From the NCBI GenBank assembly GCA_039028935.1, contig JBCCHD010000012.1, forward strand, positions 1 through 64,000: a DNA stretch of 64,000 nt, written 5' to 3'. The DNA is from Pseudomonadota bacterium. Lineage in GTDB: Bacteria > Pseudomonadota > Gammaproteobacteria > Steroidobacterales > SZUA-146. Below the pieces are notes generated by a model. It was given only the letters and a program-made list of their open reading frames with translations, ran no database searches and was not told the DNA's origin. Position numbers and translations under genes: made by a program. Every line of letters begins with the position of its first letter. Within the stretch, counting starts at the first letter, position 1. Shown here one piece after another: positions 1-64,000 of the stretch.

Positions 1-650
1 ACACCAATACGCTTCAGACGCTGTTCCTGCCGGTACAGCGGCAAGCCATCGGCATACTTACTGATGGCCACGTACGCCAGTGTGCCAGGTGAGGCATTGC
101 TCTTGGGAATAGGCTGTGCCGGTCGCGGAGTTGTTTTGATCTTGCCTTCGCAGGATATACAGCGATACGTGCGGCGCACGTGTTTGAGCACGCGCACCTG
201 TGCCGGGATCAAGTCGAGTTGCTCGCTGGCCTTCTCGCCGATTACTTCCAGTGGTGACTGACAGGCATCGCATGTGCAGTCTTCATCCTCAAGCTCGTGG
301 ACAACTTCAACACGCGGCAGGTCTGCCGGCAGCGGCTTACGGCCGCCTTTGGCTCGACGATAGGATGAGACCTGTTGCGAGGCGGGGTTATCAGCCGTGC
401 TGTTAACACTTACGTCATCGCCATCATCTTCGGTGGCTACTGTCACTTCGGCTTCATTGAACACCAGCGCCATTTGATCGAGACTGAACCGCTCAGAACG
501 TGTGCCAAAGTGTTGGTGACATGCGAGTTTGATTTGTTCTGGCAGCTGGTTGATGAACTGGTCTTTTTGTTCGTTCTTTTGCTGCAGCTGATGCACCAGC
601 GACTTGAGCTCGTCGAGATTGTTCGGCAAGTTGTTGGTCGCCTTGTGCAT
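1..650 (-). CDS. tnpC: IS66 transposase TnpC, N-terminal part (partial)
   Basis: This is the DDE transposase of the IS66 element; only about the first 216 residues are in the window and the frame is open to base 1. The start chosen is the ATG at 650, just downstream of tnpB. A leucine/glutamine-rich N-terminal helix contains NNLDELKSLVHQLQQKNEQ. The GTRSERFS motif common to TnpC proteins follows. A cysteine cluster (CTCDAC, then CISCEGK about 45 residues later) fits the zinc-binding domain. The start of the core reads LAYVAISKYADGLPLYRQE. The catalytic domain lies outside the window, so activity cannot be judged. Confidence 0.88.
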   Translation of the reverse strand, partial: MHKATNNLPNNLDELKSLVHQLQQKNEQKDQFINQLPEQIKLACHQHFGTRSERFSLDQMALVFNEAEVTVATEDDGDDVSVNSTADNPASQQVSSYRRAKGGRKPLPADLPRVEVVHELEDEDCTCDACQSPLEVIGEKASEQLDLIPAQVRVLKHVRRTYRCISCEGKIKTTPRPAQPIPKSNASPGTLAYVAISKYADGLPLYRQEQRLKRIG

Positions 651-675
651 GGCCTGTATTTTACCACGCCTCACG

Positions 676-1035
676 TTACAACACCGTATGGTGCGGTAAA
701 AATGCATGACCTTGCATCAGTGTTAAGTCGTAACCGTCAAGCAGCCAGTTGATCTGTTGTACGTTCAGTTCGACTATGTCGAGGTTCAGCGTCAACGGCC
801 ATTTGAAGCGTGATTTTTCAAGGCGCTTCATCCACAACACAAAACCGTTTCCTTCCCACACTACCATCTTGACCAGCTTGCGATTGCGGCTGCAGAACAC
901 GAACAGTGACGAGTTAAACGGATCAAGATCCATCTCGCCCTCAACGATCGCCACCAGGCCATTGATCGCCTTACGCATGTCGACTGGCTCGCGATGCAAA
1001 TAGATCGCGCCGGTGTCAGGTGACGGTCGAATCAC
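676..1035 (-). CDS. tnpB: IS66 accessory protein TnpB
   Basis: A 119-residue protein of the IS66 Orf2 family, an accessory protein required for transposition of IS66 elements. It has the family hallmarks in order: MIRPSPDT at the N-terminus, YLHREPVDMRKAINGLVAIV, then LFVFCSRNRKLVKMVVWEGN and GFVLWMKRLEKSRFKWP. The start is a GTG that overlaps the tnpA stop as GTGA (1032-1035), the usual translational coupling in this family. Length and sequence look complete. Confidence 0.93.
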   Translation of the reverse strand: MIRPSPDTGAIYLHREPVDMRKAINGLVAIVEGEMDLDPFNSSLFVFCSRNRKLVKMVVWEGNGFVLWMKRLEKSRFKWPLTLNLDIVELNVQQINWLLDGYDLTLMQGHAFLPHHTVL

Positions 1036-1370
1036 GCCAGACGACTCGCAACCGTCATAATCTCTCGCAGCGACACCCCATCCAGATCACCGGTAAACTG
1101 AACACACACTCCGTTAGGCAGTGTTACACTGCAATCGGTGGAGGCAACCTTTGCTGGTACCTTGGCGACCGGCACGAATGCTGCCTTCGGCTTCTTCTCT
1201 GGCAAAAACCCACGGCGTGTTAACGCTGTCTTCCATTGGTAGAGGTCTTTGACCTTTAGCTTGTGAGTAGCGGCGTAGACGACCAGGGTATCAGCGCTTG
1301 CTTCAGCTGCATTAATATGGTCGAGCCAGTGTTGCTGGCGTTTGGTAATTGACTTCTTAGGCCTGGCCAT
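1032..1370 (-). CDS. tnpA: IS66 Orf1 protein TnpA
   Basis: A 112-residue protein, first gene of the IS66 element. It has an N-terminal helix-turn-helix-like region (HWLDHINAAEASADTLVVYA, then LYQWKTALTRRG) and a C-terminal part (VTLPNGVCVQFTGD, then REIMTVASRL) typical of IS66 Orf1. The ATG at 1370 gives MARPKKSITKR and is preferred to an in-frame ATG at 1412, which would add 14 unrelated residues. It overlaps tnpB by 4 bases. Confidence 0.88.
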   Translation of the reverse strand: MARPKKSITKRQQHWLDHINAAEASADTLVVYAATHKLKVKDLYQWKTALTRRGFLPEKKPKAAFVPVAKVPAKVASTDCSVTLPNGVCVQFTGDLDGVSLREIMTVASRLA

Positions 1371-1455
1371 CGATGAGCTCCTCGGTGTGAACAACAGCGA
1401 GAAGCATCGCATTGGAAAACTTAACTGGGAAGGACGCCCTTTATGTGGCGCTTAC

Positions 1456-1845
1456 ACTTCATGCCGGCTATCAATGTTGCGCCCCCGGTGGAATCAGTGA
1501 TTTTCTAGACTTGTCGGGCTGGTGGGTATAAGGGACGGTACTGTAATCCCAGGACGGGGCCATGGTTACAAACATAGTCATGACAATCTATATGAATCAC
1601 CAGCGATCTTCGCGCCGCACGCGCCGCCAGTCCCGCTCCATCGTTTTGGTGGGCCGATAGGCCATTCGACCAGCCACCAAGGACAAAATCTCGGACGCTG
1701 TGACCTGTAGACCTGAGCCATCGAGCACTTAGCTACCAGTCAACAAGACGCCGATCATCATTATCAATGGCGAAATGACGAAGAAGGTGGTGGTTCTATT
1801 CAGAGTTTTCCACCCATTCTGCATCGCTGTAGATAGTTGTGTGCT
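1456..1845. other. Intergenic stretch, no recognisable gene
   Basis: About 390 bases lie between the IS66 end and the stop of the next minus-strand gene. An open frame on the plus strand (1522-1710) shows no family resemblance and no ribosome binding site. I see no hairpin terminator, RNA gene or transposon remnant here. Confidence 0.5.
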
Positions 1846-2052
1846 TTAGCTAGAAGATCCACACTTCGACTCCTCACACATCATCGCGTCATCACAGTTG
1901 TCGTTGATCCAGGTCGATGCCTCAGCCTCAGTGGCGTAAGGACCCTTACATCGATGAAAATCCGGCTGCAGCAATCCGCCATCATGAGTCGTACACAATT
2001 TGCTGCCTGCTCCACGTTTTCGTACTACCCACCAATTCTTCTCGTCCGGCAT
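1846..2052 (-). CDS. Small uncharacterised protein, 68 residues
   Basis: This encodes a short soluble protein, unrecognised, beginning MPDEKNWWVVRKRGAG. It has five cysteines spread through it (SKLCTTH, HRCKGP, DNCDD, MMCEE, SKCGS) and a middle segment GPYATEAEASTWINDN that looks like a small alpha/beta fold with an exposed helix. An AGGAG ribosome site stands about 8 bases before the ATG, which supports real translation. It lies downstream of the 179-residue membrane protein gene on the same strand (131 bases apart) and may share its transcript. No function is proposed. Confidence 0.6.
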   Translation of the reverse strand: MPDEKNWWVVRKRGAGSKLCTTHDGGLLQPDFHRCKGPYATEAEASTWINDNCDDAMMCEESKCGSSS

Positions 2053-2183
2053 ATTTATGGCTCCTGTTTCAGTTTAGTTGTAATGAGATCAAGGCCTCAA
2101 TCGACACGGCCTCGGAGTTTAAGAGTCTTGTTACCGGAGGTTTTCAAGCACCTAGAGTGAAGGATGGCCGGCACCATCACACC

Positions 2184-2723
2184 CTATTTCTGAATTTTTA
2201 CGAATGCCGCGGCAATCACTGCGGCTGCACCAATCACTGCTACTACTATGGAAGCTACTATGGCGTAGAAACGCTGGCGGGACTCTTTTCGAGCAAGGGC
2301 CTGGGCATGCAAGTCAATGGCCATCTTCATCATCCATTGCTTCTCGTCGCTGCTTAGCGGGGCACGCGATATACAGTCTCGATCGCGGCCTGAAAGCGCT
2401 TTGACCTGCGCACGCGTTAGCAGCTGCCCGTCATCGACATTGTATCGCTTTGGCTTGGCGCGCCGCATGAGCATACAAACGTTCTGCTTCTCCTCGTCAT
2501 CATCGTCTTCGTCGTTCACGCGGAAGAACTCCGGATGCTCGTGGAACAATGCCTTCCAGCTATCTGCGGTGCGTGGCTTTACCTTGAGGCGGTCCTGAAA
2601 GTAGCCAAACGACACTTTGTAGTACCTATACGTGCTCAGCATCTGGATCCCGGCGAGAACGTCTGAAAGACGATCGTCGCCTTCAAGGTAAGGATTCTTT
2701 GTCGTCTTCTGAGAAGAGTCCAT
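2184..2723 (-). CDS. Conserved hypothetical protein with C-terminal membrane anchor
   Basis: A protein of about 179 residues of a family I recognise by pattern but which has no established function. Near residues 14-30 is RLSDVLAGIQMLSTYRYY. Then comes SWKALFHEHPEFFRV around residue 58, a KRYNVDDGQLLTRAQ segment, and SRAPLSSDEKQWMMKMAIDLH around residue 120. The last 30 residues form one hydrophobic helix (AIVASIVVAVIGAAAVIAAAF) followed by KIQK. That is a tail-anchored layout with the N-terminal part in the cytoplasm. The HPEFFR segment could be part of a winged-helix-like fold, which is inference. The ATG at 2723 is preferred to a TTG two codons upstream. Confidence 0.72.
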   Translation of the reverse strand: MDSSQKTTKNPYLEGDDRLSDVLAGIQMLSTYRYYKVSFGYFQDRLKVKPRTADSWKALFHEHPEFFRVNDEDDDDEEKQNVCMLMRRAKPKRYNVDDGQLLTRAQVKALSGRDRDCISRAPLSSDEKQWMMKMAIDLHAQALARKESRQRFYAIVASIVVAVIGAAAVIAAAFVKIQK

Positions 2724-2792
2724 TCGCAATATCCACTGGTCCGGTTATTGTAGGAGTAATATGTCTTGTCGAATTCTTGTGTCGATTTCTAT

Positions 2793-2832
2793 TACACTAT
2801 TGGTACATAATTTAGTTGTATCGTACACTATT
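2793..2832. promoter_or_regulatory. Direct repeat TACACTATT, possible operator
   Basis: The nonamer TACACTATT occurs at 2793-2801 and again at 2824-2832. The copies are 31 bases apart, about three helical turns, in an A/T-rich gap between two divergent genes, one of which was a MarR-type regulator. A shared operator is plausible but unproven; A/T-rich DNA can give such repeats by chance. Confidence 0.25.
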
Positions 2833-2885
2833 TGCGTCAGCAATCTTAAATCCTTTATTACCATATATTGCACAGTCTTGATATT

Positions 2886-3356
2886 ATGAATCTAAGAAAG
2901 CTAGACTTCGCAGAGGAATTTGTGCAGCTAGTTGATGCCGCGTCAAGGCATCTTCGTTCATCGCTAGTAGAGTAACTCAACAAGTTGAGCCTTTTAGTAA
3001 ATCAGGCAAACGTGTTGCTGTAATTAGACAGAAACAAGGATCGTTCGACGGCTCCATCCATAAAGTTTGTTGGCGAACAGATACCTAGAGCGGTCGAGGT
3101 CAGTCGACGTATAGAGGAGATGCACGGAAGTGGCCTGGTCGAAACCACTAGGGATATTGCTGACAGACGTGTGTGGCAAGTAGAGCTGACAAGCGGCGGT
3201 AGGAAAAAAGCGAATCGAGTAAGAAAAGTATTCCGAGACAAAGCCGCTGCATTGACAAAGCACACGAAAATGCCGAATCTCGTCTCTGGCATTGAAGCAT
3301 TGAAGTCTCTACAGCACAAAGCGCTAGAAAGAAAAACCGTTAGAACAATCGAGTAG
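2886..3356 (+). pseudogene. MarR-type transcription regulator, inactivated by two stops
   Basis: The frame that starts at the ATG at 2886 stays aligned to 3356 but carries TAA codons at 2973-2975 and 3021-3023. The C-terminal 78 residues are open and carry a MarR-like wing: GLVETTRDIADRRVWQVELT followed by SGGRKKANRV. MarR regulators typically show D-x-R at the wing tip and LT-x-x-G after it. The first 29 residues (EEFVQLVDAASRHLRSS) look like the usual N-terminal dimerisation helix. I read it as a decayed regulator. Restart at the ATG at 3120 would give only a wing fragment without the recognition helix. It lies directly upstream of the giant-protein operon and may once have controlled it. 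Confidence 0.6.
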
Positions 3357-3422
3357 TACCGCGAAGAGATAACTCAGAAAGATAGAAAACAAATAACACT
3401 CAGACAGGGACGGGGTAGGCGG

Positions 3423-6400
3423 ATGAAACTTAGCGTTCGACTTAGGGAAGTTTTTGATCCCATCGAGATTTCTTCATCTGAACTACCGGCCGACTTCCCA
3501 ACGTTCGAACCCAAACAAGTTGAATCTATTCACATATATGACCGATCACAGGGTGATGCTTTCACACTGTCAGGGGTCGAATTCAACCAAGTTGATGCCA
3601 AAGAGGGAGAAATCCGTATCGGGTTCTTGGTGCCTCCAGTATCACCTAGATCTCCTAGCGAGTGGGGGCGTGGGCAGCCAGTTCTGCTAAAGATAGAAGG
3701 TCATCAAATCGTCTACGACGTATCTCATGTTGAATGGCGTTTACGTAACTCAGAACCGCTCATAGGAGAACTCGGAAAGACGGCAAAGGCCGGCAACAAA
3801 GCGCGAGTCAATATTAGGTCCCTACCGTTCGACGATTCAGGATTGTTCAATCCAAAAGTCAAGTTGAAACAACCTTTGCTCAACAGGCGTACTCACAGAG
3901 TAAGCGTCCAGTTGAGGGAAAAGTCGGGAAGATTGGTACTCATGGTGATGCCTTTGGTTGGTGAAGGCTGGGAGATTAAGGTTTCTGGAACAACACTCAC
4001 TGGTTGGGAGTCTTTTAAGTCGAAGAAAGAGGCTCGTGAGAAAGATCACGGGGTCCCTCTGCTTCTTGGTCTGACAATCGGACACGAAAGATGGACCTAT
4101 GGCATATGCCGGTTGCCTGGCCAGTCATCGAACGTGGAGGCTACGCAACAGTGGAACGAAAGAGTACTTAGTGGAATGACAGGTCGTTTCATAACAGAAC
4201 ACGGCAGGCCCTGGAACCCACTACCAAAACTGCCAGAACCGACCAGTACTACACGTCCGATAATTGTCAGTAATGGCGTGACAAGTAGCCGCCAATCGCT
4301 ATTTTGGTTCGGTTTACGTTCCCAAACCACCAAGATCCGTTACGACTGGCGACTGGCGGAACATTCCACAAAGCCTGAGCCTTTGACGTTTGATTACAAG
4401 CCGCCCGACTGGAATGTAGGCGGTGGTTTGGAAACGTCACCGTTCGCGGGAGTAGACACGGTTTTCGCGGAAACGGTGGTGCGACATTCATTCGATGATG
4501 CTGACGGCGCGAAGAAAACACTCGAAATGAACTATGGGTCGCTAGGCGTAGAAAACACGGATGAAAAGTACGTTGAGTTCGATGGCATGGAGTTCGACTT
4601 TAGCGAAGTGTCTGGAGCTAAGGTCCGATGCGAGATTGATGGATGGGAAAAAACAAGGGTTTCAGGATGGTTGCTAAACTCTGACCTTACCGCGCCTGGC
4701 ACTCGGGGTCGTTACTCCGCGGCTGGCGGCAGGGGTGAACGATTCTCAACATTGACATCCGGGGGTGACGAAGAGGCTCAAATTGTACGACCGAGCATAC
4801 CGTCTATCGGTGTTCTAGAGGGGAGCGGCGACTCAGGTGCCGAACAAGAAGCATCGCTTGAAGGCGATTTTGCGCTGACGACAAGAAGCAGCAAAGGCGG
4901 AAACCAACTGGTACAGGCAGAGCTCCGTACAAAAATCAAGAACAAGGAGCTCCCGGCCGCTTTTTACTTCCAGCACAAGCCGTTCCTACTCACACTTATA
5001 AAGGGCCAGAAGCACGACCCAGAGGGCGGTAGCACTGTTGCAAGATGGCGGAATGACGACACTGACCAGCCGCAGTGGCGTTCGCCGTATCGCTCGGTTT
5101 CAATAGCGTTGCCGGCGCAGGCGATCGGTGAGGAGATGGAAAGGGGGAACCGCTTCTGGAAGGACGGTATCCCTTATATGAAGGAAGAGGCACCGATACA
5201 CTTCCGCTTCTCCCCCAGCACCGAACTCGAGTTGAGACCCGATAGAGGGAAACAACGGTATAAACCGCTGCCGACCAATCTTCGGTGGGTCGTCGATGAT
5301 GCGGATGTAATGTCGTTTCGCACCGAAATGGCCTACCCCGTTGCGGTCAAATTCGAGCGGGACGCACAGGAACTTCCTGATCTCCGACTACGAGAATCGA
5401 GTACGTTTTTCGGTTCAACGGTTCAGTTGCTGCCAGAGAACGCCTCTGATGTATTCGAGAGAACCCTTGAAGGCGAACTGCTCATAGATTGGGCAGCGAC
5501 GAAAAATATAAAGGGCTACGACGAGTTCAGGGTCGCGGATGTGGCCAGCGCAGCTAACTTTAACGCCCGAATTTCACGACTTCACCTCACGAATCCACAA
5601 GGTCAAACAAAAGGCTTGAATCTGCGACAAGGGCTGTCGATGGAGATTCGGTCGCACGGCTTGAACAAAGGAATTGATGGCGCCACACCGCCTCTGATGT
5701 CTCCGCTTCCAGAAGATCAGGACGATCTTCGTCCGATTGAGAAACAAGAAATAGAGTCGTTCCTAATTGACACGCAGCCGGACGAAGGAACTGGCGATGA
5801 AGACAAGGAAACCAAAGCAACGCCAGACTGGGGTGACGAGAGTAACGGGGCTTTCCGCGGTGGAGTCCTGCATACAATTGAATTCAAATCCGAACTCCTG
5901 GCCGTACTAAGAAAACCGTCATCGACCCATGGATCGATTGACGAGCTGTCATTCTCGAACTTGGGTGCGTCGGGCAACGGAACCTTCGAATTCGATAACA
6001 AGAAAACCAAGTTCAGCGTTGAGGTACGCGATGGGCAGATAGCGAGATTGCTCAAGATCCGAATTGGCCGAATTGGGATTGTTTGGAATCGCGCGTATCA
6101 CATAGTCGTCTACGAACGAACAGTAGTCCCGAGCGCCCAATTCGAGGATCAACAACGAGATCACGACCACTTGGGTCGCCCAGTGCTTCGAAAAACTGAG
6201 GAGTACATCGAACCGATCGATGTAACTCGACCTTTTGATAAGGAAAAGAGTAAGGATAAGAACAACTCGGTAGGTATCGACGGGTTTGAGGTAGTCTCAC
6301 CACGAATTTACGTTGATAGCGCGTGGGGTACGGACCTGGATGGAGAGGGATACACGATTCCTCTCTGGGATGGAGGACGTAGCGAGAGGACAGAAGAAGA

Positions 6401-9400
6401 GCGAAAGGGGGGCTGGTACTACCCGAAGCCGAAACTGGCTTTCTACGGCTTAAACAGCACTGGCAGTACCTGCCGAAACACTTGTCGCAATCCAGACGAA
6501 CTTGTTTTCTATACGAGCACAGTAGACACCTCCAGCAATCCGAGTGACTGGGATGCAAGGAAAGGAGTCGATGCCGCGGCAGGACTGTGCCTACTGGGTG
6601 TTATCACCCCGATACTGGAAGTCCCTGCGGAGGTGAATGACTTCATACAGAACCCGGCGACTGTGCGTCCGCGGCCAGATGCAATTAGGCGACCCGGATT
6701 TGACTTGTTGGTCGACGCCGATGGTGCAATAGACATTCAGAAGGGTCGGACGAATAAGCCTGTTTACGCGAAGCTTGATCTTATCTCGATGGCAAGGACT
6801 GCGGAATCCGGCGGACTATCGCGAAAGGACCTGTCGAAAATACAGGACATAGGTAACGTCGAGGCAAAACTTAAGGAAGTTCGGAACGCTGCGAACGCTG
6901 GCACACAGATTAGCAATGCAACCCGTCGGCTTCGGGAGTGGATTGACAACCTTCCCGAGAACGTTCTCCGATATCAATGCGAAGACCTCGAACGGAAGCT
7001 ACTGGAGGAACTCGACAGTCTGGAGATTGCAGCGAAGCGGGAAATAATTGGCGTTTTCACAAACCTGAAAGACAACTTGCCCGTCATTCCTGACGAGGAG
7101 GAAGTGAAGGCGACTATCTGGGAGGACCTTGTCGGGCGGCATCTGACCGATGGATCGTTGTTGACGGAGTACGCCAAAGACGCGCTGAACTACATTGACT
7201 CAGAAATTCTTGTAAAGCCAGGCAATGAACTCGCCAATCTCGAAGGGGAGGCCCGTGAAACGCTATTTGGAAAGCTTCGCAGCGCTTGTGATGGCTACTC
7301 AAGCAGCCTGACCAGGGCAATCAGAAAGCTTAAGACCGGGATTTTGGAAGATCTGACATCCGCTTCAGCAGAGCTTTCAGGCGCATTAGATGATCTAGAT
7401 GTATTTGCCAGCGAACTTCACGCCTTTTACGAGGAAGCAAAAGCAGGAAATGCCTGGGCAAACGAGAAGGCCAAGGAGGCGCGCCGATCTCTGAACAAAG
7501 CCGACCGTCTATTAGCAAGTAAGTCCGCCAATGGCTTTGAGTCGCTAATTGACCGCCTGCGGAAGTTTTTGGCGATGCTCGACAGCCTGTTGGCCGTAGC
7601 CGAGACCGTTAACGTTGAAGACCTGAAGAGTGTGCTTGACGGCGCTATTGGCGAAGGACTGAGCAATTTAAAAAGTACGCTGGAGTCAATAAAAAAAGCA
7701 ATAGACGAAGTTCGCACGACGATAGAGGACAAAGCAAAGAGCGCTATTGAGGATATCGTCAGGAAACGATCGAATTTCGAAAAATTACTAAAGGACGAGC
7801 TTCAAGAAAAGAACGAATCCCGGCAAGCGATTGAGATGGTTCGGCAGGAGTTATCGGGAGCTGGAAACTCGATCATTGAAGACCTGCGAGTATTGGAAAC
7901 GGAAAAACTAGGCGAGCTTAGAGAAGCTACCCACTCACTCGTTGTCAGCGTATATAAGGACGCCCGTGGTGCTCTTGATGTGTATGCGGCGTTTGGCGAG
8001 GCGGTTGAAAAAAATGGGGCCTTCTGGACCTCCGAGGTCGAAGAGTTTGCAACTGAGGCACGCAAGTTTATTCAAGAAAATGCGGCGAAACTATGCGACA
8101 ACATTGAAGAACTAGAGGACGAAATCAATGACCGGTTGCGCGCTGCAGAAAAGAAGCTGAGAAGAAAGGCCGGCGATGCTGCTAAGGAACTATTTGACGA
8201 GGAAACAAGGGAAGCGTTGAAAGCGTTTGACAAGGAGACCAAGCAGCACATTAAGAAGATTAGGGAAGAGCTGGACAACAACGAAACAATAGGAAAAGTC
8301 GACTCAGCTATTAAGCTCGGAAAGGCTATTGGTGACTTGCCGAAGTTGCCTACACTTTCGTTTAACGTAGATAGAGCAGAATACGTTTTCGACGACATAA
8401 AAACGCAGCTCGAGACCTCGCAGTTCGCATCCAAATTTAAAGAGATTGACGCTGGCCTAAAAGAACTTGGCGTGAGCCTCCCCTCTATCGAGATTGGGGA
8501 GGAAATGATTCCACAACCCATTCGCGATCTCGATTTCAATAAGGTCATCGACAGCGTCGGTGGAATGGACTTCTCCAAGTTTTTAGAGAGATTTCGGCTT
8601 CCGGAACTTCGTTCTGATCAGTACAAGATCACCCACGACATCGACAAGGCCTCGCGCTCCGCCTGGGTCAAAGCAGAGATCAATCTTGAGGAGAAAAAGC
8701 GCCAAGAGCTGTTTGGCGAGGGCGGACTGACCGTATTTACTGAAAAAATGCACGCAAAGGCGCTCACGGAAGTGAGAGTCTTCGCCAACGGCGAGAAGAA
8801 AACTACCACAGACGGCGAGTACAAGGCGGATTGGGCTCTTAACTTCGGCGGCGCGGACCTTGTGATGTTCCGCGAGGTGACTGTTCGATACGACGGTAAC
8901 AGTTTCGATTTTGACATTGATCCAAACAAGATCGAGTACCACCCATCATTCAAATTCATATCCGACCTCGCGCAAACGCTTGAGGAATCCCTACCACCTT
9001 GGCTGGAGCTTATTAAGGACGGACGAGGGCTGCCGATCGGCGCACGGGCCAAGATGGACCTAAAAATTGACAGCCCTCCCCCGCTCGGGCCCATAACACT
9101 TGGCCCGCTGCATCTGCTCGGCGGCCTGGAGATGAGACTGGCCAATCATGGCGAGTTTGTACTACAGACGGTGGCCGGTGTGGGCACAGAAGAAACACCC
9201 ATCATGGTGTCAATTGGCTGGTTAGGTGGTGGTGCCTGGATCACTTGCCAGGCCACCCGAGCAGGTTCGGGAGAAATAACCTACCATGCAAACTTTGGTG
9301 TCGGACTGGGCGATACCAAAGCAATCAACCTAGCCAGCGTGGCGAGAGGCTCATATACCTACTTGCTTTACGCAAGCGCTATTTTCGATGACAAGACCGG

Positions 9401-9599
9401 CGGGCTTCTGCGTGCCGGACTAACGATTCAGGGATCCGCAAGAATACTCGGCATTGCCAATGCTTACGTCTTCCTCGGGTTGTCGGTAACTCATAAAGAC
9501 GGTGGCGGCACAACAGGACAAGGGACACTTCGGGTCAAAATCAAGATGAGCAAGTTTTACACACTGCGCGTCAACAAAGGCGTCACGAATAACTTCTAG
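3423..9599 (+). CDS. Giant uncharacterised protein A, 2058 residues
   Basis: I do not recognise this protein. It has no signal peptide and no clear membrane helix, so it should be made in the cytoplasm. Residues 1-760 look like several beta-rich domains. An acidic linker follows at about 762-810. Near 850-960 is a conserved-looking block with YERTVVPSAQFEDQQ and GRPVLRKTEEYIEPI, then a small cysteine pair (STCRNTCRN) near 1018. About 1145-1620 is a long charged helical, coiled-coil-like region. The last 190 residues (from about 1865) are glycine-rich and beta-like, ending KFYTLRVNKGVTNNF. The ATG at 3423 follows a GGGG-rich ribosome site. An 11-base gap separates it from protein B, so the two form an operon. 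No RHS repeats or toxin motifs are visible. Confidence 0.85.
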   Translation: MKLSVRLREVFDPIEISSSELPADFPTFEPKQVESIHIYDRSQGDAFTLSGVEFNQVDAKEGEIRIGFLVPPVSPRSPSEWGRGQPVLLKIEGHQIVYDVSHVEWRLRNSEPLIGELGKTAKAGNKARVNIRSLPFDDSGLFNPKVKLKQPLLNRRTHRVSVQLREKSGRLVLMVMPLVGEGWEIKVSGTTLTGWESFKSKKEAREKDHGVPLLLGLTIGHERWTYGICRLPGQSSNVEATQQWNERVLSGMTGRFITEHGRPWNPLPKLPEPTSTTRPIIVSNGVTSSRQSLFWFGLRSQTTKIRYDWRLAEHSTKPEPLTFDYKPPDWNVGGGLETSPFAGVDTVFAETVVRHSFDDADGAKKTLEMNYGSLGVENTDEKYVEFDGMEFDFSEVSGAKVRCEIDGWEKTRVSGWLLNSDLTAPGTRGRYSAAGGRGERFSTLTSGGDEEAQIVRPSIPSIGVLEGSGDSGAEQEASLEGDFALTTRSSKGGNQLVQAELRTKIKNKELPAAFYFQHKPFLLTLIKGQKHDPEGGSTVARWRNDDTDQPQWRSPYRSVSIALPAQAIGEEMERGNRFWKDGIPYMKEEAPIHFRFSPSTELELRPDRGKQRYKPLPTNLRWVVDDADVMSFRTEMAYPVAVKFERDAQELPDLRLRESSTFFGSTVQLLPENASDVFERTLEGELLIDWAATKNIKGYDEFRVADVASAANFNARISRLHLTNPQGQTKGLNLRQGLSMEIRSHGLNKGIDGATPPLMSPLPEDQDDLRPIEKQEIESFLIDTQPDEGTGDEDKETKATPDWGDESNGAFRGGVLHTIEFKSELLAVLRKPSSTHGSIDELSFSNLGASGNGTFEFDNKKTKFSVEVRDGQIARLLKIRIGRIGIVWNRAYHIVVYERTVVPSAQFEDQQRDHDHLGRPVLRKTEEYIEPIDVTRPFDKEKSKDKNNSVGIDGFEVVSPRIYVDSAWGTDLDGEGYTIPLWDGGRSERTEEERKGGWYYPKPKLAFYGLNSTGSTCRNTCRNPDELVFYTSTVDTSSNPSDWDARKGVDAAAGLCLLGVITPILEVPAEVNDFIQNPATVRPRPDAIRRPGFDLLVDADGAIDIQKGRTNKPVYAKLDLISMARTAESGGLSRKDLSKIQDIGNVEAKLKEVRNAANAGTQISNATRRLREWIDNLPENVLRYQCEDLERKLLEELDSLEIAAKREIIGVFTNLKDNLPVIPDEEEVKATIWEDLVGRHLTDGSLLTEYAKDALNYIDSEILVKPGNELANLEGEARETLFGKLRSACDGYSSSLTRAIRKLKTGILEDLTSASAELSGALDDLDVFASELHAFYEEAKAGNAWANEKAKEARRSLNKADRLLASKSANGFESLIDRLRKFLAMLDSLLAVAETVNVEDLKSVLDGAIGEGLSNLKSTLESIKKAIDEVRTTIEDKAKSAIEDIVRKRSNFEKLLKDELQEKNESRQAIEMVRQELSGAGNSIIEDLRVLETEKLGELREATHSLVVSVYKDARGALDVYAAFGEAVEKNGAFWTSEVEEFATEARKFIQENAAKLCDNIEELEDEINDRLRAAEKKLRRKAGDAAKELFDEETREALKAFDKETKQHIKKIREELDNNETIGKVDSAIKLGKAIGDLPKLPTLSFNVDRAEYVFDDIKTQLETSQFASKFKEIDAGLKELGVSLPSIEIGEEMIPQPIRDLDFNKVIDSVGGMDFSKFLERFRLPELRSDQYKITHDIDKASRSAWVKAEINLEEKKRQELFGEGGLTVFTEKMHAKALTEVRVFANGEKKTTTDGEYKADWALNFGGADLVMFREVTVRYDGNSFDFDIDPNKIEYHPSFKFISDLAQTLEESLPPWLELIKDGRGLPIGARAKMDLKIDSPPPLGPITLGPLHLLGGLEMRLANHGEFVLQTVAGVGTEETPIMVSIGWLGGGAWITCQATRAGSGEITYHANFGVGLGDTKAINLASVARGSYTYLLYASAIFDDKTGGLLRAGLTIQGSARILGIANAYVFLGLSVTHKDGGGTTGQGTLRVKIKMSKFYTLRVNKGVTNNF

Positions 9600-9610
9600 G
9601 AAGAGCGATC

Positions 9611-12600
9611 ATGGCATACACGTTGGGATGGGCTGTTTCGGCCAACCAGTACAGTGACATAAAAAATGAAGATGGGACTCTTCTGGTGTCAATGAGCTGT
9701 GTAAGGCCGTTCGTGGAACAAACTAACGGGACCGACACGGTATCTGACACCATTGGAAAGATGCGATGGGATGGCCGCGGACCCAAACACGATTCACCTG
9801 ACCTCCCTCCAACAGATCTTCAGTTCTTCTATCCGTGGTTGTGGATGAACGTTACGTGGGTGCTTTGGATTAAGAACGGGAGCACCTGGGAGGCTGGCCC
9901 TGAGCTAGAAATCGTTCCCGGAACGGCAGCATTGAAAGAAGAATGCGTCGATGCGGTAGAAGCGGCGATGAAAGAGGAAATTAAGGAGAAGGTAGAGAAC
10001 TGCCCCTATCCGTTTTCCGGCGCATCCGATGACGCCTATGCAAAACGTGAAGACAGCTTGAAGAATGCGATTAGCCTGGTACATGGTTTGGGCCCGTTAA
10101 GCCAGCTGGTTCCACCGCTTTCCATGCACGTCTTTAAGCAGTCGGTGTTTCTATCGGTACCAGAAATCGACGCGGAAGATGAGGTTCTAGTTGTCGCTGT
10201 TCCACGATTCAACGCAGACGGTCATAGGTTCGACGCGGAAGAAGGAGGCGTTGTCGAGTCGATAGGCGACGACCTGTGCGCCGTGACCTACCCCGGGGCT
10301 GAAGATGGAGAAAATAGGCATGTCTTTTGTATAGAGCCTTTTCGAGCCGACAAGAACGCAACTTCAAAAGCCCCGTCGCTAAAGGCCAAAACCGCCGAAG
10401 ACGCCGAGGCCTTAAAGGCACTTAATATTGGATTGCGCGAATTCGGCGACTGGATGTTACCAGCCAAGATCATGGGCGATGCGGTTCGTTCGAGACTAAC
10501 AAACATTCGCTCTGGAGACACTAGTCCGCTCAGGGATCCCGCAAAGATAACGGACGAGGATGCTGAAAAACAGGAAACCAAGCGAAAGGCAGCAAAGAAG
10601 GCAAAGGAGAAACAAGCAAGATGGCTTGTTGCATGCAGAAAGGCCTGGAAAGATGGCTGGAGAATAATAGAGCAGCGCAACAGTGACAGCCACGTCAGCG
10701 CGTTCATGGCCGATGCGGCGATTACTTCCGAAATTGACGACATGGAAGCGGCGCTAAATTCCGAAGATGAAACCATGGATCATGTCGACGTAGACGTACT
10801 GACCACGATTGGCAACTGGAATGTTGAATCAGTGTACTCAGTAATCGCTGAGTTGCCAAGACTGGAGCTTACGGTTGAGTCCCGGCGATCACTGTTGGAG
10901 CTTAGCGTACGGTTCACCGGTAACGGATGGACAGTTGATAGCGATTGGACTTCTACGGATCAGGTGCCGCGTCCTTACGATCACGTAATCTATTCGGCTC
11001 TCACAGACGAGGAAACCGAGGAGTTAGTAGGCGATGGTTCGTCATTGTACAGTCTATTCGATCTAAAAGGGTGGAGTGCGGGCGACTCGGAGGCCCTGAT
11101 CAAGTCGATTGAGGACGCGGATTCGAATGCCGTGAGACACACCTTTGCGAATACTAGAGAGCTTGTGAACGATGTGCAGCAAGCCTTACCTAAGACCGAC
11201 CCGAGCGGACGAGTCGACGATAGAGATGGAACGGACGCTCTAGTTCGTGCGTTGGATAAATTCCGGGTGGATGATAGCAGGGACCACGTCGCCGTATCTC
11301 TACTGCTGAGCTCGTTGAACATGAAAGTGCAGAGCTATCTGCCCGAAAGGCAAAGCGCTCTAAGAGAGTCACTAAGTGCTCTACGGGAAACACTACTTTC
11401 TTATGTCGACATCCCGACTCAGACTCAGGTACGGCGCTTTGCCATCGGTAACATGGTTGATGATGGGGCGGGAAACGATCTTGAGAGGTTCCGATGGGTT
11501 CGAAACACTGTCGCCAAGACTGTTCCGACAAATAGTGCCGACGAAGGCAGTGATGACAAACCCTGGTACGTGAAGGCGCTCAGCGTTGATGAGGACGCTT
11601 TCGTTGAGGCTTACCGAGACGCGGATCCCGGCGATCGTCCCACGTTGGCCGCCGCAATCGGGGACAGAATAAAAGGTATTAATGGTCTATCGGACGAGGC
11701 AGTTGAACAGTCAACGGCAAAGGCGTTCCGTGAGTACTGCAGGGCGATACAGCGTGAACGACATACCGCAAAGAAGATCGTCGATGAAGGGCTGGACATT
11801 CCTATCTGGAGTATCGAGGACAACCAATCCGTGGAAGACCACAGCCTTCGCGGTGTCGCAATCGCTTTGCGTGCCGAGTTGGATGATCATGTCGAGCCAG
11901 CAAATTGGATTACCGATGCGGAGGTTGCGTTCGTCGAGAAGGGACAGAATGGGAATGCGTCAGATTCGAAGCGTTGGCTTCTCCTCGCAGAACCAAATGA
12001 TGAAGCAGATACCGTCCATACTGCAATAGGATCAGCGACCGTCGCAGCATCTGAAAGTCAAGGTGAAGCAATAGTGGAGATACTCTTCACTGGGACGCCC
12101 GTATGCGCAGCGGCCGGCTTAGGGCAACGAGAAGCAGACAATGTTGAATACGTGAGGTCAACGCAAAAGGTGTCTGGTGAGGATATCGATCGTGACCAGA
12201 CTGCCTGTCTCGACTACGTATGGACGGAAGAAACAGAAGACGGGGATGGGTACAACGGGGTTGGTGAATTGCCGCTACTGGGATTCGGCCTAATGTATCG
12301 CGACGGCCAGGCACTGGTAGACCATGCAGGGCTCGTTCTCACGCCCTCGGCAAGAGATGAGACGTTTCCGGCGCAGTTAAGGAAACCTGCTGATGTCGTC
12401 AAATTGAATCCTGAAGCGCGTCAGTACCTGTCCCATCGCCGACCGGACAGCCCTACTCTGATGATAAGCGATTCAACAGACGCCAAGCATTTCTACGGTG
12501 TTTCCAAGGAAACCAACATGTGGCGGACTCTGGAGGAACGCGGAGAGAATTCGGCCGCAATCGGGTTCATAGTCCCTCAAATAAGGAATGGCGAGGAGTC

Positions 12601-15310
12601 TGTCGCGGATCCTATGTACGAACAGCGCAGCGCCAGCACAGAGGCCACTTACAGGCTTCGACCGCCGCAAGCGCCCATGCCTTTCGTCGAACAATGGTTA
12701 AACACCGACGCCGTAGCGTGTGCCGCACGGAAAACCAACTACCTCAGCAATGACTTTTTCCAGACCAAAAGCAGAGAAGACATCTTGACCCTTCGAAGAG
12801 CGGCGCGAGAGACCTATGCGGACGTCGCAGATGCTCCAAATAAGCGGTGGAACGAGCTCAAGATGGCCTACGATCCGTCCATAGCCAGGTTTGGGCTTGA
12901 GGTTCAATGGTGGAAGAATGGAAAACCAATCGACAAGGACTTCTCGAAGGAGATTCCAAACAAGGGTATTGATAAGGATCTTACGCTCGCCACACCGGAC
13001 GATGCCTCCGTATCTGTGGTTGTCAAATCGGCTGATCGAAACGAATTGCTTCCCGATCAGTCTTCCGGAATAACAGTACTGTGTGCGCCCGGCGTGTGCG
13101 TTGAACTCCGTGCCGTTAGCCTGGTCGATACGGCGTTTGTACAGAACAGGGATCCGTCCAATCGAAAGCCCGGGGCTCGACTTGATCGACGCTGTTTCGA
13201 AGGCGATTCGGAACACGAAGAATACAAAGGGTACTACGCGATCGCAGGTCTACCGTCCTACGTCGAATGCGGTCCCGCCGGGGATACTTTCCCCGGGCGA
13301 CTGAGCGAACCAATTCTGGCCATTGATCCGCCAACCAATTTAGTTCCAAATCGATCAACTCTTCGGTTGAGGAGCGACGTAAACATCGACGCTTCTTGGT
13401 ATTCCGCTCTTCATATTGAAAGGCACAACTGGCATTGGACGGGGCACCCGGTTGCTTTCCAGGGGACCGATGACAGCCTGCCCAAGAACATTCTGGCGTT
13501 CGCGGACGTTGGCTCGTACCGAGACACACGGTTGGTGGAACTGAAGAACAATTTTGACGAGGTCAATAACAATGCGTGGGAGGTAACGAAAGATCAGATC
13601 ATCGATTCGCAACGGTACAGGGATGGCTCCAGACCCAGTGGGTACCTAGCCTACGCTGCGCGGCCCCTGCTACGTTTCCGTAGCCGTTTGAACAGCAAGG
13701 ACGACAGGGTACTGGACGCCGAAAAGCAACGGCTAGCGATCGGCCGGGTCATAGGCGGAATTCGACCCAGAAATCGGCTGCCGGAACCAGTACACCGATT
13801 CAGCCTTCCGCTTTCCGAGTCGTACAGAGGATCAAGCGACAAGAGCAGTCTTCCGGAACGTACCGGCAACGGCTGCATGTTGGTCTTCGATGAAGAGATC
13901 ATGAGAACCGACGACCAAGCCGCATACGGCGGCATTGGTGAGTACATAGATGTCGACTTGGTTGATGCGCGGCCCTTCGCACCTCGCCTAAAGGGGAAGG
14001 AAGGCGAAGACGTATATCTCAAGCAGATGGGCCCGAATCCGATATTTGCGGAGCAGCCCGATCGCGACACGCTTGACAAAGTTGACATCGAGGCGGAGTT
14101 GCCGTTCGGCTTGACCTACGACCTGGGTCGAAATGCAAAGGTGAACCAGAGTTGTGTTGTATTGTTCCCAAGAGGTCTTGGCGGCAAGTGGGGTTTGGCA
14201 AAGGTTCGGACGCGACGTATCATATGGCCCGAGTACTTTGTGGAGTACGACAATAACCAAACGAAAGAGAAAAAGGAGTGGTTACGAAAGGAGGGACGCG
14301 ACCTGGTACCGACTGATATGGCCGTCGATGTAGAAAGTAGCGCCACTGTTTCGGCGATAACGATTGACGAGCAGGCACTGACGCTGCCCAAACTCCCCAA
14401 AGGCGATCACCGGCTCACAATAACCTGGCACAAAGACCGATGGGGAAGCGCCCTTCCCCCACACTGGCGCCCTGCTGTCACCATATGGGAACGTGGACGT
14501 TCCGGTCGGTGGGAGAAAGGCGAGAATGCAACACCGTACGTTCAGCCAACAACCTGGTTGTTCCCAAAGCCCGACGAAGATGGCCGAAGCGATGATTCCA
14601 CCAAAGGATTTACGGCGGCAACAATCGGTGATCAATTCGACATCGGTGTAAAGACAACCAATGGCTCCAAAGGGATTCGGATCAATCGACTCGAAGTGAG
14701 CGACTACACCGACCCGCAATGGATTTCATTCATCGGTACATTCGAAAACGAATCGCTTGGCGGCGCCATGGAATTCGAGCTGAAGTCTGGCATCGGAGAG
14801 CTTTTATTGCGTCAAAGTGACAAAGGCATCGACTTGATGCCTGTGGTACGAAACCGCGAGGAGCTATTCCAATCGAAGGGCGGTGAGCGCGTGCTCCGTA
14901 CAACCTTTCATCTTCTACTAATGTTCGAACCAACCAACTCCGTTATGCATGACGACCAGCCCGAAGGACTGGGCAAGCATATCGGCACATTAGAGCCAGA
15001 AACAAGAGATAGAGAGGGAATCACGTTCAAGATCATTGATGGACAGATACCGAAAGAAGGACGTGGATTCTTGATTTCGTTCCAAGTGCCCAGTTCACTG
15101 AATGCAAGCGAGAAGAAACGGATTGAGGATGCCAATTCGTGGCAGGAGATTCTCGATGTTGTCTTTCCGCCTATCGATGAATCGAAGGGGCTCAATCAGA
15201 TTGAGGCGCTGGCGAGACCGTTACCAGAGATTATTGGGCCAATCACGCTGTCATTAGAAGGAGTGGATACTGATAAGATAGCGGACAGTTCAAAGCAATC
15301 GGTGGCGTAA
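9611..15310 (+). CDS. Giant uncharacterised protein B, 1899 residues
   Basis: I do not recognise this protein. It begins MAYTLGWAVSANQ, with no signal peptide, so export by Sec is unlikely. A strong AGGAAGAG ribosome site stands just before the ATG, 11 bases after the stop of protein A; co-translation in similar amounts is likely. Residues 1-300 look alpha/beta. A lysine-rich helix lies at about 311-358 (ETKRKAAKKAKEKQARW). The rest alternates acidic loops with beta-rich segments such as LPEPVHRFSLPLSES near 1390 and ITWHKDRWGSALPPHWRP near 1605. Tryptophan is frequent. Neither repeats nor catalytic motifs stand out. The pairing and size suggest a large assembly or secreted complex, but this is inference. 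Confidence 0.85.
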   Translation: MAYTLGWAVSANQYSDIKNEDGTLLVSMSCVRPFVEQTNGTDTVSDTIGKMRWDGRGPKHDSPDLPPTDLQFFYPWLWMNVTWVLWIKNGSTWEAGPELEIVPGTAALKEECVDAVEAAMKEEIKEKVENCPYPFSGASDDAYAKREDSLKNAISLVHGLGPLSQLVPPLSMHVFKQSVFLSVPEIDAEDEVLVVAVPRFNADGHRFDAEEGGVVESIGDDLCAVTYPGAEDGENRHVFCIEPFRADKNATSKAPSLKAKTAEDAEALKALNIGLREFGDWMLPAKIMGDAVRSRLTNIRSGDTSPLRDPAKITDEDAEKQETKRKAAKKAKEKQARWLVACRKAWKDGWRIIEQRNSDSHVSAFMADAAITSEIDDMEAALNSEDETMDHVDVDVLTTIGNWNVESVYSVIAELPRLELTVESRRSLLELSVRFTGNGWTVDSDWTSTDQVPRPYDHVIYSALTDEETEELVGDGSSLYSLFDLKGWSAGDSEALIKSIEDADSNAVRHTFANTRELVNDVQQALPKTDPSGRVDDRDGTDALVRALDKFRVDDSRDHVAVSLLLSSLNMKVQSYLPERQSALRESLSALRETLLSYVDIPTQTQVRRFAIGNMVDDGAGNDLERFRWVRNTVAKTVPTNSADEGSDDKPWYVKALSVDEDAFVEAYRDADPGDRPTLAAAIGDRIKGINGLSDEAVEQSTAKAFREYCRAIQRERHTAKKIVDEGLDIPIWSIEDNQSVEDHSLRGVAIALRAELDDHVEPANWITDAEVAFVEKGQNGNASDSKRWLLLAEPNDEADTVHTAIGSATVAASESQGEAIVEILFTGTPVCAAAGLGQREADNVEYVRSTQKVSGEDIDRDQTACLDYVWTEETEDGDGYNGVGELPLLGFGLMYRDGQALVDHAGLVLTPSARDETFPAQLRKPADVVKLNPEARQYLSHRRPDSPTLMISDSTDAKHFYGVSKETNMWRTLEERGENSAAIGFIVPQIRNGEESVADPMYEQRSASTEATYRLRPPQAPMPFVEQWLNTDAVACAARKTNYLSNDFFQTKSREDILTLRRAARETYADVADAPNKRWNELKMAYDPSIARFGLEVQWWKNGKPIDKDFSKEIPNKGIDKDLTLATPDDASVSVVVKSADRNELLPDQSSGITVLCAPGVCVELRAVSLVDTAFVQNRDPSNRKPGARLDRRCFEGDSEHEEYKGYYAIAGLPSYVECGPAGDTFPGRLSEPILAIDPPTNLVPNRSTLRLRSDVNIDASWYSALHIERHNWHWTGHPVAFQGTDDSLPKNILAFADVGSYRDTRLVELKNNFDEVNNNAWEVTKDQIIDSQRYRDGSRPSGYLAYAARPLLRFRSRLNSKDDRVLDAEKQRLAIGRVIGGIRPRNRLPEPVHRFSLPLSESYRGSSDKSSLPERTGNGCMLVFDEEIMRTDDQAAYGGIGEYIDVDLVDARPFAPRLKGKEGEDVYLKQMGPNPIFAEQPDRDTLDKVDIEAELPFGLTYDLGRNAKVNQSCVVLFPRGLGGKWGLAKVRTRRIIWPEYFVEYDNNQTKEKKEWLRKEGRDLVPTDMAVDVESSATVSAITIDEQALTLPKLPKGDHRLTITWHKDRWGSALPPHWRPAVTIWERGRSGRWEKGENATPYVQPTTWLFPKPDEDGRSDDSTKGFTAATIGDQFDIGVKTTNGSKGIRINRLEVSDYTDPQWISFIGTFENESLGGAMEFELKSGIGELLLRQSDKGIDLMPVVRNREELFQSKGGERVLRTTFHLLLMFEPTNSVMHDDQPEGLGKHIGTLEPETRDREGITFKIIDGQIPKEGRGFLISFQVPSSLNASEKKRIEDANSWQEILDVVFPPIDESKGLNQIEALARPLPEIIGPITLSLEGVDTDKIADSSKQSVA

Positions 15311-15311
15311 A

Positions 15312-15328
15312 CGCCGCCACGAACGGCG
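15312..15328 (+). terminator. Hairpin after the giant-protein operon, weak terminator candidate
   Basis: CGCCG and CGGCG form a 5-pair stem around a 7-base loop, starting 2 bases after the stop codon of protein B. No run of T follows directly; TCTTTTG lies about 12 bases further on. It may help end transcription but is not a convincing intrinsic terminator. Confidence 0.25.
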
Positions 15329-15548
15329 ATACTGCAATGGTCTTTTGTCGGCGACTTTTCGATACGCAAGCAAGGAAAAGCTAATGAAAAGAACTTTCGC
15401 TCATGAGTACTATACCTGACTAATGTTTCAGTAGTTCTCGATCAGGGTAAATCGGTATCTTCCTGATATACATTGCCTTACCGGTTTCTCACACCGATGC
15501 CGACATAAAACGACTTGCAACATTCTCGTCACTGACCGTCGAAACAGG

Positions 15549-16483
15549 TCACAAGGTAAGGTGCGGTGTTGCTCTGGTCATTGCCCTCCATTCCTCCCGT
15601 AAGCCTCCCCGTCGATGACAGAGTTCTGAACTAGAGTTTTCAAGCTTTTCCAGTTGCCGCCGGAACATCGCCGGCGGTATGTTTTCTAGTCTATCGTGCT
15701 GTCGTTTTTCGTTGTATTCGGTCATCCATTTGCACGTAATCTGGCGCACCTGGTAGAGTAATTCAAACACGTAGGCGTTCAAGACTTCGTGCCGATACGT
15801 ATGGTTAAAGCGCTGGATTAACACGTTTTGGTTGGGCTTACCAGGTTGGATAAATCGAAGCTCAGTGCCGTTGTCATCGCACCAGTCCCTGAAGGCCTGA
15901 GCAATGTATTCAGGACCGTTGTCCACTCGTATCGCTCCCGGTTTACCGCGCACTCGACCAGGCGCTCCAGAGCACGTACGACCCGCTGAGCTATGATTGA
16001 GGTATCAATAACGATCTCCAGTACCTCTCTCACACCCTCGTCAAGGATGTTCAACGTACAGAAGCGACGCGAGGTCTGGTAAAACGTATCGATCATGAAA
16101 CCCAGAGACCACTCTGCATTGACCTCGTATTTCACCAGCATCGGTTGCAGCACACGCTGCGGCAGACTTCGCTTCTTTCGGCGGGGCAGATTAAGACTCA
16201 ACGCTTTGTACACGCGGTAAGTGCGTTTATGATTCCACTCATGGCCATCCAGGCGCAGTCGGTTGTGGCACTTCTAGAAGCCCCAGCGCGGGTGTTTCTC
16301 TATCTTCGTGTAAATTGCGTCGATTACGTCTTTGTCTCGGTCTTGCCAGTTCACAGGATGTCGGTACCAGCTCGAGCGACTCATTCTCATAGCGCGACTG
16401 GCCATCGCTTTTGACAGCTTGTGTTCCTCCACCAGATACTCTGCAGTATCCCGTTTCTCCAGTGGGCTCAGAGCTTTTTTTCG
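15549..16483 (-). pseudogene. IS3 OrfB transposase, multiply inactivated
   Basis: The DDE transposase can be followed in pieces. From the frameshift site it reads KALSPLEKRDTAEYLVEEH up to HPRWGF. There a TAG (16276-16274) replaces the usual Trp of the GFWKC segment. The frame then continues through RLRLDGHEWNHKRTYRVYKA. Around 15954 one base is missing, shifting from the frame reading RALERLVE to the one reading RGKPGAIRVDNGPEY. The first catalytic Asp, normally in WSxDFM, is Gly here (WSLGFM, about 16100). The second, in RVDNGPEY, is kept. The catalytic Glu of the usual IERFN is Gln (IQRFN, 15813-15815). The element cannot move itself. Confidence 0.85.
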
Positions 16484-16726
16484 ATGAAGTCCTTCAACGC
16501 GTGGTTCTCCAGCGCCAAGTCAGCATACATTAGGTTCAGTTTTGACAGCTTGGCCTCCGTTTCCCGGAGCTTGCGAAGATCGGAGGCTTGCATGCCTCCA
16601 TATTTGGATTTCTTGTTGTAGTACGTCGCATCACTGATACCGTGGCGCCTGCAGATATCCTTCACCTTAGCGCCAGCATCCGCTTCCCTCAGGACCGATG
16701 CGATCTGTGACTTGACCTTACCCCTT
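16468..16726 (-). pseudogene. IS3 OrfA helix-turn-helix protein, start lost
   Basis: The frame encodes SQIASVLREADAGAKVKDIC, RRHGISDATYYNKKSKYGGM and LNLMYADLALENHALKDFIE. This is the OrfA helix-turn-helix plus leucine-zipper pattern of IS3 elements. The normal start (M-x-x-SRFTE) is missing: an in-frame TAA lies upstream and no ATG follows before the domain. The only start left is an internal GTG at 16665, inside the helix-turn-helix. It ends at TGA right after the A-rich slippery run. Confidence 0.75.
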
Positions 16727-16754
16727 ACAAAAGCTGTAAATTATTTGAAGGTCT

Positions 16755-17378
16755 TCACTGGAACACCGCTGATCCTGTTACTTGCTTATTGGGCGGACCG
16801 TAAAGATCCCACGGATTACTGCCGTCATCCGGACTTGTGGCAAATATTCTTTGTGTTCTTCCGCTCAAGCTCGCATACATCTCAAACGCTGGGAACGGTT
16901 CTACCACGGAACCAGATTCTATCATCACCTCTATATTACCCTCAGCATTCCGCTTAACAGCCACTAAAATTTTCCAATTGATTTCAGGCGCACCGGCAAG
17001 GACGCACGGATTACCAGCACCGCCCTCGATCAAGAATGTGCACCCGCTTCCATTCGACAGATAGTTCTTAACTTTTAAATTACTTCTATTTGCTTCTTCA
17101 TTGCACTCGACGTCACCATCTTCACAATCACATTCTATCGTTGCATCGCAGGTATGCCTTTGACTAGATAGGCTAAAGTCATTCAAAGATATTCTGACCT
17201 CTGTTCGCATTCGGGAACTAGCATTTGCCTGCTCGGAGAAAGACCGTTGATCCGTATGAAAGCAATCATTTAGTGGTGTTGGACCCGGAATCATTGTGGC
17301 TCCACCGCCTCCAGGCACCTGCCGTGTATAGCCTTGTATTTCCTTTGGTATAAAACTCGCAATCCACACTGTCAACAT
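16755..17378 (-). CDS. Small protein resembling DUF3238, about 207 residues
   Basis: It begins MLTVWIASFIPKEIQ and continues with a glycine-rich loop (QVPGGGGATMIPGPTPLND). Then comes FHTDQRSFSEQANASSRMRT, which matches my memory of the F-x-x-D-x-R-x-F and SSR pattern of DUF3238 proteins. Cysteines are grouped (HTCDATIECDCEDGDVEC), and a later GNPCVLAGAPEINW segment is followed by a beta-rich tail (PFPAFEMYASLSG). DUF3238 has no known function that I can state. The ATG at 17378 has an AGGAG site 8 bases upstream and is preferred to a start 15 codons earlier. It is on the strand opposite the giant operon, separated from it by the IS3 remnant, and may belong to the same island cargo. Confidence 0.65.
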   Translation of the reverse strand: MLTVWIASFIPKEIQGYTRQVPGGGGATMIPGPTPLNDCFHTDQRSFSEQANASSRMRTEVRISLNDFSLSSQRHTCDATIECDCEDGDVECNEEANRSNLKVKNYLSNGSGCTFLIEGGAGNPCVLAGAPEINWKILVAVKRNAEGNIEVMIESGSVVEPFPAFEMYASLSGRTQRIFATSPDDGSNPWDLYGPPNKQVTGSAVFQ

Positions 17379-18621
17379 CGAGGTCTCCTGATTTAACAAG
17401 CATTCTGAGTGAGCCAAGGCCACATCGTTATTCTAATGCCCCCATGAACCTACGGCACATAAATTGTTGGGTCAAGTCATCAGTGCTCTCGATGTGGTGC
17501 ATACGGCGTGGCTTCTGTGATGATCACAAATTGTAGTTTTAAACACTTTGTGAATACTCGACACCTGCGTAACGTAGTAATGGAATCTATTCTACGAGTC
17601 GCAACTAATGGTTATCTAGGTCTCGCCTTACATGGACGACTTGACTTGCATTCTTAAAGCTAACCCATGCTTTTGGTACATAGCAAAATTAGACTATTAT
17701 TAGAAGAAATTGAATGAGTAGACAGTGCTATCGTCTTAAGCTAGCACGTCAAGAGCCTTATCGATATCGGTAATTAGATTAGTAGTTCGGGCGCTTTACG
17801 CCAAAAGTAGCGATCAGCGGCTGCGGGTAAACTTATGGACCGACAATGGACCATAGAGGAATAAGAAGAAGAGAAAACCACAGGAATCCTCCACGTTGCA
17901 AACACGCCTCAAAATATGAAGATTATTTGATCCGCAATAAAAGACCTTCCGGAAAACTATATGAAATTGATCATCGGTAAGCGCAAGCCAAGCCGTTCAA
18001 ACTTTTTCAAATCTACCAGAATGATTCACTCAAGCGAAAATACTCATAGAACTATTGTTCATTGTAAACACCCGCCCCCCTTCGTAGCCTATTACTAGTG
18101 TCTGATAACGGACGAAATTCATGCAAACAAAATGTTCGATTCGAAAATGAATACTTGACAGTCTACGCATAGTGCCGCCGAGTACAGCATAGAAATTCAT
18201 CCTGCTGCACGCCCGGCCAGGAACCTATTCTCGAAGCTTCCTCGCCCTATGGGAATTGTTGAGCAATTTGATAAAAAAGGCCTTCGAAACTGACATGTAT
18301 TGCGACCGCTGCATGCAATTGTCAACGACAAAGCTCTAAACGTTATCGACAACTTTGACTTACTTAATGTCGAGGGTGATGATATCACCTACAATTAACT
18401 GACCAGATTAACTATGTCACTAAAAGATACCAAAATGGTCTAGTGGCTGCCGGAAAACTAAATGAGCGTTAGAGAATTTAACTTGGAAATAATGCCTGAT
18501 CAGACGACATGGTAGGGAATCTGCGGGCCTCTGTATTTGTGGCGCCCGCAATACTTGGTCACAACGTGGTCACAACGCCAAATTCAAAAAAACACAAAAA
18601 GCTCTAACCGTATGTTTTTAC
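17379..18621. other. 1.2-kb stretch without a recognisable gene, next to the tRNA
   Basis: This is A/T-rich sequence with short frames only. One plus-strand frame ending at TAA 18395-18397 reads like degraded coding DNA (NLFSKLPRPMGIVEQFD, a TGA, then NVIDNFDLLNVEGDDITYN), but I cannot name it. Near the tRNA a short direct repeat GGTCACAACG occurs twice, 12 bases apart, around 18559-18580. No integrase gene is visible. Confidence 0.5.
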
Positions 18622-18698
18622 TGGCGCCCCGACCACGATTCGAACGTGGGACCTTCCGCTTAGGAGGCGGACGCTCTATCCAGCTGAGCTACCGGGGC
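18622..18698 (-). tRNA. tRNA-Arg (anticodon CCT)
   Basis: The minus strand from 18698 folds as a complete tRNA. The acceptor stem is GCCCCGG paired with TCGGGGC, with discriminator G and an encoded CCA end. The D arm reads AGCTCAGCTGGATAGAGC. The anticodon stem TCCGC/GCGGA encloses the loop CTCCTAA (anticodon CCT). The T arm contains GTTCGAATC. Its 3' end faces the accessory region at lower coordinates, the usual orientation for a tRNA used as an island integration site. Confidence 0.96.
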
Positions 18699-18807
18699 TA
18701 TTCGTTGGTGACGTGCGCAAAGTTTACCCGAATACGAAAACAAACAGTACAACCCCAATTGAGTATCCGCCCACATCGCCAACACATAAAAAAGAGAACG
18801 CGTTGAC

Positions 18808-19587
18808 TTAGTCAGCCGAGGCGTTTGCGCCAATCAGTTCATTCAGTACGCGTTTGTCACTCGCATACAAGACCCCTCTTTCATTCATATAAAGCGAGCC
18901 GTGTGGATTAAGGTCGAGCGCTTCCCCGTTGCGGTCGAGCGCGAAGGCGCCGATCTCATCGAACACACACCGCGTGGCGGCGTAATCCCATATCGCGCCG
19001 CCGCCTTGCTCGGGTTTTGGGTTTTTGACAAAGGCGGCTGGCGCGTTTTCCAGCACGTGGCAGGCGTTGAGCACCGCACCACCCTCCTCGACTAGGCGCG
19101 TAGGTCCATTCTGCGTCTCATTGATTCGCCACCGCTGTCGATTTCGAAAGGCGCCTGCGCCGCGAATGGCGTGATACAGCGTGTCGGAACACGGATCATA
19201 TACCACGCCCAGAAGTGGCTCGCCCTCGCGCGACACCAACGCAATAGAGACCGCATAACCCGGACGGTTCTGCACAAACGGTAAGGTGCCATCCAACGGA
19301 TCGACGCACCAAAAGCAGGATTTTGAAAAGCGACTGCCGTCATCGTCGGTCTCTTCGATCAGCATGCCTAGATCGTGCGTTGTCATTGCCGGCAAAAGGC
19401 ACGACAAAATCAGGGACTGAGATTGTAAATCAACATCCGTGACAATTTGAGATGCCGCGCTAGCGCCCGCAGACTTGCTCTGAACCGAGACGTCACCGCC
19501 CACCCGCGACTCAATCAGACGTCCGCTCTGTGTCGCCGCGTCGATCGCAAGCTCGCACAGCGCAGTCAGCTCAGTGGCCGTGCACAT
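18808..19587 (-). CDS. Inositol monophosphatase / CysQ-type phosphatase
   Basis: A magnesium-dependent sugar- or nucleotide-phosphate phosphatase of the IMPase superfamily, about 259 residues. Metal ligands are visible: the EE pair at about 78-79 (GMLIEETDDDG), DPLDGT at 96-101 (WCVDPLDGTLPF), and the late Asp in AIWDYAATRC near 200. The substrate could be 3'-phosphoadenosine 5'-phosphate (CysQ), an inositol phosphate or another small phosphate; the sequence does not decide. The ATG at 19587 overlaps the stop of the upstream kinase gene as TGATG, so translation of the two is coupled. A GTG one codon earlier is less likely. Confidence 0.85.
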   Translation of the reverse strand: MCTATELTALCELAIDAATQSGRLIESRVGGDVSVQSKSAGASAASQIVTDVDLQSQSLILSCLLPAMTTHDLGMLIEETDDDGSRFSKSCFWCVDPLDGTLPFVQNRPGYAVSIALVSREGEPLLGVVYDPCSDTLYHAIRGAGAFRNRQRWRINETQNGPTRLVEEGGAVLNACHVLENAPAAFVKNPKPEQGGGAIWDYAATRCVFDEIGAFALDRNGEALDLNPHGSLYMNERGVLYASDKRVLNELIGANASAD

Positions 19588-20564
19588 CACAGGCTGTCAA
19601 CCACGTCGCGAGCAATACGCTCGCTGTAGCCATTGATCTTCCAATGCCCAGGACTCCAGCCTTTGATAAACCGATGAAAGTCGGTCCACGCAACCGGATA
19701 AAGCGCGCGCCAGTCCTTTTCCAACGCGGACAAGTCGATATTCGTTCGCTGTGCATCAAGCGCGCTAGCCAAGCGCTCGAAGTACGTGTCCAGCAACCTA
19801 GATTCTAGCCGCTCGCAGTCCGCCTCATCGAGACAGCTGCCAACAAAGTACGCTAGGTCTTTCATGCCACAACCGCCTCCGACATATTGAAAATCGACTG
19901 CCGCAACCTGCGTGCCATCGCGTGTAAAACAAAAATTAGCCAATTTAGCGTCGCCATGTACGAACGTCTGAAACGGACTCTCAGTCAATCGACGATCAAT
20001 TTCGACCGCCGCTTCCCGGAGCCGACGATCGTCTAAGGCATCGAGCTCATCCGGTCGCGTGGCCAAGTGCCAGTAAGTGCCTGTCGGCCAAAGTCGCTTC
20101 GGCACCTCGCCCAAGAACGTCGCGTGAAAATGGGCCAGCCAGGTGAGACACACGTCCATTTCGGCACCCGACACCGATCGTTTGATCGTGTCGTAGCCGG
20201 CGGCCGTCAGATCCTCAAGCACGATGTAGACCTCCTTGCCATGGGTCGCGACGGCTAAACACTGTGGTGCATAGCAATTCCAATCACAACGCGAACGCCA
20301 GTGTTGGTACCACGCCGCCTCGACTGCGTATGACCGCAATTTTCGGGTGTGCGACAACGAGGTATTCCAACCGCGTGGGTGTGAATCGCCAAGGGGCGGT
20401 CGAACATGCTTCACCACGACGGACGATCGGTCGGCCCCGGTGAGTCCATAGCGCACAATCGAGCCATACCCGCTCCACAGCGACTGCAGTGTAGACAATT
20501 CGACCATGTCCTGAGCACCGGTCGCGCTCAAGATCAGACGTGTGATGTGTTCATTCATAGGCAT
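19587..20564 (-). CDS. APH/choline-kinase-like phosphotransferase
   Basis: A protein of about 325 residues with the kinase fold of aminoglycoside and ecdysteroid kinases. VVVKHVRPP supplies the ATP-site Lys near 50. [13 protein letters not shown] near 204 holds the catalytic Asp and metal-binding Asn. [21 protein letters not shown] near 222 holds the second metal Asp in place of DFG. The substrate is unknown; such enzymes phosphorylate small hydroxylated compounds. It is the first gene of a two-gene unit with the downstream phosphatase (TGATG overlap), so one may add and the other remove phosphate on related molecules; this is inference. TATACT at 20578-20573 lies just upstream on the coding strand and could be its -10 element. 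Confidence 0.8.
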
Positions 20565-20738
20565 GACGCGACAGTATACTGGGCGTATCGCAAAATCGCT
20601 GAGAGTTGCCTTAAACAGTGGCCCTAGCGCTTGACGCTGACGGCACGACCCGTCGATGATCGATTCATCCGACCCGCGCTTGGCCGACTACTTCACAGTC
20701 TGATCGGGCAAAAACCTGTATAACACGGGTTTAACGTA

Positions 20739-22691
20739 ATGCAATCCGTTAGATCGACACACATGGCCAAGTCTTCTTCTAATCCACTACCGGCACGCCG
20801 GCTGCCAGTACATAGCGCGATACCGAGTCTGGCGATGGTTGCGCTGTGGTGTACCACCGCGTGGCACGCCGCGACGCTGAGCAGTGTCGATGTGCTAAAC
20901 GAAACCAGCGTGCTAGCCATCGACACAACGACACCAGAAGGCACCTCAAACGATCTGGCGATAACCGCTTCAGCCCCATCCGAGGCGCCGACGCCGACGC
21001 GTACAGAGAATGCACTCTATGCTGACGAGCCCGCACCGGCTGAACGGTCCACTGCCGCAACTCCCCGGACCGAGATCCTAGACGCACCCGATCAAACCGG
21101 TTCATTAACCGACGCGGTTGATCGGCAAAAAACAGACCCGCGCACAACCCGCCACGGGGAGCAGGATACCCGAACGGACAACTCGGATGTGTTGGGCGAG
21201 ACCGGCAACCTCAGTAACGAAGACGACGCGAAGGATGCGAACAACGCAATCGACGTGAATGACGTGAAGGAAACGAGCGTCACACGCAACTCAAACGAAA
21301 CGCGCGACACCACCGACACCACCGTAAACCGAGCCGATCGGCCCGACGAAGCGAAGGCCCTTGAACAAACCGCCTCGGATGTCGCGCACGATGACCCACC
21401 ACCACTGGCGCGCGACGGCGAACCGGTATCGGACGTCGGGTCCGGGACGCTCGACGCGCCGCCCGCGGAACAGCCGATGCCCGTCGCCGAGGACGTTGAT
21501 CTTAGCGACCCGGTTATTACTGACGCCACGGACGAAACCGACGCGACCACCGAGCCCGCCGATCTGGGCGTGGAACCGGAGGCGGAAGACACCGATATCA
21601 AACCGTCGCTGGTGATGCTGGGCGAGGAAGTGGCGCCCGGCACGTCGGCACGATTGTCCTGGTCCCCCGATCAACATTTTGACGGCATCAGTGTGCCGAC
21701 ACCGGTACTGGTGGTAAACGGCATCAACCCGGGCACTACATTGTGCTTAACAGCGGCCATTCACGGCGACGAACTAAACGGCATCGAAATTGTGCGGCGG
21801 ATCATGTACGACTTAGATCCCGATACGCTCAACGGTACCGTGATCGGCGTACCGATTGTGAATTTGCAGGGCTTTCGCCGAAATTCGCGTTACCTGCCAG
21901 ACCGGCGAGACTTGAATCGGTTTTTCCCCGGCAATGCCAACGGCAGTTCAGCCTCGCGGATGGCGCATTCGCTGTTTTCGCAAGTCATTATCCATTGCGA
22001 TGCCCTTGTTGATATTCACACCGGCTCGTTCTTGCGCACCAACCTGCCCCAACTACGGGCGGACATGTCGGTACCCGAAGTCGCCGCGCTGACCGAAGGA
22101 TTTGGTGCCACGGCGGTGCTGCACAGCGCCTCTACCGACGGTACGCTCAGACGCGCTGCGGTGCTCGCGGGTATCCCCACCGTTACGCTGGAAACTGGCG
22201 GCCCAAGTCGACTGCAAGAAAAGGAAATTGAGCACGGCACCAAAGGCATCCAAACATTGCTCACCAAACTCAAAATGACCCGTCGTGTTCGAGTGTGGGG
22301 CGACCCGGAACCGGTCTACTACAAATCCACCTGGATACGCGCGGACGACGGGGGCCTGCTGTTCTCCAGCGTCAAGCTCGGTCAGCGCGTGCGTGAAGGA
22401 CAGGTGCTGGGCACCATCACCGATCCGATTACGAATGTGCGCAGCGAGCTCCGCTCGCCGCTAAGGGGACGAGTATTGGGCATGGCGCTCAATCAGGTTG
22501 TGCTGCCCGGTTTTGCGACCTTCCGGATTGGCATACCCAGCACAGAAGAGGAAGTGGCTGAAGCGCCTACCACGTCCCCACCACTCGAGGTCGACCCCGC
22601 GACACCCGCCGATCCCACGTTGGTACCCACCCCACCCGTATCACCCGATCCATTGCCACTGGAGGGGGATACGGAGGACGAACGCAGCTAA
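20739..22691 (+). CDS. Exported AstE/AspA-family zinc hydrolase with disordered N-terminus
   Basis: The C-terminal half (about 310-610) is a succinylglutamate desuccinylase/aspartoacylase-type domain. Zinc ligands are HGDELNG near 342 and the His of DIHTGS near 425; the likely catalytic Glu is in LETGG near 485. Past that, GLLFSSVKLGQRVREGQVLG is a small beta domain typical of the family. The N-terminus has one hydrophobic helix at about 28-47 (signal or anchor). Residues 60-290 are a low-complexity Asp/Thr/Asn/Glu-rich linker, unusual for the family. A proline-rich tail ends the protein. It probably works in the periplasm or anchored to the inner membrane; the substrate is unknown. The start is uncertain between the ATGs at 20739 and 20763. 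Confidence 0.82.
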   Translation: MQSVRSTHMAKSSSNPLPARRLPVHSAIPSLAMVALWCTTAWHAATLSSVDVLNETSVLAIDTTTPEGTSNDLAITASAPSEAPTPTRTENALYADEPAPAERSTAATPRTEILDAPDQTGSLTDAVDRQKTDPRTTRHGEQDTRTDNSDVLGETGNLSNEDDAKDANNAIDVNDVKETSVTRNSNETRDTTDTTVNRADRPDEAKALEQTASDVAHDDPPPLARDGEPVSDVGSGTLDAPPAEQPMPVAEDVDLSDPVITDATDETDATTEPADLGVEPEAEDTDIKPSLVMLGEEVAPGTSARLSWSPDQHFDGISVPTPVLVVNGINPGTTLCLTAAIHGDELNGIEIVRRIMYDLDPDTLNGTVIGVPIVNLQGFRRNSRYLPDRRDLNRFFPGNANGSSASRMAHSLFSQVIIHCDALVDIHTGSFLRTNLPQLRADMSVPEVAALTEGFGATAVLHSASTDGTLRRAAVLAGIPTVTLETGGPSRLQEKEIEHGTKGIQTLLTKLKMTRRVRVWGDPEPVYYKSTWIRADDGGLLFSSVKLGQRVREGQVLGTITDPITNVRSELRSPLRGRVLGMALNQVVLPGFATFRIGIPSTEEEVAEAPTTSPPLEVDPATPADPTLVPTPPVSPDPLPLEGDTEDERS

Positions 22692-22875
22692 CACGGTCCG
22701 TTTGCCCGACCGTCTGGCATTCGCCGGTCACAGCACTCGATGATGGGCGTGGCGCCGCTTAATGAGAGCCACATACTATGCGTTTGTCTTCGCCGCGTTA
22801 AACGTGAACGATTAACGGGCTAGTGCCGAGCGCTTGCGACTATCGGTGAAGCTCGCCTAACTTTGGGCGAAACCG

Positions 22876-24618
22876 CTAGTTCGTTTTTGGCACCGCCACT
22901 GTGCCTTCGCGACGCGGATCGGCCGCCCCTTGCAGGGCTTCGCTACCCACATAAATAACATGCAACCCAGAGTTTTCACCCTGACGCTCCTGCACGTTGT
23001 ACCCGCGCGACGATAAGTCATCGGCAATCGATTGCCCCGGCTCCACCGTCACTTCCACGCGGACTTTCTCGCCGCGCGCGATAATGTTGGCATGATCGAC
23101 CGCCTCTTGTGGCGATAACCCCCAATCCAACACGCCGATAATGGACTTCGATACGTACGCCGGAATGGAGTTGCCGCCGGGTGAACCGGTGATCATCAGC
23201 AGGTCACCCTGTGCATCGAAAATCATACTGGGCGACATTGAAGAGCGTGGCCGTCGGCCCGGCGTAATCGCGTTCGCCGGGCGCGGCTCACCCGGCACCA
23301 CTTCGCGCGCGAAGTCGGTGAGTTCATTATTGAGCAAAAACCCCCCGGCCCAGCGAGAGGACCCAAAGGGCGCCTCGACGGTGGCGGTGAGCGACACCGC
23401 ATTGCCCTGCGCATCGATGATCGACAGATGCGTTGTGCCCGCGGCTTCTTCGGTCGTATCCGAGCCCCACATTGAGAGCGTTGAACGCTGGTGCAAAACC
23501 TGCCCCGGATCGCCAGGTGTGGGCACCGCCCCAGGGGCAATGCGCTCGGTGGCACGATGCTTGAGGTAGTCGGGATTGAGCAGGTTGTCGATCGGGACAT
23601 CGACCTCGTCCGGATCACCAAAATAGTGATCGCGATCGGCATAGGCCAGACGCTGGGCATCCACATAGGCGGCAACGCGGTCTGCCTGGCCCGTGGCGCC
23701 GCTGATCAGATGATCATAGAGTCCGGCAATCATAATTTGCGCCCCACCCGATGACGGGGGTGACGTGGTGCATATACTCAGTGTTCGAAAATCACCACAA
23801 ATCACGGGGCGCTTCTTGGCTTCATACGCCTCGATATCGGCCACAGTGAGTGTGCCGGGATTGGGTTCTTCTTGCGCGGCCGCCGCCATGGCTTCAGCCA
23901 GCGGACCAGAATAAAAGGCGCTGATCCCTTCTTCGCCAATGCGCGTTAGCGTGTGCGCGTACTCCGGATTTTTTAATAGATGCCCCACTTCGAGGGGCTT
24001 ACCGCCTGGAAAGAAGTAGGCCGCGGTGGGTGGATTTTCATCGAGTCGCCCAACCCGGGCAACGCGTGGCAAGAAGCCCGCCAGTCGAGGGGAAACATGA
24101 AAGCCGTCTTCGGCCAGCTTGATGGCGGGTTTAAAAAGATCCGCCCAAGGCAAACGGCCATGCTGATCGTGGGCACTTTTATAGAGCGCGATCGCACCCG
24201 GCACGCCAAAGGCTTTACCGCTTTGCCACGCTTCGAAAAAGTTCATGACTTCACCGTCTTTCATAAACATATCAACGGTGGCACCGGCGGGCGCCATTTC
24301 GCGGCCTTCATGAAAGGTCAATGCTTGCCCATCGCGTTCGTATACCAGCATAAAACCACCGCCGCCGATCCCCGAGCTTTGTGGTTCAACAAGGCCCAAT
24401 ACCGCGTGCGCCGCAATCGCCGCGTCCACAGCGTGTCCGCCTCGCTCGAGCATTTCTACCGCTGCTGCCGTCGCATGCGGATTGGCGGTCGCCGCCATGG
24501 CGCCCTTGGTCCAAGGCTCAGCGTCGGACACCGAAGCGGCCTCATTCGACGGTACCGCGGTGGGGGCGCAGGCAACGAGCATCAGTAACACAGGAAATAT
24601 CGCGAATGGTTTCATCAC
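22876..24618 (-). CDS. ggt: Gamma-glutamyltransferase, lipoprotein form
   Basis: A protein of 580 residues, the normal length for GGT, which cleaves or transfers the gamma-glutamyl group of glutathione and related peptides in the periplasm. A lipoprotein signal (MLVACAP) precedes the enzyme. The proenzyme is cut before the nucleophile Thr near 393 in EAAGTTHLSIIDAQGNAVSLT; two Thr in a row follow the usual pattern. Other conserved parts are SSGIGGGGFMLVY near 80, GSSRWAGGFLLNNELTDF near 423 and SPGGNSIPAYV near 480. It is divergent from the HDOD gene, 44 bases apart, so the two share a control region. Confidence 0.93.
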   Translation of the reverse strand: MMKPFAIFPVLLMLVACAPTAVPSNEAASVSDAEPWTKGAMAATANPHATAAAVEMLERGGHAVDAAIAAHAVLGLVEPQSSGIGGGGFMLVYERDGQALTFHEGREMAPAGATVDMFMKDGEVMNFFEAWQSGKAFGVPGAIALYKSAHDQHGRLPWADLFKPAIKLAEDGFHVSPRLAGFLPRVARVGRLDENPPTAAYFFPGGKPLEVGHLLKNPEYAHTLTRIGEEGISAFYSGPLAEAMAAAAQEEPNPGTLTVADIEAYEAKKRPVICGDFRTLSICTTSPPSSGGAQIMIAGLYDHLISGATGQADRVAAYVDAQRLAYADRDHYFGDPDEVDVPIDNLLNPDYLKHRATERIAPGAVPTPGDPGQVLHQRSTLSMWGSDTTEEAAGTTHLSIIDAQGNAVSLTATVEAPFGSSRWAGGFLLNNELTDFAREVVPGEPRPANAITPGRRPRSSMSPSMIFDAQGDLLMITGSPGGNSIPAYVSKSIIGVLDWGLSPQEAVDHANIIARGEKVRVEVTVEPGQSIADDLSSRGYNVQERQGENSGLHVIYVGSEALQGAADPRREGTVAVPKTN

Positions 24619-24662
24619 ATGGATTCCGAATAAGCAGTGGATAGGATGATGATCGCCTAAAT

Positions 24663-25619
24663 ATGCTCATATCGCCAGATTACGGACTAAACAAGTCCGC
24701 AAGTCGGTCGCTAACGAGTGTGATAGCGATAAATGGACTTGCTCGCATGACGGCCACAACCCGCCCAGCAACCACCCCGTTAAAAGGCCTGTTCAGCCAG
24801 GTGTATCGAGATATTTTGAATAACCGGGTGATCTTACCGAGTATGCCGCATGTGGCGTTACGTCTGCGGGCCGCCGTCAACCAACCCGACTTTTCCGCCG
24901 AAAAAGTCGCGCGCATTCTCGAAACGGACGCAGGCGCCTCCGCCTATCTCATCGCGATTGCCAACAGCGCACTCTATCGCGGGCGCGTACCGATCACCAA
25001 AGTCCAGACCGCGGTATCGCGGCTTGGCATGGCCTCGACACGGAATCTGGTCATGAGCTATGCCTTACGCGCCATGTTCACAACCCGATCTCGGTCACTC
25101 GCGAAACTGCTTCAGCAAACGTGGCGAACGTCCGCCCATCTCGCGGCCCTGTCATCGGTGATCGCTCAGCGCGTCGGCCATGAGCCAGACGAAGCGATGC
25201 TGGCGGGTCTACTGCAGGACATTGGCGCGCTCCCGTTGCTTCGCGGGTTGGATCAACGTAAGCAAGCGGTAACCGATCCCGAGCGCATTCTCGCCACGGT
25301 GGAATCGTTCACCGGCAAAACGGGTCCGGTGCTGCTGCGCCACTGGGGGTTTGAACCGACGCTGATCGATGCGGTTCGAAGCCGCAAGGACTGGCTGCGC
25401 GATCCCGCGCCGGAGGCAGACCTGGGCGATATTGTGCTGCTGGCGCGACTACATGCGGGTGTCGGTACGCCCGAGCAAGCCGAGCAGCCGCATATTAATG
25501 CGGTGCCGGCTTACGCAAAACTGTTCAATGAGGCACTCGGTCCCGACGAGAGTCTGGCAATCCTGCAGGAAGCCGAATCCGATGTGCGGGATATCATGTT
25601 AATTCTTGGCGTCTCATGA
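24663..25619 (+). CDS. HDOD-domain protein
   Basis: A protein of up to 318 residues with one HDOD domain. The domain opens with LPSMPHVALRLRAAVNQPD, then VARILETDAGASAYLIAIAN, TAVSRLGMASTRNLVMSYA and AGLLQDIGALPLL. HDOD proteins are HD-like domains usually without phosphohydrolase activity that act as regulators in signalling or motility; here the HD pair is replaced by QD. No output domain is fused to it. The first ATG at 24663 adds 28 residues without pattern. The ATG at 24747 is equally possible and would leave a normal promoter gap to the divergent ggt gene. Confidence 0.85.
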   Translation: MLISPDYGLNKSASRSLTSVIAINGLARMTATTRPATTPLKGLFSQVYRDILNNRVILPSMPHVALRLRAAVNQPDFSAEKVARILETDAGASAYLIAIANSALYRGRVPITKVQTAVSRLGMASTRNLVMSYALRAMFTTRSRSLAKLLQQTWRTSAHLAALSSVIAQRVGHEPDEAMLAGLLQDIGALPLLRGLDQRKQAVTDPERILATVESFTGKTGPVLLRHWGFEPTLIDAVRSRKDWLRDPAPEADLGDIVLLARLHAGVGTPEQAEQPHINAVPAYAKLFNEALGPDESLAILQEAESDVRDIMLILGVS

Positions 25620-25653
25620 ACTCCACTCCGGCGCTCATCTGGCCGCTGTCGCC

Positions 25654-27591
25654 CTAGCGGTCAACCGGATTGTGCTTATCGAGAAACTCGGAAATGCGTG
25701 AGAGCATGGCTAAACGCGTATCGCTGTCAGACAGCCAGTGATCCTCGCCCTTGAGTTTCACTATTTGTACCGCCTTTTTGTGCTTTCTAAGCGCCTTGTA
25801 CATGCGGTCACTTTGATTGTAGCCGACGACGGTATCATCCGAGCCGTGCAACAGAAGAACCGGAGAGGTGAACTTCTCGGCGAAATTGGCAGGGGAAATC
25901 GCTTTGAGTTTCTCGCGCTCCTCCTTTGAATCGCCGATCAGTTTTTGCCAGTAGCTCACAACCCAATGGCGTCGACCACGGCGGATCTTGACGTCGCGCA
26001 GCATCATCGGTAGATCCGACACGCCCGCCACTGAGATGACACACCGATAAACATCCGGTGTAAACGCGCCGCCGGCCAACGCCGAGTACCCACCATAGGA
26101 CGACCCCATGATGCACACGCGCTCAGGATCGGCGTAACCTGCCTCGATTGCTGCCTTAACCCCGTCAGTGACATCATCCTGCATGGCCCGACCCCACTCT
26201 CCCCGGCCGGCGTTTTGAAACGAATTGCCCGATCCGGAAGAGCCACGGAAATTGGGTTGTAAAATCAGGTAGCCACGCCGCGCAAAAAACTGCGCCCACC
26301 AATCAAACCGCATACTGTCGTACGCCGCCGGACCACCATGAGGCAGTACGAGCATCGGCAGATCGGCGCGCTCTTTAACATCAGGCGGCCACGTGATCAC
26401 CGCTTGAATCGACAACCCATCTCTTGCTTTGTAGCGCACAACCTTAATTTCGCCGATATCATCGGTGTCGATTTCCGGGTATTGGGACGCAAACCGTCTG
26501 AGAGTGCGTGAGGTGGTATCCAGTAGCACATACGTGCTGGCCAGTTCGTTTCCACTCACACGATAAATCAGCTTGGTGTAGTCACTCGTCGCGGACACCG
26601 GGAACACGGAACTGGTGGGATACTCCGACTGCACCGCATCGTAAAAACTCTGCTGATGTTCATCGAAAAAGGCGTAACTGGGCAGCATGCCGGCGTACCG
26701 GATTGCCATTAGCTCGTCCGTCAGTCGCCCGGTGATTACACCATCAATCTCTTCATCCCCGCTCTCGTACAGCGGTCCTGTGATGCTACCGTCGTTCAGC
26801 GACAGCGAATACAGTGCGTCGCCGTCTCCATCTGCCCGACTGAATATCAACGCGTTGTTAACGACATCCGTGGCGCGGAAGGAAACCTGAGGCACATCAA
26901 CGATCTCAGAGAACACCTTGTGCCAACTGCCCTCTCGCCACGCCATGACGCGGTGTTCTGTCTCACCTTCATGGTATTCCTCCTTGGCCAGCACGTTGCC
27001 GGAGGAATCGACAAACCAGTCTGTCGTGTGTTCGGTACCGCGCTTGTGTACGCGGCCTCGGCTACCGTTTAGGTCGACCCGCATAAGATGGAAATCCGGA
27101 TTTCGATCGCCGACGTACGCCGGCATGTACACCGACTCCTCATCTGGATTTAAGCCAACAATGTAGCCCAAGCCACTCTGCGCCGGATACAGGTTTCGCG
27201 TGCCGCGTAATAGCGTGCGCATTTTTCCGCTGTCGATGTCATAGACAACAGCGCCACTATTTTCCCATTTGTTTCTGAACCCGAAGTAACGCGTTGTTTT
27301 GGATATGCGAAGAACAACATGCTTATTGGTAGCGAAAAAAACCGATCGTGCTTTGATTTTTTCTGCGTTTGCGCCACCCACGATCGACATGTCTGACGTT
27401 CTGGCGATCACGAAGTAGTCACCATCTTGTTGGCGCTGAATGTAGGCCAAATGTTCGCCATCCGGAGAGATCGTGACCGACCGAACAAACGGCAGCTGAC
27501 CGTAGTGATCGGGGTTTGCCTCACCGGCAAACACACCCGTCGACAGGGCGCCGCAAAGTAGCGCGGTGAACAGGCCTATTGATCGATCCAT
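25654..27591 (-). CDS. Exported S9-family serine peptidase, copy 1
   Basis: A prolyl-oligopeptidase-type peptidase of about 645 residues. It has a Sec signal peptide (LFTALLCGALSTGVFA), a beta-propeller region starting with SPDGEHLAYIQ near 40, and a C-terminal hydrolase domain. The catalytic Ser is in CIMGSSYGGYSAL near 498, the Asp in LLHGSDDTVV near 585 and the His in GEDHWLS near 617. It should cut short peptides in the periplasm. The ATG at 27591 has a perfect GGAGAAG site and is clearly better than an upstream frame start. It follows a close paralogue on the same strand, 156 bases downstream of it. Confidence 0.92.
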   Translation of the reverse strand: MDRSIGLFTALLCGALSTGVFAGEANPDHYGQLPFVRSVTISPDGEHLAYIQRQQDGDYFVIARTSDMSIVGGANAEKIKARSVFFATNKHVVLRISKTTRYFGFRNKWENSGAVVYDIDSGKMRTLLRGTRNLYPAQSGLGYIVGLNPDEESVYMPAYVGDRNPDFHLMRVDLNGSRGRVHKRGTEHTTDWFVDSSGNVLAKEEYHEGETEHRVMAWREGSWHKVFSEIVDVPQVSFRATDVVNNALIFSRADGDGDALYSLSLNDGSITGPLYESGDEEIDGVITGRLTDELMAIRYAGMLPSYAFFDEHQQSFYDAVQSEYPTSSVFPVSATSDYTKLIYRVSGNELASTYVLLDTTSRTLRRFASQYPEIDTDDIGEIKVVRYKARDGLSIQAVITWPPDVKERADLPMLVLPHGGPAAYDSMRFDWWAQFFARRGYLILQPNFRGSSGSGNSFQNAGRGEWGRAMQDDVTDGVKAAIEAGYADPERVCIMGSSYGGYSALAGGAFTPDVYRCVISVAGVSDLPMMLRDVKIRRGRRHWVVSYWQKLIGDSKEEREKLKAISPANFAEKFTSPVLLLHGSDDTVVGYNQSDRMYKALRKHKKAVQIVKLKGEDHWLSDSDTRLAMLSRISEFLDKHNPVDR

Positions 27592-27747
27592 GACTTCTCC
27601 AAAGTCGGTCGGTGCGAATCCCCTGGTAGGGCGTTGCGTTGAACAGCGCAACATCGGTATTGGCAACAGGCTACGCGGGTGCACTGTTTGCTGAACGCAC
27701 TCCGCCCACTCCCAAGGCATATCACCATCGTACCATCCCCATGCGCA

Positions 27748-29694
27748 TCAGCGATTCGGCGGATTATGCGTCTCAATAAAGCGCGATACGTGCTTCAGCA
27801 TCGCCAGTCGCGTATCGTTGTTTGATAGCCAATGGTCTTCGTCTCGTAGTTTGACCAGCTCAACGGGTTTTTCGTGTTTTTTGAGGGCCTTGTACAGCCG
27901 GGCACTCTGGTTGGGTAAGACCACCGAATCGTCATCACCGTGCACCAGCAACACCGGCGCGGGAAAGGTGGGCGCTGACGAAACCGGCGAACTCGCGACC
28001 TGTAATGCGTGGTTATGCGCTAAGTCACCCAAGCGTCGATGCCATTCACGAAGCGCCAAACTGTGTTCACCAAACTGACGCTCGATGTCAAACAGTAAGC
28101 GTGGCAAGTCTGTAACGCCTGCGATGGACACGACACAACGATAGCGCTCGGGAGACGCGGTAGCGGCGGTGAGCGCCAGAAATCCGCCCAAGGAGGTCCC
28201 CACAATACAGATCCGCGTCTCGTCGGCATGGCCCGCGGCGATCATGGCGTCGACACCATCGGCAATATCATGCTGCACAGCGCGCGCCCACTCCCCGTAG
28301 CCAGCTTGGCGAAAGTCTTTGCCGCGTCCGGACGAGCCGCGATAATTCGGTTGAAACACCACATAGCCTTTTCGAGCGAAATACTGCGCCATCCAGTCAA
28401 ACCGAACAAAATCGTAGAAGCCGTCCCCGCGGTGAGGCAAGACGATCATCGGCAGGTTTGATTTTCTATCCGTTTCGAGTGGCCACGTGACCACGGCTTC
28501 AATCGATAGGCCGTCGTGGGTCTTGAAGCGAACCACTTTGATGTCACCGATCAATTGGCGAGGAATGTCGGGATACTGCGACGCGATGACATCCAGCTCG
28601 CGCGTGCGTGTGTCGAGCAGTACGTAATCACCCGCCGCCTCATTGCCGCTAACGAGAAAAACCTGCTTGATCCCATCTTGGGACGCCGAAACCGGAACGA
28701 CCGTGCTTTGCGGATAGGCCAACTGAACAGATTGATGGAATTGTTGATAGTGAGTGTCGATAAACTGATAGCTGGGCAGTAAGCCGCTGAACTGGATGCC
28801 ATGGAGCTCTCGCCCCCGATCTTTAACTAGCAGTCGATCAATCTCGTCCCCTTTCGTATCAAACAACGGACCGTTGACCTCGCCATCGCTCAACGACAGC
28901 GCATACACTTCGTCACCTATTTCAGTATCGCGCGAAAAATAAAGTTGTGCGCCATCCGCCGATACGGCACCAAATGCCGCACTAGGCTGCTCCCCAACTT
29001 CTACATACACTTGCGACCAACCCGTGTCGCGCCGCACATGAAGGCTGTGTTCTTTGCGCTGCTCATCAAACTCTTCTTTAGCCAGAACACGGCCTTCCGC
29101 GTCGACGTACCAATCTATCGTGTGCTCGGTACCGCGCGCATGAATGGCCGCCGGCTGGCCATCCAACCCAGCTCGCAACAGATTAAAGCTTGGATTACGT
29201 TTACCGACATAAGCAGGAAAATACAGTTCACCTTTTGACGCGTTAACGCCTACGACGCGTCCTATGTCTGTTTGCGCGGGATACAGCTTTCGCCAATCTT
29301 TTAGCAGACTAATCTGCTCACCCGTTTGGATGTCCAAGACCGATAGCCCACTGTGTTCCCACTGATTGTATACGCGCGGTGAGCGAACCGTTTGGGATAG
29401 CGACACCACTACGTGCCGATTGGTCGCAAACAGCACATGGCGCGCTTTGGTTTTCCTGGCCTGAGCGCCACCGATGACGGACAAATCGGCGGTGCGCGCC
29501 ACAACCAAATAGTCCGCATCGCCGTCACGCCGAATATAGGCAATGTGGCGGCCATCGGGGGAGACGGAAACGGAGCGCGCATACGGTAGCTGGCCGTAGT
29601 GCGCGGGATCGGCATTCTCGGCGGCGACCCGCCCGTCAAGGCACAAGACGATCACCAACCAAACCGCAAAGAGCGAAGGGCGTTTACTTGTCAT
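27748..29694 (-). CDS. Exported S9-family serine peptidase, copy 2
   Basis: A protein of 648 residues with the same layout and many identical segments as its downstream neighbour (AHYGQLPYARSVSVSPDG near the start, HWLSNNDTRLAML near the end), so the two arose by tandem duplication. A signal peptide precedes AENADPAHYG. The catalytic Ser is in CIVGTSLGGFLAL near 502, the Asp in LVHGDDDSVV near 589 and the His in DEDHWLS near 621. Around the active Ser, copy 1 has SSYGGYSALAGGAF and copy 2 has TSLGGFLALTAATA, so substrate preference may have diverged. Confidence 0.92.
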   Translation of the reverse strand: MTSKRPSLFAVWLVIVLCLDGRVAAENADPAHYGQLPYARSVSVSPDGRHIAYIRRDGDADYLVVARTADLSVIGGAQARKTKARHVLFATNRHVVVSLSQTVRSPRVYNQWEHSGLSVLDIQTGEQISLLKDWRKLYPAQTDIGRVVGVNASKGELYFPAYVGKRNPSFNLLRAGLDGQPAAIHARGTEHTIDWYVDAEGRVLAKEEFDEQRKEHSLHVRRDTGWSQVYVEVGEQPSAAFGAVSADGAQLYFSRDTEIGDEVYALSLSDGEVNGPLFDTKGDEIDRLLVKDRGRELHGIQFSGLLPSYQFIDTHYQQFHQSVQLAYPQSTVVPVSASQDGIKQVFLVSGNEAAGDYVLLDTRTRELDVIASQYPDIPRQLIGDIKVVRFKTHDGLSIEAVVTWPLETDRKSNLPMIVLPHRGDGFYDFVRFDWMAQYFARKGYVVFQPNYRGSSGRGKDFRQAGYGEWARAVQHDIADGVDAMIAAGHADETRICIVGTSLGGFLALTAATASPERYRCVVSIAGVTDLPRLLFDIERQFGEHSLALREWHRRLGDLAHNHALQVASSPVSSAPTFPAPVLLVHGDDDSVVLPNQSARLYKALKKHEKPVELVKLRDEDHWLSNNDTRLAMLKHVSRFIETHNPPNR

Positions 29695-29830
29695 CCGCGT
29701 ACGCTTCGTAGCGAACTACTTTTACGACAATGTCTCATTCAAACCGCCAAACCGTGCAAATCGCTATCCGGCGCTGCGACTACCCGCATCGGACTTGCCC
29801 GTGGTGTCCTGTATACACCGATCGTCTAAC

Positions 29831-30757
29831 TCACCAATTGCTCGCGACAACGCCGGGTGCCGCGACGTCTTCACAGTGGCGCGCGTCGTCGCACCGATCA
29901 AGCGATCCGATAATGCGGGCGCCACGACTGCGATAATTCTCGACGTACAATGACTCGACAGGCTGCCCCTCATGAAAGGCGGGTAGGTACTGTCCTCGCT
30001 GCACCGCCTCCATGATCGCCGGCACACAATGACGTGGTCGATTGCGCTCCTTCGCAAGCTCAATGATATCGTGGACCCCGCCCTCTTGATCGATACGCAT
30101 GCCCAGCCACACCAACGAATCTCGGCCACACGATGTGGGCACGCGGCTCAATATCCAGGGTTTACCGAAATAGCCCAATACGGATTCCGAGGCATTACCC
30201 CGCACATACGACTGCGCGGAAATGTAGTCGTCGCCGTAAAATTTAACATTGTGATGATGATGAAGATAAAACGTCAAAATCGGATCGGTGTCGGTTTGTT
30301 TCACCTTGAATGAAAACTGGACGAAGGCACGAACAGCCTTACCGTCCACGCGCGCAGGGTCAAAGCGCGTAATTTTTAACGCGTTGTTGAGTACGCGATA
30401 ATATTGCTTACTGTCAAGATCCCAATCGCACAGCCAATCGGCAATGCGACCGCGGGTGGTCACAATCATGCCGCAGAGTACGGTTCGATCTTCCGTGTCC
30501 TTGCGACGCGGTTTGGCCACGCGCTCAACCAGCGCGTCAATCCCTCCTCGAATCCTGGCGGGCTCAAACCGCGACCCGGTCGACGCGCTGTCTTCCGCCG
30601 ACGTAGATACCGGTTCGGCGGAACTGGACGTTGATTCGGCCAGATCGGAGGTTGAGTCAGCGGCATGAGCAGGCCCAGCCATAGAGAGCATCAGCGTTAC
30701 GATAGGGGCAAAAAAACGAAGCGGGCGCCGTGGCGTAATCAAAGCGTGTAATGACAT
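29831..30757 (-). CDS. Secreted protein with two TonB-C-like repeats
   Basis: A protein of about 308 residues with a signal peptide ending in AGPAHA. A Ser/Thr-rich linker follows, then two segments that resemble the TonB C-terminal fold. The first runs TVLCGMIVTTRGRIADWLCD to DPARVDGKAVRAFVQFSF. The second runs SLVWLGMRIDQEGGVHDIIE to QYLPAFHEGQPVESLYVENY. Each has a strand, a helix and a closing G-x-x-V strand. There is no N-terminal TonB helix with the Pro-rich spacer, so it is not a TonB itself. Four paired cysteines suggest disulfides. The function is unknown. The start is ambiguous between ATGs at 30757 and 30796. Confidence 0.65.
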   Translation of the reverse strand: MSLHALITPRRPLRFFAPIVTLMLSMAGPAHAADSTSDLAESTSSSAEPVSTSAEDSASTGSRFEPARIRGGIDALVERVAKPRRKDTEDRTVLCGMIVTTRGRIADWLCDWDLDSKQYYRVLNNALKITRFDPARVDGKAVRAFVQFSFKVKQTDTDPILTFYLHHHHNVKFYGDDYISAQSYVRGNASESVLGYFGKPWILSRVPTSCGRDSLVWLGMRIDQEGGVHDIIELAKERNRPRHCVPAIMEAVQRGQYLPAFHEGQPVESLYVENYRSRGARIIGSLDRCDDARHCEDVAAPGVVASNW

Positions 30758-30953
30758 GTGACGCGTGTTCCTAATCCGTGGATTTTTCAACAGCATAGCA
30801 AATCAAAGGCTCGCTGTATTGCGGCAGCGCCCAGCGACAGGCTCTTCTGCTCTGCCTGGCCGGCGCCGGTGGTCACCGCCTGGCGGATCGAACACGGTCA
30901 CCCGTTTGGCCAACCCTACGGGGTTGACCCAGGGATTCTCGCCGTTGACGTAC

Positions 30954-30981
30954 ACAAAAGGCTCGCCCTAGCGGGCGAGCC
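30954..30981 (-). terminator. Intrinsic terminator of the channel gene
   Basis: The minus strand reads GGCTCGCCC, loop GCTA, GGGCGAGCC, then TTTT. This 9-pair G/C stem followed by T lies 27 bases after the stop of the mechanosensitive-type channel gene. Confidence 0.85.
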
Positions 30982-31007
30982 CTCGTGATCACGTCTTGAT
31001 CAATCGA

Positions 31008-32186
31008 TTATTTGCGCGTGATCTTTTCCGCCCAATTGTCGGCGATCTGTTTGGCAGCGTCTTTGCCGCCAAAACCAAACGCCAATGCGGATGCCAGCGC
31101 GACACCACCGATGGTGAAGCCAAACGCCATATTCACAATGTGGTCCGCCAGGCCCATGGCCTTTAAACCCATCGCTAACACAAGCCCAAGAATCGCGATA
31201 CGCGCCACATTGGCGATACCACCACTGCCCGCCGCGACGAGTTTTTCGTAAGCCAGACCACTTAGGAAGTTACCGATGATGAGAATGACACCACCAACCA
31301 ACAGACCCCCACCGAATTCAAGCACTTTCGAAAACACGGTGGAGATCACATCGATGCCTAATACGTTTACGGCCGCTGTGGCGGCGGCGGTCATAGCAAA
31401 AAACAGAATGGCGCCACCAATTAATCGAGTCAGGGTGAACGTTTCGCTAAACAGCCCCTGCGCTCCGAGCTTTTGCGGTAGCGCATCCACATTCGCGCCT
31501 TGAAGCAAGCCATTGAGCATGTAAATCACGAATCGGGTGACGAAATACGTCACGAGCAAAATAATACCCGCGCCCACGATATTGGGCACCGCTGCCATCA
31601 GTTTTTCGATCATTGACGACGCAGGATCGGAGATCGCCGGAATATTCAGCACACCCAGCGCCGACACGAGAATGGGCAGCAATATGCCACCAAATACAAA
31701 GGCGGAACCGAAGTTTGAGATTTTGAGATCGTGATTCCCGGTACGCAGTGCAATCTGTTCATCCGCCTTACCAAGCGCAATGCCGACCAGTTCCGAAACA
31801 ATCTTCGCGATCACCCACCCTGCGTAAGCAATCACACCCGCACCGATGATATTCGGCACGGCCGACAAGAACTCACTGACTAACGTCTGCAACGGCGCGA
31901 GCACGTCCGTCAACCCAAAGTGCTGCAGAACGGCCATGAGTACGAAAATGGTCAGCACCGCTTTGATGAGCGAGGCAATCGGCGAGGCGAGGTCGGTCAG
32001 CGAACCATCCGCGTTCGTGTGATGCAAAAAGCCCACCTGTTTAAGCATGCGGCTAAATATGCCAACGATAAATCGAACGATTATCAAACCGACAATGAGT
32101 ATCGCCAGACCGATGAGTGCGTGACCGAGCGTGCTCGATGCAATGGGACCCAAATAATTCGTGAGGTTATTAAGCAAATCGTTCAT
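31008..32186 (-). CDS. TM-helix mechanosensitive-type ion channel
   Basis: A membrane protein of 392 residues with repeated hydrophobic segments of the conserved-TM-helix type. Two copies of a VPNI(I/V)GAG motif occur (SAVPNIIGAGVIAYAGWVIA near 114 and MAAVPNIVGAGIILLVTYFV near 208). The C-terminus GGVALASALAFGFGGKDAAK matches the pore-like end of MscS relatives. It probably gates in the inner membrane under osmotic stress, as an MscS-related but cytoplasmic-domain-poor channel. It is a single gene with its own promoter region and terminator. A GGGGGA ribosome site precedes the ATG. Confidence 0.85.
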   Translation of the reverse strand: MNDLLNNLTNYLGPIASSTLGHALIGLAILIVGLIIVRFIVGIFSRMLKQVGFLHHTNADGSLTDLASPIASLIKAVLTIFVLMAVLQHFGLTDVLAPLQTLVSEFLSAVPNIIGAGVIAYAGWVIAKIVSELVGIALGKADEQIALRTGNHDLKISNFGSAFVFGGILLPILVSALGVLNIPAISDPASSMIEKLMAAVPNIVGAGIILLVTYFVTRFVIYMLNGLLQGANVDALPQKLGAQGLFSETFTLTRLIGGAILFFAMTAAATAAVNVLGIDVISTVFSKVLEFGGGLLVGGVILIIGNFLSGLAYEKLVAAGSGGIANVARIAILGLVLAMGLKAMGLADHIVNMAFGFTIGGVALASALAFGFGGKDAAKQIADNWAEKITRK

Positions 32187-32357
32187 GACATCCCCCTGTG
32201 TTGAAAACGACTGCCATGAAGCCTAGCAAGGGACTGTGTGATCAGACTGTTACAGAGTGTTGTTGATTGTTAACTTTCGTGATGGCTTGTCCACTAGATC
32301 CTACGGATAACAGCCCAAACGTGGCGACGGTTTGAGTTCGACGAGCGCGATCACGCG

Positions 32358-34265
32358 TCACCCGCTCATGTCATCCAGCCGCGCGGACTCGTGTTCAACC
32401 CGCTCATTCGCATCGAACCATTCCCATTCGAGGGTTTCGATACGCGATTTAAGCGCCGCGTGCTCTTTCAGCACTTGCGTTCGCTCATCACTACGCGCTG
32501 CGTCGGTATACAGCGATTCGTCCGCCAGCTGTGAATCTAAGGCGGTGAGAGCCACCTGTGATTGACTCAACTCACGCTCGATACGATTCACTGCATCCTG
32601 AAACGGCTTGAGGGCCCGCCGGCGTTCCGCCTGTTGTTGCCGTAGTGCTTTTTTATTTGGCGTAGCGGCCGGGGCACTCGATGATTCCACCTCCGTGTCG
32701 GCGGCCTGTTCACGCAGCCATTGCGGATAATCATCGAGGCTTTGGGTAAATCGCTCAACGCGACCATTGTCAACGATCAGCAATTCATCGCACACGCTGC
32801 GCAACAGGTGCCGATCGTGCGAAATCACGACCAGCGCGCCGGAATACTCGATTAACGCAATACTCAACGCTTGTCGCATGTCCAGATCAAGATGGTTGGT
32901 TGGTTCGTCGAGCAGCAGCAAGTTGGGCGCCTGCCGAATCATTAACGCCAACACAAGTCTTGCCTTCTCCCCACCTGAGAACGGCGCCACCGGCTCAAAA
33001 ATACGCTCACCGCTAAAACCAAATCGACCTAAAAAATCGCGATGCACTTGCTCCTTATCGAGCGGTGCGACACGCGCGAGATGATCGTACGGACTGTCTT
33101 GAGGTCTAAGCAGGTCAAGTTGGTGTTGAGCGAAGTACCCAATGTGTGTGTCTTTACTGAGTGTGCGCTCACCGTTTAGCATGGTTGCGCCATTTGCGAG
33201 CGCTTTCACTAACGTCGATTTACCGGCGCCGTTCACCCCTAACAAGCCAATACGTTCGCCAGCCGACAGATTGAGCGTGATATCGGTGAGCACGGGCACG
33301 TCGTCATAACCGGCCGATGCGTCGGTCAACCCGAGCAAATGATGGGGCTGCTTTTTAGGCTCGGGAAAATGAAAACGAAACGGTGAATCAACATGCGCCG
33401 GCGCAATCTTCTCCATGCGCTCCAACATTTTGAGTCGACTTTGCGCTTGGCGAGCTTTAGAGGCTTTATAACGAAAGCGATCCACATAGCGCTGAATATG
33501 CGCGATCTCTTTTTGCTGACGCTCAAACAACGCTTGTTGCTGCGCCAGATGCTCCGCTCGCTGGGCTTCAAACTGGCTGTAATTGCCTGTGTACAGTCGA
33601 ATGCTCTGATTTTCGATATGCGCAATGCGGGTGCAAATCTGATCCAGAAAATCGCGATCGTGGGACACCACCATGAGTATGCCCGGGTAGTGACTCAACC
33701 AGCGTTCGAGCCAAAGAATCGCCGGCAGGTCCAGGTGGTTCGTGGGTTCGTCGAGCAGCAAGATGTCCGAGCGGCACATTAATGCACGCGCCAAATTAAG
33801 GCGCATACGCCATCCACCCGAAAACGCACCCACCGACTGATTGAAGGTGTCCGATGCAAAACCAAGACCGTGTAACAGCCGGCTCGCGCGTGATTCGGCC
33901 GTATAGCCATCGATCGCATCCAGGCGTTCATGCAGCCTGTGCACGTCATCGCCCTGCTCTTCGGCCTTGACTAACGCGGCTTGCACCGCACGAAGTTCTG
34001 CATCGCCGTCCACCACGAACTGCACAGCGGATTCACTGCCGCTTGGACTCTCCTGCGCGACGTGCGCTATCACATCACGCGCATCGAGCCCCAGCGCACC
34101 GTCGTCCGCTTCCAGCTCGCCCAACAGCAACGAAAACAGTGACGACTTGCCGCACCCATTGGCGCCGATCACACCCAGTTTCTGTCCAGCATGGAGTTGA
34201 AACGTGGCGCGCTCGAACAATACTCGGCGACCCCGCCGCAGAGCGATGTTAGAAAGATTGATCAT
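32358..34265 (-). CDS. yheS: ABC-F family ATPase, YheS-like
   Basis: A soluble protein of 635 residues with two ABC ATPase domains and no membrane part. The first Walker A is GANGCGKSS near 36, the signature SGGWRMRL near 150, and Walker B LLLDEPTNHLDL. The second set is GVNGAGKST near 345, SGGEKARL near 428, and again LLLDEPTNHLDL. Between the domains lies the charged linker KIAHIQRYVDRFRYKASKAR, the P-site-tRNA interaction motif of ABC-F proteins that act on the ribosome. A coiled-coil tail with many Gln/Arg/Glu ends the protein. Length and linker fit YheS better than EttA or Uup. Confidence 0.9.
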   Translation of the reverse strand: MINLSNIALRRGRRVLFERATFQLHAGQKLGVIGANGCGKSSLFSLLLGELEADDGALGLDARDVIAHVAQESPSGSESAVQFVVDGDAELRAVQAALVKAEEQGDDVHRLHERLDAIDGYTAESRASRLLHGLGFASDTFNQSVGAFSGGWRMRLNLARALMCRSDILLLDEPTNHLDLPAILWLERWLSHYPGILMVVSHDRDFLDQICTRIAHIENQSIRLYTGNYSQFEAQRAEHLAQQQALFERQQKEIAHIQRYVDRFRYKASKARQAQSRLKMLERMEKIAPAHVDSPFRFHFPEPKKQPHHLLGLTDASAGYDDVPVLTDITLNLSAGERIGLLGVNGAGKSTLVKALANGATMLNGERTLSKDTHIGYFAQHQLDLLRPQDSPYDHLARVAPLDKEQVHRDFLGRFGFSGERIFEPVAPFSGGEKARLVLALMIRQAPNLLLLDEPTNHLDLDMRQALSIALIEYSGALVVISHDRHLLRSVCDELLIVDNGRVERFTQSLDDYPQWLREQAADTEVESSSAPAATPNKKALRQQQAERRRALKPFQDAVNRIERELSQSQVALTALDSQLADESLYTDAARSDERTQVLKEHAALKSRIETLEWEWFDANERVEHESARLDDMSG

Positions 34266-34362
34266 GTGGCGCCGATTATAGCGACAGATCGACGCCCGTT
34301 AGCGCGTCATTTCACGGGCGCGCCAAACGCGTTCTGACTGATCAGGTGCTCGATCGAGCAAC

Positions 34363-34533
34363 TCACTCGTTGGTGCACACACGCCGACCGAGTCGACCAC
34401 CCGTGGTCTTGACCACCGTGCATTTCTTTCCGTCGTTGGTTTCGGCCTTTGTCGCCGCCGTGTTTTCGGTGCTGGAGGTCGCGCAGCCGGTGAGGCTGAG
34501 CGCAGCAATAAGGATGACAGTTGCGAATTTCAT
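34363..34533 (-). CDS. Small lipoprotein, 56 residues
   Basis: A short gene that simple length cut-offs miss. It encodes MKFATVILIAALSLTGCATS, a clean lipoprotein signal with lipobox LTGC, followed by a Thr/Glu/Lys-rich linker and CTVVKTTGGRLGRRVCTNE. The two late cysteines could form a disulfide loop. An AGGGAG ribosome site stands upstream of the ATG. It lies 97 bases downstream of the ABC-F start on the same strand and would be transcribed toward it. Function unknown. Confidence 0.75.
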   Translation of the reverse strand: MKFATVILIAALSLTGCATSSTENTAATKAETNDGKKCTVVKTTGGRLGRRVCTNE

Positions 34534-34965
34534 GGCAGGGCTCCCTGTTGTTTTTGTCTCTTATTTATGACCAGGTCGACACGACAAGTTCCGATTAATT
34601 AGTAATTATTTCAGATAATTGTAGATATCCCATTTTTGTTGTTTACGCGCAACATTTTGTCTAAATTGAACCATTACCGCTCATCGATGACGAATTGTCG
34701 CCGTATTGGCAGACAGAGGCTTAGCCGGGTGCAATGCAAAAAACAGAAAAACCAGCCTCCTGCTTGGTCGTTCTCGCCGTCAATCAGGGGCATTGGCGTA
34801 CTGGCGACTGGTGATTGAGGACACGCACAACGCGACCGCACAACGCACCAACGAAGGGCGTAACCGCCTTGCATATGAAAAACGGGACAGGATAGCTGTG
34901 GTTCACCCTCGTGAAGCAACCAAGCGCAGTATTAATTGAGCGTGCTGTGCGCCTAGCCGGCGCTT
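34534..34965. other. Intergenic stretch, no recognisable gene
   Basis: About 430 bases lie between the small lipoprotein gene and the stop of the second HDOD gene. The part near 34560-34680 is A/T-rich and may hold the lipoprotein promoter. Open frames on both strands (for example 34706-34939 plus) show no family resemblance. Confidence 0.45.
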
Positions 34966-35853
34966 CTACCCTTTCAGGGCATTTTCCAGCGCGGCAATTT
35001 CGTTTTGCGACTCCTGCATGATAACCGGCAGCGTGTCGTTGGTGATGCCCAGTCGGGCGCACGATTCTAGTTCGCCGACATCCAGTTCACACGTTTCGTT
35101 TTTTTGCTCCGCGCGATTGGCCAATACCGTGGCTGCCACCACAACATCTTTGAGCGTAGCCTGCTCCGTGTGCACGTCCGAGTCGTGATTCCGCGTATCG
35201 ATCGCCAAACGCACCGACTCAGGGATCTTCCAGTTTTCAAGCACCGACACACCAATAGCGGTGTGCCATTCCTCCATGATGTGCTCGACCGCTTCATCGG
35301 AGGCGTAGATCTCGGGATAGGCCTCGACACGGGTCAGCACATAGAGCTTGCCAATATCGTGCACGAGACCGACAAACATTGCCTCGTCGGCTCTGACCTT
35401 CTCAGCCCGGCCGGCTAACGAATACGAGAGTGCCGCCAATTTGACGCTGCGATTCCACAACCTGGAAAGATGCGGCTTGAGTTCCTCGATCTGTCGGCCA
35501 TCCATTTGACTTTGCATCGCAAAGGACATTGCTGCAGTACGCACTTGATCATGACCCAACCGATTAATCGCCGTCTTGAGGTCGACAATTTCTCTGCCGG
35601 TAGTATTGACGGCCGCAGAGTTCGCCATCTTCAGCAATCGTGCGGCCAGAGCGGGTTCAGAACCCACCACTCGGGTAAGGGTATTCGGGGAACAATTCTC
35701 ATCGTCGAGCACATTACGAATACGCATCGCGACACTAGGAAAAGAGGGTATATCGATCGGTTCTCGTGCATTGAGCGCCGAGGCCAAATCCGACACAAAT
35801 CGGAAGTTGGCGTGTTCCAACGGCGTGCGCTCGTCGACTACAGGACTTTCCAT
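34966..35853 (-). CDS. HDOD-domain protein, second in the window
   Basis: A protein of about 295 residues with one HDOD domain: IDIPSFPSVAMRIRNVLDDE, then SEPALAARLLKMANSAAV, TAINRLGHDQVRTAAMSFA, and DEAMFVGLVHDIGKLYVLTR, where the HD pair is kept. It later has EEWHTAIGVSVLENWKIPES. Such proteins act as regulators; the retained HD dyad here could mean residual hydrolase activity, unlike the HDOD protein at 24663-25619. The ATG at 35853 has an AAGGA site and is preferred; ATGs at 35892 and 36066 are in the same frame. No partner gene is adjacent. Confidence 0.85.
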   Translation of the reverse strand: MESPVVDERTPLEHANFRFVSDLASALNAREPIDIPSFPSVAMRIRNVLDDENCSPNTLTRVVGSEPALAARLLKMANSAAVNTTGREIVDLKTAINRLGHDQVRTAAMSFAMQSQMDGRQIEELKPHLSRLWNRSVKLAALSYSLAGRAEKVRADEAMFVGLVHDIGKLYVLTRVEAYPEIYASDEAVEHIMEEWHTAIGVSVLENWKIPESVRLAIDTRNHDSDVHTEQATLKDVVVAATVLANRAEQKNETCELDVGELESCARLGITNDTLPVIMQESQNEIAALENALKG

Positions 35854-36054
35854 GGCGCTGAATCCTTTTCTGTGGCTAAACAGGCTAGCCATCGCATCGG
35901 GCCCGCCCAGTATTACAAAGACAGAACGTCCAACCGATTGAATGCATCGGTGGCTCCTAAGGATTAGCGGCAGCGAAACAAAGACCTTGAGACGCATTGA
36001 CCATAACGACGAGGGCCAGCCGACTGATCGACCGGCCCTGTGCGTGTGGTTGAG

Positions 36055-36089
36055 AAAAACCGGCACATGCCCGAGAGAGTCCGGTTTTT
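36055..36089 (-). terminator. Intrinsic terminator of the RND-DM13 operon
   Basis: AAAAACCGG and CCGGTTTTT form a 9-pair stem around a 17-base loop. It lies about 50 bases past the stop of the DM13 gene, with T-runs in both directions. On the minus strand it would end the RND operon; on the plus strand there is no upstream gene to stop. Confidence 0.75.
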
Positions 36090-36140
36090 ACGTAGGCACC
36101 TGGACGATGATAGCGCTCACGCTGCGCCGCGACAGGCTGT

Positions 36141-36713
36141 CTACCCAGCGGAGGTCAAGGCAGCGGGAGAAAAAAGCACGCCAAAGAGCTCACACCAGAT
36201 AACGACGCTGTTGTACTTGCCGATATCCGTGCCTGACGGCACGGGGTAATTTTGATTGCCCACATTGCCCTTGAGTTTACCCAGTTTGATATAGCCCCCG
36301 TCGGTGACGTCCGAGGCGCTTGTCGGCGCGCCATGCTCGGCTAGATAAACGACCAGTGCCGGACCATTGGTGGTGCGGAAATTCTCAAAACGCACCAAAT
36401 GGTCACCGCCTTCGAGTGCATACAACAGCGCGTCGCCGCTGCCTTTATGCACAGGGTCGGCATCAACAAACAGGCCTTTAGACAGCAAACGAGGGCCGCC
36501 CGCCGGCATGGCTTCATCGTTCATCTGATCGGGCGCGTTCGCCGCCTTGTCCATGATGTCGGGCATAATTTCTTGCTTCTGCTCATCGCTCATCGTAGCG
36601 ACCTTGGCAATGAAGGCTTCATCAATGACCTCATCAATAAAAAGCGGTGAGACAAAAAACCACCCTGCCGCGGCTACGACCGCGAGGCCGATTACAATCA
36701 AAAGCTTTTTCAT
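36141..36713 (-). CDS. DM13-domain membrane-anchored protein
   Basis: A protein of about 190 residues. One N-terminal membrane helix (LLIVIGLAVVAAAGWFFV) is followed by a short helical spacer and a DM13 domain from about 77 on: SKGLFVDADPVHKGSGDALL, RFENFRTTNGPALVVYLAEH, GYIKLGKLKGNVGNQNYPVP and YNSVVIWCELFGVLFS. DM13 is proposed as a redox-type domain with a conserved Cys, here the Cys of VIWC. The ATG at 36713 has a strong AGGAAAGGGG site; longer in-frame starts lie inside the RND gene. It is 16 bases downstream of the RND pump gene and so the third gene of that operon. Confidence 0.85.
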   Translation of the reverse strand: MKKLLIVIGLAVVAAAGWFFVSPLFIDEVIDEAFIAKVATMSDEQKQEIMPDIMDKAANAPDQMNDEAMPAGGPRLLSKGLFVDADPVHKGSGDALLYALEGGDHLVRFENFRTTNGPALVVYLAEHGAPTSASDVTDGGYIKLGKLKGNVGNQNYPVPSGTDIGKYNSVVIWCELFGVLFSPAALTSAG

Positions 36714-36729
36714 AGTGAATCCCCTTTCC

Positions 36730-39700
36730 TTAGCCCGACGAGTGCTGCTCTTGTAGCTTTCCGAGCTCCTCGGCGACCGCATTGCGGGATCGCGTACCCC
36801 GCGCAAGAAGTGAATAAAACGCCGGAACAATATACAACGTCATAAGCGCACTCAACAGTACGCCAAAGAACATCACAATGCCCAGGTTTTGTCGACTGAC
36901 CGATCCAGCACCGGACGCGAGCATGAGCGGAATCGCGCCCACCGACGTCGAGATTGTGGTCATCAACACCGGGCGTAGTCGAATACGCGCGGCTTGGACA
37001 ATGGAGGCTTGAAATTCCTCGCCGGTTTCGCGCACCTGATTGATGAATTCCACGATCAGAATGCCGTTTTTCGTCGCAATCCCAATCAAGATAATCATGC
37101 CAATCTGGCTAAAGATATTGAAAGGTGTATCGGTCAAATACAGACCGAGTAAGCCACCCGCTACCGCCAACGGTACCGCAATCATAATCACAATCGGGTG
37201 GACAAAACTTTCGAACTGCGCGGCCAACACCAAAAACACAACCAGTAAGGCAATGCCAAACGTGAAAAGCAGCCCGCCACTCGCCTCTTTATATTCAAGG
37301 GATTCCCCGCTGTAGTAGAGTTGCGCGGATGCGGGTAATTCCTCCCGCACGATCGTCTCAAAAAATTCGAGGGCGTCGGGCAGCGAGTATTCACCCACCA
37401 AACTGGCGCTGAGGGTCACCGAGCGCAGCCGGTTGAAATGATTTAATTGACTCGCCCCCGACCGCTCCTCAATCGTGACCAGATTGGACAGCGGAATCAA
37501 CGCACCGGTTGTCGATGAACGAACGAAAATGTTCTGTAGATCGGTGACGGTTTCCCGCTGACTCGCCTCGGCCTGCATGATGATTTCGTATTCTTCACCG
37601 TCGACCACATACGTGGCCACCCGTTTTTCGGACATCATTGATTCGAGGGTTGAGCCGACCGCCTGCACCGACACGCCGAGCGACGCGGCACGCTGACGAT
37701 TGACACGAACCGACACCTGCGGCTGGGTATCATCGAGATTCGATTGCACCCGCGCGAGTCCTTTATTGGCGGCGGCGCGCTCAAATAGCAGATCACGCCA
37801 TTCGGCAAGTTCGTCGTAGCTAGTGCCGCCCACAACAACCTGTACGGGCTGACCACCACCACCGCGCGACAGACCAGAGCGCACGAAGCTAAACGCGCGC
37901 AATCCAGGAATCTTGTTCCACGCAGCCGTTAACTCGTTTTTGATACTGTCAGTCGTGATGGCCGGATCACGCTCAGGATTTAGGGTAACAACCACAATTG
38001 CCGTGTTATTGCCGCGGCCGCCGAATCCTGGAATTCGCAGTAGACCTCGCTGAATCAGGCCACTGTCAAAATGCTTGAGCATGGGCTGTTCCATCTGGTC
38101 GACAAAATCAGCCATGCGCGCAAAGCTGGAGCCCTCCGCAGCGCGAAAACTGGCAATAAAAATGCCTTGGTCTTCCTGCGGCGCGTATTCCTGATCGACG
38201 TGTGTGAACAAATACCAGCTGGCGCCGACCACCAAACCCATGGCAATTACGGCTAAGAACGGCACTTTGAGTGTCGACTGAAGGGTACGCGCATAAAAAT
38301 TGGTCAGGGCGTCAAAGCCTCGATCGATGGTGCCGCTGATCGGCCCTTTTTTGCGCTCATGCTTAAAGACTTTTGAACTGAGCATGGGTGTCAGCGACAG
38401 CGCCAGCAACGTGGAAAAGATCATCGCCGCCGACACGGTCACCGCAAGCTCACCAAACAGCTGACCGATATTGTCATTGAGAAACAAAATGGGCGTAAAT
38501 ACGGCCACCAGCACGAGCGTCGTCGCAATCACCGCAAACCCCACCTGACGCGTGCCCTTGTAGGCGGCGAGTAACGGTGCTTCGCCCATTTCCATACGCC
38601 GGTGAATGTTCTCGACCACCACAATCGCGTCATCGACAACAAGCCCGATGCACAGCACCAGAGCCAGAAGCGTGATGAGATTGATGCTCATACCAAACGC
38701 CGACAGCGCCATGAACGACGCAACCAGACAAATCGGAATGGTCACCGCCGGGATCAGTGTCGCGCGAAACGAGCCCAAGAAAAACCACAATACGCCGCTT
38801 ACCAACAGCGTCGTCGCGACAATTGTGAGCAACACCGCGCGAATAGCGGCACGGATATAGAGTGAGTCATCACTACTGGCAATGAGCTCCATATCGCTAG
38901 GCAAATCCGCATTCACCTCGACGATTGTGTCTTTGACCGCTTCCAGCACATCGACGGTATTGGCGGTGGACTGCTTGACGACGCCCAAGGCGACCGTGTT
39001 GGCGGCGTTGGCGCGAAATACGTTGCGAATATTCTCGGGGGCTAGCTGAACCCGGGCGATTTCACCCAGCCGCACAAGATAACCATCCTCGCCTCGTGTG
39101 ATCACCAATCGTCGAAAATCGTCTTCGGTTGTGTAGTCACGCGCGAGGCGGACCTGGCGCTGCCGGTCACTCGACTCCAGCGTCCCGGCCGGCAACTCAA
39201 TGTTCTCTCGTCGCAGTGCGTCTTCAACATCCTGCACGGTCAAATTGCGGGCCGCTAACGCGACTCGGTCAAGCCAAATGCGCATCGAGGGCCGACCCGA
39301 TCCAAAAACGTCCATGCGGGACACACCCTCGATCACATTGAATCGATCAACCAAGTAGCGTTCGGCGTAATCGTTGAGCTCCATCGCCGTCATGGCGCCC
39401 TGACTGGTTAAACTCAAATACATGATCGGACGAGCATCTGAATCGCGTTTTGAAATCGATGGCAGATCCACTCCCTCGGGCAGCGCGCGCGATACGCGAC
39501 TCACTCTGTCGCGCACATCGTTAGCGGCTTCGTCAAGATCCACATCCAGGCCAAATTCAATACTGATGCGGGACGAGCCGTCCTGACTGCGCGACGTCAT
39601 CGTACTGATGCCTTCAATGCCGGCAATTTGCTTTTCGAGCAGTTGCGTAATTCGGGTCTCAACGATGTTCGCCGAGGCACCCGCATAATTTGTGTCCACA

Positions 39701-39837
39701 GAGATAACCGGCGGCACGATGTCCGGGTACTCGCGTGTCGTGAGCGATTGAAACGACAAAATACCGAAGGCGATGAGTAACAAGCTCAGTACGGTCGCAA
39801 ACACCGGTCGTTTAACGGATGTGTCGGATAGCCACAT
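36730..39837 (-). CDS. RND efflux pump, inner-membrane subunit (HAE-1 type)
   Basis: A protein of 1035 residues, the normal length for an HAE-1 proton-driven multidrug transporter. It begins SVKRPVFATVLSLLLIAFG. The transport motif GLVVDDAIVVVENIHR, with the paired Asp of the proton relay in the fourth membrane helix, is near 400. The periplasmic half reads SVDTNYAGASANIVETRITQ. It should export drugs or toxic compounds with the adaptor encoded just upstream (3 bases apart). No TolC-type outer-membrane gene is in the window, so a shared TolC encoded elsewhere is likely. No regulator is adjacent. Confidence 0.93.
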   Translation of the reverse strand: MWLSDTSVKRPVFATVLSLLLIAFGILSFQSLTTREYPDIVPPVISVDTNYAGASANIVETRITQLLEKQIAGIEGISTMTSRSQDGSSRISIEFGLDVDLDEAANDVRDRVSRVSRALPEGVDLPSISKRDSDARPIMYLSLTSQGAMTAMELNDYAERYLVDRFNVIEGVSRMDVFGSGRPSMRIWLDRVALAARNLTVQDVEDALRRENIELPAGTLESSDRQRQVRLARDYTTEDDFRRLVITRGEDGYLVRLGEIARVQLAPENIRNVFRANAANTVALGVVKQSTANTVDVLEAVKDTIVEVNADLPSDMELIASSDDSLYIRAAIRAVLLTIVATTLLVSGVLWFFLGSFRATLIPAVTIPICLVASFMALSAFGMSINLITLLALVLCIGLVVDDAIVVVENIHRRMEMGEAPLLAAYKGTRQVGFAVIATTLVLVAVFTPILFLNDNIGQLFGELAVTVSAAMIFSTLLALSLTPMLSSKVFKHERKKGPISGTIDRGFDALTNFYARTLQSTLKVPFLAVIAMGLVVGASWYLFTHVDQEYAPQEDQGIFIASFRAAEGSSFARMADFVDQMEQPMLKHFDSGLIQRGLLRIPGFGGRGNNTAIVVVTLNPERDPAITTDSIKNELTAAWNKIPGLRAFSFVRSGLSRGGGGQPVQVVVGGTSYDELAEWRDLLFERAAANKGLARVQSNLDDTQPQVSVRVNRQRAASLGVSVQAVGSTLESMMSEKRVATYVVDGEEYEIIMQAEASQRETVTDLQNIFVRSSTTGALIPLSNLVTIEERSGASQLNHFNRLRSVTLSASLVGEYSLPDALEFFETIVREELPASAQLYYSGESLEYKEASGGLLFTFGIALLVVFLVLAAQFESFVHPIVIMIAVPLAVAGGLLGLYLTDTPFNIFSQIGMIILIGIATKNGILIVEFINQVRETGEEFQASIVQAARIRLRPVLMTTISTSVGAIPLMLASGAGSVSRQNLGIVMFFGVLLSALMTLYIVPAFYSLLARGTRSRNAVAEELGKLQEQHSSG

Positions 39838-39840
39838 AAA

Positions 39841-40905
39841 TCAGCCCTCCGCTTGATCAACGACCGACACGGTCGCACCATCACGCAGCTTAACCAACCC
39901 CAGCACCACAATCCTGTCGCCCGATTCAAGCCCTTCCAGTATCTCGATGTAGCCACCGCTGCGCTGACCCGTTTTTACATCGCGGCGCGCGGCAGTGTTG
40001 TCGTTGACGACATAAACATAGGGGTCCGGATCGCCGGGCACAACCGACGCCTCAGGCACTGCCAATGACGTTCGCGCGGCGGTTTGCAGCTCGACGGTCA
40101 TCAGCATGCCAGGTCGCAACCGGCCCTCCTCATTGGGAATGTCTGCACGCACGGTAACGGCGCGTGTGATTTCATCAATACGAGAATCGATACCGGCCAC
40201 AATGCCCTCAAACGCGCGTGCGCGAAACGCGGGGCTTGACGCGATCACTGAATCGCCGACGTCGATCGCCTGCAGATAAAGCTCCGGCACACTGAAGTCC
40301 AGCTTGAGGCGTGACACATCGTCCAGAGTGGTGATCGCCGTGCCCGGCGACACCAATGTGCCTGGACTCACCTGGCGAAATCCCAACACGCCAGCGAACG
40401 GCGCTCGGATAACTCGATCTTTCAATCGGGCGACAATGGCCTCTAGCCGTGCATCCGCCCCGCTGGCTCGAGCGCGCAACTCGTCCACCTGCGAAGCCGC
40501 CACCGTGCCCTGGGCAGCCAATTCTTCCACCCGACGCAGCTGCCTTCGAGCATCTTCTAGGTCCGCTTTGGCTTCGGCAAGCTGGGCTGTTTGTTCATCG
40601 TTGGTCAATTCGACAAGAAGCTGTCCTTTGTCGACCGACTGACCGTCGACAAAATTAATGCTCGAAATTTTGTCGGTGACTTTAGCCGTGATGGTGACCG
40701 ATTCGTTTGCACGCGTCGTACCGATCGCTTCGACCCGGTCTTGAAACGCCATCGACGTCACCGTGGCCAGCGTCACGGGCACGGCACGGGCCGGACCGCC
40801 TCTCGCTGCCGGCGGCCCCTCGGCCGTCGATGTCTCTTGCAACGACATCCAATAGGCGCCGGCGGCCAACGCCGTTATCAATATTAGGATCAGCAACTTT
40901 TTCAT
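39841..40905 (-). CDS. RND efflux periplasmic adaptor (membrane fusion protein)
   Basis: A protein of 354 residues with a hydrophobic N-terminus (LLILILITALAAGAYW) that is a signal or anchor. The lipoyl half-motifs are NFVDGQSVDKGQLLVELTN and VIRAPFAGVLGFRQVSPGTL. A short helical hairpin (about 110-155) lies between them, and beta-barrel and membrane-proximal parts follow. It joins the RND pump to an outer-membrane channel. It is the first gene of the adaptor-pump-DM13 operon. The upstream gap of 260 bases to the divergent lipocalin holds the promoters of both. Confidence 0.93.
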   Translation of the reverse strand: MKKLLILILITALAAGAYWMSLQETSTAEGPPAARGGPARAVPVTLATVTSMAFQDRVEAIGTTRANESVTITAKVTDKISSINFVDGQSVDKGQLLVELTNDEQTAQLAEAKADLEDARRQLRRVEELAAQGTVAASQVDELRARASGADARLEAIVARLKDRVIRAPFAGVLGFRQVSPGTLVSPGTAITTLDDVSRLKLDFSVPELYLQAIDVGDSVIASSPAFRARAFEGIVAGIDSRIDEITRAVTVRADIPNEEGRLRPGMLMTVELQTAARTSLAVPEASVVPGDPDPYVYVVNDNTAARRDVKTGQRSGGYIEILEGLESGDRIVVLGLVKLRDGATVSVVDQAEG

Positions 40906-41131
40906 TCAGCGATTCTCGACAGCGGGCATACGAGCCCCAGTGATTTTGGTTACGGCACCCGATTACGACGCCGACCAAAGTCGGAGGGTAGCAAAGAGAA
41001 GTGGATGCCCGGTCAGATTACCCGATCACGTATAATAACCTGAAACGTCGATTGTTTCGTCACGAAATTGTGAGTTTAGTGTGAAGATCGAACGGCACTC
41101 ACCCCGACTGAAATCGCTCGCGATGAGCGGC

Positions 41132-41137
41132 TATAAT
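41132..41137 (+). promoter_or_regulatory. -10 element of the lipocalin gene
   Basis: A perfect TATAAT stands 28 bases before the ATG at 41166. The -35 region 17-18 bases upstream is only a weak match. This position favours the start at 41166, because the ATG at 41136 overlaps the TATAAT itself. Confidence 0.55.
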
Positions 41138-41165
41138 GAAGAGATTCCACGGAGAACGACGCAGT

Positions 41166-41738
41166 ATGACCACCCGCTACAACCTCACGTCCGCCACATC
41201 TAAACGCCCGCACCGGTTGGCCGTGCTTATGCTGCTGTGCGGTTGGCTCGCTGGCTGTCTCGGCGTGCCCGATGATGTCACCGTGGTGGAAACGTTTGAG
41301 ATTAACCGGTATCTCGGCACCTGGTATGAAATTGCCCGACTCGATCACCGATTCGAACGCGGACTATCACATGTGACGGCCAACTATTCGCTACGCGAGG
41401 ATGGCGGCGTAACGGTGATCAATCGTGGGTTCAATACCGATAAACAGCAGTGGTCTGAAGCAACCGGAAAGGCGTTTATGGTCGCGGATCACAACATCGG
41501 ACGACTCAAAGTGTCATTCTTTGGTCCGTTTTACGGCGCGTACAACATCGTCGCGCTGGATGCGCAACACGACACCTATTCGATGGTGGTCGGGCCTAAC
41601 CGTAACTATTTATGGATTTTGTCCCGCACACCTCAACTTCCCAAACCCCAGCTCGATGCGCTCATCACGCGCGCTGAGGCGTTGGGTTTTAACACTCAAG
41701 AATTGATCTTTCCTGTTCAGACAGACCCGCCGCAATAA
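41166..41738 (+). CDS. blc: Bacterial lipocalin (outer-membrane lipoprotein Blc)
   Basis: A protein of about 190 residues. A lipoprotein signal (LMLLCGWLAGC, Cys 31) is followed by the lipocalin GxW motif YLGTWYEIARLDHRFERG, then VTANYSLREDGGVTVINRG and SFFGPFYGAYNIVALD. The barrel binds hydrophobic ligands such as lysophospholipids at the outer membrane, often under envelope stress. The start at 41166 has GGAGAA about 10 bases upstream and a TATAAT before it. Its stop is 2 bases from the stop of the convergent giant surface-protein gene, with no terminator between, so the two transcripts likely overlap. Confidence 0.92.
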   Translation: MTTRYNLTSATSKRPHRLAVLMLLCGWLAGCLGVPDDVTVVETFEINRYLGTWYEIARLDHRFERGLSHVTANYSLREDGGVTVINRGFNTDKQQWSEATGKAFMVADHNIGRLKVSFFGPFYGAYNIVALDAQHDTYSMVVGPNRNYLWILSRTPQLPKPQLDALITRAEALGFNTQELIFPVQTDPPQ

Positions 41739-41740
41739 AA

Positions 41741-44700
41741 CTAACGCAACCGACGTCGACGCCTCGACCGGGTCGCTACGGCCGTGACCATCAACAACGC
41801 GAGCGCCAGCGCGCCGACTGATCCGGATCCGCTAGACGGCGTCGACGAAACGGGCTCCGACACCGGTGCCGGCTGTGGCGCAGCCTGCAAGCGATCCGCT
41901 ATGCCATCGCCGTTGGCGTCGCCAGTTTCGTCCTGATCGGCAACCGAGTCACCGTCAGAGTCGGTATCCTTATAATCCGGTTCGCCATCGCCATCGGTGT
42001 CAACGGGCATCACAGGCGTTCCCGATAGCCCCCCGGACACCGTTGGATCCACCACATCAAGTAGACCATCGAAGTCGCTGTCGCCCAGCGCAACTGTGTC
42101 GATCATCCCATCGTTGTTCGAATCAAGCTCGATGGGCGCGCCCGCTTCTTCGAGGTCGGACACCGAGTCATTGTCACTATCCGTATCCACAAAGTCCGGC
42201 ATGCCGTCGTTATCCACATCGTCTGGTGACACCGTTGGATCAATCGAATCCATGAGACCGTCGCCGTTGGCATCAATCATCATGTCGATCTGGCCATTGG
42301 CGTCTGTATCGAGCCCGCCGTGTCCGCCTTCAATCAAATCCGACACTCCGTCGTTATCCGAATCGAGATCTAGGTAGTTAGGGATACCATCGCCATCGGT
42401 GTCCAGTTCGAATGCACCACCCATCGTTTCGATCGCGTTCGGAATACCGTCATTGTCCGCATCGAGATCGAGTCGATCGTTCACGCCGTCGCCATCAAAA
42501 TCGGTGCCGATGGAAAACACGCCTGGCTGGCCGTCCACCACATCCGGCACACCATCGCCATCCAGATCAGACGCGTCATCAATCGCGCCGTCGCCATCGG
42601 CATCGAAGGCCAACAGACCGACCGTCAGCAAATCAAACTGCCCGTCATTATCGCTGTCGAGATCACGAAAATCGGGCTGATCGGCACCATCGGTGTTGTT
42701 CGGTGCGAGTGTTTCGTTACCGGCATCCACCCTACCGTCACCGTTAGAATCCGGCATACCGGCCTCAACGACATCACTAATGCCGTCGTTGTCGGAATCG
42801 AGGTCGAGGTAGTCTGGACGACCATCGCCATCGGTATCAGTGGGCACGACCGAGTCGTCGACACCGTCTCCATTGAGATCGGGACCACCGGTAACCGATA
42901 CGTCAAAACGGTCGTCAATTCCGTCACCGTCACTGTCCGTGCCGGTACTGTCCGCCTCCACGCGGTCGGTAATGCCGTCTGAATCGCTGTCGGTGACCAG
43001 ATGGTCAGGCAATCCATCGCGATTGGTATCGGCCGGCTGGGTCAGATCGTCTACCCCATCCGCGTTGGCATCGACTCCTCCGGTTTGATCCACATCAAAC
43101 GCATCGTCGATGCCATCGCCATCGCTGTCCTGCCCTGTCAAAGAAGGCATCGCACCGGCTTCGATGGTGTCGGGAATACCGTCGTTGTCACTGTCTGGGT
43201 CAACATAGTCGGCGAGGCCATCACCGTCTGTATCGATCGGTTCGAACGCGTCATCGATACTGTTTGAGTTGACATCGACCCCGCCGGTTTCGTCGACGTC
43301 GACACCATCATCAATACCATCGCCGTCACCGTCCGCGCCCTGCAAAACTGTTAGCGTTGTGAATTCCAGAATATCCGGCAGACCGTCGTTGTCCGCATCA
43401 TCATCAAGAAAATCAGGCGTACCATCACCGTCGGAGTCCACCGGGAATAGGCCGTTACCGCCCGACTCAAGCGCATCCAATATACCGTCGTTATCCGAAT
43501 CCAGATCGAGTCGGTTGGGCAGTCCGTCACCATCCACGTCACCCGATGGTTCAGCGCTATCGAGAATGCCATCGTTGTCATCGTCGGTATCTGACACGTC
43601 GGGGATGCCGTCTCCATCGCTGTCGGTCGTATCAAACTGCGCCGCACCGCCATCGCGCCAGTCGGCCTCACCACCGGATTGAGAGTTGGCGCTTTGGCCA
43701 TCAAGGAATCCGTCGTCCGCCTGGTTATTATTCGTCGCATTCAGCGACGGATTGACACTCGTCGTTCGATCAAACTGATCGAACGCGTCATCCAAGCCAT
43801 CGCCATCGCTGTCTACAGTGGGGCTGGCGTCCACACCGAACGCTTCGGTTGTGTCATCAACTCCGTCCCCGTCTGCATCCAGGCTCAAGTAGTCTGGAAT
43901 GCCGTCGTTGTTTGAATCAACCGGAAGTATGCCGACGCTTGATGCGATACCCGCGCTCAGATCGTCATCAAAGGCATCGTCGAGACCATCGGCGTCAACA
44001 TCTGTCCCAGAGGGCGCCGCATAACCCTCAGAAGACTGAACTTCGATCAGATCAACGATGCCGTCACCGTCTGCATCGATATCGAGAAAATCCGGGTATC
44101 CATCCAAATCGGTGTCGCGTACTTCGGCCTCATCACGAATGCCATTGTTATTGACATCAGTGCCACCGGCATCCGCGTCAAATGCGTCGTCGAGACCGTC
44201 ACTGTCGGTATCGATTCCGATCGCCTCGACAACCAGGCCAGATTCTATTGTATCGAGTACGCCGTCACCGTCTGCATCGACGTCCAGATAGTCTGGCAGA
44301 CCGTCCTGGTCTGTATCGAAATCGCCTTCGATTACATCGGCGATGCCGTCCCCGTCCGCATCACGATCTCGTTGGTCGAGAATGCCGTCCGCGTCTGTGT
44401 CGCGCGACTGAGGACGGCTACCGGACTCTACGGTATCCGTAATGCCATCGTTATCGCTGTCCACATCCACGACGTCAGCGACACCATCTCCGTCAGTATC
44501 GACGGGTCGTATCGCATCATCAATGCCATCGCCATCGCTATCACTGCCATCGGTCATATTCACATCGTAGGCATCATCGATACCGTCATTGTCTTGATCG
44601 CTACCGAGCGAAACACCGTTTTCCAGCGCATCGGGTAAGCCATCGTTATCGCTATCGGTATCCAAATAGTCCGCAATCAAATCGCCATCCGAATCGATCG

Positions 44701-47700
44701 GCATCAGGCGATCCGCGCCCGCCTCAATGTGATCCGGTATGCCATCATCGTCGGCATCACCATCGCGGCGCACGATACGCGCCTCGCCTTCCATACCGTC
44801 GCCGATAGCACCCGTGAATCGGGCATTGACCACTTCCGTCAACGCAAATTGTTGTACGCGGGCCGCTGGAATGGTCACACGCCATGCACCCGACAGGGCA
44901 TTCGTGGTCGTCAGATACGTTTCATCGGCCACCGTGACCGCCACCTCTTCGTTAAATGCATCAACGCTTGTGCCGCTAACGTCCACATCTCGCTCGTCTT
45001 CAATACCATCGATCACGTCGTCCACCGCAATCGGTTCGATCGACAATGACGGCACCGCTTCGGTAATAGTGACGTCAAACGTATCGGTGCCCTGATTACC
45101 TGCGCTATCGGCAATACGCACTTGCAATGTCGTGGTTCCAATCGCCAGATCTTGATCAGGCAGGCATGACCAGCCGTTGGCTTCCGGGTCGGCGATGACA
45201 ACGGCTGTGCAGACGGTTGTCGCGCCGCTCAATACCGTCACCGCTGCGCCCGCATCGGCATCCGTAATGCCTGTGAGCAGTGGGCGCCGATCGTGGGTAG
45301 GCCCAACGTTATTGCCGGTCACGGCTGGCGCCTGCGTATCGATCGACACGGTGAAGGTGGCAACGGCCGTATCCAGATCCGTATCGGTCACGGTTGCTGA
45401 GTAAGTGTTAGTACCCTCCGCCAGCGCTCCCTCGGGGTTACAGGCCCAGGTATTCGGCGAACCGACAGCAATGGTCGCCTCGCAAATCGTGTCGCCTCCC
45501 GCATTGGTCACCGTGACGGTTTCGCCTGCCGCAACACTGGTTGTGCCTTGTAGCAAGGGTTGGGCGTTGTTGGTGAGCGCCACATCTTGCGCCGTAATCG
45601 ACGGCAGCGTCGTATTAATACGCAGTTCGTCAACCGTCGAATCCGTCGCACTGAGCGGCCCGAGCACAACCATCGCCATCACGTCGTACACGCCGTCGGT
45701 TAAGGCGAGCGGCACCGATAACACCCAGGTACCATCGCCATTATCGACCAGACTGCCATCGCCCTCGGTGTAGACGGCGCCATCGAGCGCAACGGACAAC
45801 ACGGTATCCGAATCGTGGGTTCCCATAATGACCGGCATGTCCGAGGCAGCGGTTTGCGCAAACACAACTGGGGTTTGCAGCGCGCGAAAATCGACGTCGC
45901 CTGCACCGTCTGAGTTCGGCAATGTGTCCGGGCCGGCGGCGTTTGAAAAGAAACGCCCATTCACATCAAAGTAGGTATCGGTAAGCTCAATGTCGTCATC
46001 CAGCCCATTGATGCCCACATCGAGCGTATTGAGCGTGATCATGGCTTCCAGCGTATCGAGTTCGCCGTCATTATCCGCATCGGTGTCGGCATAGTCCGGT
46101 ACGTCTGCGCCATCGGTGTTAACCGGCGTCAAACCCGCACCGTACGCGACATTGATGCCGTTCGCGGCCACATCGTATCCGCTAAAGTTGCCCTCATCGA
46201 AAAACGGGGCAACGTAGCCTGCCGTGGTTTGGGCTTCTATGTTGTCCGGAAGGCCATCGTTATCGCTATCGAGATCGAGGAAGTCAGCAATACCATCACT
46301 ATCGCTCTGTACGTCGCCCTCGGTACTGTCCGCGATGCCGTCATTATCACTGTCAAGATCAATATAGTTTGGTACACCGTCGGCGTCAGTGTCGGTGGGC
46401 TCGAACGCATCGTCAATACCGTTGGCGTTCTGATCCGTTCCGCCAGTAATCACCGCATCGATCGCATCGTCGATGTCATTCCCATTCGCATCGCCGGTCG
46501 CTGCCGGCAAAGCCAGACTCATGTCCTCATTACTGTCGCCGATTCGGTCGTTGTCGGCGTCGGTTTCTCGATAATCCAGGTCACCGCCAATAGCCGCATC
46601 GTTGTCCGCGTCCGGCAGGTCGGCCGTCGGCACATTGATGTGTCCATTCACGTCGCCATAGTCGTCGGCAATCTCAGCGTCGTCATCCCAACCATTTCGG
46701 CCCACGTCGAGCACACCGAGGAATACGCCGGCTTCAAACGTATCGGAGATTGTGTCGTCATCGCTGTCGGTATCACGATAGTCGGGTTCGCCAACCGTGT
46801 CGGAGTTAACCGGGGTCAGTCCCTCGTCACCGGCAAACTCATAGTTATTGTCGAGCCCATCGCCATCGGTGTCATCGAGTGCGGGCGCAATATACGTCGC
46901 GCTCAACTGCGCTTCGACGTTATCGGGGATACCGTCGTTATCGCTATCAAGATCGTCACTGTCGGCAACACCGTCACCATCGAAGTCCACGTTACCAACC
47001 GCGTCAAAGTGATCGAACACGACGAGCGCATCGTCGCCCGTGAGCGGCACATGGATGGTCAGCGTAATGCCGGCAGCGATATCCGCGTCAGACACGTGCG
47101 CCTGCAGCGTATACACCGACGTATTGCCCAAGGTAGGGGCACTGCCGGTCAGCTCACCCAGTGGCGTGGTGCCTGCCATAAGGGTGATGCTGAAGTCGGC
47201 CAATTGCGTGAGGCCGAGGCTCGGGAATGACACGTCTAGCGTGAAATCGAACATGCCGGCAACCCAGTTGGTGGTATCGAGTACACCGGTTGCTTCACCA
47301 AACGTATCGCCCAAGCCCACGTCCGAGTTGGACGCAAACAGGTAGTCATCCCCTTCGGTCGCATTGACGCCAAGGGTTCCTGACGAGAAAAAGGACGGGT
47401 CGCGCCACACACTCGAGAACATCAGATCGCCGTCATCAAACGCAGTCGTGTCGACAATTGCCGTTTCGCGCGTATCCAGCAGTCCATCGTTGTCATCGTC
47501 GAGGTCATCGACGCCCGCAACCGAATCGTTGTCGAGGTCTTGAGGATCACGCCAATCGGGTTCGCCTCCCACATTGTCGCTATCTGGAAATGATGCGATG
47601 GGCGTGGCGCTATAGATGCCGTTAACGTCCATATAATCATCACTCGTCTCCATCGTATCGTCGAGCCCGTTGAGCCCCGGCACGAGAGCGCCAAGAACCA

Positions 47701-49897
47701 GCGACGCTTCGGTAGTGTCGCGAATACCGTCAGCGTCGCTGTCCAGATCTTGTGCATCGATCGCCGCATCGCCATCGATGTTACTGGGCACACTGATACC
47801 ACCTGCATAGGCGGTATCGACACCGAAGCCATCAAACGTGTTGTCCGGCGCGAGATAGCCGGTGCTGGTCTGCGCCTCTATATTGTCCGGAATACCGTCA
47901 TTGTCTGAGTCAAGATCGAGATGGTTGGGCACGCCGTCGCCGTCGACATCAAACGGCGACTCCACGGCCCCATCGTCATTGCCGATCCCGCTGTCACCAT
48001 CGTCGTCATCAATGTAGACCTCATAGCCATCAGCATCCGCATCGGCAAACGGTGCAGAAGGCAGCTCGGCGGTATCGAGCATACCGTCGTTGTCGTCATC
48101 CAGATCCGCATCATCATGCACACCATCACCATCGGTATCTGGATTGATCGGCACAAATGCAACGGCGGGTGAACTGGTTGTTGACTGTCCGTCGTCGGTG
48201 ACAGTGATTTCGATTAAACGGGTTTCGCCGTAAAGGTGAGCTGACGTGTTGCGAAACGACACGGACTGAATGAGCTGCTGATATTCCACCAGGGTGCCGT
48301 CGCCAGTAAAGGCAACAACCCAATGACTGTCGACCAGACCGCTCGTGTAGGCAAACACCGTTCCACCGATGTTCACGGTGCCCGAGGCTGCCGCTGAGCC
48401 TTCGACCAGCAGTTCATCGCCTGGAAACTGATTGCTGATTTCGAGTCGCGCTGAATTCAGCGGCGCGGCCACCGGTGCCGCCAGTGTAATCAGCGGATCA
48501 ATGTCCACCACATCCACGTCGCCACCCCCCTCGTCGTAGGTCGCGGCAATAAAGTGCTGACCGGCGATTGTGCTGTTATTGCTGTCCAGATCAAGCGACA
48601 AGAACGCACTGGTGCTGGCGCTGTTGAACGCCAAATCGCCATCTCCATCGTGATAAAAATAACGAACGCCCGTGGCGCTCGCGGCTTGGTATTCCACTGT
48701 CCACGCAGAAACATTGTTCCAATCAAAGCGCACCAAGGAGGTCTGACCACCCGACTCATTCTGCGTGCCCCGCACCACCAGACTCGCGCCAACCACACCC
48801 GATTCCAAGTTGGTGGGTGTATCAAATGTATAGGACGTTAGCGATTGCAGAGCCGGTATTACGGCTTCGATTTGCAACGCCGGAAACGCACTCGCCGACC
48901 CATCGCCATCGATATCAGAGATAGTGAACTGTGGATTCCCGGTCGCCACCACCGCTTGACCTGTCCCGCTTTGGAAAATCTCCCAGCGGATGACCGCCTC
49001 ACCACTGTTTACCTGCACCCAAAGGTCGTCTTCACTGGTACTGAACGACACGGCACCGGCACCGACTCCGCTCGTGTCATTGAACGACACGATCGTTGCC
49101 CGAACGTCGATCGACTCACCGCCGATCGTGCCCGCATTACTCCACAGCGCTGAGTCTCCGGCGGCAAACGGTAAGCTCAGCCCGCTCACATCGGGCTCGC
49201 CGCTTTGCATGCCATCCGATTCGCGGATCGGGTAGTCAATTGGGCTGATGACAAGCGGGGCGAGCACACCCTTCCAAGCGGGGGCCGTCAGCGCCTCGGT
49301 CTGCACAGTCCCGATTCGCGTTTCAAGCACCCAATCTCCACCGAGCTGCGCGGCGCCGGTCAGTGTCGTCGAGGCCGCCACATCCGCGTGGGTGAGCGTT
49401 GCCAGTTTCGATACCAGCGCCTGACCCGACGCGGACGCCGTGAGTTGACAGCCGTAGAGCAGAATATCGGCGTCCTCTGTTAGTGAGTACTGCCATTGAC
49501 TGAGCGATGCGCCATACCCATCGAGCTGCTCGTACGAGAGTCGTGAGTTACCGATCAACAGTGCGCTCTCTACGGCGTGCGACACGATGTGCACGGCGCC
49601 ATAACGCTGTTCGGTACGTGCCAAATAGTCGGTGATCTGGACCAGGCCGGGCCGTTGGTCATCGAGCCATAACACGTCCGTTTGTGGCATCCGCCGCCAA
49701 TCCTCAAGCAGTGCATGCCGATCATTCACCTGCTTATCGATCACGATCAGCACCGGCGCAGCGAGTGGATGCCCACGATCGTGCACGGCATTAGGTGTCA
49801 TCGCTAACGCCACGGTCGACGATACGAAAAATAAGCTCAGGAAGAAAAAGAGACTGGCTCGAATAAGCGTCCCTGGCAGTAAGTGAGTGCGTGTCAT
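41741..49897 (-). CDS. Giant surface protein: DUF4347, calcium repeats, C-terminal sorting tail
   Basis: A protein of 2718 residues. A signal peptide (FFFLSLFFVSSTVALA) leads into a DUF4347 domain at about 47-215 (VHIVSHAVESALLIGNSRLS, LLYGCQLTASASGQ). Beta-rich domains follow to about 580. Then come two long blocks of thrombospondin-type-3-like repeats (DTDGDGVxD, DxDNDGIPD) at about 583-1333 and 1709-2650, each Asp-rich and calcium-binding in known proteins. They are separated by Ig-like domains at about 1425-1690. The C-terminus is a short Ser/Gly stretch, a hydrophobic helix (SVGALALALLMVTAVA) and a RRRRR cluster, like GlyGly-CTERM sorting signals processed by rhombosortase. It is probably an adhesin or biofilm matrix protein at the outer surface. 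A riboswitch and a CRP-type site lie upstream. Confidence 0.88.
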   Translation of the reverse strand: MTRTHLLPGTLIRASLFFFLSLFFVSSTVALAMTPNAVHDRGHPLAAPVLIVIDKQVNDRHALLEDWRRMPQTDVLWLDDQRPGLVQITDYLARTEQRYGAVHIVSHAVESALLIGNSRLSYEQLDGYGASLSQWQYSLTEDADILLYGCQLTASASGQALVSKLATLTHADVAASTTLTGAAQLGGDWVLETRIGTVQTEALTAPAWKGVLAPLVISPIDYPIRESDGMQSGEPDVSGLSLPFAAGDSALWSNAGTIGGESIDVRATIVSFNDTSGVGAGAVSFSTSEDDLWVQVNSGEAVIRWEIFQSGTGQAVVATGNPQFTISDIDGDGSASAFPALQIEAVIPALQSLTSYTFDTPTNLESGVVGASLVVRGTQNESGGQTSLVRFDWNNVSAWTVEYQAASATGVRYFYHDGDGDLAFNSASTSAFLSLDLDSNNSTIAGQHFIAATYDEGGGDVDVVDIDPLITLAAPVAAPLNSARLEISNQFPGDELLVEGSAAASGTVNIGGTVFAYTSGLVDSHWVVAFTGDGTLVEYQQLIQSVSFRNTSAHLYGETRLIEITVTDDGQSTTSSPAVAFVPINPDTDGDGVHDDADLDDDNDGMLDTAELPSAPFADADADGYEVYIDDDDGDSGIGNDDGAVESPFDVDGDGVPNHLDLDSDNDGIPDNIEAQTSTGYLAPDNTFDGFGVDTAYAGGISVPSNIDGDAAIDAQDLDSDADGIRDTTEASLVLGALVPGLNGLDDTMETSDDYMDVNGIYSATPIASFPDSDNVGGEPDWRDPQDLDNDSVAGVDDLDDDNDGLLDTRETAIVDTTAFDDGDLMFSSVWRDPSFFSSGTLGVNATEGDDYLFASNSDVGLGDTFGEATGVLDTTNWVAGMFDFTLDVSFPSLGLTQLADFSITLMAGTTPLGELTGSAPTLGNTSVYTLQAHVSDADIAAGITLTIHVPLTGDDALVVFDHFDAVGNVDFDGDGVADSDDLDSDNDGIPDNVEAQLSATYIAPALDDTDGDGLDNNYEFAGDEGLTPVNSDTVGEPDYRDTDSDDDTISDTFEAGVFLGVLDVGRNGWDDDAEIADDYGDVNGHINVPTADLPDADNDAAIGGDLDYRETDADNDRIGDSNEDMSLALPAATGDANGNDIDDAIDAVITGGTDQNANGIDDAFEPTDTDADGVPNYIDLDSDNDGIADSTEGDVQSDSDGIADFLDLDSDNDGLPDNIEAQTTAGYVAPFFDEGNFSGYDVAANGINVAYGAGLTPVNTDGADVPDYADTDADNDGELDTLEAMITLNTLDVGINGLDDDIELTDTYFDVNGRFFSNAAGPDTLPNSDGAGDVDFRALQTPVVFAQTAASDMPVIMGTHDSDTVLSVALDGAVYTEGDGSLVDNGDGTWVLSVPLALTDGVYDVMAMVVLGPLSATDSTVDELRINTTLPSITAQDVALTNNAQPLLQGTTSVAAGETVTVTNAGGDTICEATIAVGSPNTWACNPEGALAEGTNTYSATVTDTDLDTAVATFTVSIDTQAPAVTGNNVGPTHDRRPLLTGITDADAGAAVTVLSGATTVCTAVVIADPEANGWSCLPDQDLAIGTTTLQVRIADSAGNQGTDTFDVTITEAVPSLSIEPIAVDDVIDGIEDERDVDVSGTSVDAFNEEVAVTVADETYLTTTNALSGAWRVTIPAARVQQFALTEVVNARFTGAIGDGMEGEARIVRRDGDADDDGIPDHIEAGADRLMPIDSDGDLIADYLDTDSDNDGLPDALENGVSLGSDQDNDGIDDAYDVNMTDGSDSDGDGIDDAIRPVDTDGDGVADVVDVDSDNDGITDTVESGSRPQSRDTDADGILDQRDRDADGDGIADVIEGDFDTDQDGLPDYLDVDADGDGVLDTIESGLVVEAIGIDTDSDGLDDAFDADAGGTDVNNNGIRDEAEVRDTDLDGYPDFLDIDADGDGIVDLIEVQSSEGYAAPSGTDVDADGLDDAFDDDLSAGIASSVGILPVDSNNDGIPDYLSLDADGDGVDDTTEAFGVDASPTVDSDGDGLDDAFDQFDRTTSVNPSLNATNNNQADDGFLDGQSANSQSGGEADWRDGGAAQFDTTDSDGDGIPDVSDTDDDNDGILDSAEPSGDVDGDGLPNRLDLDSDNDGILDALESGGNGLFPVDSDGDGTPDFLDDDADNDGLPDILEFTTLTVLQGADGDGDGIDDGVDVDETGGVDVNSNSIDDAFEPIDTDGDGLADYVDPDSDNDGIPDTIEAGAMPSLTGQDSDGDGIDDAFDVDQTGGVDANADGVDDLTQPADTNRDGLPDHLVTDSDSDGITDRVEADSTGTDSDGDGIDDRFDVSVTGGPDLNGDGVDDSVVPTDTDGDGRPDYLDLDSDNDGISDVVEAGMPDSNGDGRVDAGNETLAPNNTDGADQPDFRDLDSDNDGQFDLLTVGLLAFDADGDGAIDDASDLDGDGVPDVVDGQPGVFSIGTDFDGDGVNDRLDLDADNDGIPNAIETMGGAFELDTDGDGIPNYLDLDSDNDGVSDLIEGGHGGLDTDANGQIDMMIDANGDGLMDSIDPTVSPDDVDNDGMPDFVDTDSDNDSVSDLEEAGAPIELDSNNDGMIDTVALGDSDFDGLLDVVDPTVSGGLSGTPVMPVDTDGDGEPDYKDTDSDGDSVADQDETGDANGDGIADRLQAAPQPAPVSEPVSSTPSSGSGSVGALALALLMVTAVATRSRRRRRLR
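41900..48150 (-). repeat. Degenerate Asp-rich repeat coding DNA
   Basis: Two blocks (about 41.9-44.8 kb and 45.9-48.2 kb) encode tens of short calcium-type repeats of about 13 to 40 residues. At DNA level they show recurring words such as CCATCGCCATCG and GTCGTTGTC. The copies have diverged. Long antisense open frames through this region are a by-product of the repeat composition. Confidence 0.7.
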
Positions 49898-49959
49898 GTA
49901 TCGATCCCCGATCGCTTACCGATCCAGGGTCGGATTGGACGACGGAGGCACGTACTGCC

Positions 49960-50067
49960 TGAGCGAATCGTTTCTCGCAATCCCGCGGTCTTAGGCCGAA
50001 ACCCTTAGATCGGTAATTTTGCGCCACCACCTTTCGATGGCTTTGCCCAATAAACTGTATTCACTCA
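49960..50067 (-). promoter_or_regulatory. c-di-GMP-I (GEMM) type riboswitch
   Basis: The minus strand shows the ordered signature of this riboswitch class. GGGCAAAG (50048-50041) is followed by a hairpin CCATC-GAAA-GGTGG with the GNRA tetraloop, then GCGCAAA. A second arm contains the tetraloop-receptor-like CTAAGG and CCTAAG segments and GCGGGATTGCG. The aptamer is closed by a 9-pair helix, TGAGTGAAT (50067-50059) with ATTCGCTCA (49968-49960), plus GTTT/AAAC inside it. The base that is A in the usual GACGCAAAG is G here. It lies about 60 bases before the ATG of the giant surface protein; a hairpin AGGCA-GTACG-TGCCT shares its first base with the closing helix. Confidence 0.78.
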
Positions 50068-50079
50068 CTTACGACGGGG

Positions 50080-50087
50080 GTTGTAAC
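50080..50087 (-). promoter_or_regulatory. Possible extended -10 of the surface-protein promoter
   Basis: The minus strand reads TGTTACAAC, a TGN extension plus TACAAC at 50085-50080. It would start transcription near 50073, just ahead of the riboswitch closing helix. No good -35 element is seen, as expected for a promoter that depends on an activator bound at about -42. Confidence 0.4.
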
Positions 50088-50107
50088 AAAGGTCGGGCAA
50101 TGGAGTA

Positions 50108-50123
50108 TGTGAAATTGTTCACA
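50108..50123 (-). promoter_or_regulatory. CRP/Vfr-type binding site
   Basis: TGTGAAATTGTTCACA is a perfect TGTGA-N6-TCACA palindrome, the core consensus of the cAMP receptor protein. Its centre (50115.5) is about 42 bases from the inferred transcription start near 50073, the position of a class II CRP activator site. Confidence 0.7.
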
Positions 50124-50472
50124 GACGTTCGTCGACAGCGAGAATATCGGTAGATACCCTTAAAAACGACGGGCAGTGGTTTAACTAAATACCGCTTTGC
50201 TGATCGATTGCATTCTCATTGAGCACACCCGCCTCATGGTCTTTGCGCCGAACGCGCACGATAGCTCGCATTAATCGACGCTTGCTCAGGCAGTCCGGTC
50301 GATGAACACACCGACGTTTGGCGCGCCGCTGGGCGATTGCGACCGCGGCTGTTGAGGCAGTGCAAACGACACCCATCTGATCGACGCGGGTTGCGACGCC
50401 TTGGGGGGGCGCGCATAATGGCGCGTTGTCGTTGCGTAGGCACGAAACCAACTTAATTTCTAATTTAGAATA
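50124..50472. other. Intergenic stretch between divergent genes
   Basis: About 350 bases lie upstream of both the surface-protein promoter and the 175-residue hypothetical gene. A minus-strand open frame (50185-50451) has no ribosome site or family resemblance. TAGAAT just before the ATG at 50473 could be a -10 element. Nothing else stands out. Confidence 0.4.
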
Positions 50473-51000
50473 ATGTCAAAAAGCGTTGAAAATAAAGCGA
50501 TTTATGCGGCAGCTTGTCCAGGTATTGAGCACGCACTGGTTGGCGACAGGCGCAGTGTTGATGTCACGGCTTTTCCTTCCGCTGCAGGGAAAGGTGGGTG
50601 GCTGGCGGCCGAAGCGTTGATCCGCAATTTAGCGTGCGATGCCCAGGCGAATGCGGTTACCACGAGTTCAGTCGGCGGAGGGCCTTTGATGGCACGCAAC
50701 GATGAGGGACCGACCCTGAACAGGGGCATCGCCACCCCGGTCGGCCGCCCGGAAACGCAGCAGGCGCCACTGAACCGTGAACCATCGCTCGAGGCGGGTT
50801 TAACGACCTCTACGCTGAACGTCGCCGAGCTGTCGAGACTGCCGCACAAAGATTGGACAGCGGTCGATACCGATGCCGACCGATCGACGTTCGCTATAAC
50901 CCACTACACTGCACAGCTCACTCGCGTCATGATTAATGGCGTCTGGCACCGCGACGAACACGAGCGGGTCATCCACGGGCGAGCTGAACGCCAACACTGA
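50473..51000 (+). CDS. Hypothetical protein, 175 residues
   Basis: I do not recognise this protein. It is soluble, begins MSKSVENKAIYAAACPG, and has a middle segment rich in Thr, Ser, Gly and Pro. The C-terminal part looks more structured (TFAITHYTAQLTRVMINGVW). No good ribosome site precedes the ATG, and an antisense frame also exists, so translation is not certain. It sits 55 bases upstream of cphB on the same strand and could share its transcript. A link to cyanophycin is only positional. Confidence 0.4.
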   Translation: MSKSVENKAIYAAACPGIEHALVGDRRSVDVTAFPSAAGKGGWLAAEALIRNLACDAQANAVTTSSVGGGPLMARNDEGPTLNRGIATPVGRPETQQAPLNREPSLEAGLTTSTLNVAELSRLPHKDWTAVDTDADRSTFAITHYTAQLTRVMINGVWHRDEHERVIHGRAERQH

Positions 51001-51055
51001 ATTTTAGACTACTCCGCCGACGCACAACGCCCTCGGCGCGAAGGACAAAGCGACC

Positions 51056-51877
51056 ATGCCTCCCTCACCTGATCATCCCAAAAGCGATCGCGGCTACATC
51101 ATCCCGATCGGCGGTGCCGAAGAAAAACTCCAAAATCCCGAGATCCTCGATCGTTTTGTTGATCTGTGCGGGGGACCAAGGGGCCGTATCGCCATTATCC
51201 CAACGGCCTCGCAGTTGGAAGACACCGGTAGCAACTATGAAAAGCTGTTTCATCGCCTTGGCATGCGGCACACCATGGTGCTGCCGCTGTTCGAGCGTGC
51301 TGATTGCCAAGACGAACGGTATCTTGAGTACATCAATCGTGCGGATGGCGTGTTCATGACCGGTGGCAATCAATTGCGTTTGTCCACCACGCTTGGCGGC
51401 ACGCCGGTGGCGCAGGCAATTCGTCGACGCAACGCCGCTGGCATGCACGTTGCGGGCACCTCGGCAGGCGCTGCGTTTATGCCCGAGCATATGATCGCCG
51501 GCGGCAAAGAAGGCGCAACGCCCAGTCCAAATAAAGTAACCCTCGCGCCGGGTCTGGGCCTGACCAACAACTTCATCATCGACCAACACTTTCGGCAACG
51601 TGATCGCATCGGCCGACTGCTGACCGCGCTGGCCTACAATCCCTTTGCAATGGGCATCGGACTGGATGAAGACACCGCCGCTTTCATTCGACCCGGCGAC
51701 GATCTGGAGGTCGTCGGATCCGGTGGCATTACGATTATTGATCCGACCAACCTCAGCCATTCGTCGATGGATCAGGCACGTGAAGATGACCCGGTTAGCC
51801 TCATCGACATAAAATTGCATATACTGGTGTCTGGCGGCCGCTTCGAAATCGACACACGCACAGCGCTCGCCGAATAA
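51056..51877 (+). CDS. cphB: Cyanophycinase
   Basis: A serine exopeptidase of family S51, 273 residues, that cuts cyanophycin into beta-Asp-Arg dipeptides in the cytoplasm. Conserved segments are YIIPIGGAEEKLQNPEILDR at the start, RIAIIPTASQ, GVFMTGGNQLRL, and the nucleophile elbow HVAGTSAGAAFMPEHMI with the catalytic Ser near 135. GLGLTNNFIIDQHFRQRDRI and GIGLDEDTAAFI follow. It is directly upstream of cphA on the same strand, so breakdown and synthesis enzymes form one locus. AAGGA lies about 10 bases before the ATG. Confidence 0.95.
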   Translation: MPPSPDHPKSDRGYIIPIGGAEEKLQNPEILDRFVDLCGGPRGRIAIIPTASQLEDTGSNYEKLFHRLGMRHTMVLPLFERADCQDERYLEYINRADGVFMTGGNQLRLSTTLGGTPVAQAIRRRNAAGMHVAGTSAGAAFMPEHMIAGGKEGATPSPNKVTLAPGLGLTNNFIIDQHFRQRDRIGRLLTALAYNPFAMGIGLDEDTAAFIRPGDDLEVVGSGGITIIDPTNLSHSSMDQAREDDPVSLIDIKLHILVSGGRFEIDTRTALAE

Positions 51878-52007
51878 GAATTCGCTGCTCCCTGGGGTGA
51901 GCAAGGCTCCCTCTCGCGTTTTGCCGGCTGGTTTCAGGACGAATCTCAGTCGGTCTCGCCAACACGGCCGGCAGCGTTCGCCGCCAAGTGTCGCCAGGGG
52001 GACAAGA

Positions 52008-54797
52008 ATGCGCATTGTTTCAACCAACGTTTATGTGGGTCCGAACACCTACGCCCATTTTCCGGTTATTCGCCACGTTTTGGATCTTGGCGAACTCGAA
52101 GAATGGCCCACCGGCCGGCTCGGCCCGGCCTTTGTCGAGCCGCTGCTCGAGGCCCTTCCCGGACTGCATGAACATGGCTGTTCGTATCGCGAACCCGGGG
52201 GCTTTGTTAGACGCTTGACCGAAGACGAAGGCACATGGCTCGGCCACGTCATGGAACACGTGGCGATTGAAATGCAAAACGTGGCAGGCATTGAAGTCAC
52301 ATTCGGCCGCACGCGTTCAATAGACGACGCACCGGGTCACTACAACATGGTGTTCGAATACACCGACGACCGGGTTGGCCGCGAAGCCAGCCGCCTCTCT
52401 CTCAATCTGCTTCATCATCTGCTGCCCGATAATCTCCGACCCGCTGACGCACCCGATCGCGATTGGGACTTTGCCAGTGAACGAGACAACTTCATTCGAT
52501 ATGCACAGCGGCGCGCCCTGGGCCCGAGTACCGCCTCGTTGGTCGCGGCGGCCGAGGCGCGCGGCATTCCCTGGCTGCGTCTCAACGATTACAGCCTCAT
52601 ACAATTTGGTCACGGCCGCTACCAAAAACGCATTCAGGCCACCTGCACCGGCAACACCAGCAACATTGCTGTCGAACTCGCCTCCGACAAGGAGGAAACC
52701 AACGTGATCTTGCGTGACCTTGGCCTGCCAGTGCCTCAGCAATATCTTGTTCGTACCGAAAGTCGCGCGCGACGGGCCGCGGAACGCATCGGCTATCCAG
52801 TGGTGGTCAAACCACTTAACGCCAATCATGGGCGCGGTGTGTCGATCAATCTCAGTACCGCTGACGAAGTCGGCGTGGCCTTCGCGAAGGCGCAGGAGCA
52901 CAGCCGCTCGGTGCTCGTCGAGAGTTTTATTCAGGGACTGGATCATCGGTTGCTGGTGGTCAACGACGAACTCGTCGCGGCGGCCAAACGCATGCCCGGA
53001 CATGTTCGGGGGGATGGCAAACACAGCATCGAACAACTGGTTGACATAGTTAACCAAGATCCCCGGCGCGGTGTCGGTCACGAAAAAGTGCTGACGCGAC
53101 TAGAGTTTGATCATCAAGCCGAGCGCTTATTGGCCCAAGTTGGCTACACGCGTGACACCGTCCCCGCTGACGACGAAGTGGTGTTCCTACGATCAACCGC
53201 CAATCTATCAACAGGTGGAACGGCCATTGATGTAACCGATTCGGTCCATCCGGACATTCGCGAGATGGCTATACGCACCATCCGCGCCATCGGTCTTGAT
53301 GTCGGTGGCGTCGACTTCCTTACGGACGACATTACCAAGTCGTACCGCGAAACCGGTGGCGCCATTTGCGAAGTCAACGCTGGACCTGGTTTTCGTATGC
53401 ACGTCGCACCCAGCGAGGGCACTCCGCGCGACGTGGCGGGCCCGGTAATCGAAGGACTGTTTCCAAGCGGCTCACCCAGTCGCATTCCCATCGCGGCCGT
53501 CACAGGTACGAACGGCAAAACCACAACGTCTCGCATGCTGGCCCACATTCTCAAGCTGAGCGGCATGACTGTTGGTCTGACTTCCACTGATGGTGTGTAT
53601 ATCGACGGAAAACTCTCGGTACCGGGTGACATGACCGGTCCTATTTCTTCGCGCATGGTACTACGCGACCCCGCCGTCGACGCGGCGGTGCTCGAATGCG
53701 CACGCGGCGGCATGCTGCGAGGCGGCCTGGGTTTCTCAGAATGCAATGTGGCCACGTGCCTGAATGTCGCCGCCGACCATCTCGGCCTCCGCGGCATCAA
53801 TACGCTCGAGCAACTGGCTGAAATTAAACGCGTACCGGTGGAAATTGCTAAAGACGCCGTTGTTCTTAATGCGGATGATCCACATTGCCTCAAGATGGCC
53901 GACTACACCGACGCGAAAAAAGTATGCTACGTCACGATGAATGCATCGCATCCTCTGGTGAAACAACACATCCAGGCTGGCGGTCAAGCGTTTGTGCTGG
54001 AACAGGCAATGCAGGGACATATGATCACCATTTACGATGGTGACACGCACATCCCGTTGCTGTGGACGCACCTGATCCCGGCCACCGTCGAAGGAAAAGC
54101 CATGCACAATGTGCAAAACGCCATGGTCGCTGCGGCGCTCGCTTACAATATGGACATCAATCTGACCAATATTCAGCAGGGTCTTCGCACCTTTGACACC
54201 TCTTTCTTCCAGGCCCCAGGCCGCATGAACATTTACGATGAACATGCGTTCAAGGTAATTCTGGATTACGCGCACAACCCAGCCGCCGTCAACGCCATCT
54301 GCGACTTGGTGTCTCGCTTTGAGATCAAGGGCATCAAACGCGTTGTGCTGGCCGCACCCGGGGATCGTCGCGACCAGGATATCGAAGAAATCGCGCGTCT
54401 AGCGGCGCCGCACTTCGACCAATTTATCTGTCGACGCGATGACAATCTACGCGGTCGTGATCGCGACGCGGTACCGTTGATGCTCAAGCGCACCTTACTC
54501 GACTGCGGCGTAGACGAGGATCGCATTCAGATGGTGCCTGATGAAGTCGAAGCCACCCAAGCCGGACTGGAATCCTGCCAGCCCAATGATCTGCTTTTGA
54601 TATTGGGCGACAATATTCAGCGCACGTGGAAGCAGATTATTTATTTTGACAGTGATCACGACACCGGCACGCGCGACGCCAGCGCGCCGATCACCGTCGC
54701 GGCGCTGCCCAATGACTTGGGATTCGACCTCAACACGGAGGTGGAGGTCATTCAAGACGAGCGTGGTGTGCGACTTGCGCGCGAAGCCGGTGACTAA
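52008..54797 (+). CDS. cphA: Cyanophycin synthetase
   Basis: A protein of about 929 residues that builds multi-L-arginyl-poly-L-aspartate, a nitrogen store, from Asp, Arg and ATP. Three parts are visible. The N-terminal domain (about 1-160) contains WLGHVMEHVAIEMQ. The ATP-grasp domain contains DLGLPVPQQYLV and GYPVVVKPLNANHGRGVSI (about 225-480) and adds Asp. The Mur-ligase-type domain carries VTGTNGKTTTSRMLAHIL near 497 and ILDYAHNPAAV near 750 and adds Arg. The ATG at 52008 has AGGGGGA upstream and gives the normal N-terminus MRIVSTNVYVGPN; 37 extra codons upstream look untranslated. It follows cphB by 130 bases. Confidence 0.95.
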   Translation: MRIVSTNVYVGPNTYAHFPVIRHVLDLGELEEWPTGRLGPAFVEPLLEALPGLHEHGCSYREPGGFVRRLTEDEGTWLGHVMEHVAIEMQNVAGIEVTFGRTRSIDDAPGHYNMVFEYTDDRVGREASRLSLNLLHHLLPDNLRPADAPDRDWDFASERDNFIRYAQRRALGPSTASLVAAAEARGIPWLRLNDYSLIQFGHGRYQKRIQATCTGNTSNIAVELASDKEETNVILRDLGLPVPQQYLVRTESRARRAAERIGYPVVVKPLNANHGRGVSINLSTADEVGVAFAKAQEHSRSVLVESFIQGLDHRLLVVNDELVAAAKRMPGHVRGDGKHSIEQLVDIVNQDPRRGVGHEKVLTRLEFDHQAERLLAQVGYTRDTVPADDEVVFLRSTANLSTGGTAIDVTDSVHPDIREMAIRTIRAIGLDVGGVDFLTDDITKSYRETGGAICEVNAGPGFRMHVAPSEGTPRDVAGPVIEGLFPSGSPSRIPIAAVTGTNGKTTTSRMLAHILKLSGMTVGLTSTDGVYIDGKLSVPGDMTGPISSRMVLRDPAVDAAVLECARGGMLRGGLGFSECNVATCLNVAADHLGLRGINTLEQLAEIKRVPVEIAKDAVVLNADDPHCLKMADYTDAKKVCYVTMNASHPLVKQHIQAGGQAFVLEQAMQGHMITIYDGDTHIPLLWTHLIPATVEGKAMHNVQNAMVAAALAYNMDINLTNIQQGLRTFDTSFFQAPGRMNIYDEHAFKVILDYAHNPAAVNAICDLVSRFEIKGIKRVVLAAPGDRRDQDIEEIARLAAPHFDQFICRRDDNLRGRDRDAVPLMLKRTLLDCGVDEDRIQMVPDEVEATQAGLESCQPNDLLLILGDNIQRTWKQIIYFDSDHDTGTRDASAPITVAALPNDLGFDLNTEVEVIQDERGVRLAREAGD

Positions 54798-54878
54798 CCG
54801 GTGCCGCACACGGCCATCGTTGTGCGAATGCATTGACGCGTTCGGCACACTAGCGACCCTTACGTCACAAGGCATTTC

Positions 54879-56594
54879 ATGGAAAAACTGGACGCTCGAC
54901 GCCTGACTGGCATCAACGTAATCTGGCAACATCCGGGCGCGGTAGTGGATGTTCGGTTGGATCCAAACGACGACGCGGACGCGGTCGCCGATCAATGGGC
55001 GATCCAGGCGCGCCGCTTTCTCGACGCCCTCGGCTGGTCCCATCCGGTGTGCAGTCATCGCCTACATTCCGGCGTTGCTCTGGCGCTGGCCGCCCCGATG
55101 GATGCGCTGTACAGTGCGGTCGAAGCGGCCGAATGGGTGTTTGGCGAAGTTGCCTTTTCACTCACGGGAATGCGTCCGGTTATCTATGATGAGAATGATG
55201 AGGCGGTGCCGCATCGCGAATTCGACGAGATGGTGTCGCACGTTAAGCGGGCGATCGCCGATGAGTGCAATCCCGCACTTCAACGTGTGCTCACGACACA
55301 GCCCGTCAACGCGACCGTGCTCATCGACGATGATGAAATATCGGTCGGCCTGGGGCGCTACGCAACAACTTGGCCTGTTGATGCCCTGCCCGAGACGATC
55401 GATTGGTCTTCAGCGCGCCGTATCCCGGTTGGCTTGGTCACCGGCACCAACGGCAAAACAACGACGGTGCGATTAACTCAGCGGATGCTGCGTGCGGCCG
55501 GCAATCGTGTCGGCATCAGCTCAACCGACTGGATTGGCGTGGATGACACGATCATTGATCGGGGCGATTATTCCGGTCCGGGCGGCGCACGCGCCGTATT
55601 GCGTCAGAATATAGACACCGCGGTGCTCGAAACAGCGCGCGGTGGCTTACTGCGTCGCGGCCTCGGCATGCCGCGGGCCGACGCCTCGCTGATCACGAAC
55701 ATTGCCGAAGATCACCTGGGCGATTTTGGCTCCGAGAATTTAGACGAACTGCTCGATTTGAAGTGGATTGTCACGCGCGCGCTCGACACGCAATCCGTTG
55801 CGATCTTAAACGCGGATGACCCGCTGTTGGTTGCCAAAGCCTCCGAACTGTCGGTGCCGCTATGCTGGTTCGGGCTCGAGCCAGATGCCGACCCCATACG
55901 CGCGCACATCGCCAATGCGCAACCGGTGGTGACGGTGAAGGACAACGTATTCTGCCGTTTCGACGGCAACACGTGGCGAACCTTGTGCGCCATTGACGAA
56001 GCACCCATAACCGTTGGAGGCAGCGCGCGTCACAACGTCGCCAATAGTCTGGCTGCCATAGCCCTTGCCCATTTTTTAGGGGCCGACGACGAGTCCATTG
56101 TGAGCGGCTTGCAGAGTATGCAACCTAATGACAACCCGGGTCGCTGCAATTTCTTTTCGGTCAACGGCGTCGATGTGTTGCTGGATTTTGCCCATAATCC
56201 CAGTGCGATGCAGGCTATTTTTGACATTGCGCGTAGTCACCCTGCCCAGCGACGGTTGCTGTGTTTCGGGCAAGCTGGCGACCGCACGGACGATTCGATT
56301 CGGGAGCTAGCACAACTCGCTTGGGCCATTGGACTTGACCATGTCTGCGTTTCTGAACTCGGCGACTACCGTCGAGGCCGTGCGCCGCAGGAAGTGTTTC
56401 ACTTACTGAAGGAAGGACTCCTGTCCGCCGGAGCGCAAGAACATCAAATTTCGCACCACGAACGCGAACGTGAGTCGCTGGATCATGCCCTTCATCTGGC
56501 GCACGAGGGCGACCTTATTATCATGATTGCGCTGGGCGAAGCACGCGCCCTGCTTGAGTGGCTAAATAGCTATCCCTCGGCGTCGATCGCTTGA
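54879..56594 (+). CDS. Stand-alone Mur-ligase-type protein linked to cyanophycin
   Basis: A protein of 571 residues. The first 175 residues form an unfamiliar domain (INVIWQHPGAVVDVRLDPN, LGWSHPVCSHRLHSGVAL). The rest is a Mur ligase closely resembling the C-terminal half of cyanophycin synthetase: VGLVTGTNGKTTTVRLTQRM near 188, AVLETARGGLLRRGLG, LILNADDP-like VAILNADDP, and VDVLLDFAHNPSAMQ near 430. It has no ATP-grasp domain, so it cannot be a complete synthetase. It probably adds an amino acid to a peptide or to cyanophycin, or modifies it. It lies 81 bases downstream of cphA on the same strand. Confidence 0.82.
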   Translation: MEKLDARRLTGINVIWQHPGAVVDVRLDPNDDADAVADQWAIQARRFLDALGWSHPVCSHRLHSGVALALAAPMDALYSAVEAAEWVFGEVAFSLTGMRPVIYDENDEAVPHREFDEMVSHVKRAIADECNPALQRVLTTQPVNATVLIDDDEISVGLGRYATTWPVDALPETIDWSSARRIPVGLVTGTNGKTTTVRLTQRMLRAAGNRVGISSTDWIGVDDTIIDRGDYSGPGGARAVLRQNIDTAVLETARGGLLRRGLGMPRADASLITNIAEDHLGDFGSENLDELLDLKWIVTRALDTQSVAILNADDPLLVAKASELSVPLCWFGLEPDADPIRAHIANAQPVVTVKDNVFCRFDGNTWRTLCAIDEAPITVGGSARHNVANSLAAIALAHFLGADDESIVSGLQSMQPNDNPGRCNFFSVNGVDVLLDFAHNPSAMQAIFDIARSHPAQRRLLCFGQAGDRTDDSIRELAQLAWAIGLDHVCVSELGDYRRGRAPQEVFHLLKEGLLSAGAQEHQISHHERERESLDHALHLAHEGDLIIMIALGEARALLEWLNSYPSASIA

Positions 56595-56680
56595 CGGGCT
56601 ATCCGCCGCCACTCGTTATCCAGGCGTAACGGGAACCCAACCTAAACGCCCTACTCTACAACGGACAGCAGGCTCGAAAA

Positions 56681-57775
56681 TTAGGATCGCGATTCGTCGT
56701 CGCAGGACGCACGAATGTTCTCAACGTCGGTACGCTCAATCAGTTTGCGCAACGTCTGAGATTGTTCACCGACCTTCTTGACGCTGGAGAACTGCCGCGA
56801 CTGAATGGCCTGCATGATAAGCGCGTTCACGTTTTGGTCGTAGTGGCCGACGTCTTTGTAGTAATCCAACTCGGTGACGATGGACGCGTCAGCTTGAAGG
56901 TCAAGGAGTTGAATATTCGCCTCGGTTTCCACTCGCTTGGCAAACGCTTCACGCAACCGCATGAAATGGTCGATACCGCCCAATTGCTCGATACGCTTAT
57001 AGCGGATAATGGAATACGGCGAGTAAAACAGCACAAACTCCGTATCCGGATTTGAGCGTGCAAGCGCCACGATATCGTCCAAGTGGGCATCGAATACATC
57101 GGTTCGAAAGGTATACCCGCGATTCGCTAAGAACCCAGATTGACTCACAATCGTATCGAAGTGCTCAAGCACCGGCTGACAGCCAGTACTGCGATCCCAG
57201 GTGTTAAGACCGTTAATATCGGACGACTCAAGCGGAAAAGACAGACCGAAAACACTCGATGCCAAGGTTCTGGCACTATGTAGGGTGGTTTGTAAACTCA
57301 TGGTATAGCGCAGTAACTGAAGCCCCCCTGCATAGAGGTGATGGGGATAGGCGCCGGTTTCTTGCGAAAACTCACCATAACGCTCATTAAACCGGCCAAG
57401 GTCAATGCCCCACACGACGCTCTGAATTTGGTCAGCACCGGCGGTAGAAAGTGCTTGCTCAAGAACAAAGAGCTGTTCGTAGGCGGTGGATCCGTTAATC
57501 GACAGTTTGAGCGCATGGCCGCCCAACAAACGATCCATGTTGTTAACACGAAAATTCGCCGTCATCGAACTTCCAATCAGCAGGCGCGTCGCGTTCTGCG
57601 TATAGTGCCGGGTCAAGCCCGGCACCTGATATCGCTGCTGCTCGCTAAAGAGAGGACTTAATCGCGTTTGCTGGCGATATATTTGAAGCGGATCGACCAC
57701 CCAATTAAAGACGTGGACCAACGCACCCAAAAAGGTCAGATAAACTAATACTCGAAGAGGGAAAGAAGCAGCCAT
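56681..57775 (-). CDS. SGNH/AlgJ-like protein paired with the MBOAT acyltransferase
   Basis: A protein of 364 residues with one N-terminal membrane helix (VLVYLTFLGALVHVFNWVV) and a periplasmic SGNH-like domain. The putative Ser is in RLLIGSSMTANFR near 68; the Asp and His are in YYKDVGHYDQNVNALIM near 309. Proteins of this kind (AlgJ, AlgX, DltD relatives) take an acyl group from an MBOAT partner and place it on a polysaccharide. The start is 2 bases from the stop of the MBOAT gene, so translation is coupled. It is the last gene of a four-gene polysaccharide unit. Confidence 0.78.
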   Translation of the reverse strand: MAASFPLRVLVYLTFLGALVHVFNWVVDPLQIYRQQTRLSPLFSEQQRYQVPGLTRHYTQNATRLLIGSSMTANFRVNNMDRLLGGHALKLSINGSTAYEQLFVLEQALSTAGADQIQSVVWGIDLGRFNERYGEFSQETGAYPHHLYAGGLQLLRYTMSLQTTLHSARTLASSVFGLSFPLESSDINGLNTWDRSTGCQPVLEHFDTIVSQSGFLANRGYTFRTDVFDAHLDDIVALARSNPDTEFVLFYSPYSIIRYKRIEQLGGIDHFMRLREAFAKRVETEANIQLLDLQADASIVTELDYYKDVGHYDQNVNALIMQAIQSRQFSSVKKVGEQSQTLRKLIERTDVENIRASCDDESRS

Positions 57776-57777
57776 AA

Positions 57778-59301
57778 TCAGAATTGGAAGTACAAAAATT
57801 CGCTTTCTTTGTTCAGCGAAACGAAACTAATCAGCAACGCCGCGGCGACCAGCCAAGCGGTGCGAGGATTAAAGCCAAGGAAGCCAACGCCCGCTTTCAT
57901 GCGCGCCGCGATGTCATGAGAATTGGGCATAAAGACAAATGGGATGACCAACACGATGCTCATCCATTGATTCCAGAATATTTGTCCGCCGCCGGCGACT
58001 GCTCGAATATTCAGCGCACTCAGTACGTCAGAGACGAAGGGTGAAATATTTGCAAACACACCTGGCAATGTCGCGCCATGAAAGCCAAACATGCCTTTCA
58101 AGATATTCACGGCTGACGAGAAGTCAGCGGCACGGAAAAACACCCATCCAATAATCACGGCCAGCAACGTCACACTCCATGCCAGCACCTTTCCAACGCG
58201 TGTCGAATGGCTGAGATCATGGCCCAACACGTTTTGACGAAATTGCCGCCAGCTATGATTAATCAGCAAATACAGACCGTGTAAACCACCCCAGACGACA
58301 AAGGTCCAACCCGCACCATGCCAAAGACCACCGAGCAGCATGGTGATACTCAGATTGAGGCTACGGCGGGTCGGTCCTTTGCGATTGCCGCCCAACGGGA
58401 TATACAAATAGTCCCGCAAAAAGGCGCTCAGTGTCATATGCCATCGTCGCCAAAACTCGATGATGTTTAGCGACTTGTAGGGCGAATTGAAATTGATCGG
58501 CAGCATAATACCGAATAGCAACGCGATACCCATCGCCATATCAGAATAGCCGCTAAAATCGAAATACAATTGCAGCGTGTAGCCCAGCGCCGCTGCCCAG
58601 CCGGTAAAGAAGTCGATAACCGATCCTTGGGCCGCTTTCTCAAATAGCGGTGTACTAATCGACCCCACCGAGTCCGCGAGCACCACTTTTTTAAACAACC
58701 CAATGCCGAAATAGGTAAGCCCTAGCGACACGTGAGTTGGCCACTCAAGCAGCCGCTTGTGATCGGCAAACTGCGGCATCATTTCTTTATGATGAACAAT
58801 CGGACCCGCAATCAGCTGTGGAAAGAATGACACGAAGAGCGAGTAATTGAGAAGCTTCTGCTGGCCGACCAATCCTCGATGCGTATCTACTAAGAAAGCG
58901 ATTTGCTGAAAGGTAAAAAATGAAATGGCCAGCGGTAATACCACGTGTTCAAGATTAAACGACGCGCCGAACAGTAAGTTGACGTTATCCACGAAGAAGT
59001 TTGCGTATTTAAAATACCCGAGGAGCGCCAGATTAAAGACTACTCCCGTCGCCAGCAGGCTCTTGGTCGCTTGGCCGCTGGCAGCACGACGAACCATGAG
59101 GCCAGAAATCGTAAAATTAACGCTGATCGATAGACCCAGCAAAAGCAAGTAAACCGGATTCCACCATCCATAGAAAAACGCGGAACAGACCAGCAGCCAA
59201 AGATTGGTCATACGCGCGTTGCCGGTACGACTCGCCAGATAAAAACCGGCCAAGACTACGGGCAAAAAGACGAAAATAAAAACGTACGAATTAAAGAGCA
59301 C
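57778..59301 (-). CDS. MBOAT-family O-acyltransferase (AlgI-like)
   Basis: An inner-membrane protein of 507 residues with about 11 hydrophobic helices. Conserved MBOAT segments are FNSYVFIFVFLPVVLAGFY at the start, SFFPQLIAGPIVHHKEMMPQ near 155, DFSGYSDMAMGIALLFGI near 248, NIIEFWRRWHMTLSAFLRDY near 280, and LLGGLWHGAGWTFVVWGGLH near 325 with the catalytic His. It moves acetyl groups across the membrane for O-acetylation of a surface polysaccharide, with the downstream SGNH protein. It follows the oxidoreductase gene by 29 bases. Confidence 0.92.
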   Translation of the reverse strand: MLFNSYVFIFVFLPVVLAGFYLASRTGNARMTNLWLLVCSAFFYGWWNPVYLLLLGLSISVNFTISGLMVRRAASGQATKSLLATGVVFNLALLGYFKYANFFVDNVNLLFGASFNLEHVVLPLAISFFTFQQIAFLVDTHRGLVGQQKLLNYSLFVSFFPQLIAGPIVHHKEMMPQFADHKRLLEWPTHVSLGLTYFGIGLFKKVVLADSVGSISTPLFEKAAQGSVIDFFTGWAAALGYTLQLYFDFSGYSDMAMGIALLFGIMLPINFNSPYKSLNIIEFWRRWHMTLSAFLRDYLYIPLGGNRKGPTRRSLNLSITMLLGGLWHGAGWTFVVWGGLHGLYLLINHSWRQFRQNVLGHDLSHSTRVGKVLAWSVTLLAVIIGWVFFRAADFSSAVNILKGMFGFHGATLPGVFANISPFVSDVLSALNIRAVAGGGQIFWNQWMSIVLVIPFVFMPNSHDIAARMKAGVGFLGFNPRTAWLVAAALLISFVSLNKESEFLYFQF

Positions 59302-59330
59302 GCGTCAACCTCAAGCGCTTCTATTCACGG

Positions 59331-61508
59331 TCAATCTTGGCGCAACGATGCCGCACTGACATCAACCGGCGCACCGATGGTTAACGACTCCACTGCCGCA
59401 ACCGTCGCGATGCTCGTGGCCATCAGACACTCGTACGTCACGCATGGCTCTCCGGACTTAAGGCCATCGATCCAGGCGCGCAGCATCGCTTGCTGCCCTT
59501 TATCCTGACTACCCAGCTTTTCATTGATGGTCTTCCTATCGGCAAAGTACAGCTCGGCTTCCTTAAAATCTCGGATAATGGCTGACCGGCCACCACCATG
59601 CACCTCCACGTACTCTTTCGGTAGCGCCGGCGAGCCGTCAGCGGTGTACACAATGTTGGCAATACTGCCATTCGCCAGGGACAGCGACACCGTCAGATTG
59701 TCATTGAGGAGCGCTGATTTATTGGCTTTTGCGGTGGCAAAGGCATGCACCGACGTCACATTCGACTCGCAAAGGGCCGAGGCAAGATCAATAAAATGAC
59801 AACCCTCACCAATCATCCTGCCGCCTCCGACGACCGGGTCTTGAATCCAATGATCGCCTGGAATCGATCCGGCGTTGACGCGTATCGTGACAACCCGTGG
59901 CGCGTTGACCGTCGAAAAATGCTGGATCGCGAGCGTTGTCAGTGGCGCAAATCGGCGATTGAATCCGACCATGAGCTGACGATCCTGACCCTCGCGCATC
60001 GCCTGATCGACCTGGGCCAGCTCTTCGTTGTTAAGGGCCAAAGGCTTTTCGACATAGACATGCTTGCCCGCCGTGAGTGCTTGCGCCACCGACCTGGCGT
60101 GTGAGTCATGGCGCGTGGTAATCATGATCACGTCAGAATCGTTTTCAAGAAGCTCGGCGTAATGACTTGCGCAGTATCTGAAACCAAACTTTTCAGCCAC
60201 CCCTTGCGCTGTCCGTCCGCTCGCGGTCACCAGCCCGTTGAAGGCAACGCCTGACATCTGCTGAAGCGGCGGAAGTAAGCTCGCCGTCGCGTAGTTGCCG
60301 GCGCCAAAAAAGGAAATGCCGATATCCGCTTTATCCAATGGTTGAGTGCTGACCGGTATGCGCGCGTCTTCAACCGCGTCGTTTTGCGGTTCGCCATAGC
60401 GAAGAACGATGCCAATGTACGGCTCCGTTTTTTCACCTTGTATTAACTGATAGGCCTTGGCAGCCTCATCAACATCAAATCGATGCGTGATCAATTGATC
60501 GAGATTGAGTCCGCCCTGGTCTAGCAAGCCCAGTATCGACTCCATATTGCGCTGCTCGGTGAACCGTACATAACCGAACGGATAATCATTCCCCGCTTCC
60601 TCGTAGAAGGGATCATAGCGCCCAGGTCCATAAGACCTCGAGATGACAACACTGATCTCCTTTTTGAAAAAGTCTTCCCGGGGGATATCCATGCGCACCG
60701 CCCCCACGACCACCACACGCCCCTTCTCCCGTGTCACCTGGCCACACAGTTCAATGGGTTGATTGCTGGCGGTGCCGGCGCACACTAAAACGCCATCCAC
60801 ACCGCGCCCGTTCGTCAGATCTAAGCAGCTCTGTACGATATCGGAGCCCGGTTTGAGACCCGTTGCGCCGTGTGCCTCAGCAAGCGCTACCTGACCGGCG
60901 TCCAGATCCGTTCCCAGTACATGGCAGCCGTTCGCCTTGAGAATTTGCACGCACATCTGACCGAGGATACCGAGACCCAGAACAAGAAAAGTTTCACCCA
61001 ATTTAGGTTCGGCCAATCGCACGCCCTGCAAACCGATCGAACCCAGCGTTGTAAACGCAGCGTGTTCGTCACTTACGCTATCTGGCACTTTGACGACAAG
61101 ATTACGGGGCACGGCGACGATCTCGGCATGATTAGCGTACCCCACACCACCACACGCCACCCGGTCGCCCGGTTGAATTCCTTCGACTAAACCACCGACA
61201 GCCAAAACCGTACCGGCGGAGCTATAGCCAAGGGGACTTGGCGAATCCAAGCGGGCGCCGACGGTTTGAAAGGTTTTCTTAAACCCGTCGGTACGCAGCT
61301 TTTTCAAGACTTGTTTGACCAAATCCGGACGCGCACGCGCCTTTTGCAACAAATTCTTGCGCGCCATGTCGACGGAGGTTTTCTCTGTGCCCGCACTGAT
61401 TACCGAAGCGGTATTGCGCACCAATACAAACTTATCGCCGAGACTGGGCACAGGCACGTCTTTCACACTGATAACGCCATCCCGAAGGGTCTGTGTTACT
61501 TGTTTCAT
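59331..61508 (-). CDS. Fusion of zinc-type dehydrogenase and Gfo/Idh/MocA oxidoreductase
   Basis: A protein of 725 residues made of two enzymes. Residues 1-355 are a medium-chain dehydrogenase (SPLGYSSAGTVLAVGGLVEG, FLVLGLGILGQMCVQILKAN). Residues 395-715 are a Gfo/Idh/MocA oxidoreductase with its own Rossmann motif ISFFGAGNYATASLLPPLQ, the EKPLALNNEEL motif near 490 and GGGRMIGEGCHFIDLASAL near 580. Such two-domain proteins occur in surface-polysaccharide loci and are thought to make modified nucleotide sugars; the reaction is unknown. It overlaps the glycosyltransferase gene by 4 bases (ATGA). Confidence 0.88.
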   Translation of the reverse strand: MKQVTQTLRDGVISVKDVPVPSLGDKFVLVRNTASVISAGTEKTSVDMARKNLLQKARARPDLVKQVLKKLRTDGFKKTFQTVGARLDSPSPLGYSSAGTVLAVGGLVEGIQPGDRVACGGVGYANHAEIVAVPRNLVVKVPDSVSDEHAAFTTLGSIGLQGVRLAEPKLGETFLVLGLGILGQMCVQILKANGCHVLGTDLDAGQVALAEAHGATGLKPGSDIVQSCLDLTNGRGVDGVLVCAGTASNQPIELCGQVTREKGRVVVVGAVRMDIPREDFFKKEISVVISRSYGPGRYDPFYEEAGNDYPFGYVRFTEQRNMESILGLLDQGGLNLDQLITHRFDVDEAAKAYQLIQGEKTEPYIGIVLRYGEPQNDAVEDARIPVSTQPLDKADIGISFFGAGNYATASLLPPLQQMSGVAFNGLVTASGRTAQGVAEKFGFRYCASHYAELLENDSDVIMITTRHDSHARSVAQALTAGKHVYVEKPLALNNEELAQVDQAMREGQDRQLMVGFNRRFAPLTTLAIQHFSTVNAPRVVTIRVNAGSIPGDHWIQDPVVGGGRMIGEGCHFIDLASALCESNVTSVHAFATAKANKSALLNDNLTVSLSLANGSIANIVYTADGSPALPKEYVEVHGGGRSAIIRDFKEAELYFADRKTINEKLGSQDKGQQAMLRAWIDGLKSGEPCVTYECLMATSIATVAAVESLTIGAPVDVSAASLRQD

Positions 61509-62566
61509 GCAGTTGGTTTCCCTGTCGAGCCACCGTCGAGCTCACTCGCAGCAGCGTACAAATTCATATAAAAATCGGCGTGGTCACCCTCTTGTGCAAC
61601 CCACCCATTGTCGTTCGAAACAGACATGAGCACGTCTTTGACCGCATTCGCAAGCGACTGCGAATTTCTCGACGTAAAGAGACGAGTACCGGCTGGTCTT
61701 GCGGCCGCATCGGAGGCCACCACCGGTTTACCTAGGCTCAGCGCTTCGCGCACGCTCAGCGCATCCCCGTCAGTATTCGTTGCGCGTACGGAACAGTCGG
61801 TATTCTCAATAAGTCGTACAAACGATAAGTCTTCATCACAAGTCAACCTGATTCGGTCACCGAGCTCGAAATCAACGATCGCTTTCTGATACCGCTCAAA
61901 TCGATCCCGACCTTTCGCCAGCGAGGCAACATTAAACACGAGCGCCACCTCGAGCTGTGACGCGTCGACCAACGTACGCATCATCTCAATACACAGATCG
62001 AGCCCGTACAAATCAACGCCTTCGAATTCGTCGAGCTGATACGCATTGGAGGCGATCACTTTTCGTCCCTGACTTCGTTGGTGACCAAGCCAATCTTGAA
62101 GTGCCGACGGTAAGGCGGGCTCGTGCTCGGGTACGGGCGGCAGAAACGCAGGCCGAATGACGGTCTTATCCGATTCAACCGCATCGGCAATCGCCGAGCT
62201 CACGCAAATGACGACCTGAGCGCGCCGAAATATCCAGCGATGGATGCCACGACTCACTGCCCCACGCGCGCGCCAAGAATGCAGCGAAATAAGGAAAGGT
62301 CGACGCAGTAGCAACGCGGTCAGCGCATTGGTGACTCGAAACAGATCAACGCTCGAATGGATATGCACGATTTCCGCTCGGAAGAAACGACGAAAGTAGC
62401 CGAATACGTTCAAGCTGCGCAAATTAAAGACCGCCTTACGCACCGGCGATTCGTCGATCAAGTCGATCGTTATGCCACCACGTTCAAGCAGCGCCGAAAG
62501 ACGAGCCAAGTGGACCGACACGCCTCCCTTAGGGGGCGGCAATGGGCCAATGAGCAAAAGTTGCAT
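61505..62566 (-). CDS. Glycosyltransferase, GT4-like
   Basis: A GT-B-fold glycosyltransferase of about 353 residues. It opens with MQLLLIGPLPPPKGGVSVHL, the glycine loop of GT4-type enzymes. It continues with EIVHIHSSVD, LISLHSWRARG and VVICVSSAIADAV. The C-terminal part reads DGDALSVREALSLGKPVVAS, which is the nucleotide-sugar binding region. It should add one sugar to a polysaccharide or lipid carrier in the cytoplasm. It is first in the four-gene operon. TATACT at 62594-62589 on the coding strand looks like its -10 element, so the ATG at 62566 or 62578 is used rather than a TTG at 62599. Confidence 0.83.
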   Translation of the reverse strand: MQLLLIGPLPPPKGGVSVHLARLSALLERGGITIDLIDESPVRKAVFNLRSLNVFGYFRRFFRAEIVHIHSSVDLFRVTNALTALLLRRPFLISLHSWRARGAVSRGIHRWIFRRAQVVICVSSAIADAVESDKTVIRPAFLPPVPEHEPALPSALQDWLGHQRSQGRKVIASNAYQLDEFEGVDLYGLDLCIEMMRTLVDASQLEVALVFNVASLAKGRDRFERYQKAIVDFELGDRIRLTCDEDLSFVRLIENTDCSVRATNTDGDALSVREALSLGKPVVASDAAARPAGTRLFTSRNSQSLANAVKDVLMSVSNDNGWVAQEGDHADFYMNLYAAASELDGGSTGKPTA

Positions 62567-62852
62567 GGAATCGGGCATGATGGCGTGCAGTATACTCAAT
62601 TTTAAGGTTTTTCGACCCCCGATCAGTTCACCAATTTACCCACCGCAAGGGGCGGTTGACGCCCTTTTTCGTGTGTTAAACACGTGCCTCTCGCCAATCA
62701 TGGTCGGGCGATCAATTGGCCGCCGGTTCTGAGCGACTACCCACGCTCAACACCTCCCCCACCACCGTCACGGCGCGCGTAAGAAAACGTGCACCTGTCG
62801 GCAAAGATGTCATAATCCGGACATCTCAGACGCCATTGATGGATTTCATACC

Positions 62853-63311
62853 ATGACCGTCACCGTACGCACTGCCACCGTGGCCGACGCGCCTCTCATC
62901 GCATCATTTAACCAGTTTCTAGCGCTTGAAACGGAAGGCAAGACTCTCCCGGAAGCCACCATTGTGCAAGGTGTATCAACCATTCTTGGCGACGCCACCC
63001 GAGGTTCGTATTACCTGGCCTGCGACGCCGAGCGCGTGGTGGGTCAGCTCATGATTACGTTCGAGTGGAGCGATTGGCGCGATGGCTGGTTTTGGTGGAT
63101 TCAGAGTGTGTATGTCGAGAAGGATGCGCGCAAGCTGGGCGTTTTTCGCACGCTATACCAACATGTGAAAACACTGGCTCGCGAACGCCCCGACGTGTGC
63201 GGAATTCGGCTCTATGTTGAAAAGGACAACACACGAGCGCAATCCACGTATACTGCACTAGGCATGGCCACCACGCCCTATCTGATTATGGAAGAGGAAT
63301 TCGCGCGTTGA
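62853..63311 (+). CDS. GNAT-family N-acetyltransferase
   Basis: A protein of 152 residues with the GNAT fold: VTVRTATVADAPLIASFNQF at the start, WFWWIQSVYVEKDARKLGVF at about 82-101, where the acetyl-CoA loop (Q/R-x-x-G-x-G/A) is only partly kept (RKLGVF), and IRLYVEKDNTRAQSTYTALG near 122-141. The substrate is unknown. It is divergent from the polysaccharide operon and 73 bases upstream of the peroxiredoxin gene, which may share its transcript. Confidence 0.88.
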   Translation: MTVTVRTATVADAPLIASFNQFLALETEGKTLPEATIVQGVSTILGDATRGSYYLACDAERVVGQLMITFEWSDWRDGWFWWIQSVYVEKDARKLGVFRTLYQHVKTLARERPDVCGIRLYVEKDNTRAQSTYTALGMATTPYLIMEEEFAR

Positions 63312-63384
63312 GACCGACGCCGAGACCGTCCGACCTCACGCCCCAAACTCACTCCTATTTTAACAACACGACTGGAGAGACACG

Positions 63385-63840
63385 ATGTTAAAAATCGGCT
63401 CTGATGCCCCCGATTTCACGTTACCGGATCAAGATGGCAATCCGGTTACGCTCAGCGACACGCTCAAAACCGGCCCTGTATTGCTGTACTTTTATCCCGC
63501 CGATTTCACTCCTGGCTGCACTAAAGAAGCCTGCATGATTCGTGACGCGCATACGGAAATATTGGACGTTGGGGTAACGGTGCTGGGCGTTAGCGCTCAG
63601 GACGAGGACAGCCATAGCCGATTTCAACAACAGCACAATCTGCCGTTCACGCTGCTCGCCGATACCGATCATGTTGTCGCAAAACAATATAAAGCGAACG
63701 GACTGTTTGGCGTCACAAAACGCATTACTTATCTGATCAGCCCGAAGGGTAAAATCGACGATGCAGTGAACGCGATGTTCAAAATCAGCGCCCATGAAGA
63801 ATTACTCAATGAAGCACTCGAGCGCTATGCCTCGGGCTAA
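63385..63840 (+). CDS. bcp: Thioredoxin-dependent peroxiredoxin, PrxQ/BCP type
   Basis: A protein of 151 residues that reduces hydrogen peroxide and organic peroxides using thioredoxin. The active site is YPADFTPGCTKEACMIRD, with the peroxidatic Cys at 45 and a resolving Cys at 50, the spacing of the PrxQ atypical two-Cys form. The start DAPDFTLPDQDGNPVTLSD and a closing ALERYASG are typical. A GGAGAGA site precedes the ATG. Confidence 0.95.
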   Translation: MLKIGSDAPDFTLPDQDGNPVTLSDTLKTGPVLLYFYPADFTPGCTKEACMIRDAHTEILDVGVTVLGVSAQDEDSHSRFQQQHNLPFTLLADTDHVVAKQYKANGLFGVTKRITYLISPKGKIDDAVNAMFKISAHEELLNEALERYASG

Positions 63841-63860
63841 CAGCGGTGTCGTGAAGACAC

Positions 63861-64000
63861 TTACACGGTCAGACTAATCGTAACGCGGCGCGTGTGGGCT
63901 CGGTGACGATGCTCCCAGACGTATACACCTTGCCAGGTGCCCAAGTCGCAGCGGCCATCCACAACAGGCATTGTCAGATGAGTTTGGGTAAGCACACTGC
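63861..64000 (-). CDS. yjbQ: YjbQ family (UPF0047) protein, C-terminal part
   Basis: The last 46 residues of a gene that runs past the window end. It reads SVLTQTHLTMPVVDGRCDLG, then TWQGVYVWEHRHRAHTRRV and ends ISLTV. The DLGTWQGVYVWEHR pattern is diagnostic of the YjbQ family, small proteins reported to have weak thiamine phosphate synthase activity. It is convergent with the peroxiredoxin gene, 20 bases apart. Confidence 0.88.
   Translation of the reverse strand, partial: SVLTQTHLTMPVVDGRCDLGTWQGVYVWEHRHRAHTRRVTISLTV

Follow-up and report, generated by a model that had tools for sequence, protein, structure and literature searches.

A c-di-GMP-I riboswitch aptamer with a predicted translational expression platform ahead of a giant DUF4347 repeat protein in a gammaproteobacterium

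The leader of the gene for a 2718-residue, probably secreted protein contains a c-di-GMP-I (GEMM) aptamer, which comprises P2 and P3 with the ligand pocket and lies at 49973..50057 on the minus strand of the window, that is, of the whole 64,000-nucleotide stretch of DNA analyzed here. We estimate at roughly 0.7 the probability that this riboswitch acts on the translation start of the giant protein, in whichever direction. If control is indeed exerted at that step, the modelled folds incline us to the view that c-di-GMP turns the gene off.

The identity of the element is clear from the covariance model of the family. RF01051 matched the minus strand at 50057-49973 with 62.0 bits against a gathering score of 35, in agreement with the original prediction of a c-di-GMP-I riboswitch. 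When the whole window was searched with 4227 Rfam families, this match had an E-value of 1e-9, far past chance, and a tRNA was the sole further match above its gathering score. RF01051 was retained over the other members of its clan, with c-di-GMP-I-GGC (RF03167) not being the better match, and the position equivalent to G20 is a G and not the A of cGAMP-type GEMM RNAs. The ordered motifs proposed from the letters alone are all found on this strand, namely GGGCAAA (50048-50042), a GAAA loop (50035-50032) capping a P2 of six pairs, GCGCAAA (50024-50018), CTAAGG (50008-50003) and CCTAAG (49995-49990). Both the GAAA tetraloop in P2 and the CTAAGG/CCTAAG arm that makes up the receptor in P3 are present, their docking being a prediction, and P3 includes one A-C mismatch. 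The proposed closing helix is also found, with the same outer ends: the 5' strand of the outer P1, UGAGUGAAU (50059..50067, minus strand), forms nine pairs, one of them G-U, with the 3' strand, AUUCGCUCA (49960..49968, minus strand). The aptamer ends 75 nt before the ATG at 49897, in the same orientation as the gene. The covariance model, the kept ligand contacts described below and this spacing uphold the placement of a riboswitch ahead of the 2718-residue protein.

The aptamer structure was further supported by covariation in a set of 34 aptamers, 5 of them from this genome and 29 from 26 relatives, which represent the best-scoring matches with a locus supplied and not a random draw. In this set, 97.5% of 709 cells were paired, two-sided changes were seen at 13 of the 21 pairs, and none of 500 shuffles equalled the observed values on any of five measures. 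The genome (96.9% complete) contains five GEMM aptamers above the cut-off, and such aptamers were identified in 27 of the 39 genomes of the relatives search, with the own genome counted, as compared to none of 14 control genomes. The four other aptamers precede genes whose products have 1355, 2812, 178 and 450 aa, the last of these being lipoprotein-like. Hence, three of the five stand ahead of giant (1355-2812 aa), repeat-rich secreted proteins of differing make-up. The two sibling giants (1355 and 2812 aa) have TSP3_bac (PF18884) and an NCBIfam choice-of-anchor U domain above the cut-off, as well as kelch matches that are mostly below it, and both finish in a Gly-rich, hydrophobic, Arg-rich tail. 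Judging by eye from N-terminal sequences, aptamers also precede counterparts of all four genes in the relative G001 and of two kinds in G002.

Two further observations concern GEMM aptamers in the relatives. In the leaders of kelch-like giants (L006, L008, L053 and L055), an inverted repeat of the type TCATTTGATC/GATCAAATGA was seen by eye immediately 5' of the start codon, possibly the start-masking hairpin of that GEMM-linked family. Separately, GEMM aptamers of 110-114 nt with a closely similar extended P3 arm occur many times per genome before varied genes in G007, G010, G021, G034 and G005 (L116-L132). The best model was RF03167 (c-di-GMP-I-GGC) for three of four such loci tested and RF01051 for the fourth, and GEMM matches of all lengths number 21 in G007 and 15 in G010.

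The direct ligand contacts are kept. In the RF01051 alignment, with the contact numbers of Vc2 assigned to the model positions that we take to correspond, the equivalents of G20, A47, A48 and C92 are G 50047, A 50020, A 50019 and C 49977. Passages of PMC3764141 describe these four as key contacts, and G20, A47 and C92 are named as contacts also in a section of PMC4744006. The equivalents of A18 and C93 are altered, to U and G, respectively. More generally, U is found at model positions 8 and 9, next to the pocket, where 29 of the 34 aptamers have A at each, and G is found at model position 84, where 32 of the 34 have C; the usual A (A18, before GG) is missing in 4 further aptamers of the set. 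With U for A twice beside the pocket and G for C at the C93 equivalent, the aptamer may bind c-di-GMP less tightly than Vc2 does, and the apex pair G14-C93 may have been replaced by U-G. The same changes, along with the A-C mismatch in P3 and a score that is the second lowest among the five of the genome, could point to a degenerate or weakly binding GEMM RNA that has lost a strong response. We consider this improbable, since 62 bits is well over the threshold, neither the direct contacts nor the GAAA loop has been lost, the G14-C93 pair may simply be swapped for U-G, and long competing helices would be odd for a relic.

These competing helices are a conspicuous feature of the leader, in which the nine-pair P1, an anti-P1 and an anti-P3 represent mutually exclusive long helices within a short distance (all on the minus strand). 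In anti-P1, the strand GUAAGUGAGUG (50062..50072), which overlaps the 5' strand of P1, forms 11 Watson-Crick pairs with CACUCACUUAC (49879..49889), located inside the open reading frame at codons 3-7 (+8 to +18, with the A of AUG as 0). In anti-P3, the 5' arm of P3, UUACCGAUCUA (50006..50016), doubles as the 5' strand of a helix of 11 pairs, one of them G-U, with UGGAUCGGUAA (49916..49926), and the extended duplex has an energy of -24.3 kcal/mol. A Watson-Crick helix of at least 11 pairs arose in 3 of 1000 dinucleotide shuffles and the anti-P1 11-mer has three copies in the 4.1-Mb genome, two of which are the anti-P1 arms themselves, inverted, with their starts separated by 183 nt; both numbers are post hoc, obtained after the helix had been noticed. 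The 11-mer pattern read backwards occurs once in the genome, and within the window the 11-mer is found only at the two arms, even with one mismatch tolerated. When G-U pairs were allowed, 280 of 1000 dinucleotide shuffles had one helix of at least 11 pairs and 46 had two, so that the length of anti-P3 is by itself unremarkable. In the folding model, P1 yields to anti-P3 once the transcript reaches 19 nt before the AUG. The leader was not seen in the relatives searched, which leaves the platform without covariation: of seven genomes compared with an 801-base query, G001 and G002 yielded nothing, and the stretches matched in G017 (43 bases, within an aptamer) and G009 (31 bases) were short.

The clearest difference between the two folds is seen at the Shine-Dalgarno site. 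This site, GGGG (49906..49909, minus strand), is located 8 nt before the AUG and does not match the canonical AAGGAGGU string; its duplex with what we take to be the anti-Shine-Dalgarno sequence has an energy of -8.5 kcal/mol. With the aptamer and P1 fixed, as in the bound fold, folding predicted a masking hairpin at 49902..49932 (minus strand) of -15.2 kcal/mol, of which UGGAUCGGUAA is a part. In the free fold, anti-P3 takes the other arm of this hairpin, which leaves just a hairpin of -2.9 kcal/mol at the site. The cost of opening the site was 3.6-6.3 kcal/mol in the free fold versus 10.5-11.9 kcal/mol in the bound fold across 12 combinations of transcript ends. For the standard transcript the bound fold exceeded the free fold by 8.3 kcal/mol. 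Shuffling the segment from P1 to the Shine-Dalgarno site 300 times never gave so large a difference (mean 0.9, sd 2.0), although equally strong masking in the bound fold arose in 12 of the 300 cases. When P2 and P3 were constrained and P1 was left free, the difference dropped to 3.6-4.5 kcal/mol.

We also surveyed the other GEMM leaders, starting from 34 rows of which 2 were dropped because they had no start, and with starts that were set by a heuristic and are unchecked. In the 31 other leaders the difference ranged from -2.4 to 4.6 kcal/mol and was mostly near zero, with one of the 31 also reaching the 3.6-4.5 kcal/mol of the window's leader. Since most of the 31 show zero effect at the Shine-Dalgarno site, the survey method yields no platform for most other leaders. 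The opening difference is our best evidence for a ligand-dependent platform, and as a folding result it predicts repression by c-di-GMP. Opening the whole region from -15 to +15 costs 12.3-19.2 kcal/mol in the free and 16.8-19.1 kcal/mol in the bound fold, overlapping ranges in which the bound fold is the cheaper one in 2 of the 12 combinations. An energy model that scores neither the ligand nor tertiary contacts puts the free fold ahead by 10.8-15.2 kcal/mol, and the observed gap of 13.1 kcal/mol is uninformative because 238 of 300 shuffles give at least that much.

On the repressing scheme, to which we give some preference provided that control is at translation start, c-di-GMP would bind the aptamer during transcription, so that P1 and P3 remain formed. 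The segment 49932-49920 would then be free to fold onto the GGGG-bearing stretch, and initiation would be blocked. Without c-di-GMP, the 5' arm of P3 would pair with 49926-49916 and thereby occupy one arm of the masking hairpin, making the Shine-Dalgarno site and the AUG easier to reach, while the 5' strand of P1 would pair with codons 3-7 and prevent the aptamer from forming again. One feature argues against this direction: in the free fold, the 11 pairs over codons 3-7 would be expected to impede initiation in their own right.

The original prediction held that control of an adhesin-like protein by c-di-GMP fits biofilm logic, which presumes activation. A translational ON switch would indeed match that logic, with the protein made at high c-di-GMP: the free fold would lock codons 3-7 and hold the Shine-Dalgarno site in a small hairpin, and c-di-GMP would stabilize P1 and release the start region. 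The 11 Watson-Crick pairs between 50072-50062 and 49889-49879, which shuffles matched in only 3 of 1000 cases and whose 11-mer is found three times in the genome, are consistent with such a lock. In addition, Vc1, which precedes gbpA, is described in parts of PMC4744006 as an ON switch, and surface proteins are among the c-di-GMP riboswitch targets already reported in excerpts of the literature. On the other side, the Shine-Dalgarno site is masked more strongly in the bound than in the free fold, and the AUG is open in the free fold, with an opening cost of 0.4-2.5 kcal/mol. The lock on codons 3-7 and the masking of the Shine-Dalgarno site thus point in opposite directions; we lean towards repression and away from the biofilm argument, and rate the ON switch as possible and as the less likely direction. 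There is a slim chance that both locks operate, as in a band-pass riboswitch. The free fold would then seal codons 3-7 and the bound fold would mask the Shine-Dalgarno site, such that protein is made only at mid-range c-di-GMP or during the switch between folds, and ribosomes crossing codons 3-7 would release the P1 strand and allow the aptamer to sense again.

An intrinsic terminator as the expression platform was rejected for the region searched, since no terminator-like site was found on either strand at 49700-50600, where 1.3 were expected from shuffles. This absence is compatible with control acting chiefly on mRNA stability or by Rho-dependent termination within the leader instead of on initiation, modes that exist among riboswitches according to passages of PMC5234074. 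We think this unlikely, given that the masking of the Shine-Dalgarno site exceeds that of shuffles (0 of 300).

Control at translation start, our preferred reading, has several parallels. Vc2 of Vibrio cholerae reportedly represses translation by masking a distant ribosome-binding site, as stated in the title of Inuzuka et al. 2018. It shares with the element studied here the aptamer family, the key contacts and, as predicted here, repression through masking of a distant ribosome-binding site. It differs in that the platform modelled here adds an anti-P1 helix reaching codons 3-7, in the downstream gene, and in the changed equivalents of A18 and C93. Vc1 (gbpA) of the same species is likewise a GEMM aptamer ahead of an attachment gene, and it is described in sections of PMC4744006 as having no apparent anti-Shine-Dalgarno sequence, whereas a masking element is predicted here; writing in 2016, its authors considered the Vc1 mechanism unclear and that of Vc2 unknown (PMC4744006, in part). 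In Bacillus thuringiensis, c-di-GMP-I riboswitches precede a chemotaxis gene (Bc1, mcpE) and a collagen-adhesion gene (Bc2, cap), according to parts of PMC11218506 and PMC4933901. The ribosome-binding site and AUG of Bc1 enter a stem-loop with ligand (PMC11218506, in part); Bc1 has two intrinsic terminators, in contrast to none found here at 49700-50600. The thiC TPP riboswitch of E. coli, as far as passages of PMC5234074 describe it, has a long-range anti-P1 stem that bars ligand binding while the start site is exposed. By analogy, the anti-P1 of the ligand-free state may be read in that way here, with a different ligand and aptamer and with an anti-P1 partner inside the coding sequence. The likely expression platform of this leader is a new proposal.

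The downstream gene is an open reading frame of 2718 aa at 41741..49897 on the minus strand, counted from the most upstream ATG in frame. Its start, judged by eye, looks like a signal peptide, which suggests that the protein is probably secreted. The original prediction of an adhesin-like calcium-repeat protein draws its support from the repeats. Big_13/Ca_tandemer matches are present, with Ca_tandemer (NF033510) at 72 versus 50 bits, the Asp content is 18.6%, and a regular expression found 58 copies of the motif D-x-[DN]-x-[DN]-G-x-x-D between residues 587 and 2660. We take this motif to be the TSP3-like form, and "TSP3-like" is our own label for the protein because the matches listed at E 1e-3 do not include TSP3_bac (PF18884). 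The hydrophobic, Arg-rich C-terminal tail scored just under the cut-off for MYXO-CTERM (17.8 versus 20 bits) and no GlyGly-CTERM model was listed at E 10. At another locus, the genome encodes a rhombosortase (143.5 versus 84 bits).

The description as an adhesin fits the N-terminal part less well, since this domain resembles a caspase-like protease fold. Residues 50-204 (49256-49765, minus strand) match DUF4347 (PF14252) with 152.8 bits against a cut-off of 24.6. All 14 sequences of alignment A1, from which the partial domain L075 was excluded, have His107 and Cys150; in alignment A3 the Cys is invariant and the His is replaced by Tyr in 3 of 8 sequences. A structural model built with 8 sequences had a mean pLDDT of 75.8 and a pTM of 0.76, with residues 135-170 under 50. 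It resembled the Tce1 effector domain (Z 14.5, rmsd 2.9, 159 residues) and a CHAT domain (Z 9.7, rmsd 3.6, 140 residues), as well as caspases and legumain at Z 7-8, where matches at Z <8 were not used alone. Foldseek gave four PDB matches at E <=0.001, including a flavoprotein and an aminotransferase, and families beyond those listed may resemble the domain as well. On this basis we predict that DUF4347 adopts a clan CD fold of the caspase type, with the His and Cys as a pair. Tce1 is PA0256 of P. aeruginosa, a DUF4347 protein and putative cysteine protease according to parts of PMC8262886 and PMC13323088. It has in common with the protein studied here the DUF4347 domain, a similar predicted fold and the His and Cys; the difference is that the domain here makes up the N-terminus of a probably secreted repeat protein of 2718 aa. 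Because of the predicted fold and the His/Cys pair, this surface protein may process itself or cut other proteins and may not be a plain adhesin.

The pairing of DUF4347 with an aptamer was seen only in this genome and is, as far as seen, not conserved. DUF4347 was identified in 15 of 396 genomes of an order sample and in 48 of 369 genomes of a class sample, with the own genome counted in both. On the stretches scanned, aptamers were absent from all 51 further DUF4347 loci (14 of the order sample, 7 of genome contigs and 30 of the class sample), and a conserved pairing with GEMM was rejected on this basis; of the 52 loci scanned, only that of the window has one (1/15, 0/7, 0/20 and 0/10). The 30 loci of the class sample were taken from 57 matches listed, own included, and the 7 genome-contig loci may duplicate a genome of the other sets. 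For the order and class loci, the stretches cover about 1.5 kb beside the domain and some end at contig ends; for domains that are not N-terminal, they may miss the leader. Among repeat proteins, the relative on contig C20 (frame of 3106 aa) has no aptamer in the 14-kb stretch scanned, and the leader of the protein's relative in G001 is out of view because the contig end cuts that relative at C20:15301. A GEMM aptamer near a repeat protein at G017:C16:72962-73047 was rejected as a candidate, as it precedes a different gene. The full-length protein (query P0001) had no relative on the genome contigs. The literature matches listed, seen in part, include none that joins DUF4347 with a riboswitch, the DUF4347 papers being concerned with other matters by title; for TSP3, sorting-tail or kelch proteins with a c-di-GMP riboswitch, the nearest among the partial matches listed is a myxosortase paper.

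Elsewhere in the window, the plus strand beside the riboswitch (51056-56594) encodes a cyanophycinase, a cyanophycin-synthetase-like protein and a second Mur-ligase-like protein, likely a cyanophycin operon judging from the gene content. Two adjoining giant open reading frames of 2058 and 1899 aa are located at 3423-15310 (plus strand), with zero Pfam matches at E 1e-5.

Taken together, the leader provides a platform model, concrete enough to be tested, for a c-di-GMP-I riboswitch from outside the genus Bacillus. It cautions against assuming that a surface protein under c-di-GMP control is switched on at high c-di-GMP, in a genome where GEMM aptamers stand ahead of three giant, repeat-rich secreted proteins of differing make-up.
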